Source: a virus. Taken from it: a stretch of 64,000 nucleotides of DNA. The translations under genes were made by a program, and so were the position numbers. How positions within the stretch are numbered: position 1 is the first letter of the stretch; the number at the start of each line of letters is the position of its first letter. This document shows positions 1-64,000 of the stretch, piece by piece. Below the pieces are notes generated by a model. The model was given only the letters and a program-made list of their open reading frames with translations. It did not search any database and was not told the DNA's origin. The stretch lies in IMG/VR virus record IMGVR_UViG_3300010883_026915, positions 1 through 64,000 of that record, one strand, 5' to 3'.

Positions 1-2
1 AA

Positions 3-1061
3 TCAGGCGAAAGTGTTTCAATTATCCTTAATAGCCGCCCTAATATTGCTAGTACAAGCAGGATTGTATGGGACACAAATACTGACGGTGCATATGCACC
101 TGATGCACAAATTTATGAAACCGCAGGGGATCTTTATTTATCTGCCTCTGATGATATTAGAATTCGCGGAAATTTTGGAGACGTTGTTGTACAATCTGGC
201 GATGATATATTATTCCGCCCTGGTGATATACTTACCATAACTGAAGATTCTTCTGCATCTGGTAAATTTGTCGAGGTTTTTGCACAGCCTAGCAACTCTA
301 CATTCCACAACGTATTTGACATAGATGGTAGCAATGGAATTATAATAAATGATGCTGGTGAGTCTGCTTATGACTTTAGGGTTGAATCTAATCTTTTACA
401 AGGTATGTTTGTAGTAGATGCTGGTACAAATTGTGCAATTGTAAATTCACTTGTAACAGCAGCAGCTAGCGAAAAGCCAGGTCTTGGACAGGATGTTGCA
501 TTCTTCGTTTCCGGGACTAGGGATGGGATTAATGCAGTGGGCGCAGGTACTGCTCTTATGAGCGGTGACCTATTTGTCTCAGGTGCAATATATGAGGGAG
601 ATCAAGCTCTCTTATCAATGTACACTACTGATCATGCTGATAAGGTCGGTACATCCGCCAACACAGCTAACACAGAGTATGCAGTATTTGATGAAGACTA
701 TTATGATTCCGGCACACCCTTTGGAAGTGTTATTACATCTAAGAATTGTATTCTAACACCCAGTACAGGAATTCTTAGTGTAACTAGTACAAATCATGAC
801 AAGCGATTTATGGAACTTTCATTTACCCTGAGGTTATCTTCAGCCCAGACCGCAGAGGCTATTATAAAGGTCAAAGATAACGGAACACTCGGCAGCCTCA
901 TGTGGCAATCAGGACTTCTTGTAGTGGCAAATAACGAAATACCATTCTCAGCCACTATAATAGTACAAGTTGGTTCGAACCCAACAATTACTGTCCAGGG
1001 CGGCCTCGGCCAAACACTTCATACAAAATCAGGCTCTACACTCACTTATAGAAATGTCTAG
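3..1061 (+). CDS. Tail-fibre-like virion protein, 5'-truncated by window edge
   Basis: The reading frame is open from the first complete codon at base 3 to a TAG at 1059-1061, so the start lies upstream of the window. The visible 352 residues are rich in Gly, Ser, Asp and Asn, with short repeated beta-strand-like units such as DLYLSASDDIRIRG, DVVVQSGDDILFRPGD and DLFVSGAIYEGD. This pattern is typical of fibrous phage tail proteins of the T4-like and marine phage type. The last 110 or so residues lose the repeats and could form a globular tip domain. An ATG at 405 lies in frame but inside the continuous pattern, so it is not the real start. It precedes the glycosyltransferase genes, separated by a 92-bp gap with promoter-like sequence. 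The role as a host-binding or whisker fibre is inferred from composition only. Confidence 0.75.
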   Translation, partial: SGESVSIILNSRPNIASTSRIVWDTNTDGAYAPDAQIYETAGDLYLSASDDIRIRGNFGDVVVQSGDDILFRPGDILTITEDSSASGKFVEVFAQPSNSTFHNVFDIDGSNGIIINDAGESAYDFRVESNLLQGMFVVDAGTNCAIVNSLVTAAASEKPGLGQDVAFFVSGTRDGINAVGAGTALMSGDLFVSGAIYEGDQALLSMYTTDHADKVGTSANTANTEYAVFDEDYYDSGTPFGSVITSKNCILTPSTGILSVTSTNHDKRFMELSFTLRLSSAQTAEAIIKVKDNGTLGSLMWQSGLLVVANNEIPFSATIIVQVGSNPTITVQGGLGQTLHTKSGSTLTYRNV

Positions 1062-1067
1062 ATAAAT

Positions 1068-1075
1068 TATAAATA
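1068..1075 (+). promoter_or_regulatory. Late-promoter-like TATAAATA octamer
   Basis: The gap between the fibre gene and the first glycosyltransferase contains an exact TATAAATA, the core of T4-type late promoters read by gp55 sigma. A gp55-like gene lies in this window (29316). The octamer is 79 bp upstream of the ATG at 1154. The same gap holds other TATAAT-like sequences (1102-1107, 1130-1135), so which element is used, if any, is uncertain. AT-rich DNA produces such motifs by chance. Confidence 0.4.
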
Positions 1076-1153
1076 TAGATTTAAACACTTCACTTTATGC
1101 ACTATAATATTAGTGGTAACTAATAGTCTATAATAGGCTTAAAAGAGGCATAA

Positions 1154-3076
1154 ATGTTTAATTCCCCATTTGGAAAAGAGGATAGCAATATTATAATACC
1201 TGATAGTAGTGATATTATTTTTGTTGCTGATATGTTTGCAGAAGATTATCTTGGCGGAGCAGAACTAACAACAGAGGCGATTATAAATAGCTCGGGAGAT
1301 TTAAAAGTCTTTAAAATAAAATCTTCTGATATTAATATGGATCTATTGTCTGCTGGAGTTGATAAACACTGGATTTTTTCCAATTTTTCACTAATGGATC
1401 CAAATTTAATACCTGCTATAATTGCAAATTTAAAATACTCAATTATAGAATATGATTTTAAGTTTTGCTCATATAGATCTATAGAAAAGCATTTTGCTTC
1501 AAAGAATGTAGATTGTGATTGTCACAATTCAATGCACGGAAAGATGATATCAGCTTTTTATCATGGCTCTCTAAACATATTCTGGATGTCAGAAAGTCAA
1601 AGAGACATATATTTTTCAAGATTTCCATTCCTAGATAATAAAAAATCAACAATTCTTAGCTCAGTTTTTTCAAGTGATTTTTTTGAAACTATTGCCTCCT
1701 TGCAAGACAATAAAAAGAATGAAAGATTTTTAATAATAGGCAGCACATCGTGGATAAAGGGTGTAGAAGACTCAATAGCTTACTGCAATGAAAATAACCT
1801 TGAACATGAGATAGTTTCTGGAGTATCACATAAAGAAATATTAAAAAAGATGTCAGAGTCTAAGGGTTATGTATTTTTACCGCGTGGAGGTGATACATGC
1901 CCAAGAACAGTAATTGAAGCAAAACTGCTTGGCTGTAAAATGATTCTAAATGATAATGTATTGCACAAGGACGAGACATGGTTTAGTACAGATGATGTGA
2001 GTGCTACAGTAGACTGGCTAATGTCAGGTCCATCAAGATTCTGGGCAGAGATCAACAGACAGCTATCTAGGCAGCCTGGAATAAGCGGATACACAACTAC
2101 ATACAATTGTATAGATCAAAACTATCCATTTGAAGCATGCATAGAATCCTTGCTTGGATTTTGTGATCAAGTTGTTATTGTAGATGGAGGATCTACAGAC
2201 GGAACAATTGACAAGCTTAGATCTCTATCTGACAAAAATGATAAAATATTGTTGCATATTCAAAATAGAGATTGGAGCGACAGTAGATTTGCCGTATTTG
2301 ATGGGCTTCAGAAGGCTCTTGCACGAGCAATGTGTACTGGAGAGCTTTGCTGGCAACAAGATTCAGATGAGGTTGTAAATCAAAATGACTATGATAAAAT
2401 TAAACAACTTGTTAGAAAAATTCCAAAAGGAATGGATTTAATAGCATTACCAGTCATTGAATTTTGGGGAAGCAATGGAAAGGTAAGAATAGATTCAACT
2501 CCGTGGAAGTGGAGGCTTTCTAGAAATAGACCACATATAACACATGGAATTCCAGCATCTTTAAGAATGTTTGATGAAGATGGAAAGCTATATGCACTAG
2601 AAGGTACAGACGGATGCGACTACATAAGATCAGATACATATGATCCTATACCGTTTACAAGCTTTTACTCACAAGATGTACATAATTTAAGAATACAAGC
2701 TCTGACAGGTGATGAAAATAGTATTTCTAGATATACAAACTGGTTTTCATCAACATGTATGTCACTACCTCCTGTGATTCACTACTCGTGGTATGATCTT
2801 GAAAGAAAAATTAAAACATATAAAAACTACTGGTCTAAGCATTGGCAAAGTCTTTATAATATAGCACAGGAGGATTTACCAGAAAACAATATGTTTTTCA
2901 ACAAGCCGTGGATAGATGTAACAGATGATGAAATATCTAAGCTATCAGAAAGGCTTGAAAATGAGATGGGTGGGTGGATATTTCATTCAAAAGTTGATTT
3001 TTCAAAACCGACACCATTCATAAAAGTTTCAGAAAGTATTCATCCTGAATGCATAAAGTATTGGCTAAGCAAATGA
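1154..3076 (+). CDS. Two-domain glycosyltransferase (GT4-like plus GT2)
   Basis: This 640-residue protein appears to carry two glycosyltransferase units. The N-terminal half (about 20-300) is GT-B/GT4-like, with a nucleotide-sugar-binding pattern PRGGDTCPRTVIEAKLLG at 243-260. The second half is a GT-A GT2 domain, beginning near residue 310 with a YNCIDQNYPFEACIESL segment, then VDGGSTDG at 342-349 and the metal-binding DSDE at 403-406. A GT2 domain usually spans about 230 residues, so the rest of the protein is likely an acceptor or accessory region. An AGAGG Shine-Dalgarno sequence precedes the ATG. Its stop overlaps the next glycosyltransferase start (ATGA). Cytoplasmic location is expected; no signal peptide or membrane segment is seen. 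Donor and acceptor sugars cannot be deduced. Confidence 0.85.
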   Translation: MFNSPFGKEDSNIIIPDSSDIIFVADMFAEDYLGGAELTTEAIINSSGDLKVFKIKSSDINMDLLSAGVDKHWIFSNFSLMDPNLIPAIIANLKYSIIEYDFKFCSYRSIEKHFASKNVDCDCHNSMHGKMISAFYHGSLNIFWMSESQRDIYFSRFPFLDNKKSTILSSVFSSDFFETIASLQDNKKNERFLIIGSTSWIKGVEDSIAYCNENNLEHEIVSGVSHKEILKKMSESKGYVFLPRGGDTCPRTVIEAKLLGCKMILNDNVLHKDETWFSTDDVSATVDWLMSGPSRFWAEINRQLSRQPGISGYTTTYNCIDQNYPFEACIESLLGFCDQVVIVDGGSTDGTIDKLRSLSDKNDKILLHIQNRDWSDSRFAVFDGLQKALARAMCTGELCWQQDSDEVVNQNDYDKIKQLVRKIPKGMDLIALPVIEFWGSNGKVRIDSTPWKWRLSRNRPHITHGIPASLRMFDEDGKLYALEGTDGCDYIRSDTYDPIPFTSFYSQDVHNLRIQALTGDENSISRYTNWFSSTCMSLPPVIHYSWYDLERKIKTYKNYWSKHWQSLYNIAQEDLPENNMFFNKPWIDVTDDEISKLSERLENEMGGWIFHSKVDFSKPTPFIKVSESIHPECIKYWLSK

Positions 3077-3771
3077 AAGTAGTTTTTATAATACCGTGCT
3101 ATAATGCATCAAGCAACTTAAAAATACTATTTGACTCTCTTTGCTGTCAGAATAATAAAAACTGGTCTGCAATAATAATAGATGACATGTCTGAAGATTC
3201 TACATTTGATACTGCAATATCATTAAATTCTAAAAAAATTGAAGTAATAAAAAACTGTGAGAAAAAATATGCCCTAAAGAATATAGTTGAAACAGCAAGA
3301 AGGTTTCAAGATTCAGATGATACTATAATAGCAGTAGTAGACGGCGACGACTCTCTTTGTAATGAAAACACTGTATCTCTTTTAATCAAAGCATATAAAA
3401 GCAATAGTGATATTGTGTGGACAAAGCACAGATGGGATATAAATAATTTAAACATATCGAAAGAAATACCTCAAAATGTTGATCCATACGCCTGGCCGTG
3501 GTCATCATCACACTTACGAACATTTAAAAGTAATCTTATAAAAAAGGTAAGTGATTTAAATTTTAAAGATCACAATAGAGAATGGTTTAAAAGGGGATAT
3601 GATCAAGCACTAATGCTTCCTTTGTTGCATGTAGCAAGTAATTGGAAATATATTGATGAAGTTTGCTATTTGTATAATATTAACTCTGTTTCAATTCAGC
3701 ATAGAAACTATGAAGAAATTGATCAAATATCTACAATAAATATTGTAAGATCTCGAGGATTTCTTGGGTAG
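3073..3771 (+). CDS. GT2-family glycosyltransferase
   Basis: A 232-residue GT-A glycosyltransferase. The N-terminus reads KVVFIIPCYNAS, the classical GT2 opening, followed by an IIDDMSED segment near residue 36 and VVDGDDS at about 88-94, which holds the nucleotide/metal-binding aspartates. An in-frame ATG at 3049 would add eight residues. I prefer the ATG at 3073 because it forms an ATGA overlap with the upstream stop and starts directly at the first beta strand. Length is close to a bare GT2 catalytic domain. Its position among glycosyltransferases indicates transfer of one residue of the island's glycan; specificity is unknown. Confidence 0.87.
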   Translation: MKVVFIIPCYNASSNLKILFDSLCCQNNKNWSAIIIDDMSEDSTFDTAISLNSKKIEVIKNCEKKYALKNIVETARRFQDSDDTIIAVVDGDDSLCNENTVSLLIKAYKSNSDIVWTKHRWDINNLNISKEIPQNVDPYAWPWSSSHLRTFKSNLIKKVSDLNFKDHNREWFKRGYDQALMLPLLHVASNWKYIDEVCYLYNINSVSIQHRNYEEIDQISTINIVRSRGFLG

Positions 3772-3780
3772 GATAGTTTT

Positions 3781-4701
3781 GTGAATGTTTATCCTATAAA
3801 TTATAACCCAACATCTGACAGCGGCCCAAACTCATTTGCTAGAAGATTATTTTTAAATTTGAAAAACTATAAAGATTTTAATATATCAAACAGCCTTAGT
3901 GATGCTGATATTGAATTTTGCTTAATAGAGTCAAATATTAGAAAGATATCACCAAGAATTACAAGGTTGGATGGAATATACTTTAACAAAGCTCAAGATT
4001 TTAATTTATTAAACACAATAGTTAAGACAAACTATTTACACTCTGACTCTGTAGTATTCCAGACACAGTTTAATAAATTGTTGATTGAGTCGTGGTTTGG
4101 AGAACACAAAAATTCAAGTGTAATAGTAAATAGAGCTGATATGAGAGATATTGAAAAAATACAGCCAGCTGATTTTTCACAAACATTTCCAGGAAAAAAA
4201 GTTTGGTCATGTGCATCTTCATGGAGACCTCATAAAAGACTAAATGAAAATATAAGATACTTTATCGAGAATTCAGATAGTAATACTGTTTTATTAATTT
4301 GCGGCAAGGGTGTAGCAAAAGAGGACTTTTATGGATATGAAAACCTTATAAACAATAGAATATTTTATATTGGTCATTTAAAATGGGAATCTTTGATAAG
4401 TGTGTATAAATCAAGTAGTACCTTTATTCATTTATCATACCTGGATCATTGTCCAAACGTTGTAGTAGACGCTGCAGCATCAGGGTGTAATATTATTTGC
4501 TCTTCATCAGGAGGTACAAAAGAGATATCTTCTCTAAATAAGAAAATAATACATGAAAAAGAGTGGAATTTTGAACCAGTTGAGTTATACAAGCCGCCCA
4601 GGCTTGATTTTAGTAATTTCTCAAATATTTCTGAAGATAATATTAAAACAATAGATGATTCTAAAATAAAATATTATGAACAAATGGAAAAAATATTATG
4701 A
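3781..4701 (+). CDS. GT4-like glycosyltransferase
   Basis: A 306-residue protein with a GTG start at 3781, nine bases after the preceding stop. The C-terminal half follows the GT-B/GT4 pattern: CASSWRPHKRLNEN near residue 145-157 (start of the donor-binding domain), LLICGKG near 178, IGHLKWESLISVYKSS near 198-213 and SYLDHCPNVVVDAAASG near 218-235, where the usual acidic E-x7-E motif is replaced by D-containing residues. The acceptor-binding half is short, about 140 residues. Its stop overlaps the next gene by ATGATAA-type coupling. It probably adds a sugar in the island's product; no direct evidence of donor exists. Confidence 0.8.
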   Translation: MNVYPINYNPTSDSGPNSFARRLFLNLKNYKDFNISNSLSDADIEFCLIESNIRKISPRITRLDGIYFNKAQDFNLLNTIVKTNYLHSDSVVFQTQFNKLLIESWFGEHKNSSVIVNRADMRDIEKIQPADFSQTFPGKKVWSCASSWRPHKRLNENIRYFIENSDSNTVLLICGKGVAKEDFYGYENLINNRIFYIGHLKWESLISVYKSSSTFIHLSYLDHCPNVVVDAAASGCNIICSSSGGTKEISSLNKKIIHEKEWNFEPVELYKPPRLDFSNFSNISEDNIKTIDDSKIKYYEQMEKIL

Positions 4702-5963
4702 TAAAAAATAGACATCATTCAACATATGAAGACTACGTTGAATTTCAAAAGAAAAAGACTTCCGATCCGGAAAAGAGAAAGAAGTGGCTTGGTGATGAAT
4801 GGGAAACAAAGTTACAAGATTTTAAAAGTGAAATTTCAAAAATATCTCAAGCACTAGATTCATCAAAGAAAGTTTTATGTGTAGGCGCAAGAACAGGACA
4901 AGAAGTCGAAGCATTTAAACAGTTAGGTGTTGAAGATGTAATAGGGATAGATATAGTTCCCAGTCTTCCGCTAGTAAAAGAAGGTGATATGAACTGTATA
5001 GATTTCAAAGATAACACATTTGATATAGTCTATACAAATAGTCTAGAATATGCATATGATATAAAAAATGTAATATCAGAAATTGAAAGAGTTACAAAGA
5101 TAGATGGATTTATATTTATTCAATGTAGAGTTGGCAATGAAGATTCTCAGGCTGAGTACAAGATAGAAAATCCCATATACGATATTTTGACAGTAACAAA
5201 TAGAAGTTTTTGTATGATATCACAACCGTCAGAACCAAACTCTCTTGGCTTAAACTTTGAAATAGTATTAAGAAAAGATAAAAATCTTTCACATTTATAT
5301 GAAAAATATGGAAATATTGAAACAATATCTGTTCCAGATGACTATCTAGAGCTATGGAATGATATAAACTTACCAATACAAACTAGCAAGCTTGATAATG
5401 CAAAGATAAATTCTAAAAAAGCAAGAAATAAAATACTTTCACAACTTTCAAAAAGATCTTATTATCTTACTAGAGTTGCTGAAGTATTTGAATCGAAAAG
5501 ATTTATTGAAGTTGGAACTGCTGAAGGCTGGCAATATTTTACATTTTGTAAATATGTTAAAGATAATTTTGATGATGGAATAGTTTATACATGTGATCCA
5601 AGAGATGTTAGAAATAAAAAATATGCTAGTATGTTCGACCAAGATTCTAGATTTAATTACATTTCAGGAACTAGTAAAGATATAGCATCTAAAAATATAA
5701 AAGCAAATTTCTTTTATATAGACGGTCTTCATGACAAAGATACTGTGATAAGAGATGTATTGACCTTAGAAAATTGTCAGCATAATGATTCTTTAAATAC
5801 ATGGATATTTGATGATTTTGATATAAGGTTTGGATGCTCACAGGATATAATGACATTATCACAGCTTTCAAAGTGTTTCAAAGTATATCACATTGGTGAT
5901 ACTGCCAGTGGACATCAATCACATCAGGTTCTTATGAGGGCAACCTTTCACGGTTCTAGCTAG
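4698..5963 (+). CDS. Tandem SAM-dependent methyltransferase fusion
   Basis: This 421-residue protein contains two class I methyltransferase-like domains. The first has the SAM-binding loop VLCVGARTGQEVE at about 59-71, an acidic strand-2 end (GIDIVPS) and FDIVYTNSLEYAYD near 108-121. The second starts near residue 260 with FIEVGTAEGWQYF at about 269-281, then FFYIDGLHDKD near 339-349 and WIFDDFD near 372, which resembles the Methyltransf_24 type. One fused protein could methylate two positions of the same sugar, or one domain could be a scaffold. The Asp-rich motifs are intact in both. Its start overlaps the upstream glycosyltransferase. Sugar O-methylation is inferred from the context. Confidence 0.78.
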   Translation: MIKNRHHSTYEDYVEFQKKKTSDPEKRKKWLGDEWETKLQDFKSEISKISQALDSSKKVLCVGARTGQEVEAFKQLGVEDVIGIDIVPSLPLVKEGDMNCIDFKDNTFDIVYTNSLEYAYDIKNVISEIERVTKIDGFIFIQCRVGNEDSQAEYKIENPIYDILTVTNRSFCMISQPSEPNSLGLNFEIVLRKDKNLSHLYEKYGNIETISVPDDYLELWNDINLPIQTSKLDNAKINSKKARNKILSQLSKRSYYLTRVAEVFESKRFIEVGTAEGWQYFTFCKYVKDNFDDGIVYTCDPRDVRNKKYASMFDQDSRFNYISGTSKDIASKNIKANFFYIDGLHDKDTVIRDVLTLENCQHNDSLNTWIFDDFDIRFGCSQDIMTLSQLSKCFKVYHIGDTASGHQSHQVLMRATFHGSS

Positions 5964-6002
5964 TGCATCAATGAGTATGACAAAAACAACAGTGAGGCTT
6001 TA

Positions 6003-7001
6003 ATGAAAGTTTGTTTTTTAACTTCAAGTCCAAATATTGATATTGGCTCATATAGGATATGGGTTAATGATTTATCAAAAACTATTTCTGATATTGGAAA
6101 TGAATCAATAATTTGCATTAATGACTTGGATGATCAGAAGTACGATGCTATAATACTGTGTAAGTCTGCCTACAAGTGTGCTGACAAAATAAAGGATAAG
6201 TTTAAAAATATAAAAGTAGGAGCTATAAACATACCTTCAAATTATCAAAATCCAAATATAGATTTTGTAATAGTGGGTAGTTATGAAGAAAAGTGTTCAC
6301 TTAGCTTTTATAAAAATGTATTTGTATATCCACTCATAGAAAGACAATTTCAAAATATAGAAAGAAAGATTCATAAAAAAGAAGACATTACTAGAATATG
6401 TTTTCATGGACACTTTCCACATCTTGCCAAGTTTGAACCGTTTCTTAGATCAGCAATAGAGTCTATATCTGGATCTGGAAACAATATAGAGTTAGTTGTT
6501 ATTACCGGTGATAGTAGGTTTGACTGGAAACATGGAAAACCAAAAAATGTTAAAGTAGAAATGCATCAATATGATCAAAAAACAATTACAGAAATTATTA
6601 AATCATGTGATATTGGTGTTGTTCCAAATGTAACAGATATGAGACTTTATAATGGAGATGTTCAAAAACAAAATAGTGTTGAATATGGTCTTTATAGTAC
6701 AGACTACTTTTTAAGATTTAAAAATAAAACAAATGCAGGAAGAGCTTTTGTTTTTTATCAGCATGGAATACCAGTAATACATGATTTAAGCCCGAGTAGT
6801 TTTGAATTTATGGGAAAGTGTGAAAATAAAATTGTTGCACATGATACTGCATCCTGGTGTAGAGAGATACTATACCTTATGGATCACAATACTAGAAACA
6901 CCGTTTCAAAAGAAAATTTTGATGTTTTTAATAATCACTATGATCCACACGATCATGCGAAAAAACTAGTTAAATTTATAGGAGATATACATAATGAGTA
7001 A
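6003..7001 (+). CDS. GT-B glycosyltransferase-like protein
   Basis: A 332-residue protein starting at ATG 6003 with a GAGG Shine-Dalgarno sequence. It opens with KVCFLTSSPNIDIGSYRIW, typical of the first strand and acceptor loop of GT-B enzymes. ITRICFHGHFPHLAKFEPF (about 129-147) marks the start of the C-terminal Rossmann domain. IIKSCDIGVVPN (about 199-210) and NAGRAFVFYQHGIPVI (about 246-261) match the sugar-nucleotide-binding region of GT4-like proteins. The last codons overlap the next gene by eight bases. The 39-bp gap before it is one of only two noticeable gaps in the island, and I see no clear promoter there. Donor and acceptor are unknown. Confidence 0.7.
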   Translation: MKVCFLTSSPNIDIGSYRIWVNDLSKTISDIGNESIICINDLDDQKYDAIILCKSAYKCADKIKDKFKNIKVGAINIPSNYQNPNIDFVIVGSYEEKCSLSFYKNVFVYPLIERQFQNIERKIHKKEDITRICFHGHFPHLAKFEPFLRSAIESISGSGNNIELVVITGDSRFDWKHGKPKNVKVEMHQYDQKTITEIIKSCDIGVVPNVTDMRLYNGDVQKQNSVEYGLYSTDYFLRFKNKTNAGRAFVFYQHGIPVIHDLSPSSFEFMGKCENKIVAHDTASWCREILYLMDHNTRNTVSKENFDVFNNHYDPHDHAKKLVKFIGDIHNE

Positions 7002-7758
7002 TAAAGTTGCAGATAGAGGATTTTTATATATAGCATTTGGTGATGCTTTTACAAAAGAGGCACTAATGTCAATAAAGTCTCTTAAGCGGTTTAATGATGA
7101 GCCAGTAGCATTATTCACAGATGCTGAAAAGACACCTGAGATAGATAGTCTTGTAGATGTTTATGCAAAAATTCAACCTACACATACACGCGCAAAAGTT
7201 GACTTTGTCTCGCACTCACCGTTTAACAAAACAGTATATCTTGACTCCGATACTGTAGTTGTAAGAAATATATCTGACATGTTTGACATACTTGATAGAT
7301 TCGATGTAGGATTAACAAATGATTATGCAAGAAAGCGTACAAAGTACTCAAAAATTGTACCAGAGTATGCAGAAATACCATATGCATTTTCAGAAGTAAA
7401 CGGGGGAATTATGGCATATAATTCTTCACTTTCTACTCAGACATTTCTTTCAATGTGGAAAGAGTACTTTTATAAATATTTTAATGAAACAAATGGATGG
7501 GATCAGGTTAGTCTAAGAGTTGCTTTATGGCGTAGCAATGTAAGAATACATCATTTTCCATTTGAGTATAACATAAGAAGCAAGGGCAATAGGGAAAAAC
7601 AGGATAGATTTAAACATGAGTTCGGCGATCAGCACATGGCCCCAAGAGTATATCATCTCCATTATAATAGTGAGGTACACCAGGGAAAATTTAAATATAG
7701 CTTGAGAGACTTTGATGAGTTTGAAAAATCAATAATTGATCAATCTGTGTGGTATTAA
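6994..7758 (+). CDS. GT8-like nucleotide-sugar glycosyltransferase
   Basis: A 254-residue GT-A-fold transferase. The N-terminus GFLYIAFGDAFTKEALMSIKSLK matches the GT8/nucleotide-diphospho-sugar transferase opening. DSDTVV at 84-89 is the DxD metal-binding motif. VNGGIMAYNSS near 136-146 and a GWDQVSLRVAL segment near 168-178 are the usual substrate-loop and catalytic DQ motifs. HLHYNSEVHQGKFKYS near the C-terminus resembles the HxxGxxKxW ending of GT8 proteins. A GGAG Shine-Dalgarno sequence lies 11 bases upstream of the ATG. It overlaps the end of the preceding GT-B gene. This should retain anomeric configuration if it behaves as GT8; the sugar is unknown. Confidence 0.8.
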   Translation: MSNKVADRGFLYIAFGDAFTKEALMSIKSLKRFNDEPVALFTDAEKTPEIDSLVDVYAKIQPTHTRAKVDFVSHSPFNKTVYLDSDTVVVRNISDMFDILDRFDVGLTNDYARKRTKYSKIVPEYAEIPYAFSEVNGGIMAYNSSLSTQTFLSMWKEYFYKYFNETNGWDQVSLRVALWRSNVRIHHFPFEYNIRSKGNREKQDRFKHEFGDQHMAPRVYHLHYNSEVHQGKFKYSLRDFDEFEKSIIDQSVWY

Positions 7759-7759
7759 A

Positions 7760-8389
7760 ATGCTATATATTTATGGTGAAAAGCATTGGAATAGTAATGA
7801 TGTTTATAGAAAAAATTTAAGAATTTTAAAAAGATTAAATCTAAATAGAGACTCTATAGTTATCGACGCGGGATTTCATTGCGGTGAAGAACTTCATTAT
7901 TTTAATAATATTGGTAGTATTACTCACGCATTTGAAATAAATAGGTTTCATTGTGAAAACATTTCTGAAATATACAAAGATAATGAAAGAATTAATATTT
8001 ATCAAAAAGCTGTATGGATCGAATATTGTAATATAGATGCATACGAGAAAATAGGAAATCCTCATGCTTCAATGAGTGTTATTTCAGATAAACATAATAT
8101 AGATAAAAATATAAGTTATAAAGTAGAAGCAATAGATCTTTCAGATTTTATTCTTAAGCTTAACAGCCGTGTCAACTTAGTTAAAATGGACATAGAGGGA
8201 GCAGAATATCATGTTATTGAAAAATTAATATATTCAGGTGCAATAGATATGATTGATCTAGTATTATTTGAAGATCATCGGGGGAAAATATCTAAAAAAA
8301 CCAGCCCAGCCTGGCATAGTAAAAGAAAAGAAGTTAAAGCGAAAATTAAAAAATTAAAACTACATGAAAAATTTGGTGATTGGCGGTAG
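7760..8389 (+). CDS. FkbM-family methyltransferase
   Basis: A 209-residue class I SAM methyltransferase. VIDAGFHCGEELHYF near 34-48 is the SAM-binding loop. VKMDIEGAEYHVIEKLI near 141-157 is the hallmark of the FkbM family, which O-methylates sugars and polyketides in many glycan clusters. A TTG codon at 7736 would extend the frame into the preceding gene. The ATG at 7760, one base after that gene's stop, fits the tight packing better. No strong Shine-Dalgarno sequence is visible, so translational coupling is likely. The predicted role is O-methylation of a sugar in the island's product. Confidence 0.82.
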   Translation: MLYIYGEKHWNSNDVYRKNLRILKRLNLNRDSIVIDAGFHCGEELHYFNNIGSITHAFEINRFHCENISEIYKDNERINIYQKAVWIEYCNIDAYEKIGNPHASMSVISDKHNIDKNISYKVEAIDLSDFILKLNSRVNLVKMDIEGAEYHVIEKLIYSGAIDMIDLVLFEDHRGKISKKTSPAWHSKRKEVKAKIKKLKLHEKFGDWR

Positions 8390-8423
8390 GTGATTACATA
8401 ATTACTCTATGAGAGGTGATAAT

Positions 8424-9263
8424 ATGGAACCAAAAGAAAAACTTGCTGTGTGTAGTGTTATTAGTAATAGTCATTTAATATATCTTAAAGTTTTTATATA
8501 TTCTATCTTAAGACATAATCCTAAGTTTGATAGAGAGTATGTTGTCTTTTATAAAGATGGAGACATAGCTGAGGTCGACTTTAACCAGTTAAAAAAGATA
8601 TATAAAAATTTTATATTTAAAAAAATACCCACAGAGAAGTATAGAGAAAAAATAGGAGAAACACACGCGAAACAGTCTAAACATTCACAATCAATTAGAC
8701 TGTGGACATACTATAGAATTGAAATGTTCTCACTTATAGAGTATGATCAGATAATATGGTTTGATGTTGATATGCTTGTTATAAACAGCCTAGATGATCT
8801 TTTTAAAATGAGATACAATGAAGGGATTCTTGCCTGCGAAGATATTATTGCAAAGCATATTGTAAAAGATAATAGATATGAAAGAGATCACAAAGTACAA
8901 GGAGGCTTAGTTGTTTTAGGAAAAGATATAATAAGTAGCAATGTGTATAATGATTTGCTAAACTTGCTAAAGCATTCTGACAAATTTAAACTAAATGATC
9001 AATCAATGTTTTCAGAATATTTCGGAAGACAAGGAAAGATAAAGAAATTAAGCATAGTATATAATTGCGGCCAAAAGCTCTACCTAAGAAGACGCGAAAA
9101 TATCAAATTAAATTTAGAAAACACTAAAATAATTCACTTCGCAGGGTCTCAAAAGCCAATGTCTAAAGGCAACCGCCCGGCGAGAAGTGGGTCGCCTCCA
9201 CATAAAATATGGAAAAATTATATGAAAGATATGCTTAGTAAGTATGGATGGAAACAAGGTTGA
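8424..9263 (+). CDS. GT8-family glycosyltransferase
   Basis: A 279-residue glycogenin/LgtC-like transferase. The N-terminus LAVCSVISNSHLIYLKVFIYSILRH is a GT8 opening, IIWFDVDMLVINSLDDLF near 110-127 carries the DxD motif, and LNDQSMFSEYF near 195 provides the conserved DQ. The end (KIIHFAGSQKPMSKG) resembles the HxxGxxKPW motif of GT8 enzymes. An upstream in-frame ATG (8409) exists, but GAGAGGTGA lies seven to fourteen bases before the ATG at 8424, so I take 8424 as the start. It is the last gene before the palindrome gap and closes the glycosyltransferase half of the island. Confidence 0.85.
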   Translation: MEPKEKLAVCSVISNSHLIYLKVFIYSILRHNPKFDREYVVFYKDGDIAEVDFNQLKKIYKNFIFKKIPTEKYREKIGETHAKQSKHSQSIRLWTYYRIEMFSLIEYDQIIWFDVDMLVINSLDDLFKMRYNEGILACEDIIAKHIVKDNRYERDHKVQGGLVVLGKDIISSNVYNDLLNLLKHSDKFKLNDQSMFSEYFGRQGKIKKLSIVYNCGQKLYLRRRENIKLNLENTKIIHFAGSQKPMSKGNRPARSGSPPHKIWKNYMKDMLSKYGWKQG

Positions 9264-9270
9264 TTTTTGT

Positions 9271-9303
9271 CATAGATTTATAAAAAACATTTATAAATCT
9301 ATG
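9271..9303. repeat. Perfect 14-bp inverted repeat in island's main gap
   Basis: The arms CATAGATTTATAAA (9271-9284) and TTTATAAATCTATG (9290-9303) are exact complements around a five-base loop. No T-tract follows the right arm, so it is not a classical intrinsic terminator. It sits in the 78-bp gap between the glycosyltransferase block and the neuB block. The right arm contains TATAAAT (9292-9298), the core of a T4-type late promoter. It could be an operator, an RNA-stability hairpin or a processing site. Confidence 0.7.
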
Positions 9304-9341
9304 GTATCATGGTTTAATATAAAATTACAAAGAGGAAAAAA

Positions 9342-10178
9342 ATGAATACATTTGTAATAGCAGAAATTGGAATAAACCATAACGGTGATATCGAAATAGC
9401 AAAAAAGCTAATAGACGGAGCATATAAAGCAGGCTGTAATGCTGTAAAGTTTCAAAAAAGAACAATAGATATTGTCTATACACCTGAACAACTAAAGAGT
9501 GAAAGGCAGAGTCCATGGGGTTCAACACATAGAGATCAAAAAGAGGGCCTTGAGTTTGATTTCTCTGAGTATAAGGAGATTGATTTATATTGTAGGTCTT
9601 TAGGTATAGAGTGGTTTGCATCTGCCTGGGATGTTCCTAGTCAGAGATTTCTTTCTAATTTTGATATAAAATATAATAAAATAGCTTCTGCAATGCTAAC
9701 ACATAGAGATCTTTTAATGACAGTGGCAGCTGAGAAAAAGCATACTTTTATTTCTACTGGAATGAGTACTACTGATCAAATATCAAAAGCAATTAAAGTA
9801 TTTGAAAATGCTGGCTGCACTTATGAATTAATGCATTGCAATAGTGAATATCCTATGCCTGCTGAGAAAGCTAATTTAAATGTTATTAATACGCTTAGAG
9901 ATATATTTGATTGTAATGTAGGTTATAGTGGCCATGAAACATGCACAGGAATTAGCCTTGCAGCAGTTGCACTTGGTGCAACATCTATAGAAAGACATAT
10001 AACACTTGATAGATGCATGTATGGTAGTGATCAGGTAGCATCAATAGAAATAAAAAAATTAACATCTCTAGTTAGCGAGATTAGAAAGTTAGAGATTGCT
10101 CTGGGTGATGGTGTAAAAAAAGTAACTGAAAATGAAATCTCAGCAATGAAAAAGCTCAGGATTGTAGACACTCTCTGA
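9342..10178 (+). CDS. neuB: NeuB-family nonulosonate (sialic/legionaminic-type) synthase, no SAF domain
   Basis: NeuB enzymes condense phosphoenolpyruvate with a six-carbon amino sugar to make nine-carbon nonulosonic acids. This 278-residue protein shows the full TIM-barrel signature: AEIGINHNGD at 7-16, KFQKR at 36-40, STGMS at 138-142, HCNSEYPMP at 165-173, GYSGHE at 194-199 and IERHITLDR at 216-224. Typical NeuB proteins are about 340-350 residues and end with an antifreeze-like SAF domain that helps close the active site of the partner subunit. That domain is missing here, and the protein ends soon after the barrel. The start has an AGAGG Shine-Dalgarno sequence. It is the first gene after the palindrome gap and is followed directly by sugar-modifying oxidoreductases. 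Which nonulosonate it makes cannot be decided. Confidence 0.88.
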   Translation: MNTFVIAEIGINHNGDIEIAKKLIDGAYKAGCNAVKFQKRTIDIVYTPEQLKSERQSPWGSTHRDQKEGLEFDFSEYKEIDLYCRSLGIEWFASAWDVPSQRFLSNFDIKYNKIASAMLTHRDLLMTVAAEKKHTFISTGMSTTDQISKAIKVFENAGCTYELMHCNSEYPMPAEKANLNVINTLRDIFDCNVGYSGHETCTGISLAAVALGATSIERHITLDRCMYGSDQVASIEIKKLTSLVSEIRKLEIALGDGVKKVTENEISAMKKLRIVDTL

Positions 10179-10179
10179 G

Positions 10180-10899
10180 ATGATTGACAGGTTTAAAATA
10201 CTTGAAGGTAAAAATGTATTAGTAACTGGGGCAACTGGCGGAATAGGATTTTCAATTTGCAAGCTATTTTCATATTTTGGATCTAATGTTTTTGCAACTG
10301 GGAGAAATAAAGACAAGCTTAAATTACTTTCAAGAAGCATTCCAGACATAGTGACATATTGCTCTGATCTTTCTTCACTTAAATCGATTGAAGATTTAAA
10401 TAAAAAAGTATACAAAGATTCATCAGGAATTGATATACTTGTTAATAATGCAGGATTTTTTTCAATAGTCCCTATGGACAAGATTTCAAATATTGAGTAT
10501 AATAAATTTTTTAATATAAATGTAAGAGCTCCAATTCTACTTTCCAGTTTTCACTCTAGTTATATGAAAAATAAATTATGGGGAAGGATATTTAATATAG
10601 GTTCTTCATCTTGTTATAATGGAGGAAAGGATACATCACTTTACTGTTCATCAAAACACGCACTTCTAGGTTTTAGTAAATCGATATCTGATGAATTAAA
10701 AGACTATAATGTGAGAGTTGTGAATCTATCACCAAGTTCCACAAAAACAGATATGGGTAAAGTGCCACTTGTAACACCTCAAGACTATAATACTTTTATA
10801 AATCCAGATGAGATTGCAGAAATGCTAGTATTCCTATGCTGTTTTAATGATAATATGGAAGTTAGAGAGTTACTTTTAAACAGAGTAAGAGTTCAATGA
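10180..10899 (+). CDS. SDR-family oxidoreductase (1 of 3)
   Basis: A 239-residue classical short-chain dehydrogenase. The NAD(P)-binding loop is VTGATGGIGFS near 15-25, NNAG is at 89-92, and the catalytic pair is Tyr155-x-x-x-Lys159 (YCSSK) with an upstream serine run (GSSSCYNGG). The extreme C-terminus is short and lacks the usual IDGG ending. It starts two bases after the neuB stop and overlaps the VOC gene with ATGA. In this context it probably oxidises or reduces a sugar or sugar-nucleotide intermediate; substrate unknown. Confidence 0.85.
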   Translation: MIDRFKILEGKNVLVTGATGGIGFSICKLFSYFGSNVFATGRNKDKLKLLSRSIPDIVTYCSDLSSLKSIEDLNKKVYKDSSGIDILVNNAGFFSIVPMDKISNIEYNKFFNINVRAPILLSSFHSSYMKNKLWGRIFNIGSSSCYNGGKDTSLYCSSKHALLGFSKSISDELKDYNVRVVNLSPSSTKTDMGKVPLVTPQDYNTFINPDEIAEMLVFLCCFNDNMEVRELLLNRVRVQ

Positions 10900-11318
10900 G
10901 TGTAACACTTAGACATATTGGCATTGCTACTGACAAAATTAATGAATCTATTGAGTTTTATTCAAAATTCTTTAATTTTACAATTGTCAATGATAATCAT
11001 GAATCTGGAAATTTTATAAATACAATTCTTGGAAAAAAATGTGAAGTTAGAACAGTAAAAATGACTAATGGAGATTTTATGATAGAGTTTCTACATTTTA
11101 ATTCTTTTCAAAATTCTAAATTTAATATATTCACACTAGGTTGTACACATTTTGCACTAACAGTTAGTGATGTAGACAATATCTTTTCCAGGCTATCTTT
11201 GGAAAATGTAGAGTTCATTAGCAAACCAAAGTTATCAGATACAAAATGTGCAAAAGTATGCTTTTTAAAAGATCCCAATAACAATATTTTTATAGAACTG
11301 GTCGAAGAAATCATATAG
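10896..11318 (+). CDS. VOC/glyoxalase-fold protein
   Basis: A 140-residue vicinal-oxygen-chelate protein. RHIGIATDKINESIEFYSK near 6-24 and THFALTVSDVDNIFSRL near 83-99 start the two beta-alpha-beta-beta-beta modules, and FLKDPNNNIFIELVEE near 122-137 is the classical ending with the metal-ligand glutamate. The His near residue 7, His near 84 and Glu near 134 are plausible metal ligands. VOC proteins include epimerases, isomerases and lyases, and several occur in sugar clusters. Its coupling to an SDR (ATGA overlap) and to a sugar-isomerase-like gene suggests work on the same intermediate; the reaction is unknown. Confidence 0.8.
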   Translation: MSVTLRHIGIATDKINESIEFYSKFFNFTIVNDNHESGNFINTILGKKCEVRTVKMTNGDFMIEFLHFNSFQNSKFNIFTLGCTHFALTVSDVDNIFSRLSLENVEFISKPKLSDTKCAKVCFLKDPNNNIFIELVEEII

Positions 11319-11319
11319 C

Positions 11320-12099
11320 ATGAAATTAGGAATAATTCAAGGAAGATTATCACAGCCAGTTCATGGTCATCAAACAACACCTGAAAATTGGCAAAAAGAA
11401 TTTGATATTTTAAAAAAGCTAGGACTGAACCACATAGAGTGGAATATTGACAATAATAAACTTTTTAAAAACCCAATTTTGATATCAGATATAGATTTAA
11501 AAATAATAGAAAAAATTTCCTCTATATGTTTTGATAATTTAGTTACAGATAGAGTATATGATGAAGATTTTTTAAATTTAAACTTGACTAACATTGTTGA
11601 ATTGCTATATACAAAAAATATTTTATCTATAACAATACCATTAGTTGAATCAGCTACTATAAAAAATAGCTCAGATGTATCAAAAATAAGGGCGGCTCTT
11701 GACAATATTTTTGAAAAGTATCCAGAGCTAATAGTCAATATTGAATCTGATGCAAGAATATCTCTTGTATCAGAAGTGCTAGGTTCAAATAAAAATATCA
11801 GATTTACATATGATACTGGTAATATTACAGCATCAAATTTTAATCATGAGAGATACATTGATGCTATTTTTGATAAAATAAATAATATTCATCTTAAAGA
11901 TAGAGTTTATAATCATGGTCCTTCTGTACAATACGGTATGGGAGATACAGATTTTGATGCTATCTTTTCTCAACTTTCAGAATTAAAATATAATAATCTT
12001 TTTACCTTGCAAATGATAAGAGGTGAGACGGGAAAAGAGATGGAATATATTACTGACTTATCTAAAATTTTTAGGAGATTACATGAAAAATATTTTTAG
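11320..12099 (+). CDS. Sugar phosphate isomerase/epimerase-like TIM barrel
   Basis: A 259-residue protein of the xylose-isomerase-like / AP-endonuclease-2 superfamily. The N-terminus MKLGIIQGRLSQP and the pattern FDILKKLGLNHIEWN match the first barrel strands, and VNIESDAR, FTYDTGN and IHLKDR (about 190-195) match the metal-binding strand ends. These enzymes interconvert keto and aldo sugars or epimerise them with a divalent metal. It abuts the VOC gene and overlaps the next SDR by 17 bases. Similar TIM-barrel genes accompany NeuB genes in bacterial flagellar and surface glycan clusters. The exact sugar is unknown. Confidence 0.8.
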   Translation: MKLGIIQGRLSQPVHGHQTTPENWQKEFDILKKLGLNHIEWNIDNNKLFKNPILISDIDLKIIEKISSICFDNLVTDRVYDEDFLNLNLTNIVELLYTKNILSITIPLVESATIKNSSDVSKIRAALDNIFEKYPELIVNIESDARISLVSEVLGSNKNIRFTYDTGNITASNFNHERYIDAIFDKINNIHLKDRVYNHGPSVQYGMGDTDFDAIFSQLSELKYNNLFTLQMIRGETGKEMEYITDLSKIFRRLHEKYF

Positions 12100-12901
12100 T
12101 CTAACAGGAAAGGTTGCACTAATAACTGGTGCAGGAGGGCTTCTCGGTCCTAAGCATGCAGAAGCAATACTTGATTATGGCGGAAAGGTAATTTTGACTG
12201 ATCATCATGCTGATCGAGTTAAGGAGAAGGAAGACCAGCTAAATCAAAAATATGGCGAAGGCTCTGCAATTTCATATCACATGGATGTAACAGACCCACA
12301 TTCAGTTAGCACAATTGTTAATCTAGTTGATAGAATAGACATTCTCATTAATAATGCTGCAAAAGATCCCAAAGTGAAAAAAGGCGAAAGTCTAACACCT
12401 TCTAGTAGATTTGAAACAATGACACCAGAATACTGGAATCAAGGTATTGATGCAGCTCTTAACGGAACCTTTTATTGTTCTCAGGCAGTTGCAAATAAAA
12501 TGATATCACAAAGAATAGAAGGTGTGATTCTTAATATAGCTTCTGATCTAGGTGTAATAGCACCCGATCAGAGAATATACAGAAAGCCAGATACACCTGA
12601 AGATATGCAAAATGTAAAGCCGATAACATACTCTGCAGCAAAATGGGCAATTGTAGGAATGACAAAGTACATGGGAGTATATTTCGCTAAGCAGGGAATA
12701 AGAGTCAACTGCCTAAGCCCAACTGGTGTTTATAATGATCATCCGGAAGAATTTGTTAAAAAGTTATCAAATATTATTCCAATGGGAAGAATGGCAGATA
12801 TTAATGAGTACAAAGGAGCAATAGTATTTCTATGCTCAGATGCTAGCTCTTATATGACTGGTGAAAATATGGTTATTGATGGAGGAAAAACAGTATGGTA
12901 G
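12083..12901 (+). CDS. SDR-family oxidoreductase, PtmA-like (2 of 3)
   Basis: A 272-residue short-chain dehydrogenase. ITGAGGLLGPKHA near 14-26 is an unusual cofactor loop that closely recalls PtmA-type SDRs of flagellin glycosylation loci. INNAAKD near 90-96, Tyr183-x-x-x-Lys187 (YSAAK) and the final GENMVIDGGKTVW are standard. An upstream in-frame ATG at 12023 lies well inside the previous gene. The ATG at 12083 has AGGAG seven bases before it and begins directly at the SDR fold. PtmA-family proteins are known from the amino-sugar supply for legionaminic acid, which fits the nearby NeuB; this assignment is by motif resemblance only. Confidence 0.85.
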   Translation: MKNIFSLTGKVALITGAGGLLGPKHAEAILDYGGKVILTDHHADRVKEKEDQLNQKYGEGSAISYHMDVTDPHSVSTIVNLVDRIDILINNAAKDPKVKKGESLTPSSRFETMTPEYWNQGIDAALNGTFYCSQAVANKMISQRIEGVILNIASDLGVIAPDQRIYRKPDTPEDMQNVKPITYSAAKWAIVGMTKYMGVYFAKQGIRVNCLSPTGVYNDHPEEFVKKLSNIIPMGRMADINEYKGAIVFLCSDASSYMTGENMVIDGGKTVW

Positions 12902-13266
12902 ATAAATCAAAACTTCACAGTCCTATCAAATTTGTTAAAAAGGGCTGGGGCTATGAAAAATGGATTGTTAATAAGTCACTTTATTGCGGAAAGCTTTTAT
13001 TTTTCATTTCAGGAAAAAAGTGCTCATGGCACTATCATGTTAATAAAGATGAAGTATTCTATTTACAATCAGGAAGAATGATAGTGCGATATTCAGATGA
13101 GGACTCGCTAGAGACAGCAGAAGAAATTATGCTGGAGCCTGGCATGAATTTCTACATCTATCCTGGATTGAGACATCAAATGGAAGCCCTTGAAAATTCT
13201 GAGCTCTATGAATTTTCAACAGAACACTTTGATGAAGATAGTCATAGAGTTGTAAAAGGCGACTAG
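12895..13266 (+). CDS. Cupin-domain protein
   Basis: A single-domain cupin of 123 residues. CSWHYHVNKDEVFYLQSGRMIV near 45-66 carries the metal-binding HxH...E motif, and a GMNFYIYPGLRHQMEA segment near 88-103 carries the second-motif His. The opening GWGYEKWIVN resembles cupins that follow sugar-phosphate isomerases or nucleotidyltransferases. GGAGG lies about ten bases upstream of the ATG, inside the end of the SDR gene, and the genes overlap by seven bases. Its job may be sugar isomerisation or substrate binding; no specific reaction can be read from it. Confidence 0.82.
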   Translation: MVDKSKLHSPIKFVKKGWGYEKWIVNKSLYCGKLLFFISGKKCSWHYHVNKDEVFYLQSGRMIVRYSDEDSLETAEEIMLEPGMNFYIYPGLRHQMEALENSELYEFSTEHFDEDSHRVVKGD

Positions 13267-13968
13267 ATGAAAGATATAAAAGATATATGCTTTATAATAC
13301 AGGCAAGACTTAGCTCTGAAAGAGTCCCTAGAAAGATGATGAAACCTTTTGGAGAAACAACACTTGTCGATATAGCATGTAAAAAAATAAATAAATCAAA
13401 AATAATACCGAGAGAAAATTTCTTTTTCTCTGCATATGATAAAGAGATAAAAGATGTAGTAGAAAAAAATAATTTACAAATATTTCATAGAAGCAAAGCT
13501 TCTGCATTTTCTGAAGGACCGATGCAAGAAGTTATGGAATATCATGATAAGCTAAATTTCAAATATTCTGTAGTGATTAGTGCATGCTGCCCAATGCTCT
13601 CTATAGAGTCTATTGATAGTTTTGTTAGGCACTATGTAGATTCTCCGCACGACGGTTTGTTTGCCGTAGTAGAAAAGAAAAATTATTTCTGGGATAGTAG
13701 AATGGAAATGATAACTGAGTGGCCAGATTGTGATGTTCTTAATACAAAAAAAGTAGGAGTAACATATGAGGCAGCACACTGCTTGTATGCTGGGAAAATG
13801 GATACCATAAGATCAGGAATATGGATGGCACCTGTGCCATTTAGTAAAAACAAGCCAGAGCTTTTTGCTATTCCAGAAGATGAAACATTTGATATTGATT
13901 ATAATTGGCAATTTAAAGTTGCAGAATCAATTTATTTAAATGGAATCAAGGATAGCTTTTGTGAATAG
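13267..13968 (+). CDS. SpsF/NeuA-type cytidylyltransferase
   Basis: A 233-residue nucleotidyltransferase with the opening FIIQARLSSERVPRKMMKPFG near 9-29, which matches the P-loop-like substrate motif of the acylneuraminate cytidylyltransferase/SpsF family. SACCPMLSIESIDSFV near 99-114 and FDIDYNWQFKVAE near 211-223 match the later motifs of the fold. Such enzymes usually activate sugars to CMP derivatives. A second, NeuA-like cytidylyltransferase lies at 16100, so the island holds two; they may serve two different acidic sugars. The gene directly follows the cupin stop. Confidence 0.8.
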   Translation: MKDIKDICFIIQARLSSERVPRKMMKPFGETTLVDIACKKINKSKIIPRENFFFSAYDKEIKDVVEKNNLQIFHRSKASAFSEGPMQEVMEYHDKLNFKYSVVISACCPMLSIESIDSFVRHYVDSPHDGLFAVVEKKNYFWDSRMEMITEWPDCDVLNTKKVGVTYEAAHCLYAGKMDTIRSGIWMAPVPFSKNKPELFAIPEDETFDIDYNWQFKVAESIYLNGIKDSFCE

Positions 13969-14710
13969 TTTTAAAGATATGAAAGGCTGCTTTAGCGACA
14001 AGAAAGCTCTTATCATTGGAAATGGACCATCACTAGACAATATAGATTTTGATCTATTAAAAGGAGATGACAATATTGTAACTTTTTCTACAAACCAGAT
14101 TGCAGATATTTGTAAAAAAAATATATGGTTTCCAGATTTTTATACTTCTTTTTTCTGTGGACCATTGAGAGGAAGATCATATTCTTTCTCTGATGGAACT
14201 TTAATAAACTACAACGGATCATATGAAAAAGCACTAGAAGCACAAGAGGATATAAAATACATAGTAGAAAATGAAAAAACTACTTGCTTTATTCATGAGT
14301 GGTATCATAAATTTATTTCCAAATCAAATAATACAAGATTTATAAAGCCGCAACTTTGGAATAGACATACACATTTCCCAGAGAATGGATTCGAAAAATT
14401 TAAGATACCTGATAATTTTCTATGGCATAATGCAACAACCCCGCTATTTCAATTATGTTTCTTTTTTGGATTTAAAAAAATTGCTATAATAGGCCAGGAT
14501 GGATATAAAATAGATAGGGAGAATCATTTTTCTAACTATAGAGGTAATGAAGGTACAAATTTTGAACGTGCAAATAGCTCAATAAACTTACTTCACAATG
14601 CTGTCTACTTTTATGCACAAAAAAATAAAATTGATACATTCAACTTGTCAAACATTTCTATATTAAACCAGCATACTAATATTGACCTAGAAAAGTTCGC
14701 AAGTCTATAA
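13961..14710 (+). CDS. DUF115/MptE-like protein, possible glycan transferase
   Basis: A roughly 250-residue protein whose KALIIGNGPSLDNIDFDLL near 17-35 is the signature of the DUF115 / 6-hydroxymethylpterin-pyrophosphokinase MptE-like family. Relatives in flagellar glycosylation loci (Maf/PseE type) are thought to transfer nonulosonic acids to proteins. ATTPLFQLCFFFGFKKIAII and GQDGY near 160-190 are also typical of sialyltransferase-like folds. Three starts are possible: ATG 13940, GTG 13961 and ATG 13979. I chose GTG 13961 because AAGGA at 13948-13952 is well spaced and the codon overlaps the upstream stop. Whether this copy transfers a sugar is not proven. Confidence 0.72.
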   Translation: MNSFKDMKGCFSDKKALIIGNGPSLDNIDFDLLKGDDNIVTFSTNQIADICKKNIWFPDFYTSFFCGPLRGRSYSFSDGTLINYNGSYEKALEAQEDIKYIVENEKTTCFIHEWYHKFISKSNNTRFIKPQLWNRHTHFPENGFEKFKIPDNFLWHNATTPLFQLCFFFGFKKIAIIGQDGYKIDRENHFSNYRGNEGTNFERANSSINLLHNAVYFYAQKNKIDTFNLSNISILNQHTNIDLEKFASL

Positions 14711-14732
14711 GAATAAAGGAGTTATAGGATAA

Positions 14733-15503
14733 ATGTTTAATAGAAATATTTTTCAAGAAATAGATCTTGATAAAGACTACAGAAGTATTATTGAAGGAAA
14801 GACTATTGCAATAGTTGGACCAGCAAGCTATTTAGAGAAATCCAAGCTTGGAAATGAAATAGATAGCCATGATTTAGTAATAAGGATAAACAGGGGTTGC
14901 GAGTTAATAGGTAAATATTCTGAAGATATAGGTGTAAAAACAGATGTACTTTACTCATGCCTAATAGAGAAACCTGAGAATGCAGGAAAGATAGACATAG
15001 ATGCTTTAAAAGAAGACTACGGTATAAAGTATTTATGCACAACACCCCCACCGCAGCAAGACGGTACATCACTTGTTACAGATATACATCCTATGATAGA
15101 TAGAGATAAGTTTAATAAAATTTCAAAATCTATCCCGACAAGAATAGTTGATCATATATTCTGGAGCTCAATTGCTAGAGAGATAAAATCTAGGCCTACT
15201 ACTGGGTATGTTGCAATATTTGACCAAATGAGATTTAATCCTGCAAGTATTTCTGTATATGGCTATAGCTTTTATCTAACAGGAATTTTAAAAGGATATA
15301 AAGATGGAATAGTTGGAACTACAGAGTCTGAATTGTGTGAAAAGTCATTTAAGTCTCAGAGGCACAATCAGGAAAACATGTGGTTATATGCAAAAAAACA
15401 ACTTCTAAAAAACCCAAATGTAAATTTAGATTTAAATCTTTATAATATCCTTAGTATGAAAACTTTTGATAAAAATAATGATATTATAAGCGGTATAATA
15501 TAA
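14733..15503 (+). CDS. GT29 (sialyltransferase)-like glycosyltransferase
   Basis: A 256-residue protein with the opening IAIVGPASYLEKSKLGNEID near 26-45 and HDLVIRINRGCELIGKYSEDIG near 46-67. These correspond to the nucleotide-binding and asparagine-containing motifs of the GT29 sialyltransferase family, including the G-x-x-x-x-L...D-V-I-R-x-N pattern. RPTTGYVAIFDQM near 158-170 resembles the small sialylmotif, and ISVYGYSFYLTG follows. GT29 enzymes transfer CMP-activated sialic-type sugars. NeuB and NeuA homologues nearby make this donor plausible. AAGGAG and AGGAT lie upstream of the ATG. The length is near the minimal catalytic fold and no membrane anchor is seen, so it should be cytoplasmic. 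Confidence 0.75.
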   Translation: MFNRNIFQEIDLDKDYRSIIEGKTIAIVGPASYLEKSKLGNEIDSHDLVIRINRGCELIGKYSEDIGVKTDVLYSCLIEKPENAGKIDIDALKEDYGIKYLCTTPPPQQDGTSLVTDIHPMIDRDKFNKISKSIPTRIVDHIFWSSIAREIKSRPTTGYVAIFDQMRFNPASISVYGYSFYLTGILKGYKDGIVGTTESELCEKSFKSQRHNQENMWLYAKKQLLKNPNVNLDLNLYNILSMKTFDKNNDIISGII

Positions 15504-15519
15504 ACTAAAAGGATTTATT

Positions 15520-16125
15520 ATGAATATGAAAATTAATTTTGAAAATATAGAAAAGAGATGTTTTGATGCAATTGCTTCTAGTGAGTATAAAGAGCTAGTA
15601 TTAAAAGTTTCAAAGGCAAAGAGAATCTTTTTGCTTGGAAATGGTGGTCTGCACTTTGTAGCTAGCCACATGGCAACAGATCTTTCAAGATTAATACCCG
15701 ATAAATCTGTATATTCTTTTGATAGTGTTGGGTTTATTACTTCAAATGCAAATGATCATGGATTTGAACAACTTTTTGTCAGGTGGCTGGAGACAATAGC
15801 ATCTATTGAAAATCCGGAAGAGTGCCTTGTAATAGGAATGTCATGTTCTGGAAATTCTTCAAATGTTATTAATGCTCTTCATTGGGCAAGTGATAGAAGC
15901 ATAGATACATTTATGGTATCTGGGCAGAAGTCAGATATACTTAGACAGTGTGTCTCTGAAATGAGTTTTGAATGTGAGTATTTTCACACAGTAGAAGTCA
16001 TGTGTATGATTATATTTTATGATCTCATTCATCAGACAGATAACAAGTGTCCATCAATAAGAGGCGAAAAAGCTAGACTTAAAGATTCATCATTACGAGG
16101 TGCAATTGAGTCAAAAGAAGAGTAG
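15520..16125 (+). CDS. gmhA: SIS-domain phosphoheptose isomerase-like protein (copy 1)
   Basis: A 201-residue SIS protein similar to GmhA, which isomerises sedoheptulose 7-phosphate to D-glycero-D-manno-heptose 7-phosphate. IFLLGNGGLHFVASHMATDL near 35-54 is the phosphate-binding loop, SFDSVGFITSNANDHGFE near 69-86 the substrate loop, and CLVIGMSCSGNSSNVINAL near 103-121 the SIS core. AAGGA lies six bases before the ATG. A shorter second SIS gene is at 21967. The C-terminal region (RGEKARLKDSSLRG) extends past the fold. Heptose or another ketose phosphate may be the true substrate. Confidence 0.8.
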   Translation: MNMKINFENIEKRCFDAIASSEYKELVLKVSKAKRIFLLGNGGLHFVASHMATDLSRLIPDKSVYSFDSVGFITSNANDHGFEQLFVRWLETIASIENPEECLVIGMSCSGNSSNVINALHWASDRSIDTFMVSGQKSDILRQCVSEMSFECEYFHTVEVMCMIIFYDLIHQTDNKCPSIRGEKARLKDSSLRGAIESKEE

Positions 16126-17245
16126 TATAGAAAAAGTTATAATGATACCAGCTCGTGCCGGTAGCAAGAGAATTAAGAAAAAAAACATTAGGCTTCTTAG
16201 TGGCAAGCCGCTTATATCATATGCTATTAAGGCTTCCCTAGAGACAGGGCTTAAGGTTTATGTAAATTCTGACTGTGAAGTTATTCTAAAGCTAGCTGCG
16301 GATATGGGATGTATACCGTATAGAAGAGATGACTCACTATGCACAGACTTTTCTACAAATGATGAGTTTATGAATGACTTTATAGATAATATAAAATCAG
16401 AGTATGTTTTACAGATTCTTCCAACGTCGCCGTTTATAACAAGAGATGAAATATTAAATTTTTCAAAAGAGATGAATAATTTTGATACACTTATTTCAGT
16501 TAAGGATGCACAGATTGGATGTGTATATAATAGTAACCCTGTAAACTTTGACAAAACTAAGCAAAACCCGCCTTCACAGGAAATAGAGCCAGTAAAGATA
16601 TATGCAACGTCTTTAATGGGATGGAAATGTTCAACATTTAAAGATAATATGTCAATGTTTGGTTGTGCATATCATGGCGGAAGTAAAAATACTGGATATT
16701 TTACACTTACAGGATGGTCTACTGTAGATATAGATAATGAGTCTGATTTTATGATTGCTGAGTCTATAGCACAGATGATACCATTTGAAAAATTATACAA
16801 GCCATCATATCATGAACCAGAAACTTATTCTGACGATTTTGTTCCAAGGGTTTTAAAACAAGACGGAATACATGATGGAAATCCATCAACACCAAATAAA
16901 AACATAATATCAGTTACAAATCTTATGAATAGTGGAGTTGATAAAAGTGCATGGTATCATACCCTTGTAGATACTGAGAATAATTCATGTACTCTAATAA
17001 ACCAGATGCCTGGTGAGGGAAATAGACGTCATTACCATGCAAAATGGAATGAGTGGTGGTATATTCTTAGGGGAGAGTGGAAATTTGAAATAGGCGACGA
17101 TATTCACAAAGTAAAATCTGGTGATCTTGTTTTTATAGAAAAGGGCCACCGCCATAAAATAACTGCAGCTGGAGATAAAATTGCATCAAGGCTTGCTGTA
17201 TCCAGATATGATGTAGAGCACATATATAGAAAAGATGAAATATGA
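16100..17245 (+). CDS. neuA: NeuA-type CMP-nonulosonate synthetase fused to a cupin domain
   Basis: A 381-residue two-domain protein. Residues about 12-235 are an acylneuraminate cytidylyltransferase: IPARAGSKRIKKKNIR at 16-31 is the CTP-binding motif, followed by VNSDCEVI, LQILPTSPF and the late WSTVDIDNESDFMIAE segment. NeuA alone is usually about 220-230 residues. The last 120 or so residues form a cupin with MPGEGNRRHYHAKWNEWWY and GHRHKI metal-binding motifs. The cupin could process the sugar before or after activation. GTG 16100 keeps the first beta strand; an internal ATG at 16142 would delete part of it. It overlaps the SIS gene by 26 bases and the next SDR by ATGA. Confidence 0.85.
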   Translation: MQLSQKKSSIEKVIMIPARAGSKRIKKKNIRLLSGKPLISYAIKASLETGLKVYVNSDCEVILKLAADMGCIPYRRDDSLCTDFSTNDEFMNDFIDNIKSEYVLQILPTSPFITRDEILNFSKEMNNFDTLISVKDAQIGCVYNSNPVNFDKTKQNPPSQEIEPVKIYATSLMGWKCSTFKDNMSMFGCAYHGGSKNTGYFTLTGWSTVDIDNESDFMIAESIAQMIPFEKLYKPSYHEPETYSDDFVPRVLKQDGIHDGNPSTPNKNIISVTNLMNSGVDKSAWYHTLVDTENNSCTLINQMPGEGNRRHYHAKWNEWWYILRGEWKFEIGDDIHKVKSGDLVFIEKGHRHKITAAGDKIASRLAVSRYDVEHIYRKDEI

Positions 17246-17952
17246 AAATAGATTATTTGGGAAAAAAAGTTCTTGTAACTGGTGGAACTAGGGGAATTGG
17301 AAAAAGCCTTGTTGATAATTTTAAAAATCTCGGCGCAAGTGTCTGGTATACAGGAAGAAAACTAGACTTAAATGAAAAAGGTTATATTCAGGTAGATTTT
17401 TCAAAAAAACGTCAAATGGAAAAATTTCTTAAAAAAATAGCAAGTATTGACTTTGACGTTGTAATAAACAATGCGGGTACAAACAAAATTGGACCAATTG
17501 AAGAGTATAGTGAAAATGACTATAGCTTGATTATTGATTTAAATCTAACATCATGTTTTAAGATAATGAAAGCTGTCATTCCGGGAATGAAGGCAAGGGG
17601 TTACGGAAGAATAGTTAACATTACATCTATATCTAGTGAGATTAGTATGCCACTGAGAACAGCTTATTGCTCAAGTAAGTTTGGACTAGTTGGGTTAACA
17701 AAAGCAGCTGCAGTAGAATCTGCAAGACATGGAATTCTTATAAACTCCGTGGGACCGGGAGTTACAGAAACTGAATTAACAGTAGATATTCTCGGAAAAG
17801 ATAAGATGGCTGAAATAGCTAAAAATATTCCGGCAGGAAGGCTAGCATGTGTTCAAGATATAGCATCTACTGTAATGTTTGTCGCTAGTGATCTTAATTC
17901 TTATATTGTAGGTCAAAATATTCTTGTTGACGGAGGTTACACGTGTGTCTAG
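17242..17952 (+). CDS. SDR-family oxidoreductase, FabG-like (3 of 3)
   Basis: A 236-residue classical SDR with VTGGTRGIGKS near 12-22, VINNAGTN near 76-83, catalytic YCSSK near 142-146 preceded by ITSISSEIS, PG near the active-site lid, and the ending GQNILVDGGYTCV. All key residues are present. It is the most canonical of the three SDR genes in the island. Its start overlaps the NeuA-cupin stop (ATGA), and its end overlaps the next gene's GTG start. The coupling suggests its product feeds the same pathway, but the substrate is unknown. Confidence 0.87.
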   Translation: MKIDYLGKKVLVTGGTRGIGKSLVDNFKNLGASVWYTGRKLDLNEKGYIQVDFSKKRQMEKFLKKIASIDFDVVINNAGTNKIGPIEEYSENDYSLIIDLNLTSCFKIMKAVIPGMKARGYGRIVNITSISSEISMPLRTAYCSSKFGLVGLTKAAAVESARHGILINSVGPGVTETELTVDILGKDKMAEIAKNIPAGRLACVQDIASTVMFVASDLNSYIVGQNILVDGGYTCV

Positions 17953-19027
17953 TATAATATCAATTAAATCGTATATTGGTAAGTACACTGTATCTGTATA
18001 TGATACAGAGCAATGTAAAAATGCACGATCTCAAGCTCTAGAAAAGCTTTCTTGTAATACTTTTTTAGTAATTGATAGAAAGGTAGCTAGTCTATATCCA
18101 GAGATTACTGAATACTGGAGTGATAATAACATTCATAAAATAGATGCTCTTGAATCAAATAAAGAGCTAGCGACATGCGAAATTTTATTAAAAAAATTAA
18201 ATGATGCTTCTTTTAAAAAAAATATGAAATTAGTTGCAATTGGCGGCGGAATTATACAGGATATTACTTCGTTTACAGCTTCAATATTATATAGAGGTGT
18301 TGATTGGATTTTTATACCTACAACACTTTTGGCCCAGGCAGATAGTTGTATCGGCAGCAAAACTTCTATTAATTTTAATGGAGCTAAAAATATTTTAGGA
18401 AATTTCTACCCACCTATGGAGGTTTACTGTTTTACGGATTTTCTTAGCTCACTGTCTAAGAATGATATAAAAAGCGGAATAGGAGAAATATTACACTATT
18501 ATATTGTCGACAATAGTCAGCATTCTAAAGAAATTATAAGAGATTATGATAAAATTCTAGAAAATCCTGGAGTAATATATTCTCACATTTTAGAAAGTCT
18601 GTCAATTAAAAAGAGAATGATTGAAATAGATGAGTTTGATAAAAAACAGCGAAGGATTTTTAATTATGGACATACTTTTGGGCATGCAATAGAGGTGTTA
18701 AGTGACTTTAAAATCTCACACGGACAGGCTGTCACACTGGGCATGGATATTGCAAACTTTGTTTCATTCTCACTGGGGATGATACCGATCGAGAGATATA
18801 AATCTTTATGTGAGATTTTATCAAAAAATATTCCTATCTTTAGAATAGAAAGTAAAAAAATAGATGATTTTATTAGACTGCTTCAAAAAGATAAAAAAAG
18901 TATAAAGGACAATATTGTTTGTATACTTCCTGTTGGAGATAGTGATGTATCAGTTATAACAATTTCACATATTGATACATTAAGATCTCTAATAAAAGAG
19001 TATACAATGCTAAGTGTAGAGATTTGA
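17945..19027 (+). CDS. 3-dehydroquinate synthase-like sugar phosphate cyclase
   Basis: A 360-residue AroB-superfamily protein. The NAD-binding GGGIIQD near 100-106, PTTLLAQADSCIGSKTSIN near 125-143, KNILGNFYPP, GIGEIL near 178-183 (metal-ligand Glu) and NYGHTFGHAIE near 240-250 (metal-ligand His residues) are all present. GGAGGT at 17932-17937 lies eight bases before a GTG at 17945, which sets the start; a TTG at 17924 is less likely. Family members cyclise DAHP (AroB) or sedoheptulose 7-phosphate (EEVS/DOI-like enzymes). Because GmhA homologues nearby also use sedoheptulose 7-phosphate, a cyclitol product is possible, but the substrate cannot be assigned from motifs alone. Confidence 0.83.
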   Translation: MSSIISIKSYIGKYTVSVYDTEQCKNARSQALEKLSCNTFLVIDRKVASLYPEITEYWSDNNIHKIDALESNKELATCEILLKKLNDASFKKNMKLVAIGGGIIQDITSFTASILYRGVDWIFIPTTLLAQADSCIGSKTSINFNGAKNILGNFYPPMEVYCFTDFLSSLSKNDIKSGIGEILHYYIVDNSQHSKEIIRDYDKILENPGVIYSHILESLSIKKRMIEIDEFDKKQRRIFNYGHTFGHAIEVLSDFKISHGQAVTLGMDIANFVSFSLGMIPIERYKSLCEILSKNIPIFRIESKKIDDFIRLLQKDKKSIKDNIVCILPVGDSDVSVITISHIDTLRSLIKEYTMLSVEI

Positions 19028-19341
19028 TGAAAGTTTATGTAGACATAGATGAGACAATATGCTATTATGATGGATTGCGAGAATATGAGCTTGCTATCCC
19101 AATTAGGAAAAATATTAAAAAAGTTAACAAGCTCTTTGAAGAAGGTCATGAGATAACATACTGGACAGCAAGAGGATCTACAACAGGAATTGACTGGTAC
19201 AATATTACAAAAGATCAGTTAGAAAAATGGAATTGCAAGTATCACATATTAAGTGTGGGTGAAAAACCAGATTACGATATTTTAATATGTGATAAAGCAC
19301 ACAACTCAAAATCTTTTTTTAGCAACTTAGACGACGGATAA
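19027..19341 (+). CDS. Minimal HAD-like phosphatase (copy 1)
   Basis: A 104-residue capless HAD-like protein. VDIDETICY near 4-12 is the DxD nucleophile motif, YWTARGSTTGIDW near 42-54 carries the Thr/Ser motif, and YDILICDKAHNS near 86-97 the late acidic motif. Typical GmhB phosphatases are about 180 residues, so this is a compact form. It shares the YWTARGST-x-GIDW block with the gene at 22468. An ATG at 19027 overlaps the upstream TGA (TGATG), which is better than the TTG one codon earlier. It probably removes a phosphate from a sugar phosphate in the island. Confidence 0.75.
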   Translation: MKVYVDIDETICYYDGLREYELAIPIRKNIKKVNKLFEEGHEITYWTARGSTTGIDWYNITKDQLEKWNCKYHILSVGEKPDYDILICDKAHNSKSFFSNLDDG

Positions 19342-19344
19342 AAC

Positions 19345-20103
19345 ATGCTATATAATAATATTAATGATTTTAAATCAAAATATGCTATCTTTAAATCAAA
19401 ATACGAAAATAATGATACATTTGAATCAACTGATCTATGTACAATATTAGACTCTAACAGGTCAGATAAATCATACCCTAGCGATTCAAAAGATAGGATT
19501 GATGATTATACAGAGCTTGTTCTAAAGAAAAAGAGATCTTTTCACAATTATTCTCTGTTCTATCATGAGTTTTTTTCACATATTAGAGAGGACAACATGT
19601 CAATATTTGAAGTAGGCCTGGGAAGTAATAATAGCGATGTTCGAGGGTTTATGGGAAATGATGCAAGACCTGGTGCATCTCTATATGCATGGTCAGAATA
19701 CTTTAAAAATGGAAGGATATACGGTGCTGATATTGATAAAAGAATAATATTTAATGACGATAACAAAAGAATAAAGACATACTGTTTTGATCAAGCAAAT
19801 AGAGATAGTGTAAGAAGAGCTTTTGATGAAATTGGTCACAAAGTTGATATTATAATAGATGACGGATTACACTTTCCAGAATACAATATGAAATTTTTTG
19901 AAAATTCATTTCAATATTTGGAAGAGGGCGGACTTTTTATAATAGAAGATTTGTTTTTGGCAAGACATACAACAAAAAACTTTAATAAACAACACAAGAG
20001 AAATCTAGAAAAAATAAGAGGTACATGTAGATTTGCAGATATACTAACACTAAAGTCTACATTTAATAAGAAAGATAATAACCTAATGGTGATTTTAAAA
20101 TGA
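19345..20103 (+). CDS. Class I SAM-dependent methyltransferase
   Basis: A 252-residue protein in which IFEVGLGSNNSDV near 85-97 is the SAM-binding loop, IYGADIDKRI near 125-134 the second acidic strand, and VDIIIDDGLHFPEYN near 168-182 plus GGLFIIEDL near 194-202 resemble the CmcI/macrocin-O-methyltransferase type that methylates sugar hydroxyls. The N-terminal 70 residues are not conserved in any way I recognise. It abuts the HAD gene and overlaps the epimerase start (ATGA). Sugar O-methylation is the likely role. Confidence 0.8.
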   Translation: MLYNNINDFKSKYAIFKSKYENNDTFESTDLCTILDSNRSDKSYPSDSKDRIDDYTELVLKKKRSFHNYSLFYHEFFSHIREDNMSIFEVGLGSNNSDVRGFMGNDARPGASLYAWSEYFKNGRIYGADIDKRIIFNDDNKRIKTYCFDQANRDSVRRAFDEIGHKVDIIIDDGLHFPEYNMKFFENSFQYLEEGGLFIIEDLFLARHTTKNFNKQHKRNLEKIRGTCRFADILTLKSTFNKKDNNLMVILK

Positions 20104-21002
20104 AAAATGTAGTAGTTACAGGTGGTGCTGGGTTCATAGGATCAAATTTAGTAAAAGAACTTATTAAAATAGACATAAATGTAAAAATAATAGATGACTT
20201 TTCAAGCGGAAAAAGATCAAACATACCAAAGAGCAAAAATATTCATGTATGGAATCAGGATATATCAGATGCATCTGCAGAAGATCTTTTAAGCTTTATG
20301 AAAGACGTCGATGTTGTCTTTCACATGGCAGCAAGAGCACGAGTACAACCGTCTATTGATGATCCAGTGCCATTTAACAAGGCTAATGTTGATTCTACAC
20401 TAAAGATACTTGTTGCTGCAAAAGACTCAAATGTCAAAAGAGTTGTATATAGTGCTAGTAGTTCATGCTATGGTGATACAAAAATAATACCAACACCTGA
20501 GACAGCAGCTAAAAACCCTCTATCACCATATGGTCTTCAGAAATATATAGGCGAGCAATATTGTAAACTATTTAGTGAAATTTATGATATAGATACAGTT
20601 TCATTAAGATATTTTAACATATATGGAAGCGGAATGTCTAGCGATGGTGCATATTCTCTAGTTCTTGCAATATGGAAAAAACAATTCAATGAAGGCTACC
20701 CATTAACAATAACAAACGACGGAAATCAAAGAAGAGACTTTACACATGTAGATGATGTTATTAGTGCAAACATTCTTGCAGCAACATCTAAGAATAATTT
20801 TAAAGGCAAGTCATATAATATTGGAAATGGAAGATCCCTATCTATGAATGAAGTTTCAGATATGATAGGTGGAAAAGTAATATATTGTGAGAATAGAATG
20901 GAACCATTTGAAACATGTGCTGATAATACTAGTGCTATAAAAGATCTAGGGTGGAATCCAACAGGAAGTTTAAGTAATTTTATTAATAAGAATTTTAAAT
21001 GA
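20100..21002 (+). CDS. NAD-dependent nucleotide-sugar epimerase/dehydratase (copy 1)
   Basis: A 300-residue extended SDR. VTGGAGFIGSNLV at 6-18 binds NAD, VVFHMAARARVQPS near 74-87 and the catalytic SASSSCYG with Tyr144-x-x-x-Lys148 (YGLQK) are intact, as are RYFNIYGSG and GNQRRDFTHVDDV. This matches the UDP-sugar 4-epimerase (GalE/WbpP) group. A paralogue lies at 24065. The product could be an epimerised heptose or hexose nucleotide. The start overlaps the methyltransferase stop. Confidence 0.87.
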   Translation: MKNVVVTGGAGFIGSNLVKELIKIDINVKIIDDFSSGKRSNIPKSKNIHVWNQDISDASAEDLLSFMKDVDVVFHMAARARVQPSIDDPVPFNKANVDSTLKILVAAKDSNVKRVVYSASSSCYGDTKIIPTPETAAKNPLSPYGLQKYIGEQYCKLFSEIYDIDTVSLRYFNIYGSGMSSDGAYSLVLAIWKKQFNEGYPLTITNDGNQRRDFTHVDDVISANILAATSKNNFKGKSYNIGNGRSLSMNEVSDMIGGKVIYCENRMEPFETCADNTSAIKDLGWNPTGSLSNFINKNFK

Positions 21003-21976
21003 GTAGTCTAATAGTATCAAGAACACCCTTGAGAATAAGTTTAATAGGTGGTGGAAGTGATCTATATTCTTACTATTCAAAAGCTGGGTTTGGAAAAGTA
21101 ATAAGTGTAACTATTGACAAGTATATATACATAACTGCCCACAGTAGATACGACGGATTAATAAGAGCAAGCTATTCCAAAACAGAAATTGAAAAAAATG
21201 TAAGCGAGATAAAGCACGATCTAATAAGAGAATCAATGAATCTATTGAGAATAGAATCAGGTATAGAAGTTACCTCTATATCAGACGTAACTGCATATGG
21301 TACAGGTTTGGGGTCTTCTAGCGCGTATACTGCTGGTGTACTAAATGCTTTATCAAATCTATGTGGAAAAAAATATAGTAGATTCAATCTTGCAAATGAC
21401 GCGTGCATTGTGGAAATTGAAAAATGCATGCAGCCAATAGGAAAACAAGATCAATTTTCATCAGTTTTTGGAGGACTAAATGAGATTAAATTTACAAACA
21501 ATAATGTATTTGTAAGTGAGATCAATACAAGTTCAGAAAATTTAGATAATCTATCAGAAAATTTATTATTATTTGACACAGGAATAAAAAGAAAAGCTTC
21601 TACAATATTAGCAAGACAGAAAAAAGGATATGAAAACAATAAATTAGAAATAACAAGAAAACTAGTAGATTTAGTCCCACTAATGAAAAATGCTATAGTC
21701 GAAGACATAAGCCTTGTTGGAGAGATACTTGACGAAAGCTGGAATATAAAAAAAACAGTAACTAGTGGAATATCTAATGATATAATAGACGAGTATTATA
21801 AGATAGCAATGAAAAATGGAGCATCTGGTGGAAAGCTCTGCGGCGCTGGCGGTGGCGGCTTTTTGCTTTTTTATGCAAATAAAAAAGATCATAAAAGATT
21901 GAGAAGTGCACTATGCAATATGAAAGAATTAAATTTTAAATTTGACTATGGGGGAGCAAAAATATTATGCAGCTAG
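20999..21976 (+). CDS. hddA: HddA-like D-glycero-D-manno-heptose 7-phosphate kinase (GHMP family)
   Basis: A 325-residue GHMP kinase. The N-terminal RTPLRISLIGGGSDLYSYY near 8-26 is the HddA-type opening, the ATP-binding GTGLGSSSAYTAGVLNAL near 101-118 is motif 2, and GASGGKLCGAGGGGFLLFY near 273-291 is motif 3. GKQDQFSSVFGGLNE near 147-161 is also typical. HddA phosphorylates heptose 7-phosphate at C1. The downstream genes are a GmhA-like isomerase, a HAD phosphatase and a nucleotidyltransferase, giving the other steps of NDP-heptose synthesis. All genes overlap or abut, consistent with one operon. Confidence 0.88.
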   Translation: MSSLIVSRTPLRISLIGGGSDLYSYYSKAGFGKVISVTIDKYIYITAHSRYDGLIRASYSKTEIEKNVSEIKHDLIRESMNLLRIESGIEVTSISDVTAYGTGLGSSSAYTAGVLNALSNLCGKKYSRFNLANDACIVEIEKCMQPIGKQDQFSSVFGGLNEIKFTNNNVFVSEINTSSENLDNLSENLLLFDTGIKRKASTILARQKKGYENNKLEITRKLVDLVPLMKNAIVEDISLVGEILDESWNIKKTVTSGISNDIIDEYYKIAMKNGASGGKLCGAGGGGFLLFYANKKDHKRLRSALCNMKELNFKFDYGGAKILCS

Positions 21977-22461
21977 ATAGGCTAAAGCTTGAAATAGATA
22001 ATATAAAATCATATGTAGGCAAGCTAACAAATCTAGTTGAGTCTCATGATAGAGTTATAATAATAGGGAATGGTGGAAGTAACTCTATTGCATCTCATAT
22101 ATCACAGGATTACACAAAAGCTTTGGGAAAAAATGCAATATGCTTCTCAGATCCTTCAAGACTTACATGCTATATTAACGATTACGGAATGAAAAATGCA
22201 TATAGAGTTTTTATAGAAGAATTTTCAACAAAAGACACACTAGTAATTGCAATATCATCCTCTGGTAATTCTGACAATATAATAAATGCTGTTAAATATT
22301 GCAATAAAAATAACATAAAGACTGTTACCCTTTCCGGATTCGAAAAAGATAATAAGCTTAATATGCTAGACAGCGAAATTAATTACTGGGTAGACTCTAG
22401 AGATTATGGTGTTATTGAATGCGCACATCTTGTATTTCTTCATTCTATAATAAAATATTAG
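21967..22461 (+). CDS. gmhA: Phosphoheptose isomerase-like SIS protein (copy 2)
   Basis: A 164-residue SIS protein closer to minimal GmhA. VIIIGNGGSNSIASHISQDY near 30-49 is the phosphate loop, LVIAISSSGNSDNIINAV near 94-111 the SIS core, and an ECAHLVFLHSIIKY ending supplies the acidic/His catalytic region of GmhA. It overlaps the HddA kinase gene by ten bases and is followed by a HAD phosphatase, which strongly supports heptose 7-phosphate formation from sedoheptulose 7-phosphate. Typical GmhA is about 190 residues, so it is slightly short. Confidence 0.85.
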   Translation: MQLDRLKLEIDNIKSYVGKLTNLVESHDRVIIIGNGGSNSIASHISQDYTKALGKNAICFSDPSRLTCYINDYGMKNAYRVFIEEFSTKDTLVIAISSSGNSDNIINAVKYCNKNNIKTVTLSGFEKDNKLNMLDSEINYWVDSRDYGVIECAHLVFLHSIIKY

Positions 22462-22467
22462 GAAAAA

Positions 22468-22773
22468 ATGAGAATATTTGTAGATATCGATGGAACTATT
22501 TGTAAAACATTAAAAGATGATGGAGCTTGGGATTATAGGAATTCAAAGCCTATCCATACAAATATTGAAAAAATAAATAAGCTGAAGGCTGATGGCAATG
22601 AGATAGTTTATTGGACTGCAAGAGGTAGTACTTCTGGAATAGACTGGCATGATTTTACACATAATCAGCTTATGCTGTGGGGTTGTTTATTTGATGATCT
22701 TATATGTGGCAAAAAAAAGGGAGCCTTTGATATGATAATTGATGATAAAGCAAAGAGAATTGAAGAGATATGA
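22468..22773 (+). CDS. Minimal HAD-like phosphatase (copy 2)
   Basis: A 101-residue capless HAD-like protein with VDIDGTICK near 5-13, YWTARGSTSGIDW near 49-61 and FDMIIDDKAKR near 87-97. It is clearly related to the gene at 19027, sharing the central block. In this position, between the isomerase/kinase and the nucleotidyltransferase, it best fits the heptose 1,7-bisphosphate 7-phosphatase step (GmhB function), though GmhB proteins are much longer. It overlaps the dehydrogenase start by ATGA. Confidence 0.77.
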   Translation: MRIFVDIDGTICKTLKDDGAWDYRNSKPIHTNIEKINKLKADGNEIVYWTARGSTSGIDWHDFTHNQLMLWGCLFDDLICGKKKGAFDMIIDDKAKRIEEI

Positions 22774-23651
22774 AAATAGGGATAATAGGCCAGGGATTTG
22801 TAGGATCTGCTATAAAGGCGGGACTAAAGAATTTTTATGACATTAGAACATATGATATTGATGAGTCAAGATGTAACAGTACCCATCAAGCAGTTTGTTA
22901 TGAGTCAGATATTATTTTTGTATGTCTCCCTACACCAATGAGAAAAGATGGCAGCTGTGATACTAGAATGCTAGAATTCGCAATTGATAAAGCTTATAAT
23001 GTTTTAAAGGATGAGCACAAAATACCTAAACATTCTGATTTTCTAAATAAGCAAAATCATAAAAAGATCTTTGTAATAAAATCAACTGTACCTCCCGGGA
23101 CAACAGCAAGAATAGCTTCTAGCTATAAGGGTATTGACATTTGCTTTAGTCCAGAATTCCTTACTGAGGCGAATTCTTTTGAAGACTTTAAGAATCAGAG
23201 CAGAATTATCATAGGCGGCCCAAGACCGGCAACGGGCACAGTAAAACAAATGTTTAGAAAAGCATTCCCTACAATACCTATTGTTAAAACAGGAACAAAG
23301 ACTGCAGAAATGGTAAAGTACTTTACAAACTGTTTTCTTGCAACAAAAGTGACTTTTGCAAATGAAATGTATGATATATGCACTGCTGCAAATGTAGATT
23401 TTGACAAAGTTACAGAATATGCTCTACACGATAAAAGAATTGGAAATAGTCATTTAACTGTTCCTGGGCCAGATGGCGACAGGGGTTTTGGCGGCCATTG
23501 TTTTCCAAAAGACACAAAAGCAATTGTTTATTTCGCAAAAACACTAGGTATAGATGCAGAAGTTTTAAAAAGTGTTCTTAACAAAAATGATAAGATTAGA
23601 AGTGATAGAGATTGGGAAAAGATGAAAGGTAGAGCTATAAGTGAAGACTAG
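22770..23651 (+). CDS. UDP-glucose/GDP-mannose-type nucleotide-sugar 6-dehydrogenase, short form
   Basis: A 293-residue protein with the Rossmann loop GQGFVGSA at 7-14, CLPTPM at 52-57, KSTVPPGTT at 104-112, PEFLTEANSFEDF at 128-140 and the catalytic cysteine in GFGGHCFPKD (Cys244). The oxidation of the C6 hydroxyl to a uronic acid is therefore expected. Usual family members are 390-450 residues and end with a nucleotide-sugar-binding domain; here the protein stops about 50 residues after the catalytic Cys, so the C-terminal domain is absent. The substrate could be a hexose or heptose nucleotide. Confidence 0.85.
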   Translation: MKIGIIGQGFVGSAIKAGLKNFYDIRTYDIDESRCNSTHQAVCYESDIIFVCLPTPMRKDGSCDTRMLEFAIDKAYNVLKDEHKIPKHSDFLNKQNHKKIFVIKSTVPPGTTARIASSYKGIDICFSPEFLTEANSFEDFKNQSRIIIGGPRPATGTVKQMFRKAFPTIPIVKTGTKTAEMVKYFTNCFLATKVTFANEMYDICTAANVDFDKVTEYALHDKRIGNSHLTVPGPDGDRGFGGHCFPKDTKAIVYFAKTLGIDAEVLKSVLNKNDKIRSDRDWEKMKGRAISED

Positions 23652-24063
23652 AATTATCAAAGGAATTATAGCCGGAAGCTTTGACCTAATTCACCCAGGC
23701 TACATAAAAATGTTTGAAGATGCTAGAAAAAATGCATGTGATTATCTAGTCATAGCTTTACAGAGTGATCCCACAGTCGAGAGGCCTGAAAAGTGTAAGC
23801 CTGTTCAGAGTGTAAGTGATAGAGAGTATATTTTAAGATCAATAAGATATATTGACGATATTGTTCATTATACAACTGAGGTCGAGCTGCTTGATATCTT
23901 AAAGAATTATGATTATGACGTCAGAATAATTGGTAGTGATTATTCAACTGATACTGGATTTACAGGTTGTGAAATTGATAAGCATGTGTATTTTCATAAG
24001 AGAGATCACTGCTACTCTCTAACAGACCTAAAGAAAAGAATAATAAATAGCGGAGTGTTATAA
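23641..24063 (+). CDS. HldE-C/TagD-like sugar-phosphate nucleotidyltransferase
   Basis: A 140-residue cytidylyltransferase-like protein. GIIAGSFDLIHPGYIKMFEDA near 8-28 contains the HxGH-type nucleotide motif (here HPGY), and SDREYILRSIRYID near 60-73 and IIGSDYST near 99-106 match the remaining fold of glycerol-3-phosphate cytidylyltransferase or the HldE C-terminal adenylyltransferase domain. It starts at GTG 23641, overlapping the dehydrogenase by eleven bases. It completes the set isomerase, kinase, phosphatase, nucleotidyltransferase needed for an NDP-heptose. The nucleotide used is uncertain. Confidence 0.8.
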   Translation: MKTRIIKGIIAGSFDLIHPGYIKMFEDARKNACDYLVIALQSDPTVERPEKCKPVQSVSDREYILRSIRYIDDIVHYTTEVELLDILKNYDYDVRIIGSDYSTDTGFTGCEIDKHVYFHKRDHCYSLTDLKKRIINSGVL

Positions 24064-24064
24064 T

Positions 24065-24958
24065 ATGAAAAATATAAGCCTGGTAACTGGAGGTTGTGGC
24101 TTTATTGGAAGTCACATCGTAGATAAACTTATAACATTGGGTAATGAAGTAAGAGTAATTGATGACCTGTCAGCACAAGAAAATGAGGAGTTTTACTATA
24201 ATGAAAAAGCTACCTACTGGAAGAAAGATATATCTAAAGATGACTGTAGCAATATTTTTAATAATGTTGACTATGTTTTTCATCTTGCCGCCCGCAGTCG
24301 CATTCAGCCTACTATTGAAAATCCCGGGGCTTGCTTCGATGTTAACGTAGTAGGTACACAGAGGGTCCTGGAATGGTCCAGGTTGAACTCTGTTAAGAAG
24401 CTTATATATTCTAGTACGTCTTCACTATACGGCCAACAGAATTCAATTCCGTTCCAGCCAAATATGCCTCCATATTGCCTAAATCCATACTCAATGTCAA
24501 AATGGATGGGAGAGCAAGTTTGCAAATTATATTTTCAGCTATATGATTTAAATTCAATAGTTTTAAGATATTTTAATGTTTATGGCCCAAGGGAGCCAAT
24601 CAAGGGCCAGTATGCTCCTGTTATTGGCCTTTTTAAAAGACAGTCAGCTGAAGGAGAAAGAATAACTATTGTGGGTGATGGATTGCAAAGAAGAGACTTT
24701 ACTTACATTGAAGATGTTGTTAATGCAAATATTTGCTCAATTGAGTCAAACATAGATCATAAAATTTACAATGTTGGAACTGGTAAAAATTATTCAATAA
24801 TAGAAATAGCAGATATGATAAATAACGGAAACGGAATTGAGCATATTAGTGAAAGACCAGCTGAAGTAAGAGAAACACTTGCAGATATTACTAAAACAGA
24901 GGTAGATCTTGGCTGGCGACCATTGCACTCGCTAGAAGAAAAGATCAGCAAGTATTAA
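24065..24958 (+). CDS. NAD-dependent nucleotide-sugar epimerase/dehydratase (copy 2)
   Basis: A 297-residue extended SDR with VTGGCGFIGSHIV at 6-18, VFHLAARSRIQPT near 71-83, SSTSSLYG and catalytic Tyr142-x-x-x-Lys146 (YSMSK), RYFNVYGPREP and GLQRRDFTYIEDV. It matches GalE/WbpP-type epimerases and is a paralogue of the gene at 20100. Its place right after the nucleotidyltransferase suggests an NDP-sugar substrate, possibly an NDP-heptose. All catalytic residues are present. Confidence 0.87.
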   Translation: MKNISLVTGGCGFIGSHIVDKLITLGNEVRVIDDLSAQENEEFYYNEKATYWKKDISKDDCSNIFNNVDYVFHLAARSRIQPTIENPGACFDVNVVGTQRVLEWSRLNSVKKLIYSSTSSLYGQQNSIPFQPNMPPYCLNPYSMSKWMGEQVCKLYFQLYDLNSIVLRYFNVYGPREPIKGQYAPVIGLFKRQSAEGERITIVGDGLQRRDFTYIEDVVNANICSIESNIDHKIYNVGTGKNYSIIEIADMINNGNGIEHISERPAEVRETLADITKTEVDLGWRPLHSLEEKISKY

Positions 24959-24960
24959 GA

Positions 24961-25584
24961 ATGTCTGAGTTGATTTATCCTGTTTGTATTGGAATGGAAA
25001 GATCTGGATCTACAGTTGTATGGCAAATAGCATCACTAGTACTAAAAAATAGATTGGAAAAAACACATGACTATGTTGATGGCACATGTGATTGTATCTA
25101 CACCTATAGAGATCCAATAGCATGCTATATCTCACTAAGAAGAGTTTTTCTAGATGTATATCCTAGAGGTATAGCAGAAAATCATGCTATAAGAAGACTA
25201 TATAGCCATGCACAGTATTATAAAAACCTTCTAAGGGATAAGCGAAGAGGTCGAAGAGTTTTATTTTTAAAATACGAAGATTTCTACAACATGCAAGAAG
25301 AAAGAATTATTTATATTTCCAGGTTTTTAAATAAAAAACTTTCCGCAGAAGAAGTCAAAAAAATACTAAATCAGACTTCCATAGAGGAAAATCTTAAAAA
25401 AAGTAATAATAGAAACTTTGGAATAGTTGATAAAGATAGTAATTTACATGGATTTCATATAAATCCAGTAACGCTTGGCAACCCTGAAAGCTCTCTATCA
25501 AAAAAAGAAAATTATACACAAATAGCAGAAATAAAGAGTGATCCAAGAATGGTAGAGCTAAGAAAGATTTTCTGCTATTATTAA
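24961..25584 (+). CDS. PAPS-dependent sulfotransferase-like protein
   Basis: A 207-residue protein. GMERSGSTVVWQI near 11-23 is the 5'-phosphosulfate-binding loop, and CIYTYRDPIACYISLRR near 45-61 the 3'-phosphate-binding motif of sulfotransferases. VLFLKYEDF near 98-106 and ISRFLNKKLS near 117-126 match the Sulfotransfer_1 pattern. The enzyme would move sulfate from PAPS to a hydroxyl of the glycan; PAPS would come from the host because no PAPS synthesis genes are visible. It is the last gene of the island, two bases after the epimerase stop, and a promoter-like gap follows. Confidence 0.8.
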   Translation: MSELIYPVCIGMERSGSTVVWQIASLVLKNRLEKTHDYVDGTCDCIYTYRDPIACYISLRRVFLDVYPRGIAENHAIRRLYSHAQYYKNLLRDKRRGRRVLFLKYEDFYNMQEERIIYISRFLNKKLSAEEVKKILNQTSIEENLKKSNNRNFGIVDKDSNLHGFHINPVTLGNPESSLSKKENYTQIAEIKSDPRMVELRKIFCYY

Positions 25585-25615
25585 TAGTAAACACCAATTT
25601 GAAAAATATTGTTTC

Positions 25616-25623
25616 TTATAGTA
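25616..25623 (+). promoter_or_regulatory. TTATAGTA element upstream of nuclease gene
   Basis: The 59-bp gap holds TTATAGTA followed by an AAATATAAC run, 20 bases before the ATG at 25644. The same octamer appears at 26523-26530, in the next gap. Both precede genes of the nuclease/GT4 block, so this may be a shared promoter motif of this gene group. Two occurrences in AT-rich DNA are weak evidence. Confidence 0.3.
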
Positions 25624-25643
25624 AAATATAACTAGGAGAAATA

Positions 25644-26495
25644 ATGGAAAAATTAATTACAAGCAGTTTTCCAACTGGGAAAAAACATATATCTTTTTCT
25701 GAAATAAAGATATGGAAAGAGTGTTCATGGAGACATAAGCTAGTATATATTGATAAAATAGACATGTTCGAACCGTCACCTTACCTAGATTTTGGAACTG
25801 CAGTTCACGAAGGCTGTGAGACATATTTAAAAAATAGATCTGTTAATGTTGAAAAGCTTAAGGAAAATATAGTTTCTGCATGGGAAAAGTATGGATTTGA
25901 TAATCCTGAATGGGTAGCTAAGCAACCATCATGGTATTTGAAATCATCTAATGTAGGTGTGGAAAAATGGTGTGAGTGGGCAGAAAATATGTGGGCAGAA
26001 GTTCCAGAATTTTTAGAAGAAACTTTTCCCGGATGGGAATGCTTTGATGCTGAGGAGACACTATATGAATCAATAGATAAAAAAGATATATTATTTAAAG
26101 GATTTATTGATGGTATTATAAAAGTGCCAAAGAAAAGAGGTGAAGGGAGCATTTATTGGATTATTGATTGGAAAACTTCTGGAGCCTATGGGTGGAGAAG
26201 AGATAAGAAGCAAGATCTAGGGATGACAGCACAATTAATTCTTTATAAGCATTTCTGGGCTAGAAAGCACGGAATCGATATAAAAGATGTTAGGTGTGGG
26301 TTTGTACTTTTAAAACGAGGGGGTAAGCAAGGCAAAATATGTGAACTAGTAACAGTCTCAGTAGGCCCAAAATCTCTTGAAAAAGGAAAAAAATTAATGA
26401 ACAATATGGTGGGATCTGTTCAGAATCAACTATTTCTAAAAAATAGAAATAGTTGTAAGTATTGTCCATACGAAAATACAAACTACTGTACATAG
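25644..26495 (+). CDS. PD-(D/E)XK nuclease with probable Fe-S cluster (Cas4/AddB-like)
   Basis: A 283-residue RecB-family nuclease. GTAVHEGCE at 51-59 contains the conserved His, GFIDGII (Asp156) and WIIDWKTS (Asp175, Lys177) form the PD-(D/E)XK core, and TAQLILYKHFW near 195-205 is the QxxxY motif. One cysteine near the N-terminus (Cys27) and three at the C-terminus (Cys271, Cys274, Cys282) match the 4Fe-4S arrangement of Cas4 and AddB. The opening SFSEIKIWKECSWRHKLVYIDK is also typical of this family. A single-strand exonuclease role in phage recombination or DNA degradation is likely. AGGAG precedes the ATG. No CRISPR array or other cas gene is present. Confidence 0.88.
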   Translation: MEKLITSSFPTGKKHISFSEIKIWKECSWRHKLVYIDKIDMFEPSPYLDFGTAVHEGCETYLKNRSVNVEKLKENIVSAWEKYGFDNPEWVAKQPSWYLKSSNVGVEKWCEWAENMWAEVPEFLEETFPGWECFDAEETLYESIDKKDILFKGFIDGIIKVPKKRGEGSIYWIIDWKTSGAYGWRRDKKQDLGMTAQLILYKHFWARKHGIDIKDVRCGFVLLKRGGKQGKICELVTVSVGPKSLEKGKKLMNNMVGSVQNQLFLKNRNSCKYCPYENTNYCT

Positions 26496-26522
26496 TATTC
26501 AAATTATTAACAATACTTCTTT

Positions 26523-26530
26523 TTATAGTA
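26523..26530 (+). promoter_or_regulatory. TTATAGTA element upstream of GT4 pair
   Basis: Second copy of the octamer seen at 25616, here in the 67-bp gap before the GT4 gene at 26563. It is followed by TTATTTTTT. It could be a promoter for the GT4-GT4-membrane-protein-sigma run. No good -35 box is seen. Confidence 0.3.
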
Positions 26531-26562
26531 TTATTTTTTAAACAAAGAGTGAAAATTTCTAG

Positions 26563-27804
26563 ATGAAAAAGAAAATATTAATTTTATCTGACCATGCATT
26601 ATCAACGTCAGGAGTTGGAACACAGACAAGACATTTAATAGAGGGCCTTCTCAAGAATAATAAGTATACATTTAGGCAATTTGGCGCCGCATTAAAGCAT
26701 AATGATTATAGGACAGTAGTTGTAAATGAAGACTTTATAATAAAACCCATTGACGGCTTTGGCGATAGAGATTTGCTTAGAGTTACACTTGCAACAGAAA
26801 AGCCAGATGCACTTATTATATTTACAGATCCAAGATTTTTTATATGGCTATTTGAAATGGAAGATGAGATACACCAGATATGCCCAATTGCATGGTGGCA
26901 TGTATGGGACAATACTCCGTATCCTAGATATAATGAGCCGCTTTATAATGCAACAGACTTAATAAATTGTCACTCTCATCATACATACAAGCAACTGTAT
27001 GATAAGTTTCCAGATAAGGTTAATTTTGTACCTCATTCAATTCCAGAGGAAATATTTAAACCTCTTCCTGAAAACATGGTAATAGATGAAAAGAGGAAAA
27101 TACTAGGAAAATCTAAAGAAAATCATTTTGTTGGAATATGGGTTAATAGAAATGCAAAAAGAAAGAGATCTGCTGATGTTCTTGAATCTTGGAAGCTATT
27201 TTTAGATAATTTAGAAAAAGATCATGGTCATAAAAATGCTACACTTATTATGCATTGTGACCCTCTTGATCACGAAGGACCAAATTTATTATCTGTTTCA
27301 GACATGCTTGGGATAAGTGAAAACGTAATGTTTTCAAAAGAAAGATTAGACTTTGATCAAATGAACGTACTATATAATATTTCAGATTTTTGTCTAAATA
27401 TTAGTTTTGCTGAGGGATTTGGTCTATCAACACTTGAGTCAATGCAGGCAGGAACACCTATAATTGCTCAAAAAACAGGAGGTCTGACAAGACAAGTAGA
27501 GGATCATCGTGATGGATCACAAAACGGTGTTGCACTTGATGTTGAGCTAAGAACATTAGTAGGCTCACAGCAAGTTCCCTATATATACGAGGATTATGTT
27601 TCAAATGAAACAACGTCGAAAGCAATTATGAAAATATACAATCTTGACGAAGACGAGAGGGAAGAATTATCAAATAAGGTTATTGACTATGTAAATAGTG
27701 AATTCAATCATCAGACTATGATTGATAAATGGGATACAACACTTTCCAGTTTAATTGATAACTGGAAAGATAACTATAAGAGATTTGAAATTACAACATT
27801 ATGA
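26563..27804 (+). CDS. GT4-family glycosyltransferase (first of pair)
   Basis: A 413-residue GT-B enzyme. LSDHALSTSGVGTQTRHLIEGL near 6-27 is the acceptor-domain glycine loop, VGIWVNRNAKRKRSADVLESW near 189-209 opens the donor domain, and SFAEGFGLSTLESMQAGTPII near 282-302 is the E-x7-E nucleotide-sugar motif. All GT4 catalytic features are visible. It lies outside the main glycan island, between a nuclease and the late sigma gene, and overlaps a second GT4 gene by ATGA. It may belong to a different process, such as DNA or protein glycosylation; the substrate is unknown. Confidence 0.87.
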   Translation: MKKKILILSDHALSTSGVGTQTRHLIEGLLKNNKYTFRQFGAALKHNDYRTVVVNEDFIIKPIDGFGDRDLLRVTLATEKPDALIIFTDPRFFIWLFEMEDEIHQICPIAWWHVWDNTPYPRYNEPLYNATDLINCHSHHTYKQLYDKFPDKVNFVPHSIPEEIFKPLPENMVIDEKRKILGKSKENHFVGIWVNRNAKRKRSADVLESWKLFLDNLEKDHGHKNATLIMHCDPLDHEGPNLLSVSDMLGISENVMFSKERLDFDQMNVLYNISDFCLNISFAEGFGLSTLESMQAGTPIIAQKTGGLTRQVEDHRDGSQNGVALDVELRTLVGSQQVPYIYEDYVSNETTSKAIMKIYNLDEDEREELSNKVIDYVNSEFNHQTMIDKWDTTLSSLIDNWKDNYKRFEITTL

Positions 27805-28982
27805 AAAAAATAAGAGCAATTATAAGAGCACCGCTACTTTCTGTAAGTGGATATGGAGTTCATTCAAGACAGCTACTTACATATCTTGAAAAGTCTGATT
27901 TAAATTTTGATATTGAAACACAGACTGTAAACTGGGGAAATACTCCATGGCTGCTTAATCCTGATCTAGAAAACGGACAGGTTGGAAGAGTTATGGAAAA
28001 AAGTATGAAAAAAGATGAAATAGCTGATGTTTCATTCCAAGTTCAGCTACCAGATGAATGGGATCCGAATCTTGCAAAGATAAATATCGGTCTATCAGCA
28101 ATACTAGAGACAAATCTTTGTAACAAGGAGTGGGTAACTGCTTGCAATAATATGGATGCAGTTATAGTTCCATCACAACATGCAAAAGAAGTTCTAGAGA
28201 TGTCTGGTAACCTTGAAACAGAACTATATGTTGTTCCAGAATGGTTTTTTCCAGAAATAATTGAAGAAAATTCAGCAGACGAATATTTTAAAAATTATAA
28301 TTTCGGTACAGATTTTAACTTTTTAATTGTATCTCAGCTAACAGGTCAAAATACTGACACTGATAGAAAAAATATATTTTATACACTAAAGTGGTTTTGT
28401 GAAGTTTTCAAAGATGATCCTAGTGTTGGAATTATATTAAAAACAAACCATGGAAGGGGGACATCTATAGACAGAATGCTAACTGAGAGCCTTCTAAAAA
28501 ATGTTCTATCAGATATTGGAAAGAAAGATTTTCCAAAAATACATTTCCTTCATGGAAATTTAACACCATCTGAGATGGCAGGGCTATATTCCAACAAGTC
28601 TGTCAAAGCATTTGTAAGTCTAACAAGGGGCGAAGGCTTTGGATTACCATTACTTGAGTCAGCTGCAGCAGGAATACCCGTTATAGCGACAAACTGGTCA
28701 GCTCACACAGAATTTTTATCAATGGGAAGATTTTTATCTATAAATTATGACTTAATAGATGTACCAGAGTCAAAAATTGACGGAAGGATATTTGTTAATG
28801 GAATAAAATGGGCCGACCCACACGAGAAAGATTTTAAGAAAAAAATAGCAAAGTTTAGAGAAAAATCTGAAATACCAACAGAGTGGGCAAAAGAACTATC
28901 TGCTAAAATAAGAAATAAATACTCTTCTAGTTCAATATGCAAGATGTATGACAGTGTTATCAAAGAGATATTAGAGGTATGA
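27801..28982 (+). CDS. GT4-family glycosyltransferase (second of pair)
   Basis: A 393-residue GT-B enzyme with APLLSVSGYGVHSRQLLTYL near 10-29 (acceptor loop), FNFLIVSQLTGQNTDTDRKN near 172-191 (start of donor domain) and SLTRGEGFGLPLLESAAAGIPV near 273-294 (E-x7-E motif). It is distantly related to its upstream neighbour at 26563, from which it differs throughout, so it is an old duplicate or an independent member. The two genes are translationally coupled (ATGA). Its stop overlaps the start of the small membrane protein gene. Confidence 0.86.
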   Translation: MKKIRAIIRAPLLSVSGYGVHSRQLLTYLEKSDLNFDIETQTVNWGNTPWLLNPDLENGQVGRVMEKSMKKDEIADVSFQVQLPDEWDPNLAKINIGLSAILETNLCNKEWVTACNNMDAVIVPSQHAKEVLEMSGNLETELYVVPEWFFPEIIEENSADEYFKNYNFGTDFNFLIVSQLTGQNTDTDRKNIFYTLKWFCEVFKDDPSVGIILKTNHGRGTSIDRMLTESLLKNVLSDIGKKDFPKIHFLHGNLTPSEMAGLYSNKSVKAFVSLTRGEGFGLPLLESAAAGIPVIATNWSAHTEFLSMGRFLSINYDLIDVPESKIDGRIFVNGIKWADPHEKDFKKKIAKFREKSEIPTEWAKELSAKIRNKYSSSSICKMYDSVIKEILEV

Positions 28983-29308
28983 TTGAATTGCTAGCTATTT
29001 CTAAGATTGTATTTTTTATACTCTTAGTGTTAGCTCTTTTATATTCTATCAGGCTAAATATAAAATTAGGTATCTATCTACTAGATGTTGAAGATTCAAT
29101 AGAAGAGTCACTTGATATTCTAGATGCTCAGTACAAATCTATATCATCAATATTAGAAATACCAATATTTTTTGATTCTATGGAAGTTCGACGTGTAATT
29201 GGAGATATAGAAAGAGCAAAGATAGCAGTATTAAAAGTAGCAAATGTTCTATCATCTGTAAGCGAAGTAGAGCAATATGAAGAAGTAGAGCAATCTGAAA
29301 AGGATTAG
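28979..29308 (+). CDS. Small single-pass membrane protein, function unknown
   Basis: I do not recognise this 109-residue protein. Residues about 7-27 (ISKIVFFILLVLALLYSI) form one clear hydrophobic segment. The rest is predicted helical and soluble, with heptad-like spacing (YLLDVEDSIEESLDILDAQY) and a very acidic tail (EQYEEVEQSEKD). Such membrane-anchored coiled proteins are common in T4-like phages near replication or late genes. GAGG precedes the ATG, which overlaps the preceding GT4 stop. Orientation and role are unknown. Confidence 0.7.
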   Translation: MIELLAISKIVFFILLVLALLYSIRLNIKLGIYLLDVEDSIEESLDILDAQYKSISSILEIPIFFDSMEVRRVIGDIERAKIAVLKVANVLSSVSEVEQYEEVEQSEKD

Positions 29309-29315
29309 AATAAAA

Positions 29316-30059
29316 GTGGCAATTGTAGCAAAGAAAAAAACAAGAAAAAGAAGATCAAAGAGTAAGAAGAATGATTACTTTACGCAAGCTACTCATGATG
29401 CAATTAGAGAGTTTCAAAATACTGAAGCAAATTCAGGTAAACATAAAATATATGTTGAAAATATACTCCCGGCGTTTAACAAGCTAGCAGAAAATTTAAT
29501 TTTTATACATAGGTTTGCGAAGACTGCTGATTCATTTGATAGATTAAAAAATGACTGTGTTACATTTTTATATGAAACATTGCATAAATTTGACCCAGAT
29601 AGAGGTACAAAGGCATTTTCTTATTTTAATGTTGTTGCAAAAAACTGGCTAATTATTCAAAGCAAAAAACAAGCAAAGCAAGTTAGAAGAAATATAAGCC
29701 TCGAAGATATTCAAGAAAATCAGGGAAGTGAACTAGCACAACACGCAGCATTCAAAGTCGCTGCAGTTCAAGAAAGGAATATGATAAAAAGAGAGTCAAA
29801 AGCTGACTTGGAAAAAATGTTACATGAGATAAAAAACAGGCTAAGAACAGAAAAGGAAAATTCTTGTATTGATGCAATTATATCACTTTTTGAAAGAGTT
29901 GATGACCTTGAGCTACTTAATAAAAGAGCAGTGTTCATATACTTAAGGGATATATCAAACCTGTCACCAAAACAACTTTCTGTTACAATGTCAACAATTA
30001 GAAAACACTATAGAGATATTACAGGAAGGGATGATTTTTCACTTATTCTTGGAGATTAA
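29316..30059 (+). CDS. 55: T4 gp55-like late transcription sigma factor
   Basis: A 247-residue protein with a strongly basic N-terminus (KKKTRKRRSKSKK) and a sigma region 2-like block: CVTFLYETLHKFDPDRGTKA at about 81-100 followed by FSYFNVVAKNWLIIQSKK at about 101-118. This is the pattern of T4 gp55, which directs host RNA polymerase to late promoters (TATAAATA) with sliding-clamp help. T4 gp55 is 185 residues; this protein is longer in both tails. Start is GTG 29316; an AAGGA lies about eleven bases upstream. TATAAAT cores are found in several gaps of this window. I saw no region 4 domain. Confidence 0.8.
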   Translation: MAIVAKKKTRKRRSKSKKNDYFTQATHDAIREFQNTEANSGKHKIYVENILPAFNKLAENLIFIHRFAKTADSFDRLKNDCVTFLYETLHKFDPDRGTKAFSYFNVVAKNWLIIQSKKQAKQVRRNISLEDIQENQGSELAQHAAFKVAAVQERNMIKRESKADLEKMLHEIKNRLRTEKENSCIDAIISLFERVDDLELLNKRAVFIYLRDISNLSPKQLSVTMSTIRKHYRDITGRDDFSLILGD

Positions 30060-30061
30060 AA

Positions 30062-30442
30062 ATGATTAAAAAAGATGGTAAGCGTTTTTCAGAAAAGATA
30101 ACTGAGCTAGAATTGAAAATAACAAGATTTTCTGAATTACTTGAGTCTTTGGAAAACACTGAAGATAAGAAGAAGCTTTTGTGGAAAGAGATTTATGAAA
30201 ATTCTCTAAGTGATAGAGAGAATGCAAGTATACTCCTTACAGACTTACTAATGCAAACTAGGGGAAATCTTGCAAACCATGGTACATACGGATCAATTTT
30301 ATCAAAATATCTTGAAAGGATGTCAAAAAGCAATGATCAGATACTAAGACTTGCAGAGATTATAGGCAAAGAAGAAGAAAAGTCAGTAGATATAAACGAT
30401 ATATACTCTAAAATTAGTGAGAGCCAAGATGGGCCAGTTTAA
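30062..30442 (+). CDS. Small helical protein downstream of sigma gene, unknown function
   Basis: A 126-residue, mostly helical protein with two parts: a leucine/glutamate coiled-coil stretch (KITELELKITRFSELLESLE, about 12-31) and a second helical block (SILSKYLERMSKSNDQILRLAEIIGKEEEK, split near residue 95). It starts two bases after the gp55-like stop and overlaps the spike gene by 14 bases. Its position and size would suit a late-transcription co-activator of the gp33 kind (T4 gp33 is 112 residues), but I see no sequence signature that proves this. Confidence 0.65.
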   Translation: MIKKDGKRFSEKITELELKITRFSELLESLENTEDKKKLLWKEIYENSLSDRENASILLTDLLMQTRGNLANHGTYGSILSKYLERMSKSNDQILRLAEIIGKEEEKSVDINDIYSKISESQDGPV

Positions 30443-31880
30443 AAGTTTTAATTCTCCTGAGTGCAAAAAACCTGAGGCTGGTAGACCAAATAAAGAAACG
30501 AAAAAAACCGTAGAAAAAACAGGTTCCGGAAGGCTTCTATATCAAGCTGTTGTTTTAGATTTCTTTTCAAATCCTGAATCTGATTTAGAAAAATCGTATA
30601 ATGGATCAACGGTAAGAGAAACACTAGGTCTCCTTGCAAATGGGTCAACAATGCCTCGTGGCTCAATTCTTGCAAAAATTGTATCTGATGATTTGGCATC
30701 TGACTCAAAGCCTGATGTTGCTGTTAAAGGTTCTATATTTCTCCCAATGTTTCCTCATCTTGCTATGCCAGTCAAGCCTGGCGAAAGAGTATGGGTGATA
30801 TATGAAACATTAAACAAGTCGACTGCAAAGGTGGGATACTGGTTGTCAAGAATCTCTTCTGATGTTCGAGTTGATGATATTAACTATACACACTATTCTA
30901 GGGAAGCTTTATATGGCGGCGGAATAGATGGAATAACAGATGCTCAGGCATATGGATTTGCCCCAGCTGGCACGACAGATGAGATTCCAGGTAGTGATTC
31001 TTATAATTTACTATGCAATAATTCATTCTCGTATAATGAGCAATTTGTAGGTGAACCGGTTCCCAGATTCTCTCAGAGGGTTGGAGACTTAGTTCTGCAA
31101 GGATCAAATAATACGCTTATATGTCTTGGACAAGATAGAAAAGATCTCTCTGGGCCAGAAAAAGACACCGATCACCTTGACAAATCAGGAACAATAGATA
31201 TGGTCACTGGTCGTGGTCAGCCAGCCACTTTGCCCGCCACCAGCACTGCACCTTCAAAAGAGGTAGATCTGTCTACAGTTCTAAAAAGTGAAATTAGAGA
31301 TTATTCAGAGATAGATAAATTTCCAAGTCATAGCAAAACTCCTTCAAATATAGCAGAGGGCAACCCTGATTACACAAATGATCTATCAAGAGTTTATGTC
31401 TCATCAAACACAGACGGCGATGTAAAGTTTGGCGGAACTGTTGCTGATCTAGTGCTTGGTGGTACAACTGGAGCAAACTCAAGTACAGGACCTTATGTTG
31501 TCGTAAAATCAACACACCCTAGAATCATAGCACGCAGCGACGGAAGTGTAAAGATTGTACACCAGGGCGGCTCTAGCATATCGATGGACAGCTCTGGAAA
31601 CGTTCAGATTGTGGCAGCTGGGAATATAAGCATGGGAACAGCAACCGCACTAAAAATGCAACCATTTGTAAGAGCAGATGATCTAGAGATTGAACTTGCA
31701 AAGATAGTTGCAGCAATCACTGCAGTTGCAGCAGCAGCAGGAACTGCAATCGCAGCAACCCCAGCCAACATCACCCCCGCCACCGCAACCACTGCGGGTG
31801 TAACTGTCAGCGCTTCTGCATCTGGTCTTTCAGCCTACCTTGCAGCAAACTTTAAGTCAAGTATCATAAAAGGTGAGTAG
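30429..31880 (+). CDS. 5: gp5-like baseplate central spike/hub protein
   Basis: A 483-residue virion protein. After a charged N-terminus, residues about 30-130 (LLYQAVVLDFF, MPRGSILAKIV, FPHLAMPVKPGERVWVIYE) match the OB-fold of gp5/gpV spike proteins. The region about 355-405 (RIIARSDGSVKIV, SSISMDSSGNVQIVAAG, NISMG) is a short beta-helix-like repeat typical of needle domains. A long Ala/Thr/Pro-rich low-complexity stretch follows near 430-465. The T4 lysozyme domain is absent. An in-frame GTG at 30417 is possible, but ATG 30429 fits better. Its place just before gp25 and gp6 supports a central baseplate role. Confidence 0.75.
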   Translation: MGQFKSFNSPECKKPEAGRPNKETKKTVEKTGSGRLLYQAVVLDFFSNPESDLEKSYNGSTVRETLGLLANGSTMPRGSILAKIVSDDLASDSKPDVAVKGSIFLPMFPHLAMPVKPGERVWVIYETLNKSTAKVGYWLSRISSDVRVDDINYTHYSREALYGGGIDGITDAQAYGFAPAGTTDEIPGSDSYNLLCNNSFSYNEQFVGEPVPRFSQRVGDLVLQGSNNTLICLGQDRKDLSGPEKDTDHLDKSGTIDMVTGRGQPATLPATSTAPSKEVDLSTVLKSEIRDYSEIDKFPSHSKTPSNIAEGNPDYTNDLSRVYVSSNTDGDVKFGGTVADLVLGGTTGANSSTGPYVVVKSTHPRIIARSDGSVKIVHQGGSSISMDSSGNVQIVAAGNISMGTATALKMQPFVRADDLEIELAKIVAAITAVAAAAGTAIAATPANITPATATTAGVTVSASASGLSAYLAANFKSSIIKGE

Positions 31881-31937
31881 GTATCATTTTTTACAACAGC
31901 ACTATATACGACATGACAATGCTTGTTACAATAATTT

Positions 31938-31943
31938 TATAAT
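31938..31943 (+). promoter_or_regulatory. TATAAT -10-like element
   Basis: The 86-bp gap after the spike gene contains an exact TATAAT 24 bases before the ATG at 31967. A TGACA is visible at 31914-31918, about 19 bases upstream, so a sigma70-like promoter is possible but spacing is long. The gap also shares ACAATGCT (31916-31923) with the next gap (32183-32190). Confidence 0.4.
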
Positions 31944-31966
31944 ACCCATAAAGGAAAGATTTAAAA

Positions 31967-32149
31967 ATGGAAAAAGATGAAGTAATGAAGCTTGCTAAGC
32001 TTAGAAGCTATTTAATAACCTATTATAACAAACTCGAAAACCCAGGAAACCAAACTTCTTTGACTTCGACAAAGGATGTTGCATACCTATGTGAGACTGT
32101 AATTAAGAGCATGGATGACATTCTTAAGGAATTTGTTAATTTTGAATAA
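31967..32149 (+). CDS. 60-residue protein, function unknown
   Basis: A short reading frame of 60 residues with AAAGGAAAG about eight bases before its ATG and a TATAAT element upstream, so it looks like a real, separately transcribed gene. The protein is predicted fully helical (KLAKLRSYLITYYNKLE, DVAYLCETVIKSMDDILKEF), with alternating hydrophobic and charged residues and no membrane segment. It lies between the spike gene and gp25. I do not recognise it; a small chaperone or regulatory protein is possible. Confidence 0.65.
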   Translation: MEKDEVMKLAKLRSYLITYYNKLENPGNQTSLTSTKDVAYLCETVIKSMDDILKEFVNFE

Positions 32150-32191
32150 ATAAAAATCTAGCATATGTATAGTCTCAGTTTCACAATGCTG

Positions 32192-32197
32192 TATAAT
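32192..32197 (+). promoter_or_regulatory. TATAAT -10-like element upstream of gp25 gene
   Basis: An exact TATAAT lies 18 bases before the gp25 start. The same 66-bp gap contains TATAGTCTC at 32168-32176; the identical nonamer recurs at 50261-50269 upstream of another gene. Either could be the functional element. No convincing -35 box is seen. Confidence 0.38.
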
Positions 32198-32215
32198 TAA
32201 TACTGGAGGCTTTAC

Positions 32216-32704
32216 ATGCCATCACCACCAGACGATGAAGAATTTAGATCTTCTGGTCTTTATTTTACAAGCGGATCATTATTAAGCGAGGTTGAAGCCC
32301 TCGCTGTTGGTGTTAGATTACCAATTGAAGTAGGAACAGAACGATCTGATTTATTTCAAATGAATTATGATGCTGCTTCTCAAGTTGGCGATAACTTTAA
32401 AAATCTTGTAAATACTGATCATAATGAAAGGCTTGGGAGTCCAAGCTACGGTGCAAATCTTGGTCCGCTAATATCAGAGTATCAGGAGTTAGGTGATGAT
32501 TTTGAGTCAGCAGCGATGGATAGAATACAAGCAGCAGTTACAAAATGGATGCCAACAGTCCAGCTTAACACTTTTACTTCGAAATTTGTCGAAGATAGAG
32601 ATCCTGGAATGCTCAGGCTTGATATATCAATAGGCTACAGTGTCACATCGCCCACAGTAAGCTTTTCAGGAAGGAAATTAAATGTATCGTTTATGCTTCT
32701 ATAA
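32216..32704 (+). CDS. 25: gp25-like baseplate wedge protein
   Basis: A 162-residue GPW/gp25-family protein. VGVRLPIEVGTERSDLFQMN near 32-51 and DNFKNLVNTDHNERLGSPSYGANL near 59-82 are the family's core, in which the loop NTDHNERLG resembles the conserved T-x-x-GER-x-x-xP-x-x-G pattern. The second half (ESAAMDRIQAAVTKWMPTVQL) matches the usual helix and the following strand pair. gp25 links the inner baseplate to the tail sheath and has structural similarity to lysozyme without activity. A GGAGG Shine-Dalgarno sequence precedes the ATG. The gp6-like gene follows, as in T4-like phages. Confidence 0.87.
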   Translation: MPSPPDDEEFRSSGLYFTSGSLLSEVEALAVGVRLPIEVGTERSDLFQMNYDAASQVGDNFKNLVNTDHNERLGSPSYGANLGPLISEYQELGDDFESAAMDRIQAAVTKWMPTVQLNTFTSKFVEDRDPGMLRLDISIGYSVTSPTVSFSGRKLNVSFMLL

Positions 32705-32723
32705 TTTATACGTGAGAGTTTAA

Positions 32724-34577
32724 ATGTCAAATAATAAAAAAAACACAGTTCAATCAATTAGAGAATCACAGAGAACATATTTAAATAGAGATTTTGATTC
32801 ATTCAGATCTTCACTTTCTTCATATGGAAAAGCTTTTTTTAGTGAAAAAAATGCTGACTTTGGCCCAAATGGATTTGCTGGAATGATGATTGAGCTAGCA
32901 GCATATGTTGGTGACACACTTTCTTATTATATGGATCATCAATTCCAAGAATTAGATCTTTCAGAAGCTGTCGAGCCTTCTAATGTTGAGAGGCTTATAC
33001 GGAATACAGGTATGAAAATAACTGGCGCCTCTCCTGCAACAGTTCTCGTCGATTTTTATATTGAAGTTCCAGCAATACTTGAAAGGAGAAAATATGTTCC
33101 TAAATCAACCCTTTTACCTGTAATAAAGGAAGGAACTACAGTTTCATCTGGTGGCGGAATTATCTTTACACTATACGAAACACTTGATTTTAGTAGAAAA
33201 AGCTCAATGGGAAATATTATTGCAACTTATGTTACTATGAAATCAGATTCATCTGGAAATCCAACGTCATTTTCTGTAAAAATGTCAGGAATGTGTATAT
33301 CATCAACAACTCAAAAAGAACAGTTTGTCATACCCAATAGGTTTGAACCTTTTAGAAAGATAATGTTATCAAATGCAAATGTAACTGAAATAATTGATAT
33401 AATAGATTCAGAGGGCAATGAATATTATGAAGTTGAAAGCTTAACGCAGGATACAGTTTTTAAAAGGGTTGACAATCTTGCATATGATTCTGAATCTGTT
33501 GCAGAAAACATAGAGCTTCTTCCAGCTCCAAGAAGATTTATTACGTCAACATCAATAAAATCAAAAAAGACACAAATTCAGTTTGGCGGCGGAAATGCAA
33601 AATCTACTGATAACGATTTAATGCCAGACCCTTCTGAGCTATCAATTCCATTTTACGGAAAGAGAACATCTGTTTCAAATTTTGCTATTGATCCAAACAG
33701 GCTTTTAAATACAATTACACTTGGAATCTCACCACAAGGCACAACAATTTCAGTAAGGTATAGAGCAGGAGGCGGCATTAAGCATAATGTTTCTGCTGGG
33801 TCAATTAGAAATGTAAACAATCTTAAGGTAAAGTTTGGATCAAATATATCAGCTCCTAGTGTTTCATCAATACGATCATCACTAGAAGTTGATAATCAAA
33901 AAGCTGCAGCTGGCGGAGAAAATGCACCAACATTGAATGAAATGAGATCAATAGCACTGTCATATAGAAACTCACAATCGAGAATAGTTACAAAGGATGA
34001 TCTTGTAGCAAGAATATATACTATGCCAAATAAGTTTGGAAGGGTCTTTAGAGTTGGAATTAGGGCAAATAATAATAATCCGCTTGCAAGTGTTATTTCA
34101 ATATTAAGTCGTGACTCTGATGGGAAGTTAACAATATCATCAGACTCGCTTAAGCAAAATTTAGCAACATATATAAATGAATCAAGATTAATATCAGATG
34201 CAATAGATATAGTTGATGGTGCCGTCATAAATATTGCAGTAGCATATGGTGTTACAGTTTCTGGAAATTGTAACCCAGAGACAGTTATTCAAAAAATAAA
34301 TACATCAATATACTCATACATGAATATTGAAAATTTTCAAATAGAGCAGCCAATTATAACATCTGATATAGTAAATATAATATTAAATACTCAAGATGTA
34401 GTCTCTATAGTAAATTTGAAATTTACGAATAGATATGGTGTTATTGGTGATAATGTATATAGCGGCATATCATATCCGATCGATCAAAACACTAGTAGAG
34501 GAATGATAATATCACCACCGGGCTCTATATTTGAGTTAAAATATCCAAATGAAGATATAGTTGGAACAATAAGGTAA
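32724..34577 (+). CDS. 6: gp6-like baseplate wedge protein
   Basis: A 617-residue protein. The N-terminal FGPNGFAGMMIELAAYVGDT near 48-67 with SYYMDHQFQELDLSEAVEPS near 69-88 is the characteristic opening of gp6/gpJ wedge proteins. The middle (LRNTGMKITGASPATVLVDFYI) and the C-terminal half (SYRNSQSRIVTKDDLVARIY near 412-431, followed by FGRVFRVGI) also match. T4 gp6 is 660 residues. gp6 forms the inner iris ring of the baseplate. It follows gp25 by 19 bases with a GAGAG Shine-Dalgarno sequence. Confidence 0.85.
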   Translation: MSNNKKNTVQSIRESQRTYLNRDFDSFRSSLSSYGKAFFSEKNADFGPNGFAGMMIELAAYVGDTLSYYMDHQFQELDLSEAVEPSNVERLIRNTGMKITGASPATVLVDFYIEVPAILERRKYVPKSTLLPVIKEGTTVSSGGGIIFTLYETLDFSRKSSMGNIIATYVTMKSDSSGNPTSFSVKMSGMCISSTTQKEQFVIPNRFEPFRKIMLSNANVTEIIDIIDSEGNEYYEVESLTQDTVFKRVDNLAYDSESVAENIELLPAPRRFITSTSIKSKKTQIQFGGGNAKSTDNDLMPDPSELSIPFYGKRTSVSNFAIDPNRLLNTITLGISPQGTTISVRYRAGGGIKHNVSAGSIRNVNNLKVKFGSNISAPSVSSIRSSLEVDNQKAAAGGENAPTLNEMRSIALSYRNSQSRIVTKDDLVARIYTMPNKFGRVFRVGIRANNNNPLASVISILSRDSDGKLTISSDSLKQNLATYINESRLISDAIDIVDGAVINIAVAYGVTVSGNCNPETVIQKINTSIYSYMNIENFQIEQPIITSDIVNIILNTQDVVSIVNLKFTNRYGVIGDNVYSGISYPIDQNTSRGMIISPPGSIFELKYPNEDIVGTIR

Positions 34578-34580
34578 AAC

Positions 34581-36125
34581 ATGTATAGAATACTGACAGC
34601 TAGCAAAGATACATACGTTACTAATAAGATTATTAATAATAGTTTTAGAGCAACAGATGCAAATGTAGGAATGGCATCTACTCTTGATTTATATAAATTA
34701 TATGGAGAGTCTACGTCTGGATCTGTTGAAAATCCAATCGAAATAAGTAGAATATTATTAAAGTTTAATTTAAATCCATTACGTGCACTTACTGGATCAA
34801 TACTTGACTTAGATTCAAGTACTTTTAAAGCAACATTAAATCTATATGATGTATACGGAGGTCAAACAACACCTAGTAATTTTAAATTAATAGTATTTCC
34901 ACTTTCAAAATCTTTTGATGAGGGTATAGGTAGAAATATAGTAGATTTTTCTGACTTAGATTCTTCTAACTTTATAACAGCATCTGTATCAAATAGTTCT
35001 GCTGATGCCTGGCATCTAAGCGGCGCAAACAAGCAAGGTTTTCTAGGATCAAGTAATATTGATATTATATCAAGCGGAACGCTGAGTGGAAGTAGTGAAA
35101 CAGAGAATATTAATATCTGGAAATCGCAAACTTTTAGTACAGGAGATGAGAATCTATCTATAGACGTAACTACAATAGTATCTGGAACACTAGTAGGTTT
35201 AATACCCGATTGTGGCTTTAGGATTTCATTTAGCGGAAGCCAGGAAACAGATAAGAAAACAAGATTTGTAAAAAGATTTGCATCTAGACATACTACAAAC
35301 TATATCAAAAGGCCTTCAATTGTTATTCATTACGATGATTCTGTACAAGATCATCACGAAGTTTTTTACTTTGACATGACGGGAAGCGTATTTTTAAATA
35401 ATAGTGCAAGAGGCACAAGAAGAAATTTCAGATCAGGATCAGCTGCAACTGAAATAACAGGTTCAGACTGCCTATATCTTGAGCTTGTATCAGGATCTAA
35501 TCTAAGCGGAACATTATTCCAGAAAACAATAACTGGATCTCAGCATAAAATTGGAAAAAACTTTATAACAGGTGTATATTCTGCATCATTTGCAATAAGT
35601 GAGTTCGAAAGTGGCACTTTATATCACCATGTTAAAAGTGCAGGATCAGCAAGCTTTACTGCTGTATGGTCATCAATGGATAAAACTGTTCCATTTCTAA
35701 CATCTTCACTAGTTATTTTTAGAACTGATAGATCTGCATTTGATAATGATCAAAAAAGACTTATTGTTACAGTAACAAATGTTCAACCTACATATGGCTT
35801 AAATGATAAAGTTAGATTTAGAGTATTTGCTGAAAATATAGATAGAGATGTTGTATATAAGAAGGTTCCAATGGAAACAAAGAGCCAGATATTTACAAAA
35901 ATGTACTATAGAATTAGGGATGCAATATCTTCAGATATAATAATACCATTTGAAAAATCAAACAATGCAACTCTTTGTTCTACTGATAGTGATGGAATGT
36001 ATTTTGATATATATATGGATTCACTTAATGAGGGTAGACTTTATACTATAGACTTTTTAATAAAAGACATGGGTGAGGATCTTCTCTTTACAGATGTTGC
36101 AGCAAAATTTCGACTAGAGAAATAG
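34581..36125 (+). CDS. DNRLRE/CBM-like baseplate or tail protein
   Basis: A 514-residue virion protein. The N-terminal third (ASKDTYVTNKIINNSFRATD near 7-26, TLDLYKLYGE, EISRILLKFNLNPL near 55-68) resembles DNRLRE-type carbohydrate-related domains, which begin with a D-T-Y/F-I segment and an S/R-x-L-L-K-F strand. The rest is beta-rich, with repeated SGS and TGS turns. Neither signal peptide nor membrane segment is visible. It starts three bases after gp6 and is followed immediately by a LamG-like protein gene, so a peripheral baseplate role is likely. Family assignment is by pattern and not certain. Confidence 0.65.
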   Translation: MYRILTASKDTYVTNKIINNSFRATDANVGMASTLDLYKLYGESTSGSVENPIEISRILLKFNLNPLRALTGSILDLDSSTFKATLNLYDVYGGQTTPSNFKLIVFPLSKSFDEGIGRNIVDFSDLDSSNFITASVSNSSADAWHLSGANKQGFLGSSNIDIISSGTLSGSSETENINIWKSQTFSTGDENLSIDVTTIVSGTLVGLIPDCGFRISFSGSQETDKKTRFVKRFASRHTTNYIKRPSIVIHYDDSVQDHHEVFYFDMTGSVFLNNSARGTRRNFRSGSAATEITGSDCLYLELVSGSNLSGTLFQKTITGSQHKIGKNFITGVYSASFAISEFESGTLYHHVKSAGSASFTAVWSSMDKTVPFLTSSLVIFRTDRSAFDNDQKRLIVTVTNVQPTYGLNDKVRFRVFAENIDRDVVYKKVPMETKSQIFTKMYYRIRDAISSDIIIPFEKSNNATLCSTDSDGMYFDIYMDSLNEGRLYTIDFLIKDMGEDLLFTDVAAKFRLEK

Positions 36126-36126
36126 T

Positions 36127-39100
36127 ATGAAAAAACGAATAGTTTCAAAATCAAAAAGACCTTCTCTATTTAAAAATGAAAAATCAATAAATAAACTGAC
36201 TTCAAAAAAAGAAATAAGTCTTTCTAGTATGATGGATACAAATATACAGTCAGATGAATCATTTAGATATGATTCTTATTCAGAAGCTATAAAAAACACA
36301 CAACAGCTTAACATTGACTATACAAAATTCAAAAATCATACATTTTTCAATTCTGCGCAAGCAAAGACAAATATTGCAATATCTAAAATAATTAATGAGT
36401 ATCCGTTTGATCAAAATAAAAAATCAATAGAGTCATTTTTTGATTCACTTACTGGATTTGAAAATTATGTTTTTAACATATTTCCAAAATATACTGGCTA
36501 TTTACATTTTTCAGGAACAGTCTCTGGTGAACCAGCTAGTAATGGAACAATATTAGAAATATTTGATTCAAGCGGCTATAAGTTCCCACAATTCTCTACA
36601 AAAAATGATGGAAATGCAGAGATAGATTTCGAATATAATCCGATCACAGTAGAGTTTCAAACATATATACCGGATCAGGTAAATGAAAATCAAATAATTA
36701 TTCAAAAACAAAAAGAAGCAGGCTTCGGAGTAAATATTGCACTAAGCAGAAGCCTTGATACTTCAAGATGTAATATTATATGGTCTGTTGTTTCTGGTGG
36801 CATACACACATCTGTATCAAGTAGTATAGAAAAGGGAAAATGGGTTAATGTAGGTTGTATATATGATAGGGGAAATGAAAACAATCTGCACTTATTTTTT
36901 GACGGTGAGCTTCAAGGAACTTCTTCAAATAAAGCAGAGTTTAGTATACTTTCTTTTGACAAGTCTCCGCTTTATATTGGGACCGGATCTATATTCAATA
37001 TTGATTCAAGATTTCAAAAAGGAGGAGAATCTACATTTTCACCTCAGGTATCTCTTTCTGGAAATTTAGATGAAGTTAGAGTGTTCCATGATGTTAGAAC
37101 TGCAGATGAGCTAAAAGAGTTTAGACAAAAGAGTATCTTTCCTGAGCCAAACCTAGTATGCTATTTAAAGTTTAATGAACCATCGGGAAGCTATAAGGGA
37201 AATAAAATTATATTAGACTCTTCTGGAAACTCAAATCATGCTTTAATTCAAAACTTTACTAGTGAGCTAAGATTTACAGGATCACTTAGCTCGCCCTTGC
37301 TATTTGAAAAGAAAAACCTAACCCCGATTTTATTTCCTGATCACTACCTTGTTAAAGATCTAAATACAAAAATGCTTATATCAGCATCTAGGTATGACGA
37401 GATAAATCCAAATCTTATAACAAGATTAATACCAAAGCACTTTTTCGTCGAAGGTCAGGCAAATGAGGGATTTTCAACACAGGCTGGAGAAATTGTAAAA
37501 GCCATAACAGGAAATTCAATGCCAGGATCAGCAAAGCTTGGAAGTGCGCAGCTTATGACATCATTTCTACTAGTTTATGCAAAATTCTTTGATGAATTGA
37601 AGATAGTAATTGATAGCATTAGTAATTTTCTTAATGTAAACTATGAAAACGAAGAGACTATACCAGATCAGCTATTGCCAGCACTTGGGAGGTATTACGG
37701 AATAGATTTGCCTAGCTTGTTTACAAATGCTGATATATATCAATTTATTGATGGAGAAAGACTGGGAGAGAGCTGGGGTGCTAGTCCAAGATCACTTAGG
37801 GAATTACAAAACGCACTCTGGAAAAGATTTTTGATAAATATTCCCTATATAACTAGATCAAAGGGAACAATAAGAAGTATAAAGTCTACATTATCATCAT
37901 TTGGAATAGATCCAGATGATATTGTTAATATAAGAGAGTTTGGAGGACCTACTAAGAAGACACTAGATAATAAACGTATAAGAAAAATCAAGGCAATATC
38001 CTTTCTAGACTTTACTGGATCTTTTGGTCATGAGAATGATACAGTTAACTATCAAGGCTACTCAAGCACATCTCCGATTTTTATTAGCAAATATCTTAGC
38101 TCTTCAAGAGTTGAACCAGGATATCCTGAAATAAAGGGCAACTTTATAAATAAATCTAGTACAAATAGAAATGGTATATCAAATAATAAAAGTGATGGAC
38201 AGCACACATCAGGATCTTTTACATATGAAGCATATTATAGATTTCTAGAGAAGCCCAGGCTGGGTGGAAAAACACATTATGCAACACAGAGCCTAGCTAG
38301 ACTTCATGTTACAGGATCACATGATGGAGTAGGTGGGGGAGCACATATTCTTAACATTCTGGCAACATCTGCTTCTATCCCTACAGAAAACAATAGATTA
38401 ACTCTATTTGTTAGAGATGCCATCGACATCGCCACCCCTGGCCTAAAGATACAGATAAATGATAAAAATTTAGACCTGTTTAATGGTGAGCCCTGGTACA
38501 TATCATTTGGAAAAGTCAGGTCAGATGACATCATAACTTCAGTATCAGAGAGTCTTGTTGGGTCAAAAGTTAGATCTCCGTTTTCAACGCCTAAGATTTC
38601 AACTAACATGACATCATCATGGTTTATTAGGGCAGCAAGGTCTGCAAACGGGCGAGTTACAGAGTCTTACGTAAGTAAATCATTCTTTGCTTACGATGAC
38701 CACAACCTGCTCGAAAATATCGCGCCCAGCGGTGAGACAGGCTATAATCCTAGTGGAACTTTTATAGCGATAGGCTCACAAAGCATGCCTCTTCCGACAA
38801 CAATTTCACAAGAGAGATTTTTAATTAGTGATCGATCTTCTATTGAAGGATTGCCAAATTGGTCAAGTGGTGATCGAGACCTGGCAATGTCAACAAAATT
38901 CTCGGGCCAGGTTGGAAAGATAAGATTCTGGTCTTCTGCACTTGATGAAAAATCATTTAAAGATCATGTTAGAAATCCTGATTCTATAGGTTCACTAGAC
39001 CCTGTAAAGAGTTATGATTTTATAACTCAGGAAACAGGTTCTTTCCAGCGACTTAGAGTTGATCATCAGATGTCACAAGAAGTTCTCACATCTTCTGCAA

Positions 39101-39804
39101 CAGGTGAGCTTATGATAACAAACTTTACACAGACTACAGCAGCTACAGCACGCGGATTTGAGAAAAATAAACAAATTATAAAAAATGAAAATATATTCTA
39201 CTCTATGCTTTCTCCAAAGTTTGATCTCTCACAAACAGATGAGAAAGTTAGAGTTAGAGGTTTCTCAGATTCTAAAAATATAGATAGTGAAGATTATGCA
39301 TATGCATCACCAGTATATGAAGTGCTGAGAAGTGAAAGCCCAGATGATGATACAAGATTTGCTATAGAGTTTTCAGCAATAAAAGCAGTTGAAGATGATA
39401 TAATGTCTTTGTTTTCGTCTCTTGAGTTTTTTGATAATGCACTTGGAAATCCAAATTTATTATTTGATGAATTTTATCCTGATTTAGAGCAAATGAGAAA
39501 GATTTACTTTAGAAGACTATTAGCAAAACCTGAATTTGATTCATACTATAGGATGTTTAAATGGTTCACTAGTTCTCTAGGCAATATACTAGAGCAGCTT
39601 GTCCCAAAGAAGACAAAGTTTCTTGGAATAGATTTTATATATGAGTCACATCCGTTGGAAAGAAATAGATTTAGATACCTATATGATGAGATTTATCTAG
39701 GGCAAGCCGAAAGATCATTTGATAAACCCCCAGATAAGCCTACAGAATATCCTGATAATCCTGCTGCTGGGCAACTCAAGTCTGGCCAAATTAAGAAGTT
39801 TTAA
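36127..39804 (+). CDS. Large baseplate/tail protein with LamG-like domains
   Basis: A 1225-residue protein. Residues about 165-335 look like a concanavalin/LamG domain: GKWVNVGCIYDRGNENNLHL, FFDGELQGTSSNKAE, SPLYIGTG and LSGNLDEVRVFHDVRTADEL are the usual strands. A second LamG-like unit (about 700-970) includes FTYEAYYRFLEKP and GQVGKIRFWSSALDEKSF. Between them is a helical region with LLPALGRYYGIDLPSLF and KRFLINIPYITRSKGTIRSI (about 515-600). The C-terminus is helical and charged. LamG domains often bind sugars, so the protein may touch the host surface. It abuts the DNRLRE-like gene. Confidence 0.75.
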   Translation: MKKRIVSKSKRPSLFKNEKSINKLTSKKEISLSSMMDTNIQSDESFRYDSYSEAIKNTQQLNIDYTKFKNHTFFNSAQAKTNIAISKIINEYPFDQNKKSIESFFDSLTGFENYVFNIFPKYTGYLHFSGTVSGEPASNGTILEIFDSSGYKFPQFSTKNDGNAEIDFEYNPITVEFQTYIPDQVNENQIIIQKQKEAGFGVNIALSRSLDTSRCNIIWSVVSGGIHTSVSSSIEKGKWVNVGCIYDRGNENNLHLFFDGELQGTSSNKAEFSILSFDKSPLYIGTGSIFNIDSRFQKGGESTFSPQVSLSGNLDEVRVFHDVRTADELKEFRQKSIFPEPNLVCYLKFNEPSGSYKGNKIILDSSGNSNHALIQNFTSELRFTGSLSSPLLFEKKNLTPILFPDHYLVKDLNTKMLISASRYDEINPNLITRLIPKHFFVEGQANEGFSTQAGEIVKAITGNSMPGSAKLGSAQLMTSFLLVYAKFFDELKIVIDSISNFLNVNYENEETIPDQLLPALGRYYGIDLPSLFTNADIYQFIDGERLGESWGASPRSLRELQNALWKRFLINIPYITRSKGTIRSIKSTLSSFGIDPDDIVNIREFGGPTKKTLDNKRIRKIKAISFLDFTGSFGHENDTVNYQGYSSTSPIFISKYLSSSRVEPGYPEIKGNFINKSSTNRNGISNNKSDGQHTSGSFTYEAYYRFLEKPRLGGKTHYATQSLARLHVTGSHDGVGGGAHILNILATSASIPTENNRLTLFVRDAIDIATPGLKIQINDKNLDLFNGEPWYISFGKVRSDDIITSVSESLVGSKVRSPFSTPKISTNMTSSWFIRAARSANGRVTESYVSKSFFAYDDHNLLENIAPSGETGYNPSGTFIAIGSQSMPLPTTISQERFLISDRSSIEGLPNWSSGDRDLAMSTKFSGQVGKIRFWSSALDEKSFKDHVRNPDSIGSLDPVKSYDFITQETGSFQRLRVDHQMSQEVLTSSATGELMITNFTQTTAATARGFEKNKQIIKNENIFYSMLSPKFDLSQTDEKVRVRGFSDSKNIDSEDYAYASPVYEVLRSESPDDDTRFAIEFSAIKAVEDDIMSLFSSLEFFDNALGNPNLLFDEFYPDLEQMRKIYFRRLLAKPEFDSYYRMFKWFTSSLGNILEQLVPKKTKFLGIDFIYESHPLERNRFRYLYDEIYLGQAERSFDKPPDKPTEYPDNPAAGQLKSGQIKKF

Positions 39805-39819
39805 AAATAAGAGTAAAAT

Positions 39820-40692
39820 ATGCCAATTAAACCGTTTATAGATAGAAAAGAGATAAATCTAAGCACTAATGACTCTCTGCTGGCGTTGGCATCTGCTGCA
39901 TCTGGATCTTTCGCTGCACCATGTATAGATGCATTTAAGCAAGGTGTAAGCCTAAAGACTTCAAAAGATGTATTCTCAAGACTGCTTCCTTTCGTAGGAT
40001 CTAAAGGTCTACCTTTAAATTTTTATGATACTATTGACTTCTCACTTGAAAGAACAACATATGGAAATGTTGAACTATTTAGTGAATCTAGCAATGGATC
40101 AACAGTTGATCCATTTGATGATATATCATCATTAAATAATCCTGTTACTTTTCTTAAAGATGATGGTCTTACAGCTTACCCACAAGTTATGCTTAGTCCA
40201 AATTGGCTTGATCCAGGGCTCATGAACGGAATAATAGAGCCTTTAGATCTTAGGGGAACATTGCCAGGTGCTAGTGTTGACTCTCCCTTTGTAGCAAGAA
40301 CAATAAAGGCAAGCATTATGGATAATCCCTATCCGTATAGGTGCGATAGAGTGTTTGATAAAAAGTCTACATTTGATGTAGACGTTGCATTTATAGATTC
40401 TCAAAATCTAGGTCCATCAAAGGATAATTTTCATATGTTCTCTGAGCCTATAGGTGATTTCGGTAGATCAAAAATATCACCATATGACGAGCTAATTGAC
40501 AGCTATATTGTAAATGATCTAAAGACTATGAGTGATACTAATTTTAACGATACTATTGGACTTGGAATAATATCAAGGGGAGTAGGAACAATAATGAATT
40601 ATAATTCTTCTAAAATTGTTCAAAGAGGTGAGTCTGGATTTAGAAATCTAACAGTAGTTGACTCAATAGCATTTGGAGGCTTAGTTAAGTAA
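39820..40692 (+). CDS. Virion protein, function unknown (290 residues)
   Basis: I do not recognise this 290-residue protein. It opens with MPIKPFIDRKEINLSTNDSL, has a small Ala/Ser-rich stretch (LALASAASGSFAAP) and otherwise a mix of short strands and loops with many Asp, Pro and Asn residues. It has no transmembrane segment or catalytic motif that I can see. Its stop overlaps the next start as TAATG, so the pair is co-translated. Location among baseplate genes indicates a structural role. Confidence 0.65.
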   Translation: MPIKPFIDRKEINLSTNDSLLALASAASGSFAAPCIDAFKQGVSLKTSKDVFSRLLPFVGSKGLPLNFYDTIDFSLERTTYGNVELFSESSNGSTVDPFDDISSLNNPVTFLKDDGLTAYPQVMLSPNWLDPGLMNGIIEPLDLRGTLPGASVDSPFVARTIKASIMDNPYPYRCDRVFDKKSTFDVDVAFIDSQNLGPSKDNFHMFSEPIGDFGRSKISPYDELIDSYIVNDLKTMSDTNFNDTIGLGIISRGVGTIMNYNSSKIVQRGESGFRNLTVVDSIAFGGLVK

Positions 40693-43600
40693 TGCCAATA
40701 TCAGGTTCAAAAGGATATAGATCGGGAATATTATCACTGCCCAATAGAGTTACAATAAGGATGACAGATAGTGTCAGTGGAACATATCCGACCACTGCTA
40801 GAACTACAGGTAAAACTCATGGATTAATTGGAAAAAATATATTAAGATTTGATGATACTAAAACTAAGATGTTTTTAGGCTCAGATTCAATGGTATATCC
40901 AATTGTTCAGACAGCAGCAAACATATCACAATCTAATACTTCTATACTTATTGCATCGCCTAACAAGCCACCGACTATTATCACACATGGAACATCTTCT
41001 GACGGCCTTTCAATGGACGGGATGATTTCAAATATAGAAAACGGTCTAGTATTTTTACCTTACGATGAAACAAGAATTGTTAATACAGGAAAATCTGATT
41101 CTTTCTATGCTACTGGCACAAAATCAGAAAATCTACCAGGATTTTCAGGTCCACTTAGGGATAAAATAAGTATAACAATACCAATAAATAATTCAAGCCA
41201 GAAAATAGCTACAAGATATAATGTTTCAGGAATAAATGTTGACTCAAGCGGGCATTTTCCTTCGACATCAGACAAATATTCTGGATTTTTATATTATAAC
41301 CCAAGCTTAAATAGGTGGGAGGATATCGGCCTTGTAGATCATTTGCACAACTCATCTACAAACTACAAGATGTACTATCAGAGTACAAGTACAGATGTAA
41401 GCAAAGTTGATTGCTGGATCGCTGGCACACATGTTACAAGCTCCAATCTTGGAGCTGGCACTCCTTCTTATCCCAAAATGCAGCAATTTGCAATGTCAGA
41501 TCATATGGCAGTATATCTTGACTCTGTCGCTGATATATCTTCTGTAAAGGGCTCTAGTAAGTACTCAATATTGACGTCTTCTTTAGATTATCATCTTATT
41601 GGAACACCAACTATAGCAGCATTAGCTCCGGGTGCATCAATATATCATGCTACATCTAGTCAGACTTTGTCTATTGACAATTATATAAATGATCCATTTG
41701 CACTAGAATCTATGGTTCTAGAGATACCAGTTGTAGTTCAAAGAATGAGAGGCACTGTTGCAAAGCCAACAGAAGAGTCTAGGTTTTATGAAGCATGCAG
41801 AGATATTGACAATTATACATTTTTTATATATAGACAGACTAGACCTACTAATTCTAATATTGACTCAGATGAACATATAGAAACCTCAAGAAGATATTTG
41901 ATTGGAAGCGGGTGTGCTACATTTTCAAATACAAATTCACTTTCAGGAAGAATGCCAGCGATTGTTCGTTCAAAGGGCTGGCCACACAAGCCAGCGTTTT
42001 CTCATGACTTTCTCGTTGCCAGTGGCGCTGCAGCAAATGAAAATGTAACTTCTAGTCCCATATCAGTGTTTTCAGGAACACTAGAAATAAAAATAAAACC
42101 AGCAGTAGCAAATGGGCAATATCTAGGGGGTTCTAGGTTTCCTCTAGGCCCAAGTATAGGTGCCGGTCTTGCTGGAGGCAGTGTTTTTTGTACTGATGGT
42201 ATACGAAGCATAGTAACACAAGATTTTTGGCCAGGTGGAACAACTACATTGTCTGGAAATATAAAGCCAGCATCATCTAGACAATATTCACCTCAGATAA
42301 ATACTAGTATTTTTAAAGGTGCTAGAGACCCACAGATTAGTTTCGCAGGATCATTATTACACAGTGAATATAATAACTTGCTTAGTGAGTACAAAGAGCT
42401 AGTTCTTAAAGATAAGCTAGGATTAGTTGATACTAGGCCGCTTGCAAATGGTATCGGCTTAAGATCAACAGGTTCAGTTGAAAATACAGTTTCAGGAACT
42501 ATCGCACTTGGACAAAAAAGTGGAATACTAGGATATACAGCACAATCAACGCCATCTACAAGAAGCTTTCCTGTCGGTCTTGGATCTCTTCCAAACTCAA
42601 AAGAGTCACCATATCTACTGCTACCTGGTGATGAAATAGTTCTGGGTCTTGATGTGGGTGTATCTATGATTCCAAGCTCTGGAACAAACATGACATGGAC
42701 TTCTGGACTTGGGACAATTGATGTTGGGAAAGATTTGGGATTCTATTCTGCATCTAGCGCAGATAATGAATACTTTGGAACAGTTTCAGGATCATTTATG
42801 AAACTAATAAAGGGTCAAGCTAAACTAACACTATACGGATCTCTAGTCAGATGGGGAAAGGGAATAGAAGGTGAATCAAATCAGAATATCACGTCAGATG
42901 CAATACATGAAGCTGTGGGAAACCATAGGGTAACAGATCAGTATGATATTCCAACAAGAAATGATCTATCTTCAAGCTACGTTGATAGATTTATAGTAGG
43001 TGTTATGAAATCTGGCTCAAGAGATGCATACTACTCAGAGAATAGCGGATATTATGAAAACACTATAAATTTTAATTTTGGATATAATCTAAAAAGATCT
43101 GTTAGAGGATTATTTTCTAAAAATAGAACTGGAATATACAGTAATCTTCAAAATACAATATTTTCTAATTATAGTGTTGGTGCTCCACCTAGATTAAAAT
43201 ATTCATCAGTTTTCCCTTCAAATACAAGCGTTGTACTTGACAGATACCATATATCTAGATACGGAGAGTCAATATTTGATTTTGGAAAAGGCTTTCGATC
43301 GCTCCAGAGATTTGTCGGACTAGACTGCAATAAAGAAAGATTTTATGATACTGTTATGCCTGATATTATGCACCTGGCTTTAGCATCACCATCACTATCT
43401 GTAGATCCAATACCTTCCGGAACATATACAAAAAGGATAACACTTGATAAGCATAGAGCTATATCATACCCATATAGTGGTAACCCGGATAGATATGTAG
43501 AACAAAAGTACTATCTTAGAGTTGATGCTTCAAGTGGAACAATTGGAAGCACAATTCAAGATTTTAAATCTGACTATGACAGAAAGCTTGTCAATGTTTG

Positions 43601-44033
43601 CTTATTTCAACGAGGGTGGAATTTTTCTACATATAACGCAAAAACTAGCAAAGTTGCACACTTTAGACATGCTGTATCAGCTAGTTTTGGACCATTATAT
43701 GGAATAATGAGTCCAATGCCCAAGTATACTTCTTCAAAATTTAGAAGAGATACATATGGGCAATTTAGAGATATGCTTGAACAAAGAAAAGACGGAAAGT
43801 TTTTCCATTCAGAAGAGAAAAATAAATCTGTAAATGACTCACCTATTCAAGTAAGTTTTGTTAACAGTTCAGATGGCTTTACTAATGTCCAGCCATCTTC
43901 AACAGACTCTGTTAATTTTAGCAAAGAGTATTCATCTTCTTTTGCATATGTAGAAGGAGATTCATTAAATCCAAAAGGCCAGAATAATGTATCAGTATCA
44001 CTTGGTGCTGGTCCATTTTATAACATGAAATAG
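40692..44033 (+). CDS. Large virion protein, function unknown (1113 residues)
   Basis: An 1113-residue protein rich in Ser, Gly, Thr and aromatic residues, with beta-rich composition and no recognised domain. Segments such as GFLYYNPSLNRWEDIGLVDH near 197-216 and the repeated SSG/SGT turns resemble large baseplate or tail-surface proteins of jumbo phages. Its start is coupled to the 290-residue protein. Size and position suggest a major outer baseplate component. I cannot give a function. Confidence 0.65.
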   Translation: MPISGSKGYRSGILSLPNRVTIRMTDSVSGTYPTTARTTGKTHGLIGKNILRFDDTKTKMFLGSDSMVYPIVQTAANISQSNTSILIASPNKPPTIITHGTSSDGLSMDGMISNIENGLVFLPYDETRIVNTGKSDSFYATGTKSENLPGFSGPLRDKISITIPINNSSQKIATRYNVSGINVDSSGHFPSTSDKYSGFLYYNPSLNRWEDIGLVDHLHNSSTNYKMYYQSTSTDVSKVDCWIAGTHVTSSNLGAGTPSYPKMQQFAMSDHMAVYLDSVADISSVKGSSKYSILTSSLDYHLIGTPTIAALAPGASIYHATSSQTLSIDNYINDPFALESMVLEIPVVVQRMRGTVAKPTEESRFYEACRDIDNYTFFIYRQTRPTNSNIDSDEHIETSRRYLIGSGCATFSNTNSLSGRMPAIVRSKGWPHKPAFSHDFLVASGAAANENVTSSPISVFSGTLEIKIKPAVANGQYLGGSRFPLGPSIGAGLAGGSVFCTDGIRSIVTQDFWPGGTTTLSGNIKPASSRQYSPQINTSIFKGARDPQISFAGSLLHSEYNNLLSEYKELVLKDKLGLVDTRPLANGIGLRSTGSVENTVSGTIALGQKSGILGYTAQSTPSTRSFPVGLGSLPNSKESPYLLLPGDEIVLGLDVGVSMIPSSGTNMTWTSGLGTIDVGKDLGFYSASSADNEYFGTVSGSFMKLIKGQAKLTLYGSLVRWGKGIEGESNQNITSDAIHEAVGNHRVTDQYDIPTRNDLSSSYVDRFIVGVMKSGSRDAYYSENSGYYENTINFNFGYNLKRSVRGLFSKNRTGIYSNLQNTIFSNYSVGAPPRLKYSSVFPSNTSVVLDRYHISRYGESIFDFGKGFRSLQRFVGLDCNKERFYDTVMPDIMHLALASPSLSVDPIPSGTYTKRITLDKHRAISYPYSGNPDRYVEQKYYLRVDASSGTIGSTIQDFKSDYDRKLVNVCLFQRGWNFSTYNAKTSKVAHFRHAVSASFGPLYGIMSPMPKYTSSKFRRDTYGQFRDMLEQRKDGKFFHSEEKNKSVNDSPIQVSFVNSSDGFTNVQPSSTDSVNFSKEYSSSFAYVEGDSLNPKGQNNVSVSLGAGPFYNMK

Positions 44034-44041
44034 AATATAGA

Positions 44042-46483
44042 ATGTCTAACATTAAAAAAAATCAATTAAAAAAACTTGAAAAAGTAGTAAATGTAAAAAA
44101 GCATACTGGAAATATTGAAAGTGTTACCATTCCTGCAAGATTTCAGGTTGGATATGATGATGACGACTTTAGAAGTGGTGCACTTATACATGGTAATACA
44201 CATGTTTGTGGAAGCATACAGGTAGAACAAAATAAATATTTAAACTTTGGCAATGTTATCGGTGAAGATAGCTACGGATTTAGAGATAATAATGGAACAG
44301 TGCAGTATAAAAATAAGACCGTCGGTCTAAATCCTACTTCATGGATAACTTTTGGGTCAGCTGGAAATCCAGCAGGATCAAATACACAAGTTCAGTTTAA
44401 TAATAATTCTTCATTTGGTGCTGATTCTAACTTTACATTTAATAGCACTACAGATACACTTACTGTTACAAATTTATCTGCAGCTATGACAAACTTGCCA
44501 GACGGCTCTTCTTTTATTGCAGGTGGTTCAAATATAACAGTAGTTTCGGAGTCTAATGGTCGAATAACAATTTCATCACAAGCTGGCGGAGGCGCTTCAC
44601 TTACTGTTGTATCACAATCAGTTTCAGTATCCAGTGTAACTACATTGGCAGCATCAGACGGGTTTCTAGTTGTAAATGAGGGCTCTGGTAGAGCAGCTCT
44701 ATCTGCTTCAATTGGTGTACCAGAGGACGGATCTTATGCTGATGGCCTCTTTACAGATTTCACTGCACAGACCAGACTTGGAATTGCAATTGATAGATTT
44801 AATGAAGTTCTTAAGGGGTTAGCACCTAGTGCAGCCCCGGGTTTAGACGATATGGACTCAGACAGTACCGGCACTAGTGCAAAGCTTAGTTTTGGCTCAT
44901 CTCAGTCAATATCAGGATATACAAACACTCAACCTTCAACATTATCATCACCGGCTTCATCTCTATCTAATGTAGATATAAACGGATCGTATAGTTCAAC
45001 TACAGTTAATAATGATATAAGGGCAGCTTGCTTTAATAAAGGTACAACTATTGAAGGAACACTAAATGAAGATGTTACCGCAGACGGTGTAAATTATCCT
45101 GCAAACTCTTTTGGCGATGGAGATCAGGGAACACTTTATCTTTATATTAATAATAATACTAGTGAGAGTCACTCTTTAGACTTAAGCACTTTTGGTTCTG
45201 GAAATTCACTAACGGGAAACGGATCTGGGTTTATAAACCTAAGCTCAGCAAATTCAGGTCATTTTTCTGATGGAAGCAGCTTTACAACTTTTAAAAATAG
45301 AACAGGATCATTTAGAGTTTCAACAACAGATCAAAGAAATGGGTGGAACTATGTAAGAGTTTCTCACACAGTTGGATCATCTACTTCTACTTGCAACTTT
45401 ACTGAATGGGTAAATGATAACAATGGTGATGCTTTAGCAGCAGCTGGGTCAGCTCTAGATACACTTGCAATGTCAGGCTTGAATAGATTATCAGGTGCAA
45501 GATACAATACAGGAGGGACAGCTGTATACAGGGTAAGAGCAACAAATGCATACAAGAATATATACTCTACAAATACAATAACATTTAATGGAACAAATTG
45601 TACTTTATCATCTCAAGCATTTCCGATAATAGACTATGGATCTGGTGAAAGTGAATCTAAAATATTACACATTACACAGTCTGCTACTATAAATGCAGAC
45701 CCTATTTTGAATTCATCTATAACTGTTAGCTCAAACATCCCTCATCCTCTAAAATCTAATCTATCTTCAGCGGGCTCTGTTTCAGTAGCTGGAATACTTT
45801 TATATAATTTATCAAATACATCTACAGTTCTATCTGAAACATTTCGTACAGAATCATATAGAAAAATATCTGGAAGTTATGGAACTCAAGCTACTATCAC
45901 AGACAATGCAAATACTTGGAATTCTTCTAATCATATGAGCGGAACAAATACTGGACATACAGATGGATTGTTATTCTATAACTCAAGATTGTATGCACCA
46001 GTACAGGGCGCAGCTTCTGGAGATTTTAGAAATTCAGCTGATGGTGGATCTATAGCAAACGGCCCTAGTGATAATGTAAACTATAGTGGAATAAGTTCTG
46101 GAAAAAGAACATTTTATAGATATTTTCAAAATAATTCAGGAGGATCAAAGACAGATTTCGCATTAACTATTCAGGGCTCTGCCGCTATAGTTTCGCAAGG
46201 AACAAGTTTGGGAACTGGTAATATATCTGCTCTAGTAAAAATCCCAACTACTTCTGGAAATCAATCTACAGGATGGATGGATATTTCACTATCTTTTTCA
46301 ACTGGACAAACATCTGATGGTAATGGATGCCTTGTCGGATCTCTAGATAGCTCTCTGAATGCTACAAATAACGGAACATTTGGAACAGCCTTTGTTGCAG
46401 ATAATGAGTATATAATGCTAAAAATTGAAGCGGACGCCTCTTTTACAGGTTATATTAGCTCAATTAGTATATCGTGGTCATAG
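44042..46483 (+). CDS. Fibre-like virion protein (813 residues)
   Basis: An 813-residue protein. The N-terminus (about 1-60) is basic with KKLEKVVNVKKHTGNIESV, followed by a fibre-like region: NTQVQFNNNSSFGADSNFTF, NSTTDTLTVTNLSAAM (about 112-150), then FIAGGSNITVVSESNGRI. Such Q-V-Q-F-N-N segments are found in tail fibres and appendages of many marine phages. The segment FNEVLKGLAPSAAPGLDDMD near 255-274 is a common hinge-like motif in large-phage fibres. The C-terminal third is beta-rich with TGS/SGS turns. It may be an attachment fibre or decoration protein; this is inferred. Confidence 0.65.
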   Translation: MSNIKKNQLKKLEKVVNVKKHTGNIESVTIPARFQVGYDDDDFRSGALIHGNTHVCGSIQVEQNKYLNFGNVIGEDSYGFRDNNGTVQYKNKTVGLNPTSWITFGSAGNPAGSNTQVQFNNNSSFGADSNFTFNSTTDTLTVTNLSAAMTNLPDGSSFIAGGSNITVVSESNGRITISSQAGGGASLTVVSQSVSVSSVTTLAASDGFLVVNEGSGRAALSASIGVPEDGSYADGLFTDFTAQTRLGIAIDRFNEVLKGLAPSAAPGLDDMDSDSTGTSAKLSFGSSQSISGYTNTQPSTLSSPASSLSNVDINGSYSSTTVNNDIRAACFNKGTTIEGTLNEDVTADGVNYPANSFGDGDQGTLYLYINNNTSESHSLDLSTFGSGNSLTGNGSGFINLSSANSGHFSDGSSFTTFKNRTGSFRVSTTDQRNGWNYVRVSHTVGSSTSTCNFTEWVNDNNGDALAAAGSALDTLAMSGLNRLSGARYNTGGTAVYRVRATNAYKNIYSTNTITFNGTNCTLSSQAFPIIDYGSGESESKILHITQSATINADPILNSSITVSSNIPHPLKSNLSSAGSVSVAGILLYNLSNTSTVLSETFRTESYRKISGSYGTQATITDNANTWNSSNHMSGTNTGHTDGLLFYNSRLYAPVQGAASGDFRNSADGGSIANGPSDNVNYSGISSGKRTFYRYFQNNSGGSKTDFALTIQGSAAIVSQGTSLGTGNISALVKIPTTSGNQSTGWMDISLSFSTGQTSDGNGCLVGSLDSSLNATNNGTFGTAFVADNEYIMLKIEADASFTGYISSISISWS

Positions 46484-46491
46484 GTTTATAA

Positions 46492-47475
46492 ATGTCTTTA
46501 TCTGATGCTAGTAAAATAAACATTTCAATAAAGAAGCTTAGCGGCAAAGCTCAAACATCAAATGATAAAGACCTTGCAAACGAAGGCCTGACATCAGGTA
46601 TAACTATAACTTCAGAGACAGTATTTGGAGATGCTATATCTAAAGATCCATCAAATGTCGCACTATACAATATAACTAGCACATCTGTTGAGCTTATAAG
46701 ATTTCAAGCATCGTTCATAGCTGGAACTGATACATCATCCGGAAGACATGGATTTGAGTTAAAGTTACCATCAGATTATGAGGAAAGCTCTTCAAATACA
46801 AAAGCAGGAACATATCCGTTTACAAATAGTCAGTCAGTAAATATTACATCCGGTGCATTACAGCTCATTCCAACATCATTTGCCTCATCATATGAGGCAA
46901 AGCCATTTTATGGTGGCAGCGGCATAAAAAACTCTGGGACTCAAATTCCTATTTTAGACTCTAGAGACTGGTCATTAGATTTTTTTAATGGAGTATTCTT
47001 TCAACAAGACCCACCAGGAACAGGTGATCATTCAAATAATCCTGACTACGTAGAGGCATTTTTGTATATAGGCTCTTTCGTAAGTGATAAAGTTCAAAAT
47101 GTTGCAGCTGCAGAGTACGTTGTTACAGCACTTACAGGAACACTTACTAATGAAAAGCTTCTTACTGCAGGAACCGGAATATCAATAGCAACATCAAGTA
47201 ATTCAGTTACTATTGCATCAGATGCATCACATTCAATAAGATCAAAATCTCACACAAGATTGACATCTTCGATATCAGCTGGTAGTGATTGTAACCTTTT
47301 AATAGACTTCTCTTCAGTATCATATAATATAAATAGAGTGGATGTATTAATAAATGGTCAACTGCTAGTAAGCGGAACAAATGAAGATTATATTCTAAAT
47401 ACTTCAAAAACAGGAAGTATTCAATTCGCTTTCGACCTATTTAAAGATGATACTGTAATAGCAACATTGGCATAG
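46492..47475 (+). CDS. Virion protein with fibre-type C-terminal module
   Basis: A 327-residue protein. It starts eight bases after the preceding stop. The middle (EYVVTALTGTLTNEKLLTAG, TGISIATSSNSVTIASDASH) is a fibre-neck-like repeat. The C-terminus, about 285-327, contains VLINGQLLVSGTNEDYIL followed by IQFAFDLFKDDTVIAT, and closely resembles the C-terminus of the 612-residue protein encoded at 47817 (LYINGQLLMSG, LKFAFDLVQHDVLVI). The shared module may serve trimerisation or docking. Function otherwise unknown. Confidence 0.7.
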   Translation: MSLSDASKINISIKKLSGKAQTSNDKDLANEGLTSGITITSETVFGDAISKDPSNVALYNITSTSVELIRFQASFIAGTDTSSGRHGFELKLPSDYEESSSNTKAGTYPFTNSQSVNITSGALQLIPTSFASSYEAKPFYGGSGIKNSGTQIPILDSRDWSLDFFNGVFFQQDPPGTGDHSNNPDYVEAFLYIGSFVSDKVQNVAAAEYVVTALTGTLTNEKLLTAGTGISIATSSNSVTIASDASHSIRSKSHTRLTSSISAGSDCNLLIDFSSVSYNINRVDVLINGQLLVSGTNEDYILNTSKTGSIQFAFDLFKDDTVIATLA

Positions 47476-47484
47476 GAGCAAAAG

Positions 47485-47706
47485 TTGAAGAACAATTACG
47501 AAACATCAGATATAGGATTGTCTGCATACCTGATGCTCAAGGGCGCAAAGTTATTATCTGTTGACAAGGGAACATATGGCTATAAGATAGTATTTGATAA
47601 TAGTAATGGTTCATGCACACAGCATTCACTTGATTATGTAAATTCAGAATTTTTAAGATATGACATGTATTCAAAAAACTTAAGAGTTTTATTAAAAAAT
47701 AAGTAG
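47485..47706 (+). CDS. DUF5659-like small protein
   Basis: A 73-residue protein with a TTG start at 47485; AGGAG (47474-47478) six bases upstream decides this start. NYETSDIGLSAYLMLKGAKL near 4-23 followed by YKIVFDN near 33-39 matches DUF5659, a small family with Y-x-T-S-D-L-x-L-A-A-Y-L openings found in phages and bacteria. The family's function is not known. It is the last gene before the hairpin and promoter region of the 47817 gene. Confidence 0.75.
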   Translation: MKNNYETSDIGLSAYLMLKGAKLLSVDKGTYGYKIVFDNSNGSCTQHSLDYVNSEFLRYDMYSKNLRVLLKNK

Positions 47707-47707
47707 A

Positions 47708-47734
47708 AATTACATAAGTTTCTAATATGTAATT
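47708..47734 (+). other. Hairpin after the DUF5659-like gene
   Basis: AATTACATA (47708-47716) and TATGTAATT (47726-47734) form a 9-bp stem with a 9-base loop directly after the TAG. No T-tract follows, and the stem is AT-rich, so it is at best a weak terminator or RNA-end stabiliser. It separates the tail operon from the promoter at 47738. Confidence 0.45.
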
Positions 47735-47737
47735 ACG

Positions 47738-47766
47738 TTGACTAGATTAGATTAAATTTGTAAATA
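47738..47766 (+). promoter_or_regulatory. Sigma70-like promoter for the 47817 gene
   Basis: TTGACT (47738-47743) and TAAATA (47761-47766) are separated by exactly 17 bases, an ideal host sigma70 arrangement, about 50 bases before the ATG at 47817. A strong AAGGAG Shine-Dalgarno sequence follows. The -35 box differs from TTGACA at one position and the -10 box from TATAAT at two or three positions, so this is a moderate candidate. Confidence 0.5.
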
Positions 47767-47816
47767 TTTGTTGTTTTCCTATAACACGGCTTTTTTAAAT
47801 ATAAAGGAGAACAAAA

Positions 47817-49655
47817 ATGCCTAATAGAACACAATTAAGACTGAACCAGATTACAGGTTCAGCAGTAGAAATAAAACCCACAGCACTCACACGAGGGTCA
47901 ACTGCAGCACTTCTGGTAGCTGGTGACATATCAGGATCACTATCATATCTTGCTCAAGCAATTTCAAACATCCATGGTGGCGTTGAGTTTGGTAACTCAC
48001 CAATTGGACAAATTAGTATACCAGACGGGACCAATGTAGACGTTGTATTGCAAAATATGGATACTGGCCAGAAAATACTTATTGACGCTAAGGGAACAGG
48101 CGCAGCAGGAGTAGACATATTGTCTGGTAAGTCGATGGAGATAAAAGTACCTGATGCTGATGGTGTCATTGTAATGGGTAATGTTACTAAAGATACATAC
48201 TTTAAACTTGTTTCACACGCAACCCCGGCTAATGAGCTTGTTTCAGTGGTCAACTTAGCTGGTACTGCTGTATCAGATACAGCTGCTGCAGTTCAGGTTA
48301 CTTCAGCTGCCGGAGCTGTTACTTTGAATGCTGGTGTAGCTGATGCAGCTGCTGTAAGAATCTTTTCTTCAAACGCTGCAGGTGGTGTGGATATTGATGC
48401 TGGAACAGGTGGTCTTACACTTGATTCAACTGGTATAGTCTCCATTGATGCTGCCGATGACCTGAACTTGACGGTCACGTCTGGCCAAGATGGTGAAGAT
48501 CTAACCATCGCACAAATCGGCGGTAATGATTCATCTATCATTATAACTGCTGCTGGTACTGGTACCGATGCTATCGACATCAATGCTACTGCTGGTGACA
48601 TGCTTATCGGTAAAGCTCTGCTTGATGGAAAGACGCTTAAGCTTGGTAAGAACGCTGCTGTTGAGATGGTTTTAGCTCCTCACGGCACTCCTACTAGTGA
48701 GGTTTTCTCTGTTACAAACACAGGTGGTACTAATGACAACTGTATTGAGCTTGACGCGGTCGCTGGTGGTATTAAGCTAGAAGCAGCCAAGTCTATCCTT
48801 TTTGAATCAGAACAAGGCGAAGATGATGCAATTCAGATTTCGGCAACTAATGCTTCAGGTGGTATTCAATTAAAGGTAAACACCAATGTGCTAATGGAAG
48901 TCGATGCTGACCAAGTGGATTTCACTTCCACTGCTGCGACAGTTAATGTTGCTGGTCAGCTTAATGCTGATGCAACTACAGTATCTACTTCTAAGACAAC
49001 TGGTGCTCTTGTTGTTGACGGTGGTGCTGGTATTGCTCTTGATCTCTTCGTTGGTGATGATATCTTTCTTAAATCTGACGGAGCAGCTATCTTCCTGGGT
49101 GATGGCAATGATGTCCAGATAGCACATAATGGCTTGACTGGTCTTAATGTTTCTTCAGCTGGTCCGGCAGTAGTGTCAGGTACTTTCATCGGCCTCTCGG
49201 GAGCTATTTCATTCTCTACTGATGGTGCAATGACTTCCGACCCAGCTGGGAATATGGCTTTTGGTGCATATTCTGACTTTATTACATTTAGATCACAAGG
49301 AATATTCAGCGCTGGTACAACAGTCGTTGGTGCTCTTAATGCTCTAGCTACAGCTGCTGGCGGTGGTTTTGTTGGAAAGCAACTGATAACATCTTCTGTT
49401 GATTCACCAGATATATTCTCATTGCAAACCCTTCAGAATACACCAGGTTTTACAACTGAGATAGATCTTTCTGAGGCCTCACCTGCAAATACAGAGCTCT
49501 ATATTAACGGTCAGCTCTTAATGTCAGGATCAGTACTTGGAGCAAATGCAGACTATCTTGTATTCGGACATCAGAAGCCAGGATTGCTCAAGTTCGCATT
49601 CGATCTCGTTCAGCACGATGTCCTTGTTATTAAGACAACATCAGAGCAGGGATAA
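47817..49655 (+). CDS. Repetitive fibre/virion protein, probably highly expressed
   Basis: A 612-residue protein rich in Ala, Gly, Asp and Thr. It opens MPNRTQLRLNQITGSAVEI and has many short beta-helix-like repeats (DLNLTVTSGQDGEDLTIAQ, GGIKLEAAKSILFESEQGED, GGIQLKVNTNVLMEVDADQV, DDIFLKSDGAAIFLGDGND). The C-terminus has the module LYINGQLLMSG...LKFAFDLVQHDVLVI shared with the protein at 46492. AAAGGAG lies well spaced before the ATG. The gene uses more G/C-ending codons than its neighbours and is bracketed by a promoter-like sequence and a strong terminator, so it looks like a monocistronic, highly expressed virion gene. No domain of known function is recognised. Confidence 0.75.
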   Translation: MPNRTQLRLNQITGSAVEIKPTALTRGSTAALLVAGDISGSLSYLAQAISNIHGGVEFGNSPIGQISIPDGTNVDVVLQNMDTGQKILIDAKGTGAAGVDILSGKSMEIKVPDADGVIVMGNVTKDTYFKLVSHATPANELVSVVNLAGTAVSDTAAAVQVTSAAGAVTLNAGVADAAAVRIFSSNAAGGVDIDAGTGGLTLDSTGIVSIDAADDLNLTVTSGQDGEDLTIAQIGGNDSSIIITAAGTGTDAIDINATAGDMLIGKALLDGKTLKLGKNAAVEMVLAPHGTPTSEVFSVTNTGGTNDNCIELDAVAGGIKLEAAKSILFESEQGEDDAIQISATNASGGIQLKVNTNVLMEVDADQVDFTSTAATVNVAGQLNADATTVSTSKTTGALVVDGGAGIALDLFVGDDIFLKSDGAAIFLGDGNDVQIAHNGLTGLNVSSAGPAVVSGTFIGLSGAISFSTDGAMTSDPAGNMAFGAYSDFITFRSQGIFSAGTTVVGALNALATAAGGGFVGKQLITSSVDSPDIFSLQTLQNTPGFTTEIDLSEASPANTELYINGQLLMSGSVLGANADYLVFGHQKPGLLKFAFDLVQHDVLVIKTTSEQG

Positions 49656-49691
49656 TAATTAACTGTCTAGAGTAATATCTAGTATTTTCTT

Positions 49692-49725
49692 GAGGGGTCC
49701 AGTTTAACTGGGCCCCTCATTTTTA
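49692..49725 (+). terminator. Intrinsic transcription terminator
   Basis: GAGGGGTCCAG (49692-49702) pairs with CTGGGCCCCTC (49708-49718) in an 11-bp stem with one T-G wobble and a five-base loop, followed by ATTTTTATTATAAT. It is the clearest terminator in the window and lies 37 bases after the stop of the fibre gene. Confidence 0.9.
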
Positions 49726-49758
49726 TTATAATATTATTAACCTCATGTTGGAGAAAAA

Positions 49759-50235
49759 ATGGATTTTGAATATTACCTTAATAATCTTTTAAAGCTATCA
49801 AGAGAGAGAAAACAAAAAATATCAAAAATGAGATCAGATGGTGCATACTATAAAAATGAAATAACAAAAAATATTAATGAAAATTTAAAAAAATATTTCA
49901 AAAGTGAAGACAGCACCGCTGCAATATCACAAGTTATAACTGAGGTTCCAAACTATGTCGAAGATATAGTCGAGTCAGTAAAAATTGCAGATATTAGAGC
50001 ATTAGAATCAATTAAGACAATTGAAATGGTAATTGCAGAATTTAGAAAATATAAAATTAAATATGAAGAAAGCAAGCCAGCTAAAGAAGAAAATAATATA
50101 AATTCAAAAGATAAAGATAAAAAAGATAAACCAAAGTCAATTAGAAATACAAAGTCTATAAAGCGAAAAGTTAGAGATATCGGCCAAAAACCAGTAGATA
50201 GAATAGCAGCAAGAAAAAATAAAAACACTGACTAG
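49759..50235 (+). CDS. Helical protein with basic tail, unknown function
   Basis: A 158-residue protein with a GGAG Shine-Dalgarno sequence seven bases before the ATG. The first 110 residues are helical with no cysteine. The tail from about 112 on is extremely lysine-rich (KDKDKKDKPKSIRNTKSIKR, about 117-136) and ends in KPVDRIAARKNKNTD. This could bind nucleic acid or the virion DNA. It follows the terminator at 49725, so it begins a new transcription unit. No family recognised. Confidence 0.65.
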   Translation: MDFEYYLNNLLKLSRERKQKISKMRSDGAYYKNEITKNINENLKKYFKSEDSTAAISQVITEVPNYVEDIVESVKIADIRALESIKTIEMVIAEFRKYKIKYEESKPAKEENNINSKDKDKKDKPKSIRNTKSIKRKVRDIGQKPVDRIAARKNKNTD

Positions 50236-50260
50236 TTTTAGATTTAATAATTTGCTTACC

Positions 50261-50269
50261 TATAGTCTC
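50261..50269 (+). promoter_or_regulatory. TATAGTCTC element, shared with the gp25 gap
   Basis: The nonamer TATAGTCTC here is identical to 32168-32176. Both lie 25-40 bases upstream of a start codon (50295 and 32216) in short intergenic gaps. It may be part of a phage promoter. Two occurrences are weak evidence, but the identity over nine bases inside two small gaps is suggestive. Confidence 0.35.
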
Positions 50270-50294
50270 TAATATTTAAAAATGAGGTTTTACA

Positions 50295-50972
50295 ATGAGT
50301 AAGTCTGAAAAAAGGAATACTAGCAGAAAGCTAAGAAGAGCAAAATCAGAATTAAAGTACTTTATCAATCTATTGAATGATATGAGAGAAGAGAGTGATA
50401 ATTATAATATAGAATGGTACTCTGATTTTAATTTTATAGTAAAGGAACTCGATCTTTGTGATAGAGATAAGAAAGATTTAGAATATAAACATTTAGAAAA
50501 AATTACAAACAAAAAAATAAAAATAGAATCAATAGAAGCAATTGAAGAAAAGATTATAAATAATGAAAAACCAGATTGGGCAAAAAAGCTCTATAGAAAA
50601 ATTGCTAAAACATCACATCCTGATAAAACAATAGATACATATAATTCTAAAAAAATGAATGATATTTTTCAAAAAGCTTCAACAGCATTTAACAAAGAAG
50701 ACTTTAACGTACTTATAGAGATAGCTATAGATTTAGAAATTCAAGTAGAAATATCAAATAGAGATCTACTAGAAAAAGTAAACAAAAGAATAAAATCAGC
50801 AAAAAAAGATATAGCTGATATAGAAAATAGTCCTTACTGGCTGTGGGGCGAAAGCTTAGGTATGGATGATTTACGATTAACACTTTTAGAAAAAATTTTA
50901 AGTAATAAATTTTCAACAAAAGTTAAAAGAGAAAAAATTTTAAACGCACTGGGTGTTTTAAATAATACTTAG
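50295..50972 (+). CDS. J-domain (DnaJ-like) co-chaperone
   Basis: A 225-residue protein carrying a J-domain core: WAKKLYRKIAKTSHPDKT at about 95-112 with the invariant HPD at 108-110, followed by MNDIFQKASTAFNKEDFNVL near 121-140. J-domains stimulate Hsp70 ATPase. The N-terminal 90 residues are charged and helical, with no J-domain similarity. No G/F or zinc-finger region typical of full DnaJ is present. GAGG lies upstream of the ATG. Phage J-proteins may redirect host DnaK to assembly of phage proteins; that role is inferred here. Confidence 0.82.
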   Translation: MSKSEKRNTSRKLRRAKSELKYFINLLNDMREESDNYNIEWYSDFNFIVKELDLCDRDKKDLEYKHLEKITNKKIKIESIEAIEEKIINNEKPDWAKKLYRKIAKTSHPDKTIDTYNSKKMNDIFQKASTAFNKEDFNVLIEIAIDLEIQVEISNRDLLEKVNKRIKSAKKDIADIENSPYWLWGESLGMDDLRLTLLEKILSNKFSTKVKREKILNALGVLNNT

Positions 50973-51000
50973 TATAAGGATAATAAGACAAATGTCAGCG

Positions 51001-51008
51001 TATAAATT
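51001..51008 (+). promoter_or_regulatory. TATAAATT late-promoter-like element
   Basis: The 73-bp gap before the GTG at 51046 contains TATAAATT, one base away from the T4 late consensus TATAAATA. It lies 38 bases upstream of the start. TATAAAT cores also occur in the gaps at 1068 and 9292. Consistent with, but not proof of, recognition by the gp55-like sigma. Confidence 0.4.
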
Positions 51009-51045
51009 CATCGTATGTATATTTACTGTTAAGGAAAACTAAAAA

Positions 51046-52290
51046 GTGTCAGGAATTCTAGATTCAAAGAAGAGAGTTATAGATGCAGTTGTAACTCAAG
51101 AGGGTAAGCGGCAAATATCACTAGGTGGTTTACGAGCTGTATATGCAACTGTTTCTGATAAATGTAGCTATTATGAGAAAGATATTGTAAGCGGATCCGC
51201 AGATGCAACAAAAAGAATATATTTTGAATCACCTATAGAAAATATAAATGATTCAATAACAATGGAAACAGATGACTCTGGTAAACTTCTTGGGTATCCT
51301 GTTAGAGGTGAAGCTTTTTATAATATCGACGGCGCTGTAGAGGGATTGTCCTCTATTAGTGGAACACTAGTGTTAGCTACAAATGATACAGCAACTGGCT
51401 TTGCATCTCTTGCAACTGGAATTATAACTCAATCTCTTGATAGGTTTAGAAATCTAATGTCACTAGGCACAAGAGATTCAAATGAACCTGATAACTTAGC
51501 TACAAGGCTAAATAGAGATAACTATACGTTTACACTAACAAACAATTCACCGTTTTTTCAAGGAAAGCTAAAAGCAATAACAGATGTAGACTTTCTTGAA
51601 CCACTATTTTTTGATGAGAGATTGAGCAATGTTATAAATTTTAAATTTTTACCGCCTATAATAAAAGACTTAACAAAAAAAGAAAAGAAAGATCTAGACG
51701 TAAGAGGTAAAATTCCAAATAGGAAGAAATTTGGAAACTATACTAAGGTTAGCAGACCGTGGAAACTAACATACCAGGATATAATTAGACACTTAAATAC
51801 ACCGACAACAAATGATGTAATACCTACAGGGGGAGTTCCAACTGTAATTACCCTTGAGACGCCTACCGGGTACACCATCGAGCCAGCGGAATTATTAGAA
51901 GAACCTACTGGAAGCCCAGATGCCGACGCAGACGCAGATTTCGATGCCGAAGATGATGAACCTAGTGAGCCATCACTTCCCTATGAGGCTCCTCCAAGCG
52001 AGTCTTATGATGGGTCTACTGTTCTTATAACTATGGATCAACCGTCTAGAGAAAGAGTGCCAGTTATCTTTAAGTCAACATCAAATACAAATAATTTAGT
52101 TATGCAACTTTTTGAACTTAACGAAACAGAAAATAAACTTAAAAAGCTAGACGTAATTGATTTCGGAATTGTTGAAGTCCCTAGTGATAAAAGACACCCT
52201 ACAAAGCAGATATTCTTTGCAGGGAAAATATTTATAAATTCAATAAATTTACCATGTTACGTTAATTTATTTACAATTATTATGGATTAA
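51046..52290 (+). CDS. Virion protein with IDAVVTxxG N-terminal module and acidic linker
   Basis: A 414-residue protein with a GTG start and AAGGAAA upstream. The N-terminus (MSGILDSKKRVIDAVVTQEG, then KRQISLGGLRAVYATVSD) is clearly related to the start of the protein at 61568 (MGFLDHSTNNVIIDAVLTDQ, then GRKLLAGGLG). Residues about 278-325 form an acidic/proline-rich linker (DADADADFDAEDDEPSEPS). A beta-rich C-terminal domain follows (STVLITMDQPSRERVPVIF, FAGKIFINSINLPCYVNLF). The protein likely belongs to the tail or neck; I cannot assign a defined function. Confidence 0.72.
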   Translation: MSGILDSKKRVIDAVVTQEGKRQISLGGLRAVYATVSDKCSYYEKDIVSGSADATKRIYFESPIENINDSITMETDDSGKLLGYPVRGEAFYNIDGAVEGLSSISGTLVLATNDTATGFASLATGIITQSLDRFRNLMSLGTRDSNEPDNLATRLNRDNYTFTLTNNSPFFQGKLKAITDVDFLEPLFFDERLSNVINFKFLPPIIKDLTKKEKKDLDVRGKIPNRKKFGNYTKVSRPWKLTYQDIIRHLNTPTTNDVIPTGGVPTVITLETPTGYTIEPAELLEEPTGSPDADADADFDAEDDEPSEPSLPYEAPPSESYDGSTVLITMDQPSRERVPVIFKSTSNTNNLVMQLFELNETENKLKKLDVIDFGIVEVPSDKRHPTKQIFFAGKIFINSINLPCYVNLFTIIMD

Positions 52291-52291
52291 A

Positions 52292-55126
52292 ATGATAATA
52301 AGAAAGAAATCAATAAAAGTTCTAAGTAATTCTAAAAGTATATCATCACTTATAGAAAACATAACAGAAAGACAAATTACTAAATCATCCAAATCTAGAT
52401 CTATTAATGGGCAGGCAGTAAATAGCAATACTAAAAAAACAAAAAAAACTAGAGATTTCCATTACTGCATTTTCTTTAATATAGATACAAGGCTTGCAAT
52501 ATCTACAAGTCTTTCAAAAGTAAATTTTAAAATTTTTAAAAACAAGCAAGAATCTGGATTTAAATATTTATCAAATATGCCAAAGAATAATGGGCTAGGA
52601 GTAATTGCAGCAATTTTGGGATCGAAGACTGACAGGAAGAGAAAACTATATGAAATCAACAATCTATCAGTTCTAAATGGTGAAATAGATATAACTTCAA
52701 TAATATTTGAAAAAAGAATAAATTTTAATAAAAGTCAAGACAAGATTTCAAACAAATCTGCACTTGGAGTTTCAAGATACTCAAAAATTGTCAATGTTGG
52801 TAGGCAAAAAAAATTAAAAAAAGATTCAAGATTATATCAGATACACTCACCAACCTCAGATTCTAACCTTATTGAGAATTCTACGTTTGGCTCACTCTAT
52901 CTAAGCTCTTTGGAACTTGGAAAAGATTCTGCATCAATGCTGTCTCCAGTTGTAAATACAACTGGTAAAAATTTTGGGTCACTTATAAAGACAATGAATC
53001 ATAGCAATAACTTCGAATCTGATAAAGTTAAAAATTCTATAAGGGGCATTGTTGAAAACATTCAAAACATTCAAAATACAGATTTAAATAAAATAGCCAA
53101 TAATTCAGAAAATGTTTCAATTATGGCTAAATCTGCAGATAATAAGATTAGTTGTGCTTATAAGCTTATAATTCCAGAAGAGCTTATAGGTAGTAGCACA
53201 GATTCATTTATATTCGAGCTTTCTGTAAGAGATAGTATAACAGGTTTGACTATTCAAAAAATAAATATTCCTATTTTGCATAAAGAAAATATTTCAAACT
53301 ATTATATTCCAGATGAAATTCCAAGAATAAGATTAAACAAGGAGTCAAGAAATAGTAGGACATTTGAATCTTTTTTAAATATTTCTGATACAGATATTGA
53401 TAAAATATCATCAGTTAATCTATCAATAAGAAAAATATCTAGAGATCAGAGATTGGGTGATTCATCTTTTACAAAACCTTTTAAGATTGAACAGCCAGAC
53501 TATATAAAATATCAAAATCAAAAAGGGTATAAAAATGATAATGGATCTTTTAAAATGAATGGATTTTTGCAAAGTTCTGAAAGTACAATGGTCATTGTTA
53601 GGGCTAGTCCTGTAACTAGACTTGGTGAAAATATTTCAAACTTTGATAGTGCAGCTATAGTTGGAAGTCAGTTTGATCTTGGGTATGGTTCATACGATGC
53701 TGTTGTAACATCTGGAGGTATACATATAGATTATATGTGTAATTCTCACTCACTTTCAGGAACCACTATTTTAAAAAGACAAATAGGTAATGAATACGCA
53801 GAGCTTGGCAAATATCCGTCTTCTATATGTAATAATAGTGATATTTATAATAAAGCCTCTCCTAATCATAATGATTTTATTGCGCGTTACGATGATGGTA
53901 ATTCACTTGGTCTCGGAGCATCTTCTATAGTTGATCCTTTTACACAAGAGGGTAAAATTGTAGAATATAGAATGCTACTTCACTTAAAAAACGGCGGCAG
54001 TAGACTACTTGGAAAAACTGTAACAGTTCTTGATAAGAGACCTATGAATTATTTAAAAGTTAAAGCTACTGATAGAGAAGTTTTCGCAATGCTAAATAAA
54101 AATAGCCCTAGTGACACACATGTTGAGGCTAAGAGTAATTCAGTAAGTATTGGAGTAAAGTTTAAAATAGATTTCGATATGGTAAAGACATCTACTGATA
54201 TGATACTTGACACACTTAGATCTATTGGCAATGAAGAAATATTTTCAAAAGATGTTAATAATATCAAGTCAGCTCTTAGCGACATGGTATTGTTTGGTGT
54301 AACAAGAGTAAACTTGTCTAACACTACGTCAGATTTTCTTGGATACTATAGCCAGGGTGAATTTTTAGATGATGGATCAATTGTATCCGGAGTATTATAT
54401 AGGTACTATATAAGAGCATATCTTATTAATCCTGAGCTAGTATCTAAAAGCAAGACTATTGCGCAGGCTTATAAAAAAGAAAAATCTCTAAAAATAAGCG
54501 AAATTATAATTCCGAGAAAGCTAAATGAAATACAAAACTCAGCAATGAATAGCAACGAGTCTTTAGCTTCAAATGACGAAATTTCACAAGGTATGTCTGC
54601 AAATAGTGCAAATATTATTAAGAATAGATTTCAAATGTTAAAAACATATAAAAACTTTTCTGAAAAAGGGTTACTTAAATCTACCCTAGATGATAATATT
54701 GCAAGTGATCAAGAATATGATATTTCTAAATTTTGTACTGGAGACTACCTCTCATTTGAAGTAGAAAAATCATCATCAAATTTTTCAATTACTTCAAAAA
54801 ACTCTTCATTTACAAGATCTTCATCAGGTATACCAGTATTAAGATTTTCAGTAAATACAATCGATGAATTTTCATCAATTTCAAAAATAGACTATTTTGT
54901 AATAACATGTAAACGACAGGATAATATATCAATTTGCGGAACTTGTCACAATGATATGTCAGGTAAGATTACATTTGTAGATTATATAAACAAAGATTAT
55001 ATAGGGACTGTTGAATACTCTGTAGCTATAGTTCTTGTAGACGGATCAATAAAGGCTGGAAATGTACTTGGAAAATTTATACTAAAAAATATGAAACCGG
55101 AAAAAATACTAATGAGTAGCTACTGA
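52292..55126 (+). CDS. Large virion protein, function unknown (944 residues)
   Basis: A 944-residue, lysine- and serine-rich protein with no recognised catalytic motif. The N-terminal 130 residues are basic (KSKSRSI, KKTKKTRDFHYC). The rest is beta-rich; two regions resemble immunoglobulin/fibronectin-like modules (YFVITCKRQDNIS, VEYSVAIVLVDGSIKAG near the C-terminus, and TGLTIQKINIPILHKENIS near 325). It lies one base after the preceding stop and one base before the next start. A tail or baseplate scaffold is likely from context. Confidence 0.65.
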   Translation: MIIRKKSIKVLSNSKSISSLIENITERQITKSSKSRSINGQAVNSNTKKTKKTRDFHYCIFFNIDTRLAISTSLSKVNFKIFKNKQESGFKYLSNMPKNNGLGVIAAILGSKTDRKRKLYEINNLSVLNGEIDITSIIFEKRINFNKSQDKISNKSALGVSRYSKIVNVGRQKKLKKDSRLYQIHSPTSDSNLIENSTFGSLYLSSLELGKDSASMLSPVVNTTGKNFGSLIKTMNHSNNFESDKVKNSIRGIVENIQNIQNTDLNKIANNSENVSIMAKSADNKISCAYKLIIPEELIGSSTDSFIFELSVRDSITGLTIQKINIPILHKENISNYYIPDEIPRIRLNKESRNSRTFESFLNISDTDIDKISSVNLSIRKISRDQRLGDSSFTKPFKIEQPDYIKYQNQKGYKNDNGSFKMNGFLQSSESTMVIVRASPVTRLGENISNFDSAAIVGSQFDLGYGSYDAVVTSGGIHIDYMCNSHSLSGTTILKRQIGNEYAELGKYPSSICNNSDIYNKASPNHNDFIARYDDGNSLGLGASSIVDPFTQEGKIVEYRMLLHLKNGGSRLLGKTVTVLDKRPMNYLKVKATDREVFAMLNKNSPSDTHVEAKSNSVSIGVKFKIDFDMVKTSTDMILDTLRSIGNEEIFSKDVNNIKSALSDMVLFGVTRVNLSNTTSDFLGYYSQGEFLDDGSIVSGVLYRYYIRAYLINPELVSKSKTIAQAYKKEKSLKISEIIIPRKLNEIQNSAMNSNESLASNDEISQGMSANSANIIKNRFQMLKTYKNFSEKGLLKSTLDDNIASDQEYDISKFCTGDYLSFEVEKSSSNFSITSKNSSFTRSSSGIPVLRFSVNTIDEFSSISKIDYFVITCKRQDNISICGTCHNDMSGKITFVDYINKDYIGTVEYSVAIVLVDGSIKAGNVLGKFILKNMKPEKILMSSY

Positions 55127-55127
55127 T

Positions 55128-58100
55128 ATGCCTAGAAAAACAACAGAAATACCAATTGAAGTTCATTCTTTGCCAGTTGTTGAAGAACCTGGAGCGATTA
55201 CTGAAATAAAACCTTCTTCATATTCCCTGGGATCTAGTATTGTGGTCAGCGGACCAACACTTCCGTGGTCGTCTCCTGAAGATATTGATACTCTACCTCC
55301 GGGGGATCCTGTTTTCACATCAGGCGGCGGTGGTAGCAGTTATGACATGGGAAGTCTTTCAATAGATTTTAATTATGATAGCTTCTATCTAAATCCATCT
55401 CTTGAAACCATGCTAAATAGAAGAGGATTTTCAACACAGCGTGCAGAAATTTTAGGAATGTTTAATTATAAGGCACCGCTTGAATCAGGCGATCCTGCAT
55501 ACGGCCCTGATGCTAATTATCTAATAACTCCATATGGTGAACTATTCGACTATCAGTGTCAACTAAAGCAATTACGATATAATGATGCAATGTATTTTTT
55601 AACTACTCTTTTAGGGTTTGATTTATCACCGCAAACTCTTGGTTATATTTTAACTCCTGGATCTAGCCCAGGGCTATTTGCTAATCAAGAAGATCAGGAG
55701 ATGTACTTACAAGAATATCAAAATGAAATGTCTCTTGCAAAAGATGTTCTTGATTATTTAAGAATTATATACAATGCTGTTACAGAATTTATAAATGCAC
55801 AGCAAATAATATATGATACACACAGAATATTTTATCCAAGCGAAGATCTTAGTGCAGGCTACAGCAGCGGCGAGCTTGGAGATAGTTATCTTAATGTCTC
55901 AAATAACTTACCATCTGTTAGTTTTGATTACAATGGTAGTCATCTGACTGGCAAACTTCCTAATATTTTTATATCTGCAGAATATCAAGGTATGAGAGAT
56001 TTTTTTGAAGATTTTGGACTTGGTTACTCATGGGCTAGACATGCATCTTGTACAACACAAGTTGCTCAAATAGCAAGAATTGCTCTTTCTTCTGTAGCAG
56101 TAGAGAATTTTAAAGTACCTGGTTCTTCTTGGACACCGATCGAGACAATGTCTGATAGATTTTCTGAAAACTGGTATTCTAATAAGATAGCGGGTATTGG
56201 GTGGTACCGCGATTCAACAAATTCAGCATACGAAAAAAATGCTTTTAATGTAAGGCGAGCTAAAAGTGACGGTACAAAGATTAATTTTTGGAATATGTGC
56301 TCTGACGGTGAAGTAAGGCCGCTAGACTCTGGAGACTCTAATCGGATGAGTGAGTTGTTGGACACTTTTTCCCGAGGTGAGGCTTCATCACCTGAAGATT
56401 CACAAAGATCAAATTTGTTATATGCATCAACAATCGACTATATACAGGGCATCTATATTAGCAGCCTAAGAGATGCTGGTCAGACACTTGGACAGTTTCC
56501 AGTAGCTTCATTGCACCAGAATAGTATTGTAAAGAGTCTTGTAAATAAGCACTTTGGAACTGAAGCAAGTAATTTTACAGGTACCCATGGACTATTAGAT
56601 AATCTACCTAGAAATCCAAATTGCTTAATTAGATCAATTGTTGGAAAAAATAGAGATCCAGCAATAAATGATAATAGAGATGCAATTGAAAACTATACAT
56701 CTTCAAACTATAATCTTGCAAAAACAGTAACATTATCAAGAAATGGAAGATCATATTATTGCGATGAAGTTACAACAGTAGAGGTAGACGAAGTTCAGGA
56801 AAGGCTAGTAGCTTTAATGGATAGTCTAAGAATGGGCGGAGAAACACTTGGAGATTTCGCACGACTCACATGTATAGAGGGTACAGCAAGTATAAATGTA
56901 ATTGATGGAGATTCATCCACAACACTTGATATAGAGGACATTTCGCAACCAGCATACGAGTCTGGTACTGACTCTGGTTTTATCCAGCCAAGCTCTATTA
57001 TGCACTTTATAGCGTTAGCTATTCAAAGAATAACCAGTGCCCATCTCGATCATAATGAGGCTGATCTCGGCGCTGACACATCATCTAATGTCGCAGTCAC
57101 AACCCTATCTGGTTTCACTCCAATGCTTATTACAACATTGGCAATGGAAAGTAAGAAAATCAAAGCAAGCCTTCTCGGACTTTTAATTGCAAGGTGGAAT
57201 TGGTATTATAAAGTTGGCGGCGAAGCTGGCGATCGTGATGAAGACTTGAAAAATTTGCAAGATGTCGCAAGGACACTTATGAACCAGGTCGTACATGCTG
57301 TCTATAATGATTTTTATGATCATATAGCATGGACCGTTTCCGATGACCCAGACATGGCCGGTGAAGAGAGAGTCAGTGCCTTTGACTCAGGTCGTGTTCG
57401 TCACCCAATGTGTAAATGGGGATATGCAACATCAGCTGATGATAAGAAGATAACGCAGACGAATTTTAAATACAAGCTAAATTCAGGCTGGTCAGTATAT
57501 CCAAGAGGATCTATTGGTGTGGTAGTGACCCTCGAATCCAGTGAGAGCACCGACTGGTCCAAAGCGGCGTTTAAAGATTACATCGATTTTTCTAAGTTTG
57601 GTCCACAGATTGAGTATGCACTATTTGGTAATCAGGAAGACGGAAGGTGTACAGTTCTTGAGTCTAAAAGCTGGGGCGACGATATTGATCACCTATTTTT
57701 TGATGCACCACTTATTGCTGTTAGGGATTTTGAGACGATGGTATGTGATGCAGCAGGTGTTAGTAGGGATACTGAATATACATCTAGAAATCATTCATCT
57801 CAATCAAGGATAATTGCTGCATTTAATTCTTGTTGCAACATATGGCATAATGGATTGAGAATGGGATTTGCTTCTAGCACAACTTCAGGCAGTAGCCACG
57901 TAATCGACACCGAAGTCCTAACAGCTGGTGGTCCCGCTCCAGAGACAGGGCTTTCAGGCCACTTCAAAAAAGTCTGGCTAGCATATAATGAAAGGGCACT
58001 TTTTAGCATGTACAATGCATGTCAAAATTTTACAAAACATTTTCCACCATGTTATGGAGCAAGCTACTCAGACTTTCAAGTTACTGATATTAAAAATGAT

Positions 58101-59510
58101 CCCTGGGATGTAGATGGAGAATATATTCTTGATAGAGAAGAGTTTCAAGCAGACGATTCCAGAGAGTTCTCTCCACCGTCTGTAAGAGGATATGACTATG
58201 ATATACGTAAAATTTATTCTGCAATCAGTGATGATTACTGTGCAATGGTGATGAAGGAAAGAACATCACATAGTCTTATGCTATTTACTGCAAAGTTATT
58301 TGATAGGCTAAGTGCAGCAGCAGGAAATCTTTATGATACAATTGTTGGAACATCAATCGAGCAGGATACATATCAATCTGCTCTAGAAAATATATTTGCA
58401 GATGAAAGGTTTCAAAGTTCAACAATGCTATCAATATCAAGAGACCAGCTTTGTACAAATTGGGCATTATACGATTCTCTTAGCGTTCCAAATAGAGAGT
58501 ATCCGTATGTCCCAGCAACAAAAATAGCAACAACTAATCAGTCAATAAATCTTGCCGGATTTGTGAAAGATGAACGGCTTCTAAATACATCTGATATGAG
58601 AAGAAGATATATTATGCCAATAGGTATTACAGCTGGTTTAATTGAAGCACTACGATATAGAATGATGGATGAGACTGGAGATCTTAGCTATAGATTTTCA
58701 AACTTGATAGAAGTATCTGTTTTTAAAAGAGATCTTCTTGATGAATCAAAGCTCTATTATCCAAAAAGGTTTCCATTTGATACTTCAAAATATATAATTA
58801 CAGGCAGACCAAATCCAACATCAGTGGGAGATGATCTAGACGGTGATTCACAAACAGCAAGTCCGCAAGACTATGCTCGCGTTAGAGAGAGTATGGTCTA
58901 TAGGACATATACTCCTGATGGCAATATAGAGACTTTGGTAGGAACTAGTTACCCAACACTATGGAAAACTGCGGATGAATCTATCAGTAGCGGCGATGTT
59001 GACAAAAACCACGCCATGGATCATCAGCTTAAAACACTTATGAAGTTAACAACGGGTTTTGATCTTTCTGAGGATGTATTTCCCTTTCTTGAGAATTTTG
59101 TATTTTTTGATGAGCCTGATGATAATAGACAGGATATATACGAGTCATTAGTAGACACAGCTCAGGTTTCATTTACAGATAATGATCTTGAAACAGCACT
59201 AAATTATGATAGACTTATAGGGGAAATAAAACGGTCAATAATTGTAAGCCCTAAGAAGTATAGAAATAGAATAGTATATCCAAAAGTATTTGCAAGAACA
59301 TTTTGTATTTTTATAGATCCTAATGAGTTTGAAGTTATGCCTGATAAGGAAGATGAAGACTCAGATGCAACTTTTACTGTCCTAGATGGCACGATATCTG
59401 ATGAATATACACAATATTATGTTACAATTAAGCTTCTTCCTGACTTTACTTCCCCAGGAGCGTACACAGAGTATTCGTATTCTGTATTCACCGCCACTGA
59501 GGCAGAATAA
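55128..59510 (+). CDS. Very large virion protein, function unknown (1460 residues)
   Basis: The largest gene in the window, 1460 residues. It starts with a Pro/Ser/Gly-rich segment (LPWSSPEDIDTLPPGDPVF, GGGGSSYDMGSLSIDF). The body is mixed alpha/beta with many Tyr, Trp and Asp residues, and helices such as AMYFLTTLLGFDLSPQTLGY. I see no protease, lysozyme or lectin signature. Several short sections (near 57020-57110, 57340-57400 and 57890-57980) use noticeably more G/C-rich codons than the rest. It ends in a TAATG overlap with the next gene. A baseplate-attached or tail-length structural role is likely. Confidence 0.68.
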   Translation: MPRKTTEIPIEVHSLPVVEEPGAITEIKPSSYSLGSSIVVSGPTLPWSSPEDIDTLPPGDPVFTSGGGGSSYDMGSLSIDFNYDSFYLNPSLETMLNRRGFSTQRAEILGMFNYKAPLESGDPAYGPDANYLITPYGELFDYQCQLKQLRYNDAMYFLTTLLGFDLSPQTLGYILTPGSSPGLFANQEDQEMYLQEYQNEMSLAKDVLDYLRIIYNAVTEFINAQQIIYDTHRIFYPSEDLSAGYSSGELGDSYLNVSNNLPSVSFDYNGSHLTGKLPNIFISAEYQGMRDFFEDFGLGYSWARHASCTTQVAQIARIALSSVAVENFKVPGSSWTPIETMSDRFSENWYSNKIAGIGWYRDSTNSAYEKNAFNVRRAKSDGTKINFWNMCSDGEVRPLDSGDSNRMSELLDTFSRGEASSPEDSQRSNLLYASTIDYIQGIYISSLRDAGQTLGQFPVASLHQNSIVKSLVNKHFGTEASNFTGTHGLLDNLPRNPNCLIRSIVGKNRDPAINDNRDAIENYTSSNYNLAKTVTLSRNGRSYYCDEVTTVEVDEVQERLVALMDSLRMGGETLGDFARLTCIEGTASINVIDGDSSTTLDIEDISQPAYESGTDSGFIQPSSIMHFIALAIQRITSAHLDHNEADLGADTSSNVAVTTLSGFTPMLITTLAMESKKIKASLLGLLIARWNWYYKVGGEAGDRDEDLKNLQDVARTLMNQVVHAVYNDFYDHIAWTVSDDPDMAGEERVSAFDSGRVRHPMCKWGYATSADDKKITQTNFKYKLNSGWSVYPRGSIGVVVTLESSESTDWSKAAFKDYIDFSKFGPQIEYALFGNQEDGRCTVLESKSWGDDIDHLFFDAPLIAVRDFETMVCDAAGVSRDTEYTSRNHSSQSRIIAAFNSCCNIWHNGLRMGFASSTTSGSSHVIDTEVLTAGGPAPETGLSGHFKKVWLAYNERALFSMYNACQNFTKHFPPCYGASYSDFQVTDIKNDPWDVDGEYILDREEFQADDSREFSPPSVRGYDYDIRKIYSAISDDYCAMVMKERTSHSLMLFTAKLFDRLSAAAGNLYDTIVGTSIEQDTYQSALENIFADERFQSSTMLSISRDQLCTNWALYDSLSVPNREYPYVPATKIATTNQSINLAGFVKDERLLNTSDMRRRYIMPIGITAGLIEALRYRMMDETGDLSYRFSNLIEVSVFKRDLLDESKLYYPKRFPFDTSKYIITGRPNPTSVGDDLDGDSQTASPQDYARVRESMVYRTYTPDGNIETLVGTSYPTLWKTADESISSGDVDKNHAMDHQLKTLMKLTTGFDLSEDVFPFLENFVFFDEPDDNRQDIYESLVDTAQVSFTDNDLETALNYDRLIGEIKRSIIVSPKKYRNRIVYPKVFARTFCIFIDPNEFEVMPDKEDEDSDATFTVLDGTISDEYTQYYVTIKLLPDFTSPGAYTEYSYSVFTATEAE

Positions 59511-61495
59511 TGACAACAGCAGAAACATTTTATGAGCTATTGCAGGATGAGCTAGGCCTCACAGAGACAAATCAATACCCATCAGCACCTGTGACAACAG
59601 TTGATCTAAGAGAGCCCATAAGTGTATCATCAGATTTTTTTTATAATTACTATACACGAGATGAAAGAACAGCAGATCCTGATACAAGTGGTATAATTGA
59701 TATATCACCTGAATCTGAATCTCTTGAGATAGCAAAGAAGCGTCAAAAAGCGCCGAGATCAGCTATAATAAATATCAAAGTTCCAGCAAAGTTGCCCCCG
59801 GATAGTTCATATGTAGATGTTCAGGCAAGAAAGTTTATTATTGAAAATTATATAACTAGATTTCCAAAAAAGATAGTCTTTGAAGGTGCTGTTGCAAATA
59901 CAAGATTTTCTTCTATAATACTTCAAGATAATCAAATAGACGATACATTTTATAAGACTCTTAGTCAATCTGTTGCATTTAAAGAATCATACTCAAAAAC
60001 ATCAACAGCTAGTGAACTAGGAAATGTTCTTGATAGATACTTTACATCACCTATGGCATATGCTAGTGCGACGCCATCTACAATAAGAAAAGTTATGTCA
60101 AACTATCAGCCAGCAGGTGTTGCATATGCACCGACAGATGCTAGGCGAGAAGTTATAGCTGAAGCTCTTAGGGACGTAAGGTTTGTAGAATATAATTTTA
60201 CTATAAACAATGCAATTGCTCATAATGTAATACTAGGGGGTCTTGAAGATAGAGGAAATATTTATCAAGATGAACTAATAGGTGTTGAAGATGATGCAAA
60301 AGATGTTCAAAGATTTTTTCTTTCAACGATAAATCCGGCAATAATAGATGGATCAGAATTTGAGCTTGAACTAGCTGCTATGACAGTAGAGACGAAAGGA
60401 GATATTGAATCTGCTGGATTATCTGTTGACGAAAGCTCAGTTCCTATTGGGTTGTACATCGAGAAGCACGAAATTCAGACTATGGGAGACGGATCATTTA
60501 AAACTACAAGATGTGACCCAATAGTTATTAAAGACTATGGAAACTTTAATATTTTCGACAGTCGGATAAGATACGGAGCTACTTATATATACAGGGTTAG
60601 AATTATATACTGCACTGTTTATGAAGCTACTGCAATAGATCCAGAATCAATTACTGAATCAGAGATAGTATTTGCAACATCTATGGTTGCATCTCAAGGT
60701 ATAAAAACACAAGTTATGTGTGTAGAAAATATACCGCCTGATCCTCCTAGAAATTTAAGATTTAATTATGACTTTTTTGATAATAGTCTTGACATATTTT
60801 GGGAAGAACCGACAAATCCTCAGAGAGACGTTGTAAGATATCAAATATTTAAAAGAGGATCACTTGATGTTCCATTTACACTTGTAAGAGAGCTAGATTT
60901 TGACAAATCTACAAGTAAGGTTGTACCTCTAGAGAAAGCTCCAAAGAGTAAACTAACCAAAGTGTCAGGACCAAGAAAATTTCTTAAAGATAGAACGTTC
61001 AAGAGAGAAACACCAGAAATTTATGCACTTGCCTGTGTAGATGCAAGAGGTTTAACATCATTGTACTCAGAGCAAATATTAGTTTCTTTTGATAGATATA
61101 AAAATAAAATAGAGCGTGAAAGAATTTCACCTCCAAAAGCACCAAAGCCATACCCTAATCTATATTTGAATCGTGATTTGTTCGTAGATACAATGAGATC
61201 TTCAGATGCATCAAGAATGAGAATATATTTTGATCCAGAATATTTCGATGTTCAGCAAAGTACGATGTATGAAGCAACTATAACTACATATGACGAAAAG
61301 ACAGGCGCAGCCATACATTCTACAAAAGAATACACAGGGACATCATCTCTAGAGCTTATAAAAGCTAAATATAAGTTGCAGCTTATAAATGTAGATTTGC
61401 AAGATGCAAATATTTTTGATATAAATATTAACAACCTTACATTTGATATAACTGAGATTCCAGTAACTAGTGCAACAATTAAAACTGTATTTTAA
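59510..61495 (+). CDS. Virion protein with fibronectin type III-like domain
   Basis: A 661-residue protein overlapping the upstream stop (TAATG). Residues about 405-500 look like a fibronectin type III domain: PPDPPRNLRFNYDFFDNSLD, IFWEEPTNPQRDVVRYQIFK and the later YALACVDARGLTSLYSEQI. The N-terminal 300 residues are unassigned and include IINIKVPAKLPPDSSYVDVQ. Fn3 domains are common in phage tail proteins exposed to the host surface. It has no signal peptide. The next gene starts after a 72-bp gap with promoter-like sequence. Confidence 0.7.
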   Translation: MTTAETFYELLQDELGLTETNQYPSAPVTTVDLREPISVSSDFFYNYYTRDERTADPDTSGIIDISPESESLEIAKKRQKAPRSAIINIKVPAKLPPDSSYVDVQARKFIIENYITRFPKKIVFEGAVANTRFSSIILQDNQIDDTFYKTLSQSVAFKESYSKTSTASELGNVLDRYFTSPMAYASATPSTIRKVMSNYQPAGVAYAPTDARREVIAEALRDVRFVEYNFTINNAIAHNVILGGLEDRGNIYQDELIGVEDDAKDVQRFFLSTINPAIIDGSEFELELAAMTVETKGDIESAGLSVDESSVPIGLYIEKHEIQTMGDGSFKTTRCDPIVIKDYGNFNIFDSRIRYGATYIYRVRIIYCTVYEATAIDPESITESEIVFATSMVASQGIKTQVMCVENIPPDPPRNLRFNYDFFDNSLDIFWEEPTNPQRDVVRYQIFKRGSLDVPFTLVRELDFDKSTSKVVPLEKAPKSKLTKVSGPRKFLKDRTFKRETPEIYALACVDARGLTSLYSEQILVSFDRYKNKIERERISPPKAPKPYPNLYLNRDLFVDTMRSSDASRMRIYFDPEYFDVQQSTMYEATITTYDEKTGAAIHSTKEYTGTSSLELIKAKYKLQLINVDLQDANIFDININNLTFDITEIPVTSATIKTVF

Positions 61496-61543
61496 AATAT
61501 AACTAATCATATTTTATATTTACAGAAGCTTATAAGCGTAATA

Positions 61544-61549
61544 TATAAT
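61544..61549 (+). promoter_or_regulatory. TATAAT element before the 61568 gene
   Basis: An exact TATAAT lies 18 bases before the TTG start at 61568, and TTTACA at 61519-61524 is 19 bases upstream of it. Spacing is longer than the ideal 17. The AAGGAG Shine-Dalgarno sequence follows directly. Confidence 0.4.
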
Positions 61550-61567
61550 CAATAAGGAGTTTTTAAA

Positions 61568-62284
61568 TTGGGATTTTTAGATCATTCAACAAACAATGTT
61601 ATTATCGATGCAGTATTAACAGATCAGGGTAGAAAGCTCTTAGCTGGTGGACTTGGAAATTTTACAATTTCAAAGTTTGCATTTGCAGACGACGAAGTCG
61701 ATTATACTATAATAAAAAAATTCGGAAGAACAGTAGGCAGGGAGAAGATTGAGAAAAATACTCCTGTCCTTGAGGCTCCTACAAGTGGATATCTTGGCTT
61801 AAAGTTTAAAAATACTAGCTTTAACAATAATTCAATGATTAGGTTGCCAACACTAACCATATCAAAAGGTATAGATGCATCTGGTGCTGCTTCTGTAACA
61901 AGAAGTAGAACTTCATCACAAATTGATACATCAATTTCAATTACTGCAGAGCAGAAGTTAATCACAGGCGGAGTTGCAGATCATGATGTAACAAACTATT
62001 CATATCAGATAACTTTAGATCATTTATTTTTAAGAGTACAAGGGTATACGCCTGACTACGTCGATGCTTATAATAATGCAACGTATACTATAAGAGCAGC
62101 AAACTCTCTTTCTAATCAAAGATGCTCAAGTGTAACATTTTCTCTGGTTCCAAATCTACTCAATGATATAACATTTCGCCAGTACTCATATACAACCCAG
62201 GGTACATCAATTGTAACAAGACCGGTTTCTGTTACTGGGTTAAATGATGGACAATCTGTATCATTTAACATAAACATTTACTAA
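61568..62284 (+). CDS. Virion protein with IDAVLTxxG N-terminal module
   Basis: A 238-residue protein with a TTG start set by AAGGAG at 61555-61560. The N-terminus (GFLDHSTNNVIIDAVLTDQG, GRKLLAGGLGNFTISKFAFA) is paralogous to that of the 414-residue protein at 51046, with identical spacing of the DAV-x-T-x-x-G and GG residues. The remainder is beta-rich with a Thr/Ser-rich centre and ends VSVTGLNDGQSVSFNINIY. Such short proteins sharing a conserved head domain may be multi-copy tail or neck components. No enzymatic motif. Confidence 0.72.
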   Translation: MGFLDHSTNNVIIDAVLTDQGRKLLAGGLGNFTISKFAFADDEVDYTIIKKFGRTVGREKIEKNTPVLEAPTSGYLGLKFKNTSFNNNSMIRLPTLTISKGIDASGAASVTRSRTSSQIDTSISITAEQKLITGGVADHDVTNYSYQITLDHLFLRVQGYTPDYVDAYNNATYTIRAANSLSNQRCSSVTFSLVPNLLNDITFRQYSYTTQGTSIVTRPVSVTGLNDGQSVSFNINIY

Positions 62285-62298
62285 AATAGGAATTTAAG

Positions 62299-63534
62299 GT
62301 GGCAGTATTTAAACAAATAGGACCAGGTGATATATCTACAGCCCAGTCTTTTCTAACACAATTAGTAGATGTAATTGCGTCCGATGTTTCTGGATCTACA
62401 ACCTGCAGGAAGTATCAAGTATTTGTGACTGGTGCAAACGGTCGAGGCGCAGGAGTTACCTCATCTTTGTTTCAAACAGTTTGTGATCAAGATTATACGC
62501 TACAAACTTCTAATGAGATATTAGATATGACAGTAGGGCTTAGAGACGATTCATTGCTGGTCAAATCAGCTTCAACGGGAAAAGATACTGCTGGCAAAAA
62601 GCTTTTCCCATCTGAATCTTTGATGATGAGGGAAAAAATATCAATCTATAGTCAGTATTCTCTTCTATTACTCGGCGCGTCAGGATCTGCTTTTAAATCA
62701 CCTCAGAATTCAACTCTAGAGTCTGACAAGATTGATAATGCAATGTTTATAAGCTTTAAGCGACTATTTTCTAGAGATTCTATTAAGGAAAATAGTTTTG
62801 CACTTGAAGTTGCATCAAGCGGATGTAAATCAGAAGGCTCTTCAGGAGCAGACTCCCGACCAAACATTAATAGAACATCAAACTCAGGTACTATGTTTAA
62901 TGTATATACTGATGCAGGGTTATCGACATCAACATTGGTCAAATTTGGAGGTACATGCAGTGATATTGTCAATGCTACAAATACTGCTGAGAAAGTTGGA
63001 AATATATTCTACCAGCACGGAATAGTAGTTCTCGATATTGAAAAAGTTTTTTCAGGTAGTCAGAAGATATCAGGAACAATTGATGCTGTGACTTCTGAAG
63101 GTAATGGTAAAGTCGTCTTAGGTGCTTTGAACACGCCTGGCTCAAATAAGCAGGCAAAGCTTGTTCCAGATCTAATGGTTTCAGGATCTATAGATGATAT
63201 CTTAGATTTTTACAGGACTACTAGATTTAAGTCAGGCTCTCAGACTTGTTATACCTTTATGAATCGTACAAATATTAATTCAACACTTATATGGTGTAGG
63301 GCAACAGCAGATGAATTTAACTATTCTTCAAATCCTACTTATGTAGATCCATCAACGAATAGAATAAATGTCATAGAAGTAGGGCAAGAAAACTTTCAAA
63401 GTGCTTTTTCATATATAACAACCGTCGGCTTGTATGATCCAAATGATAATTTAGTTGCAATTGCAAAAATGTCTAGGCCGATTGCGAAAAACAATGAGAA
63501 GGATATTACCATTAGGGTAAGGCTCGACTTCTAG
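62299..63534 (+). CDS. Virion structural protein (411 residues)
   Basis: A 411-residue protein with a GTG start and AGGA upstream. The N-terminus (VFKQIGPGDISTAQSFLTQ) and a C-terminal segment (ITTVGLYDPNDNLVAIAKMS, then RPIAKNNEKDITIRVRLDF) resemble structural proteins of large T4-like phages in which the last strand pair ends in an R-V-R/K-L-D-F. The interior is beta-rich with many Ser and Gly residues. It could be a baseplate or tail component; specific identity is uncertain. The next gene starts 14 bases downstream. Confidence 0.68.
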   Translation: MAVFKQIGPGDISTAQSFLTQLVDVIASDVSGSTTCRKYQVFVTGANGRGAGVTSSLFQTVCDQDYTLQTSNEILDMTVGLRDDSLLVKSASTGKDTAGKKLFPSESLMMREKISIYSQYSLLLLGASGSAFKSPQNSTLESDKIDNAMFISFKRLFSRDSIKENSFALEVASSGCKSEGSSGADSRPNINRTSNSGTMFNVYTDAGLSTSTLVKFGGTCSDIVNATNTAEKVGNIFYQHGIVVLDIEKVFSGSQKISGTIDAVTSEGNGKVVLGALNTPGSNKQAKLVPDLMVSGSIDDILDFYRTTRFKSGSQTCYTFMNRTNINSTLIWCRATADEFNYSSNPTYVDPSTNRINVIEVGQENFQSAFSYITTVGLYDPNDNLVAIAKMSRPIAKNNEKDITIRVRLDF

Positions 63535-63548
63535 AAAAGGGCTCAATA

Positions 63549-64000
63549 ATGGCAATAGTTAAAATACCCAAAGAAAGGGAAGAATATTTTACATTAACAA
63601 CTCACCCAGATGTTATTTATGTAAGTGGATGTAACCCATCAGTAGTCGAAGGAGCAATGTCTCTAAGGGGCAGGTCAAGCCCAATAGTAAAAGAGTATAT
63701 TGCAGTCAACGCATACTATGAGTTGACAGATGATTGGCGAGCAGGCACAACATCAAGACCGTGGAACCTAAGCGACTTCGATATCCCAACCAGCCTGGGC
63801 ACCGCCTGCTGGGACCGCGCTGTGGCTGATTTTTACGAAACGACAGCTAATATCTCAAAATATATTAAAGTCTACATGGCTGCGGCGAACGCCGCACCTA
63901 GATCAATATCTGATACAAAAAATATTTATATTACAAGATTTGATACACCATTTCTTTTCAACAGCACAGCAATAAAAAAGTCAATTATTCAAAATAACTT
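63549..64000 (+). CDS. Virion protein, 3'-truncated by window edge
   Basis: An ATG at 63549 opens a frame with no stop to the window end, giving 150 complete codons (MAIVKIPKEREEYFTLTTHP at the N-terminus). AAAGGG lies about eight bases before the ATG. It has the same kind of beta-rich, short-loop composition as its neighbours. A section near 63760-63835 uses strongly G/C-rich codons (TSLGTACWDRAVADFYE), and a GC-rich perfect hairpin (TGCGGCG / CGCCGCA at 63881-63896) lies inside the reading frame. Function unknown; structural by context. Confidence 0.7.
   Translation, partial: MAIVKIPKEREEYFTLTTHPDVIYVSGCNPSVVEGAMSLRGRSSPIVKEYIAVNAYYELTDDWRAGTTSRPWNLSDFDIPTSLGTACWDRAVADFYETTANISKYIKVYMAAANAAPRSISDTKNIYITRFDTPFLFNSTAIKKSIIQNN

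What the first reader, a model, noticed from the sequence alone, without database searches (positions are those of the whole stretch)
14733..15503. GT29 sialyltransferase-like gene in a phage
The VIRINRG and RPTTG motifs and overall length fit GT29, a family best known from animals and only sparsely present in prokaryotes and viruses. Its place beside NeuA and NeuB genes gives a coherent donor.
Basis: partly seen in the sequence, partly recalled or inferred. Interest (0 to 1): 0.62.

Follow-up and report, generated by a model that had tools for sequence, protein, structure and literature searches.

The report
Phage sialyltransferase-like (GT29) sugar-capping enzyme
A tailed bacterial virus carries a divergent, membrane-free relative of the animal sialyltransferases inside a 25-kb sugar-making cassette; it probably attaches a sialic-acid-like sugar to the virus particle or to the host surface. 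GT29 in phages has been annotated before, but this branch lacks two usual GT29 motif features.

Summary
The ORF is real: 14733-15503 (+), 256 aa, in an 80-kb fragment of a T4-like tailed phage. GT29 (PF00777) is its only Pfam match (2.3e-13, 50.6 bits against a cut-off of 23), although that match spans sialylmotif L alone. Thirty-three relatives were collected, including a 47%-identical orthologue in another virus contig. With them the fold is predicted confidently (pLDDT 86, pTM 0.88), and the top 30 PDB matches are all mammalian GT29 sialyltransferases. The motif VS histidine (H211), the GT29 catalytic base, is conserved. Motif III and the VS glutamate (Met here) are lost, so this is a divergent GT29 branch. 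Genes resembling NeuA or NeuB lie within 8 kb in 18 of 30 independent GT29 loci, against 1 of 49 control phage glycosyltransferase loci, and that one control also encodes a GT29 (p = 5e-9). Best reading: an inverting CMP-nonulosonate transferase. None of the roughly 35 cassette genes has a membrane-spanning segment, which favours glycosylation of virion proteins over polymer export. The donor need not be Neu5Ac, because NeuA and NeuB score below their equivalog cut-offs. GT29 is already annotated in an uncultured Caudovirales phage and in bacteria, so this is a new variant, not a new kind.

The parts
14733..15503 (+). GT29-like glycosyltransferase, 256 aa, soluble (no TM segment)
   Evidence: PF00777 E=2.3e-13; AF2 pLDDT 86, Foldseek top 30 PDB hits all GT29; no TM-like segment
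14802..14954 (+). Sialylmotif L region (aa 24-74), includes VIRINRG
   Evidence: Pfam match aa 24-74; G40, I43, D47, R51, G67 invariant in 34 relatives
15192..15206 (+). Sialylmotif S core RPTTG (aa 154-158)
   Evidence: G158 at least 90% conserved in 34 relatives; hhalign aligns it to PSxG of the canonical branch
15363..15380 (+). Motif VS: HNQENM (aa 211-216); H211 = predicted catalytic base; canonical Glu at +5 is Met
   Evidence: H211 invariant in the 7-member branch, at least 90% in 34 relatives, aligned to the His of motif VS by hhalign
9342..10178 (+). NeuB-like nonulosonate synthase (278 aa, no C-terminal SAF domain seen)
   Evidence: PF03102 1.2e-70; TIGR03569 260.5 bits, below cut-off 399.65, model positions 1-274 of 329
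13267..13968 (+). NeuA/KdsB-type CMP-sugar cytidylyltransferase
   Evidence: PF02348 7.1e-14; PseF 33.8 bits, below cut-off
16100..17245 (+). NeuA/PseF-type cytidylyltransferase fused to a cupin
   Evidence: PF02348 1.3e-16 and Cupin_2; PseF 3.4e-23, below cut-off; 44% identical full-length relative beside GT29 in L037/L038
15520..16125 (+). SIS-domain isomerase-like protein, next gene downstream
   Evidence: SIS 0.0016, below Pfam cut-off; relatives beside GT29 in L028 and L037/L038
13940..14710 (+). MptE-like protein, next gene upstream; possibly a second distant sialyltransferase-like enzyme
   Evidence: PF01973 1.1e-9; weak PHROG 4603 'alpha-2,3-sialyltransferase' E=0.038
8409..9263 (+). 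GT8 glycosyltransferase in the same cassette
   Evidence: PF01501 1.4e-22
6994..7758 (+). Nucleotide-diphospho-sugar transferase-like gene; orthologue lies directly upstream of GT29 in L028
   Evidence: PF03407 2e-5; 60% identical in L028
17242..25584 (+). Rest of the sugar cassette: SDR, AroB-like, HAD-like, epimerases, GHMP kinase, SIS, cytidylyltransferase, UDP-sugar dehydrogenase-like, sulfotransferase

Best explanation
The gene encodes a soluble, single-domain GT29-like (GT-A-variant fold) inverting glycosyltransferase. It takes a CMP-activated nonulosonic- or ulosonic-type acid, made by the cassette's NeuB-like synthase and NeuA-like cytidylyltransferases, and adds it to the end of a phage-directed glycan. 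CMP binds through sialylmotifs L and S, and H211 of motif VS acts as the general base. The acceptor glycan is most likely built in the cytosol by the other cassette glycosyltransferases on a virion protein. Shown here: gene, family, fold, conserved base histidine, and statistical linkage to NeuA/NeuB. Inferred: CMP-nonulosonate transfer, exact donor, acceptor, and virion target.
For: PF00777 is the only Pfam family hit, and all 34 aligned relatives hit it. The profile of relatives aligns end to end with ST3Gal1 (2wnb, 8.2e-29) and ST6Gal1, and secondarily with GT42 CstII. AF2 gives pLDDT 86.1 and pTM 0.88, and Foldseek ranks 1-30 in the PDB are all GT29 sialyltransferases, E 1e-7 to 2e-5. H211 is aligned with the motif VS His by profile-profile comparison (99.6%, 6e-25). 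NeuA- or NeuB-like genes are within 8 kb in 18/30 independent GT29 loci against 1/49 control GT4 loci (p = 4.9e-9), and the one positive control carries its own GT29-NeuA-NeuB operon. In the orthologue L028 the cytidylyltransferase gene overlaps the end of the GT29 gene. No cassette protein has a TM-like segment, so no flippase, polymerase or initiating membrane transferase is seen there.
Against: The window protein's own Pfam match covers only motif L (51 aa). Motif III (HYxE) is absent, and the VS Glu is Met. TM-scores to GT29 structures are about 0.4-0.56, so the structural match is remote. NeuB and NeuA score far below the NCBIfam equivalog cut-offs (260 against 400; 82 against 206), and the orthologue L028 has no NeuB within 8 kb, so the donor is uncertain. 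No acceptor is known. Virion as the target rests only on the absence of membrane genes and on the cassette's position.
Confidence: 0.78

Rival explanations
1. Same enzyme class, but the target is the host surface: it caps host LPS, capsule or O-antigen with a nonulosonic acid during infection, for instance to block superinfection.
For: Phage glycosyltransferases that modify host serotype are known (cited in PMC12619734). Bacterial relatives in Pseudoalteromonas, Helicobacter, Melainabacteria and others lie in bacterial genomes.
Against: No membrane protein occurs among the cassette genes 405-28982 (the nearest is one small ORF at 28979-29308), so export would depend wholly on host machinery. 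The genome looks like a T4-like phage, and no integrase was noted among the genes examined, though none was searched for specifically.
Confidence: 0.35
2. A GT29-fold enzyme with a changed donor or activity, such as a Kdo-type CMP-sugar or another CMP/nucleotide substrate; loss of motif III and the VS Glu marks altered chemistry.
For: Motif III is missing and the VS Glu is mostly lost across the branch: H-x4-M in the window and L028, Q or N in L016, L018, L029 and L030, though L004 keeps Glu. L028 carries an HpcH/HpaI aldolase next to NeuA instead of NeuB. Plant GT29 members are discussed as candidate RG-II glycosyltransferases in papers that mention CMP-Kdo (PMC11288761 and PMC3522684, listed but not read in detail).
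Against: The catalytic-base His and motifs L and S are kept. Linkage with cytidylyltransferases argues that the donor is still a CMP-sugar.
Confidence: 0.3
3. An MptE-like or other Rossmann-type enzyme (pterin diphosphokinase, GT42) mistaken for GT29 because of a shared motif.
For: GT42 and MptE-type folds appear lower in the structure searches (CstII 9.6e-5; M. jannaschii HPPK 4.3e-4). The neighbouring gene 13940-14710 is MptE-like.
Against: No MptE or GT42 Pfam match at E<=1. GT29 structures rank well above them, and the GT29 motif VS histidine is conserved.
Confidence: 0.04

Closest known systems
Animal GT29 sialyltransferases (ST3Gal1, ST6Gal1, ST6GalNAc2, ST8SiaIII)
   Same: Fold, sialylmotif L, motif S core, motif VS histidine; whole-domain profile alignment through relatives
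   Different: No membrane anchor, shorter, motif III absent, VS Glu replaced by Met; about 16-20% identity; no Golgi context
Bacterial GT29 proteins (Petit et al. 2018, PMC5811610)
   Same: Soluble prokaryotic GT29 without the animal TM segment and disulfides; relatives found here in Pseudoalteromonas, Helicobacter, Melainabacteria and others
   Different: Phage-borne; belongs to a branch that lacks motif III, with a 'VGP' start to motif L
Phage proteins already annotated GT29 (BFVD A0A6J5NLG3, uncultured Caudovirales phage) and the unannotated GT29 genes of huge phage LR756508
   Same: GT29 domain in a tailed phage; LR756508 has several GT29-like genes beside a NeuB-like gene
   Different: The LR756508 copies keep the VS Glu and motif III, and two of them match most of the PF00777 profile
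GT42 bacterial sialyltransferases (Campylobacter CstI/CstII)
   Same: Distantly similar fold, CMP-Neu5Ac donor
   Different: Clearly weaker match than GT29 in sequence and structure

Membership tests
GT29 (PF00777 Glyco_transf_29) | Score above Pfam's curated cut-off | tested here: met
   50.6 bits against 23; all 34 relatives match at E<=0.01
GT29 (PF00777 Glyco_transf_29) | Sialylmotif L | tested here: met
   Pfam match aa 24-74; invariant G40, I43, D47, R51, G67
GT29 (PF00777 Glyco_transf_29) | Sialylmotif S | tested here: inconclusive
   Core RPTTG present and aligned, but the rest of the motif is divergent and outside the Pfam match
GT29 (PF00777 Glyco_transf_29) | Motif III (His-Tyr-x-Glu) | tested here: not met
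   No HYxE between aa 177 and 211 in the window protein or in L028; its His is at least 90% conserved in the canonical branch A6
GT29 (PF00777 Glyco_transf_29) | Motif VS: catalytic His with Glu at +5 | tested here: inconclusive
   H211 met; Glu not met, Met in the window and L028
GT29 (PF00777 Glyco_transf_29) | GT29 fold | tested here: met
   AF2 pLDDT 86.1; PDB ranks 1-30 all GT29, probability 1.00, but TM only about 0.40-0.56
GT29 (PF00777 Glyco_transf_29) | Transfer from CMP-sialic acid | not testable with these tools
   Needs a biochemical assay
Neu5Ac pathway (NeuB/NeuA equivalogs) | Scores above NCBIfam equivalog cut-offs | tested here: not met
   NeuB 260.5 against 399.65; PseF 82.4 and 33.8 against 205.7
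GT42 (CstI/CstII) | Better match than GT29 | tested here: not met
   No Pfam GT42 match; CstII ranks below the GT29 structures

The most novel reading that the evidence does not exclude
Tailed phages carry a widespread GT29-NeuA-NeuB module that decorates virion proteins with nonulosonic acids. Within it the window's branch is a catalytically altered GT29 subfamily (no motif III, H-x4-M in motif VS) that transfers a still unknown CMP-ulosonic acid.
Probability: 0.3. Interest if true: 0.72.

Novelty: new variant of a known kind. Interest (0 to 1): 0.47.

Why it matters
GT29 is known chiefly from animals, and its origin has been traced to a handful of bacterial sequences. A varied pool of soluble phage GT29-like enzymes, linked to CMP-nonulosonate genes, widens the family and bears on its origin. 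It also gives small soluble enzymes for structural and synthetic work, and a direct test of whether tailed phages coat themselves or their hosts with sialic-acid-like sugars.

Tried and rejected
A single-sequence AlphaFold model was useless (pLDDT 32) and was replaced by the alignment-based one. Single-sequence relatives searches in viral and genome contigs found nothing; alignment queries did. PHROGs and NCBIfam have no match for the protein. An MptE-like or GT42 identity was considered and rejected because of the ranking. MAFFT first aligned E198 of the window with the VS histidine; adding the orthologue L028 and hhalign corrected this to H211. No relative of the neighbour 13940-14710 was found in viral contigs by scan, though distant ones (27-28%) turned up in L063-L065. 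Literature searches found no paper on GT29 in phages; the library is incomplete. The tree supports window + L028 (100/97) and + L029 (95/84) but does not resolve the deeper order. My control loci were chosen by a GT4 gene of this phage's own backbone, so they represent related phages rather than all viruses. The GT29 loci were fetched through motif L patterns, so the sample leans towards relatives with a well-kept motif L.

Full report
Observation. The ORF at 14733-15503 is present as described: plus strand, ATG, 256 aa, no internal stop. It carries VIRINRG at aa 49-55 and RPTTG at aa 154-158. Its genome, G000, is an 80,014-base IMG/VR virus record. It is a T4-like tailed phage: its baseplate wedge protein (32724-34577) matches Flavobacterium, Microcystis and huge-phage records over 95% or more of its length. 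The part beyond the window (L101) reads as a large terminase, portal, prohead protease, SbcC-like and RuvC-like proteins (my reading of the sequences, not profile-tested).

Family. Pfam gives one family only, Glyco_transf_29, 2.3e-13, 50.6 bits against a cut-off of 23, but the match spans aa 24-74, which is sialylmotif L. PHROGs and NCBIfam give nothing.

Relatives. Two huge-phage records match weakly. One of them, LR756508 (L003), carries several GT29-like genes with strong Pfam matches (1.6e-26 to 8e-32, two of them over most of the profile), one of them directly before a NeuB gene. Alignment-driven scans then gave 25 viral and 11 bacterial loci. L028, a 115-kb virus contig, holds an orthologue 47% identical over aa 17-248, whose differences from the window gene fall mainly on third codon positions. 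In 34 aligned proteins G40, I43, D47, R51 and G67 are invariant, and G29, D44, S45, G158, G177 and H211 are at least 90% conserved. All 34 match PF00777. A profile of the 34 aligns with the whole catalytic domain of ST3Gal1 at 8e-29 and of ST6Gal1 at 4e-24, and with GT42 CstII at 2e-7.

Structure. With 31 sequences the AlphaFold2 model has mean pLDDT 86.1 and pTM 0.88; single-sequence folding had failed. Foldseek against the PDB ranks mammalian GT29 enzymes 1-30 (E 1e-7 to 2e-5, probability 1.00), followed by a Pasteurella sialyltransferase and CstII. TM-scores are about 0.40-0.56 by query length, which fits remote homology. In the viral library the top hits include ChoanoV1 proteins, an uncultured Caudovirales phage protein already named 'Glycosyl transferase family 29', and herpes- and poxvirus sialyltransferases.

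Active site. The motif VS histidine is the catalytic base of GT29 (PMC10225777). It is H211 here: invariant in the seven-member branch that includes the window and aligned to the VS histidine of the canonical branch by hhalign (probability 99.6, E 6e-25). The canonical glutamate five residues on is Met in the window and L028 (HxQxNM), Gln in L018 and L029, and Asn in L016 and L030, while L004 keeps Glu. The HYxE of motif III, whose His is conserved in the canonical viral and bacterial branch (H192), is missing from this branch. The tree joins the window with L028 (100/97) and L029 (95/84). I therefore call it a divergent GT29-like branch rather than a textbook GT29.

Donor. I tested the gene context against a control. 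Profiles of the NeuA-like and NeuB-like proteins were run over all loci, and over 60 loci fetched around another phage glycosyltransferase (GT4) of the same genome. After clustering, 18 of 30 independent GT29 loci (window excluded) have NeuA or NeuB nearby, 10 both, against 1 of 49 control clusters (Fisher p = 4.9e-9; viral loci alone 14 of 20, p = 3.4e-9). The one control locus, L047, turned out to hold a GT29-NeuA-NeuB operon with overlapping genes. In L028 the cytidylyltransferase overlaps the end of the GT29 gene, and L039 shows the same. This ties the family to CMP-nonulosonate-type donors. The identity of the sugar stays open: NeuB and NeuA score below the equivalog cut-offs, the NeuB here matches only model positions 1-274 of 329 with no SAF-type domain seen, and L028 has an HpcH/HpaI aldolase but no NeuB in reach.

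Acceptor and role. Genes 1154-25584 make up a sugar cassette: GT2, GT4, GT8, GT29, methyltransferases, SDRs, cytidylyltransferases, a sulfotransferase and others. It sits just upstream of a conserved PDDEXK-GT4-GT4-baseplate backbone shared by many related phages whose upstream genes differ. None of the genes from 405 to 28982 encodes a membrane-spanning segment (hydropathy scan), so the cassette has no flippase, polymerase or initiating membrane transferase of its own. That favours decoration of a soluble acceptor, most simply a virion protein. It is an inference, and host-surface modification with host machinery remains possible.

What is known. Bacterial GT29 was reported in 2018 from 23 sequences, mostly alphaproteobacterial (PMC5811610). 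In my sample 9 of 399 Pseudomonadota genomes, one of them the seed genome, carry PF00777. Phage GT29 exists as an annotation. I found no paper that describes phage GT29 or its link to NeuA/NeuB in the library searched.

Noticed in passing
17924-19027: AroB-related protein matching TIGR04425 (399.2 bits, cut-off 400), a putative sugar-phosphate cyclase of unknown role, in a phage.
   Followed up: no
20999-24063: GHMP kinase close to HddA, GmhA-like SIS protein, HAD-like protein and TagD-type cytidylyltransferase: a possible second (heptose-type) nucleotide-sugar pathway.
   Followed up: partly
13940-14710: MptE-like protein just upstream of the GT29 gene, with a weak PHROG hit to alpha-2,3-sialyltransferase; may be a second distant transferase.
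   Followed up: partly
9342-10178; L047 4770-5588; L003 8677-9576: Phage NeuB-like proteins are about 270-300 aa and match only the first ~274 of 329 NeuB model positions, so the C-terminal SAF domain seems missing in all of them.
   Followed up: partly
L003 (LR756508.1 309194-326809): A huge phage with at least five GT29-like genes close together; one match runs through an in-frame TAG, which may point to stop-codon recoding.
   Followed up: no
25644-36125: PDDEXK-GT4-GT4-baseplate backbone is conserved in many virus contigs, while the sugar genes upstream differ: a variable glycan cassette site.
   Followed up: partly
24961-25584: Sulfotransferase-domain gene in the phage sugar cassette.
   Followed up: no
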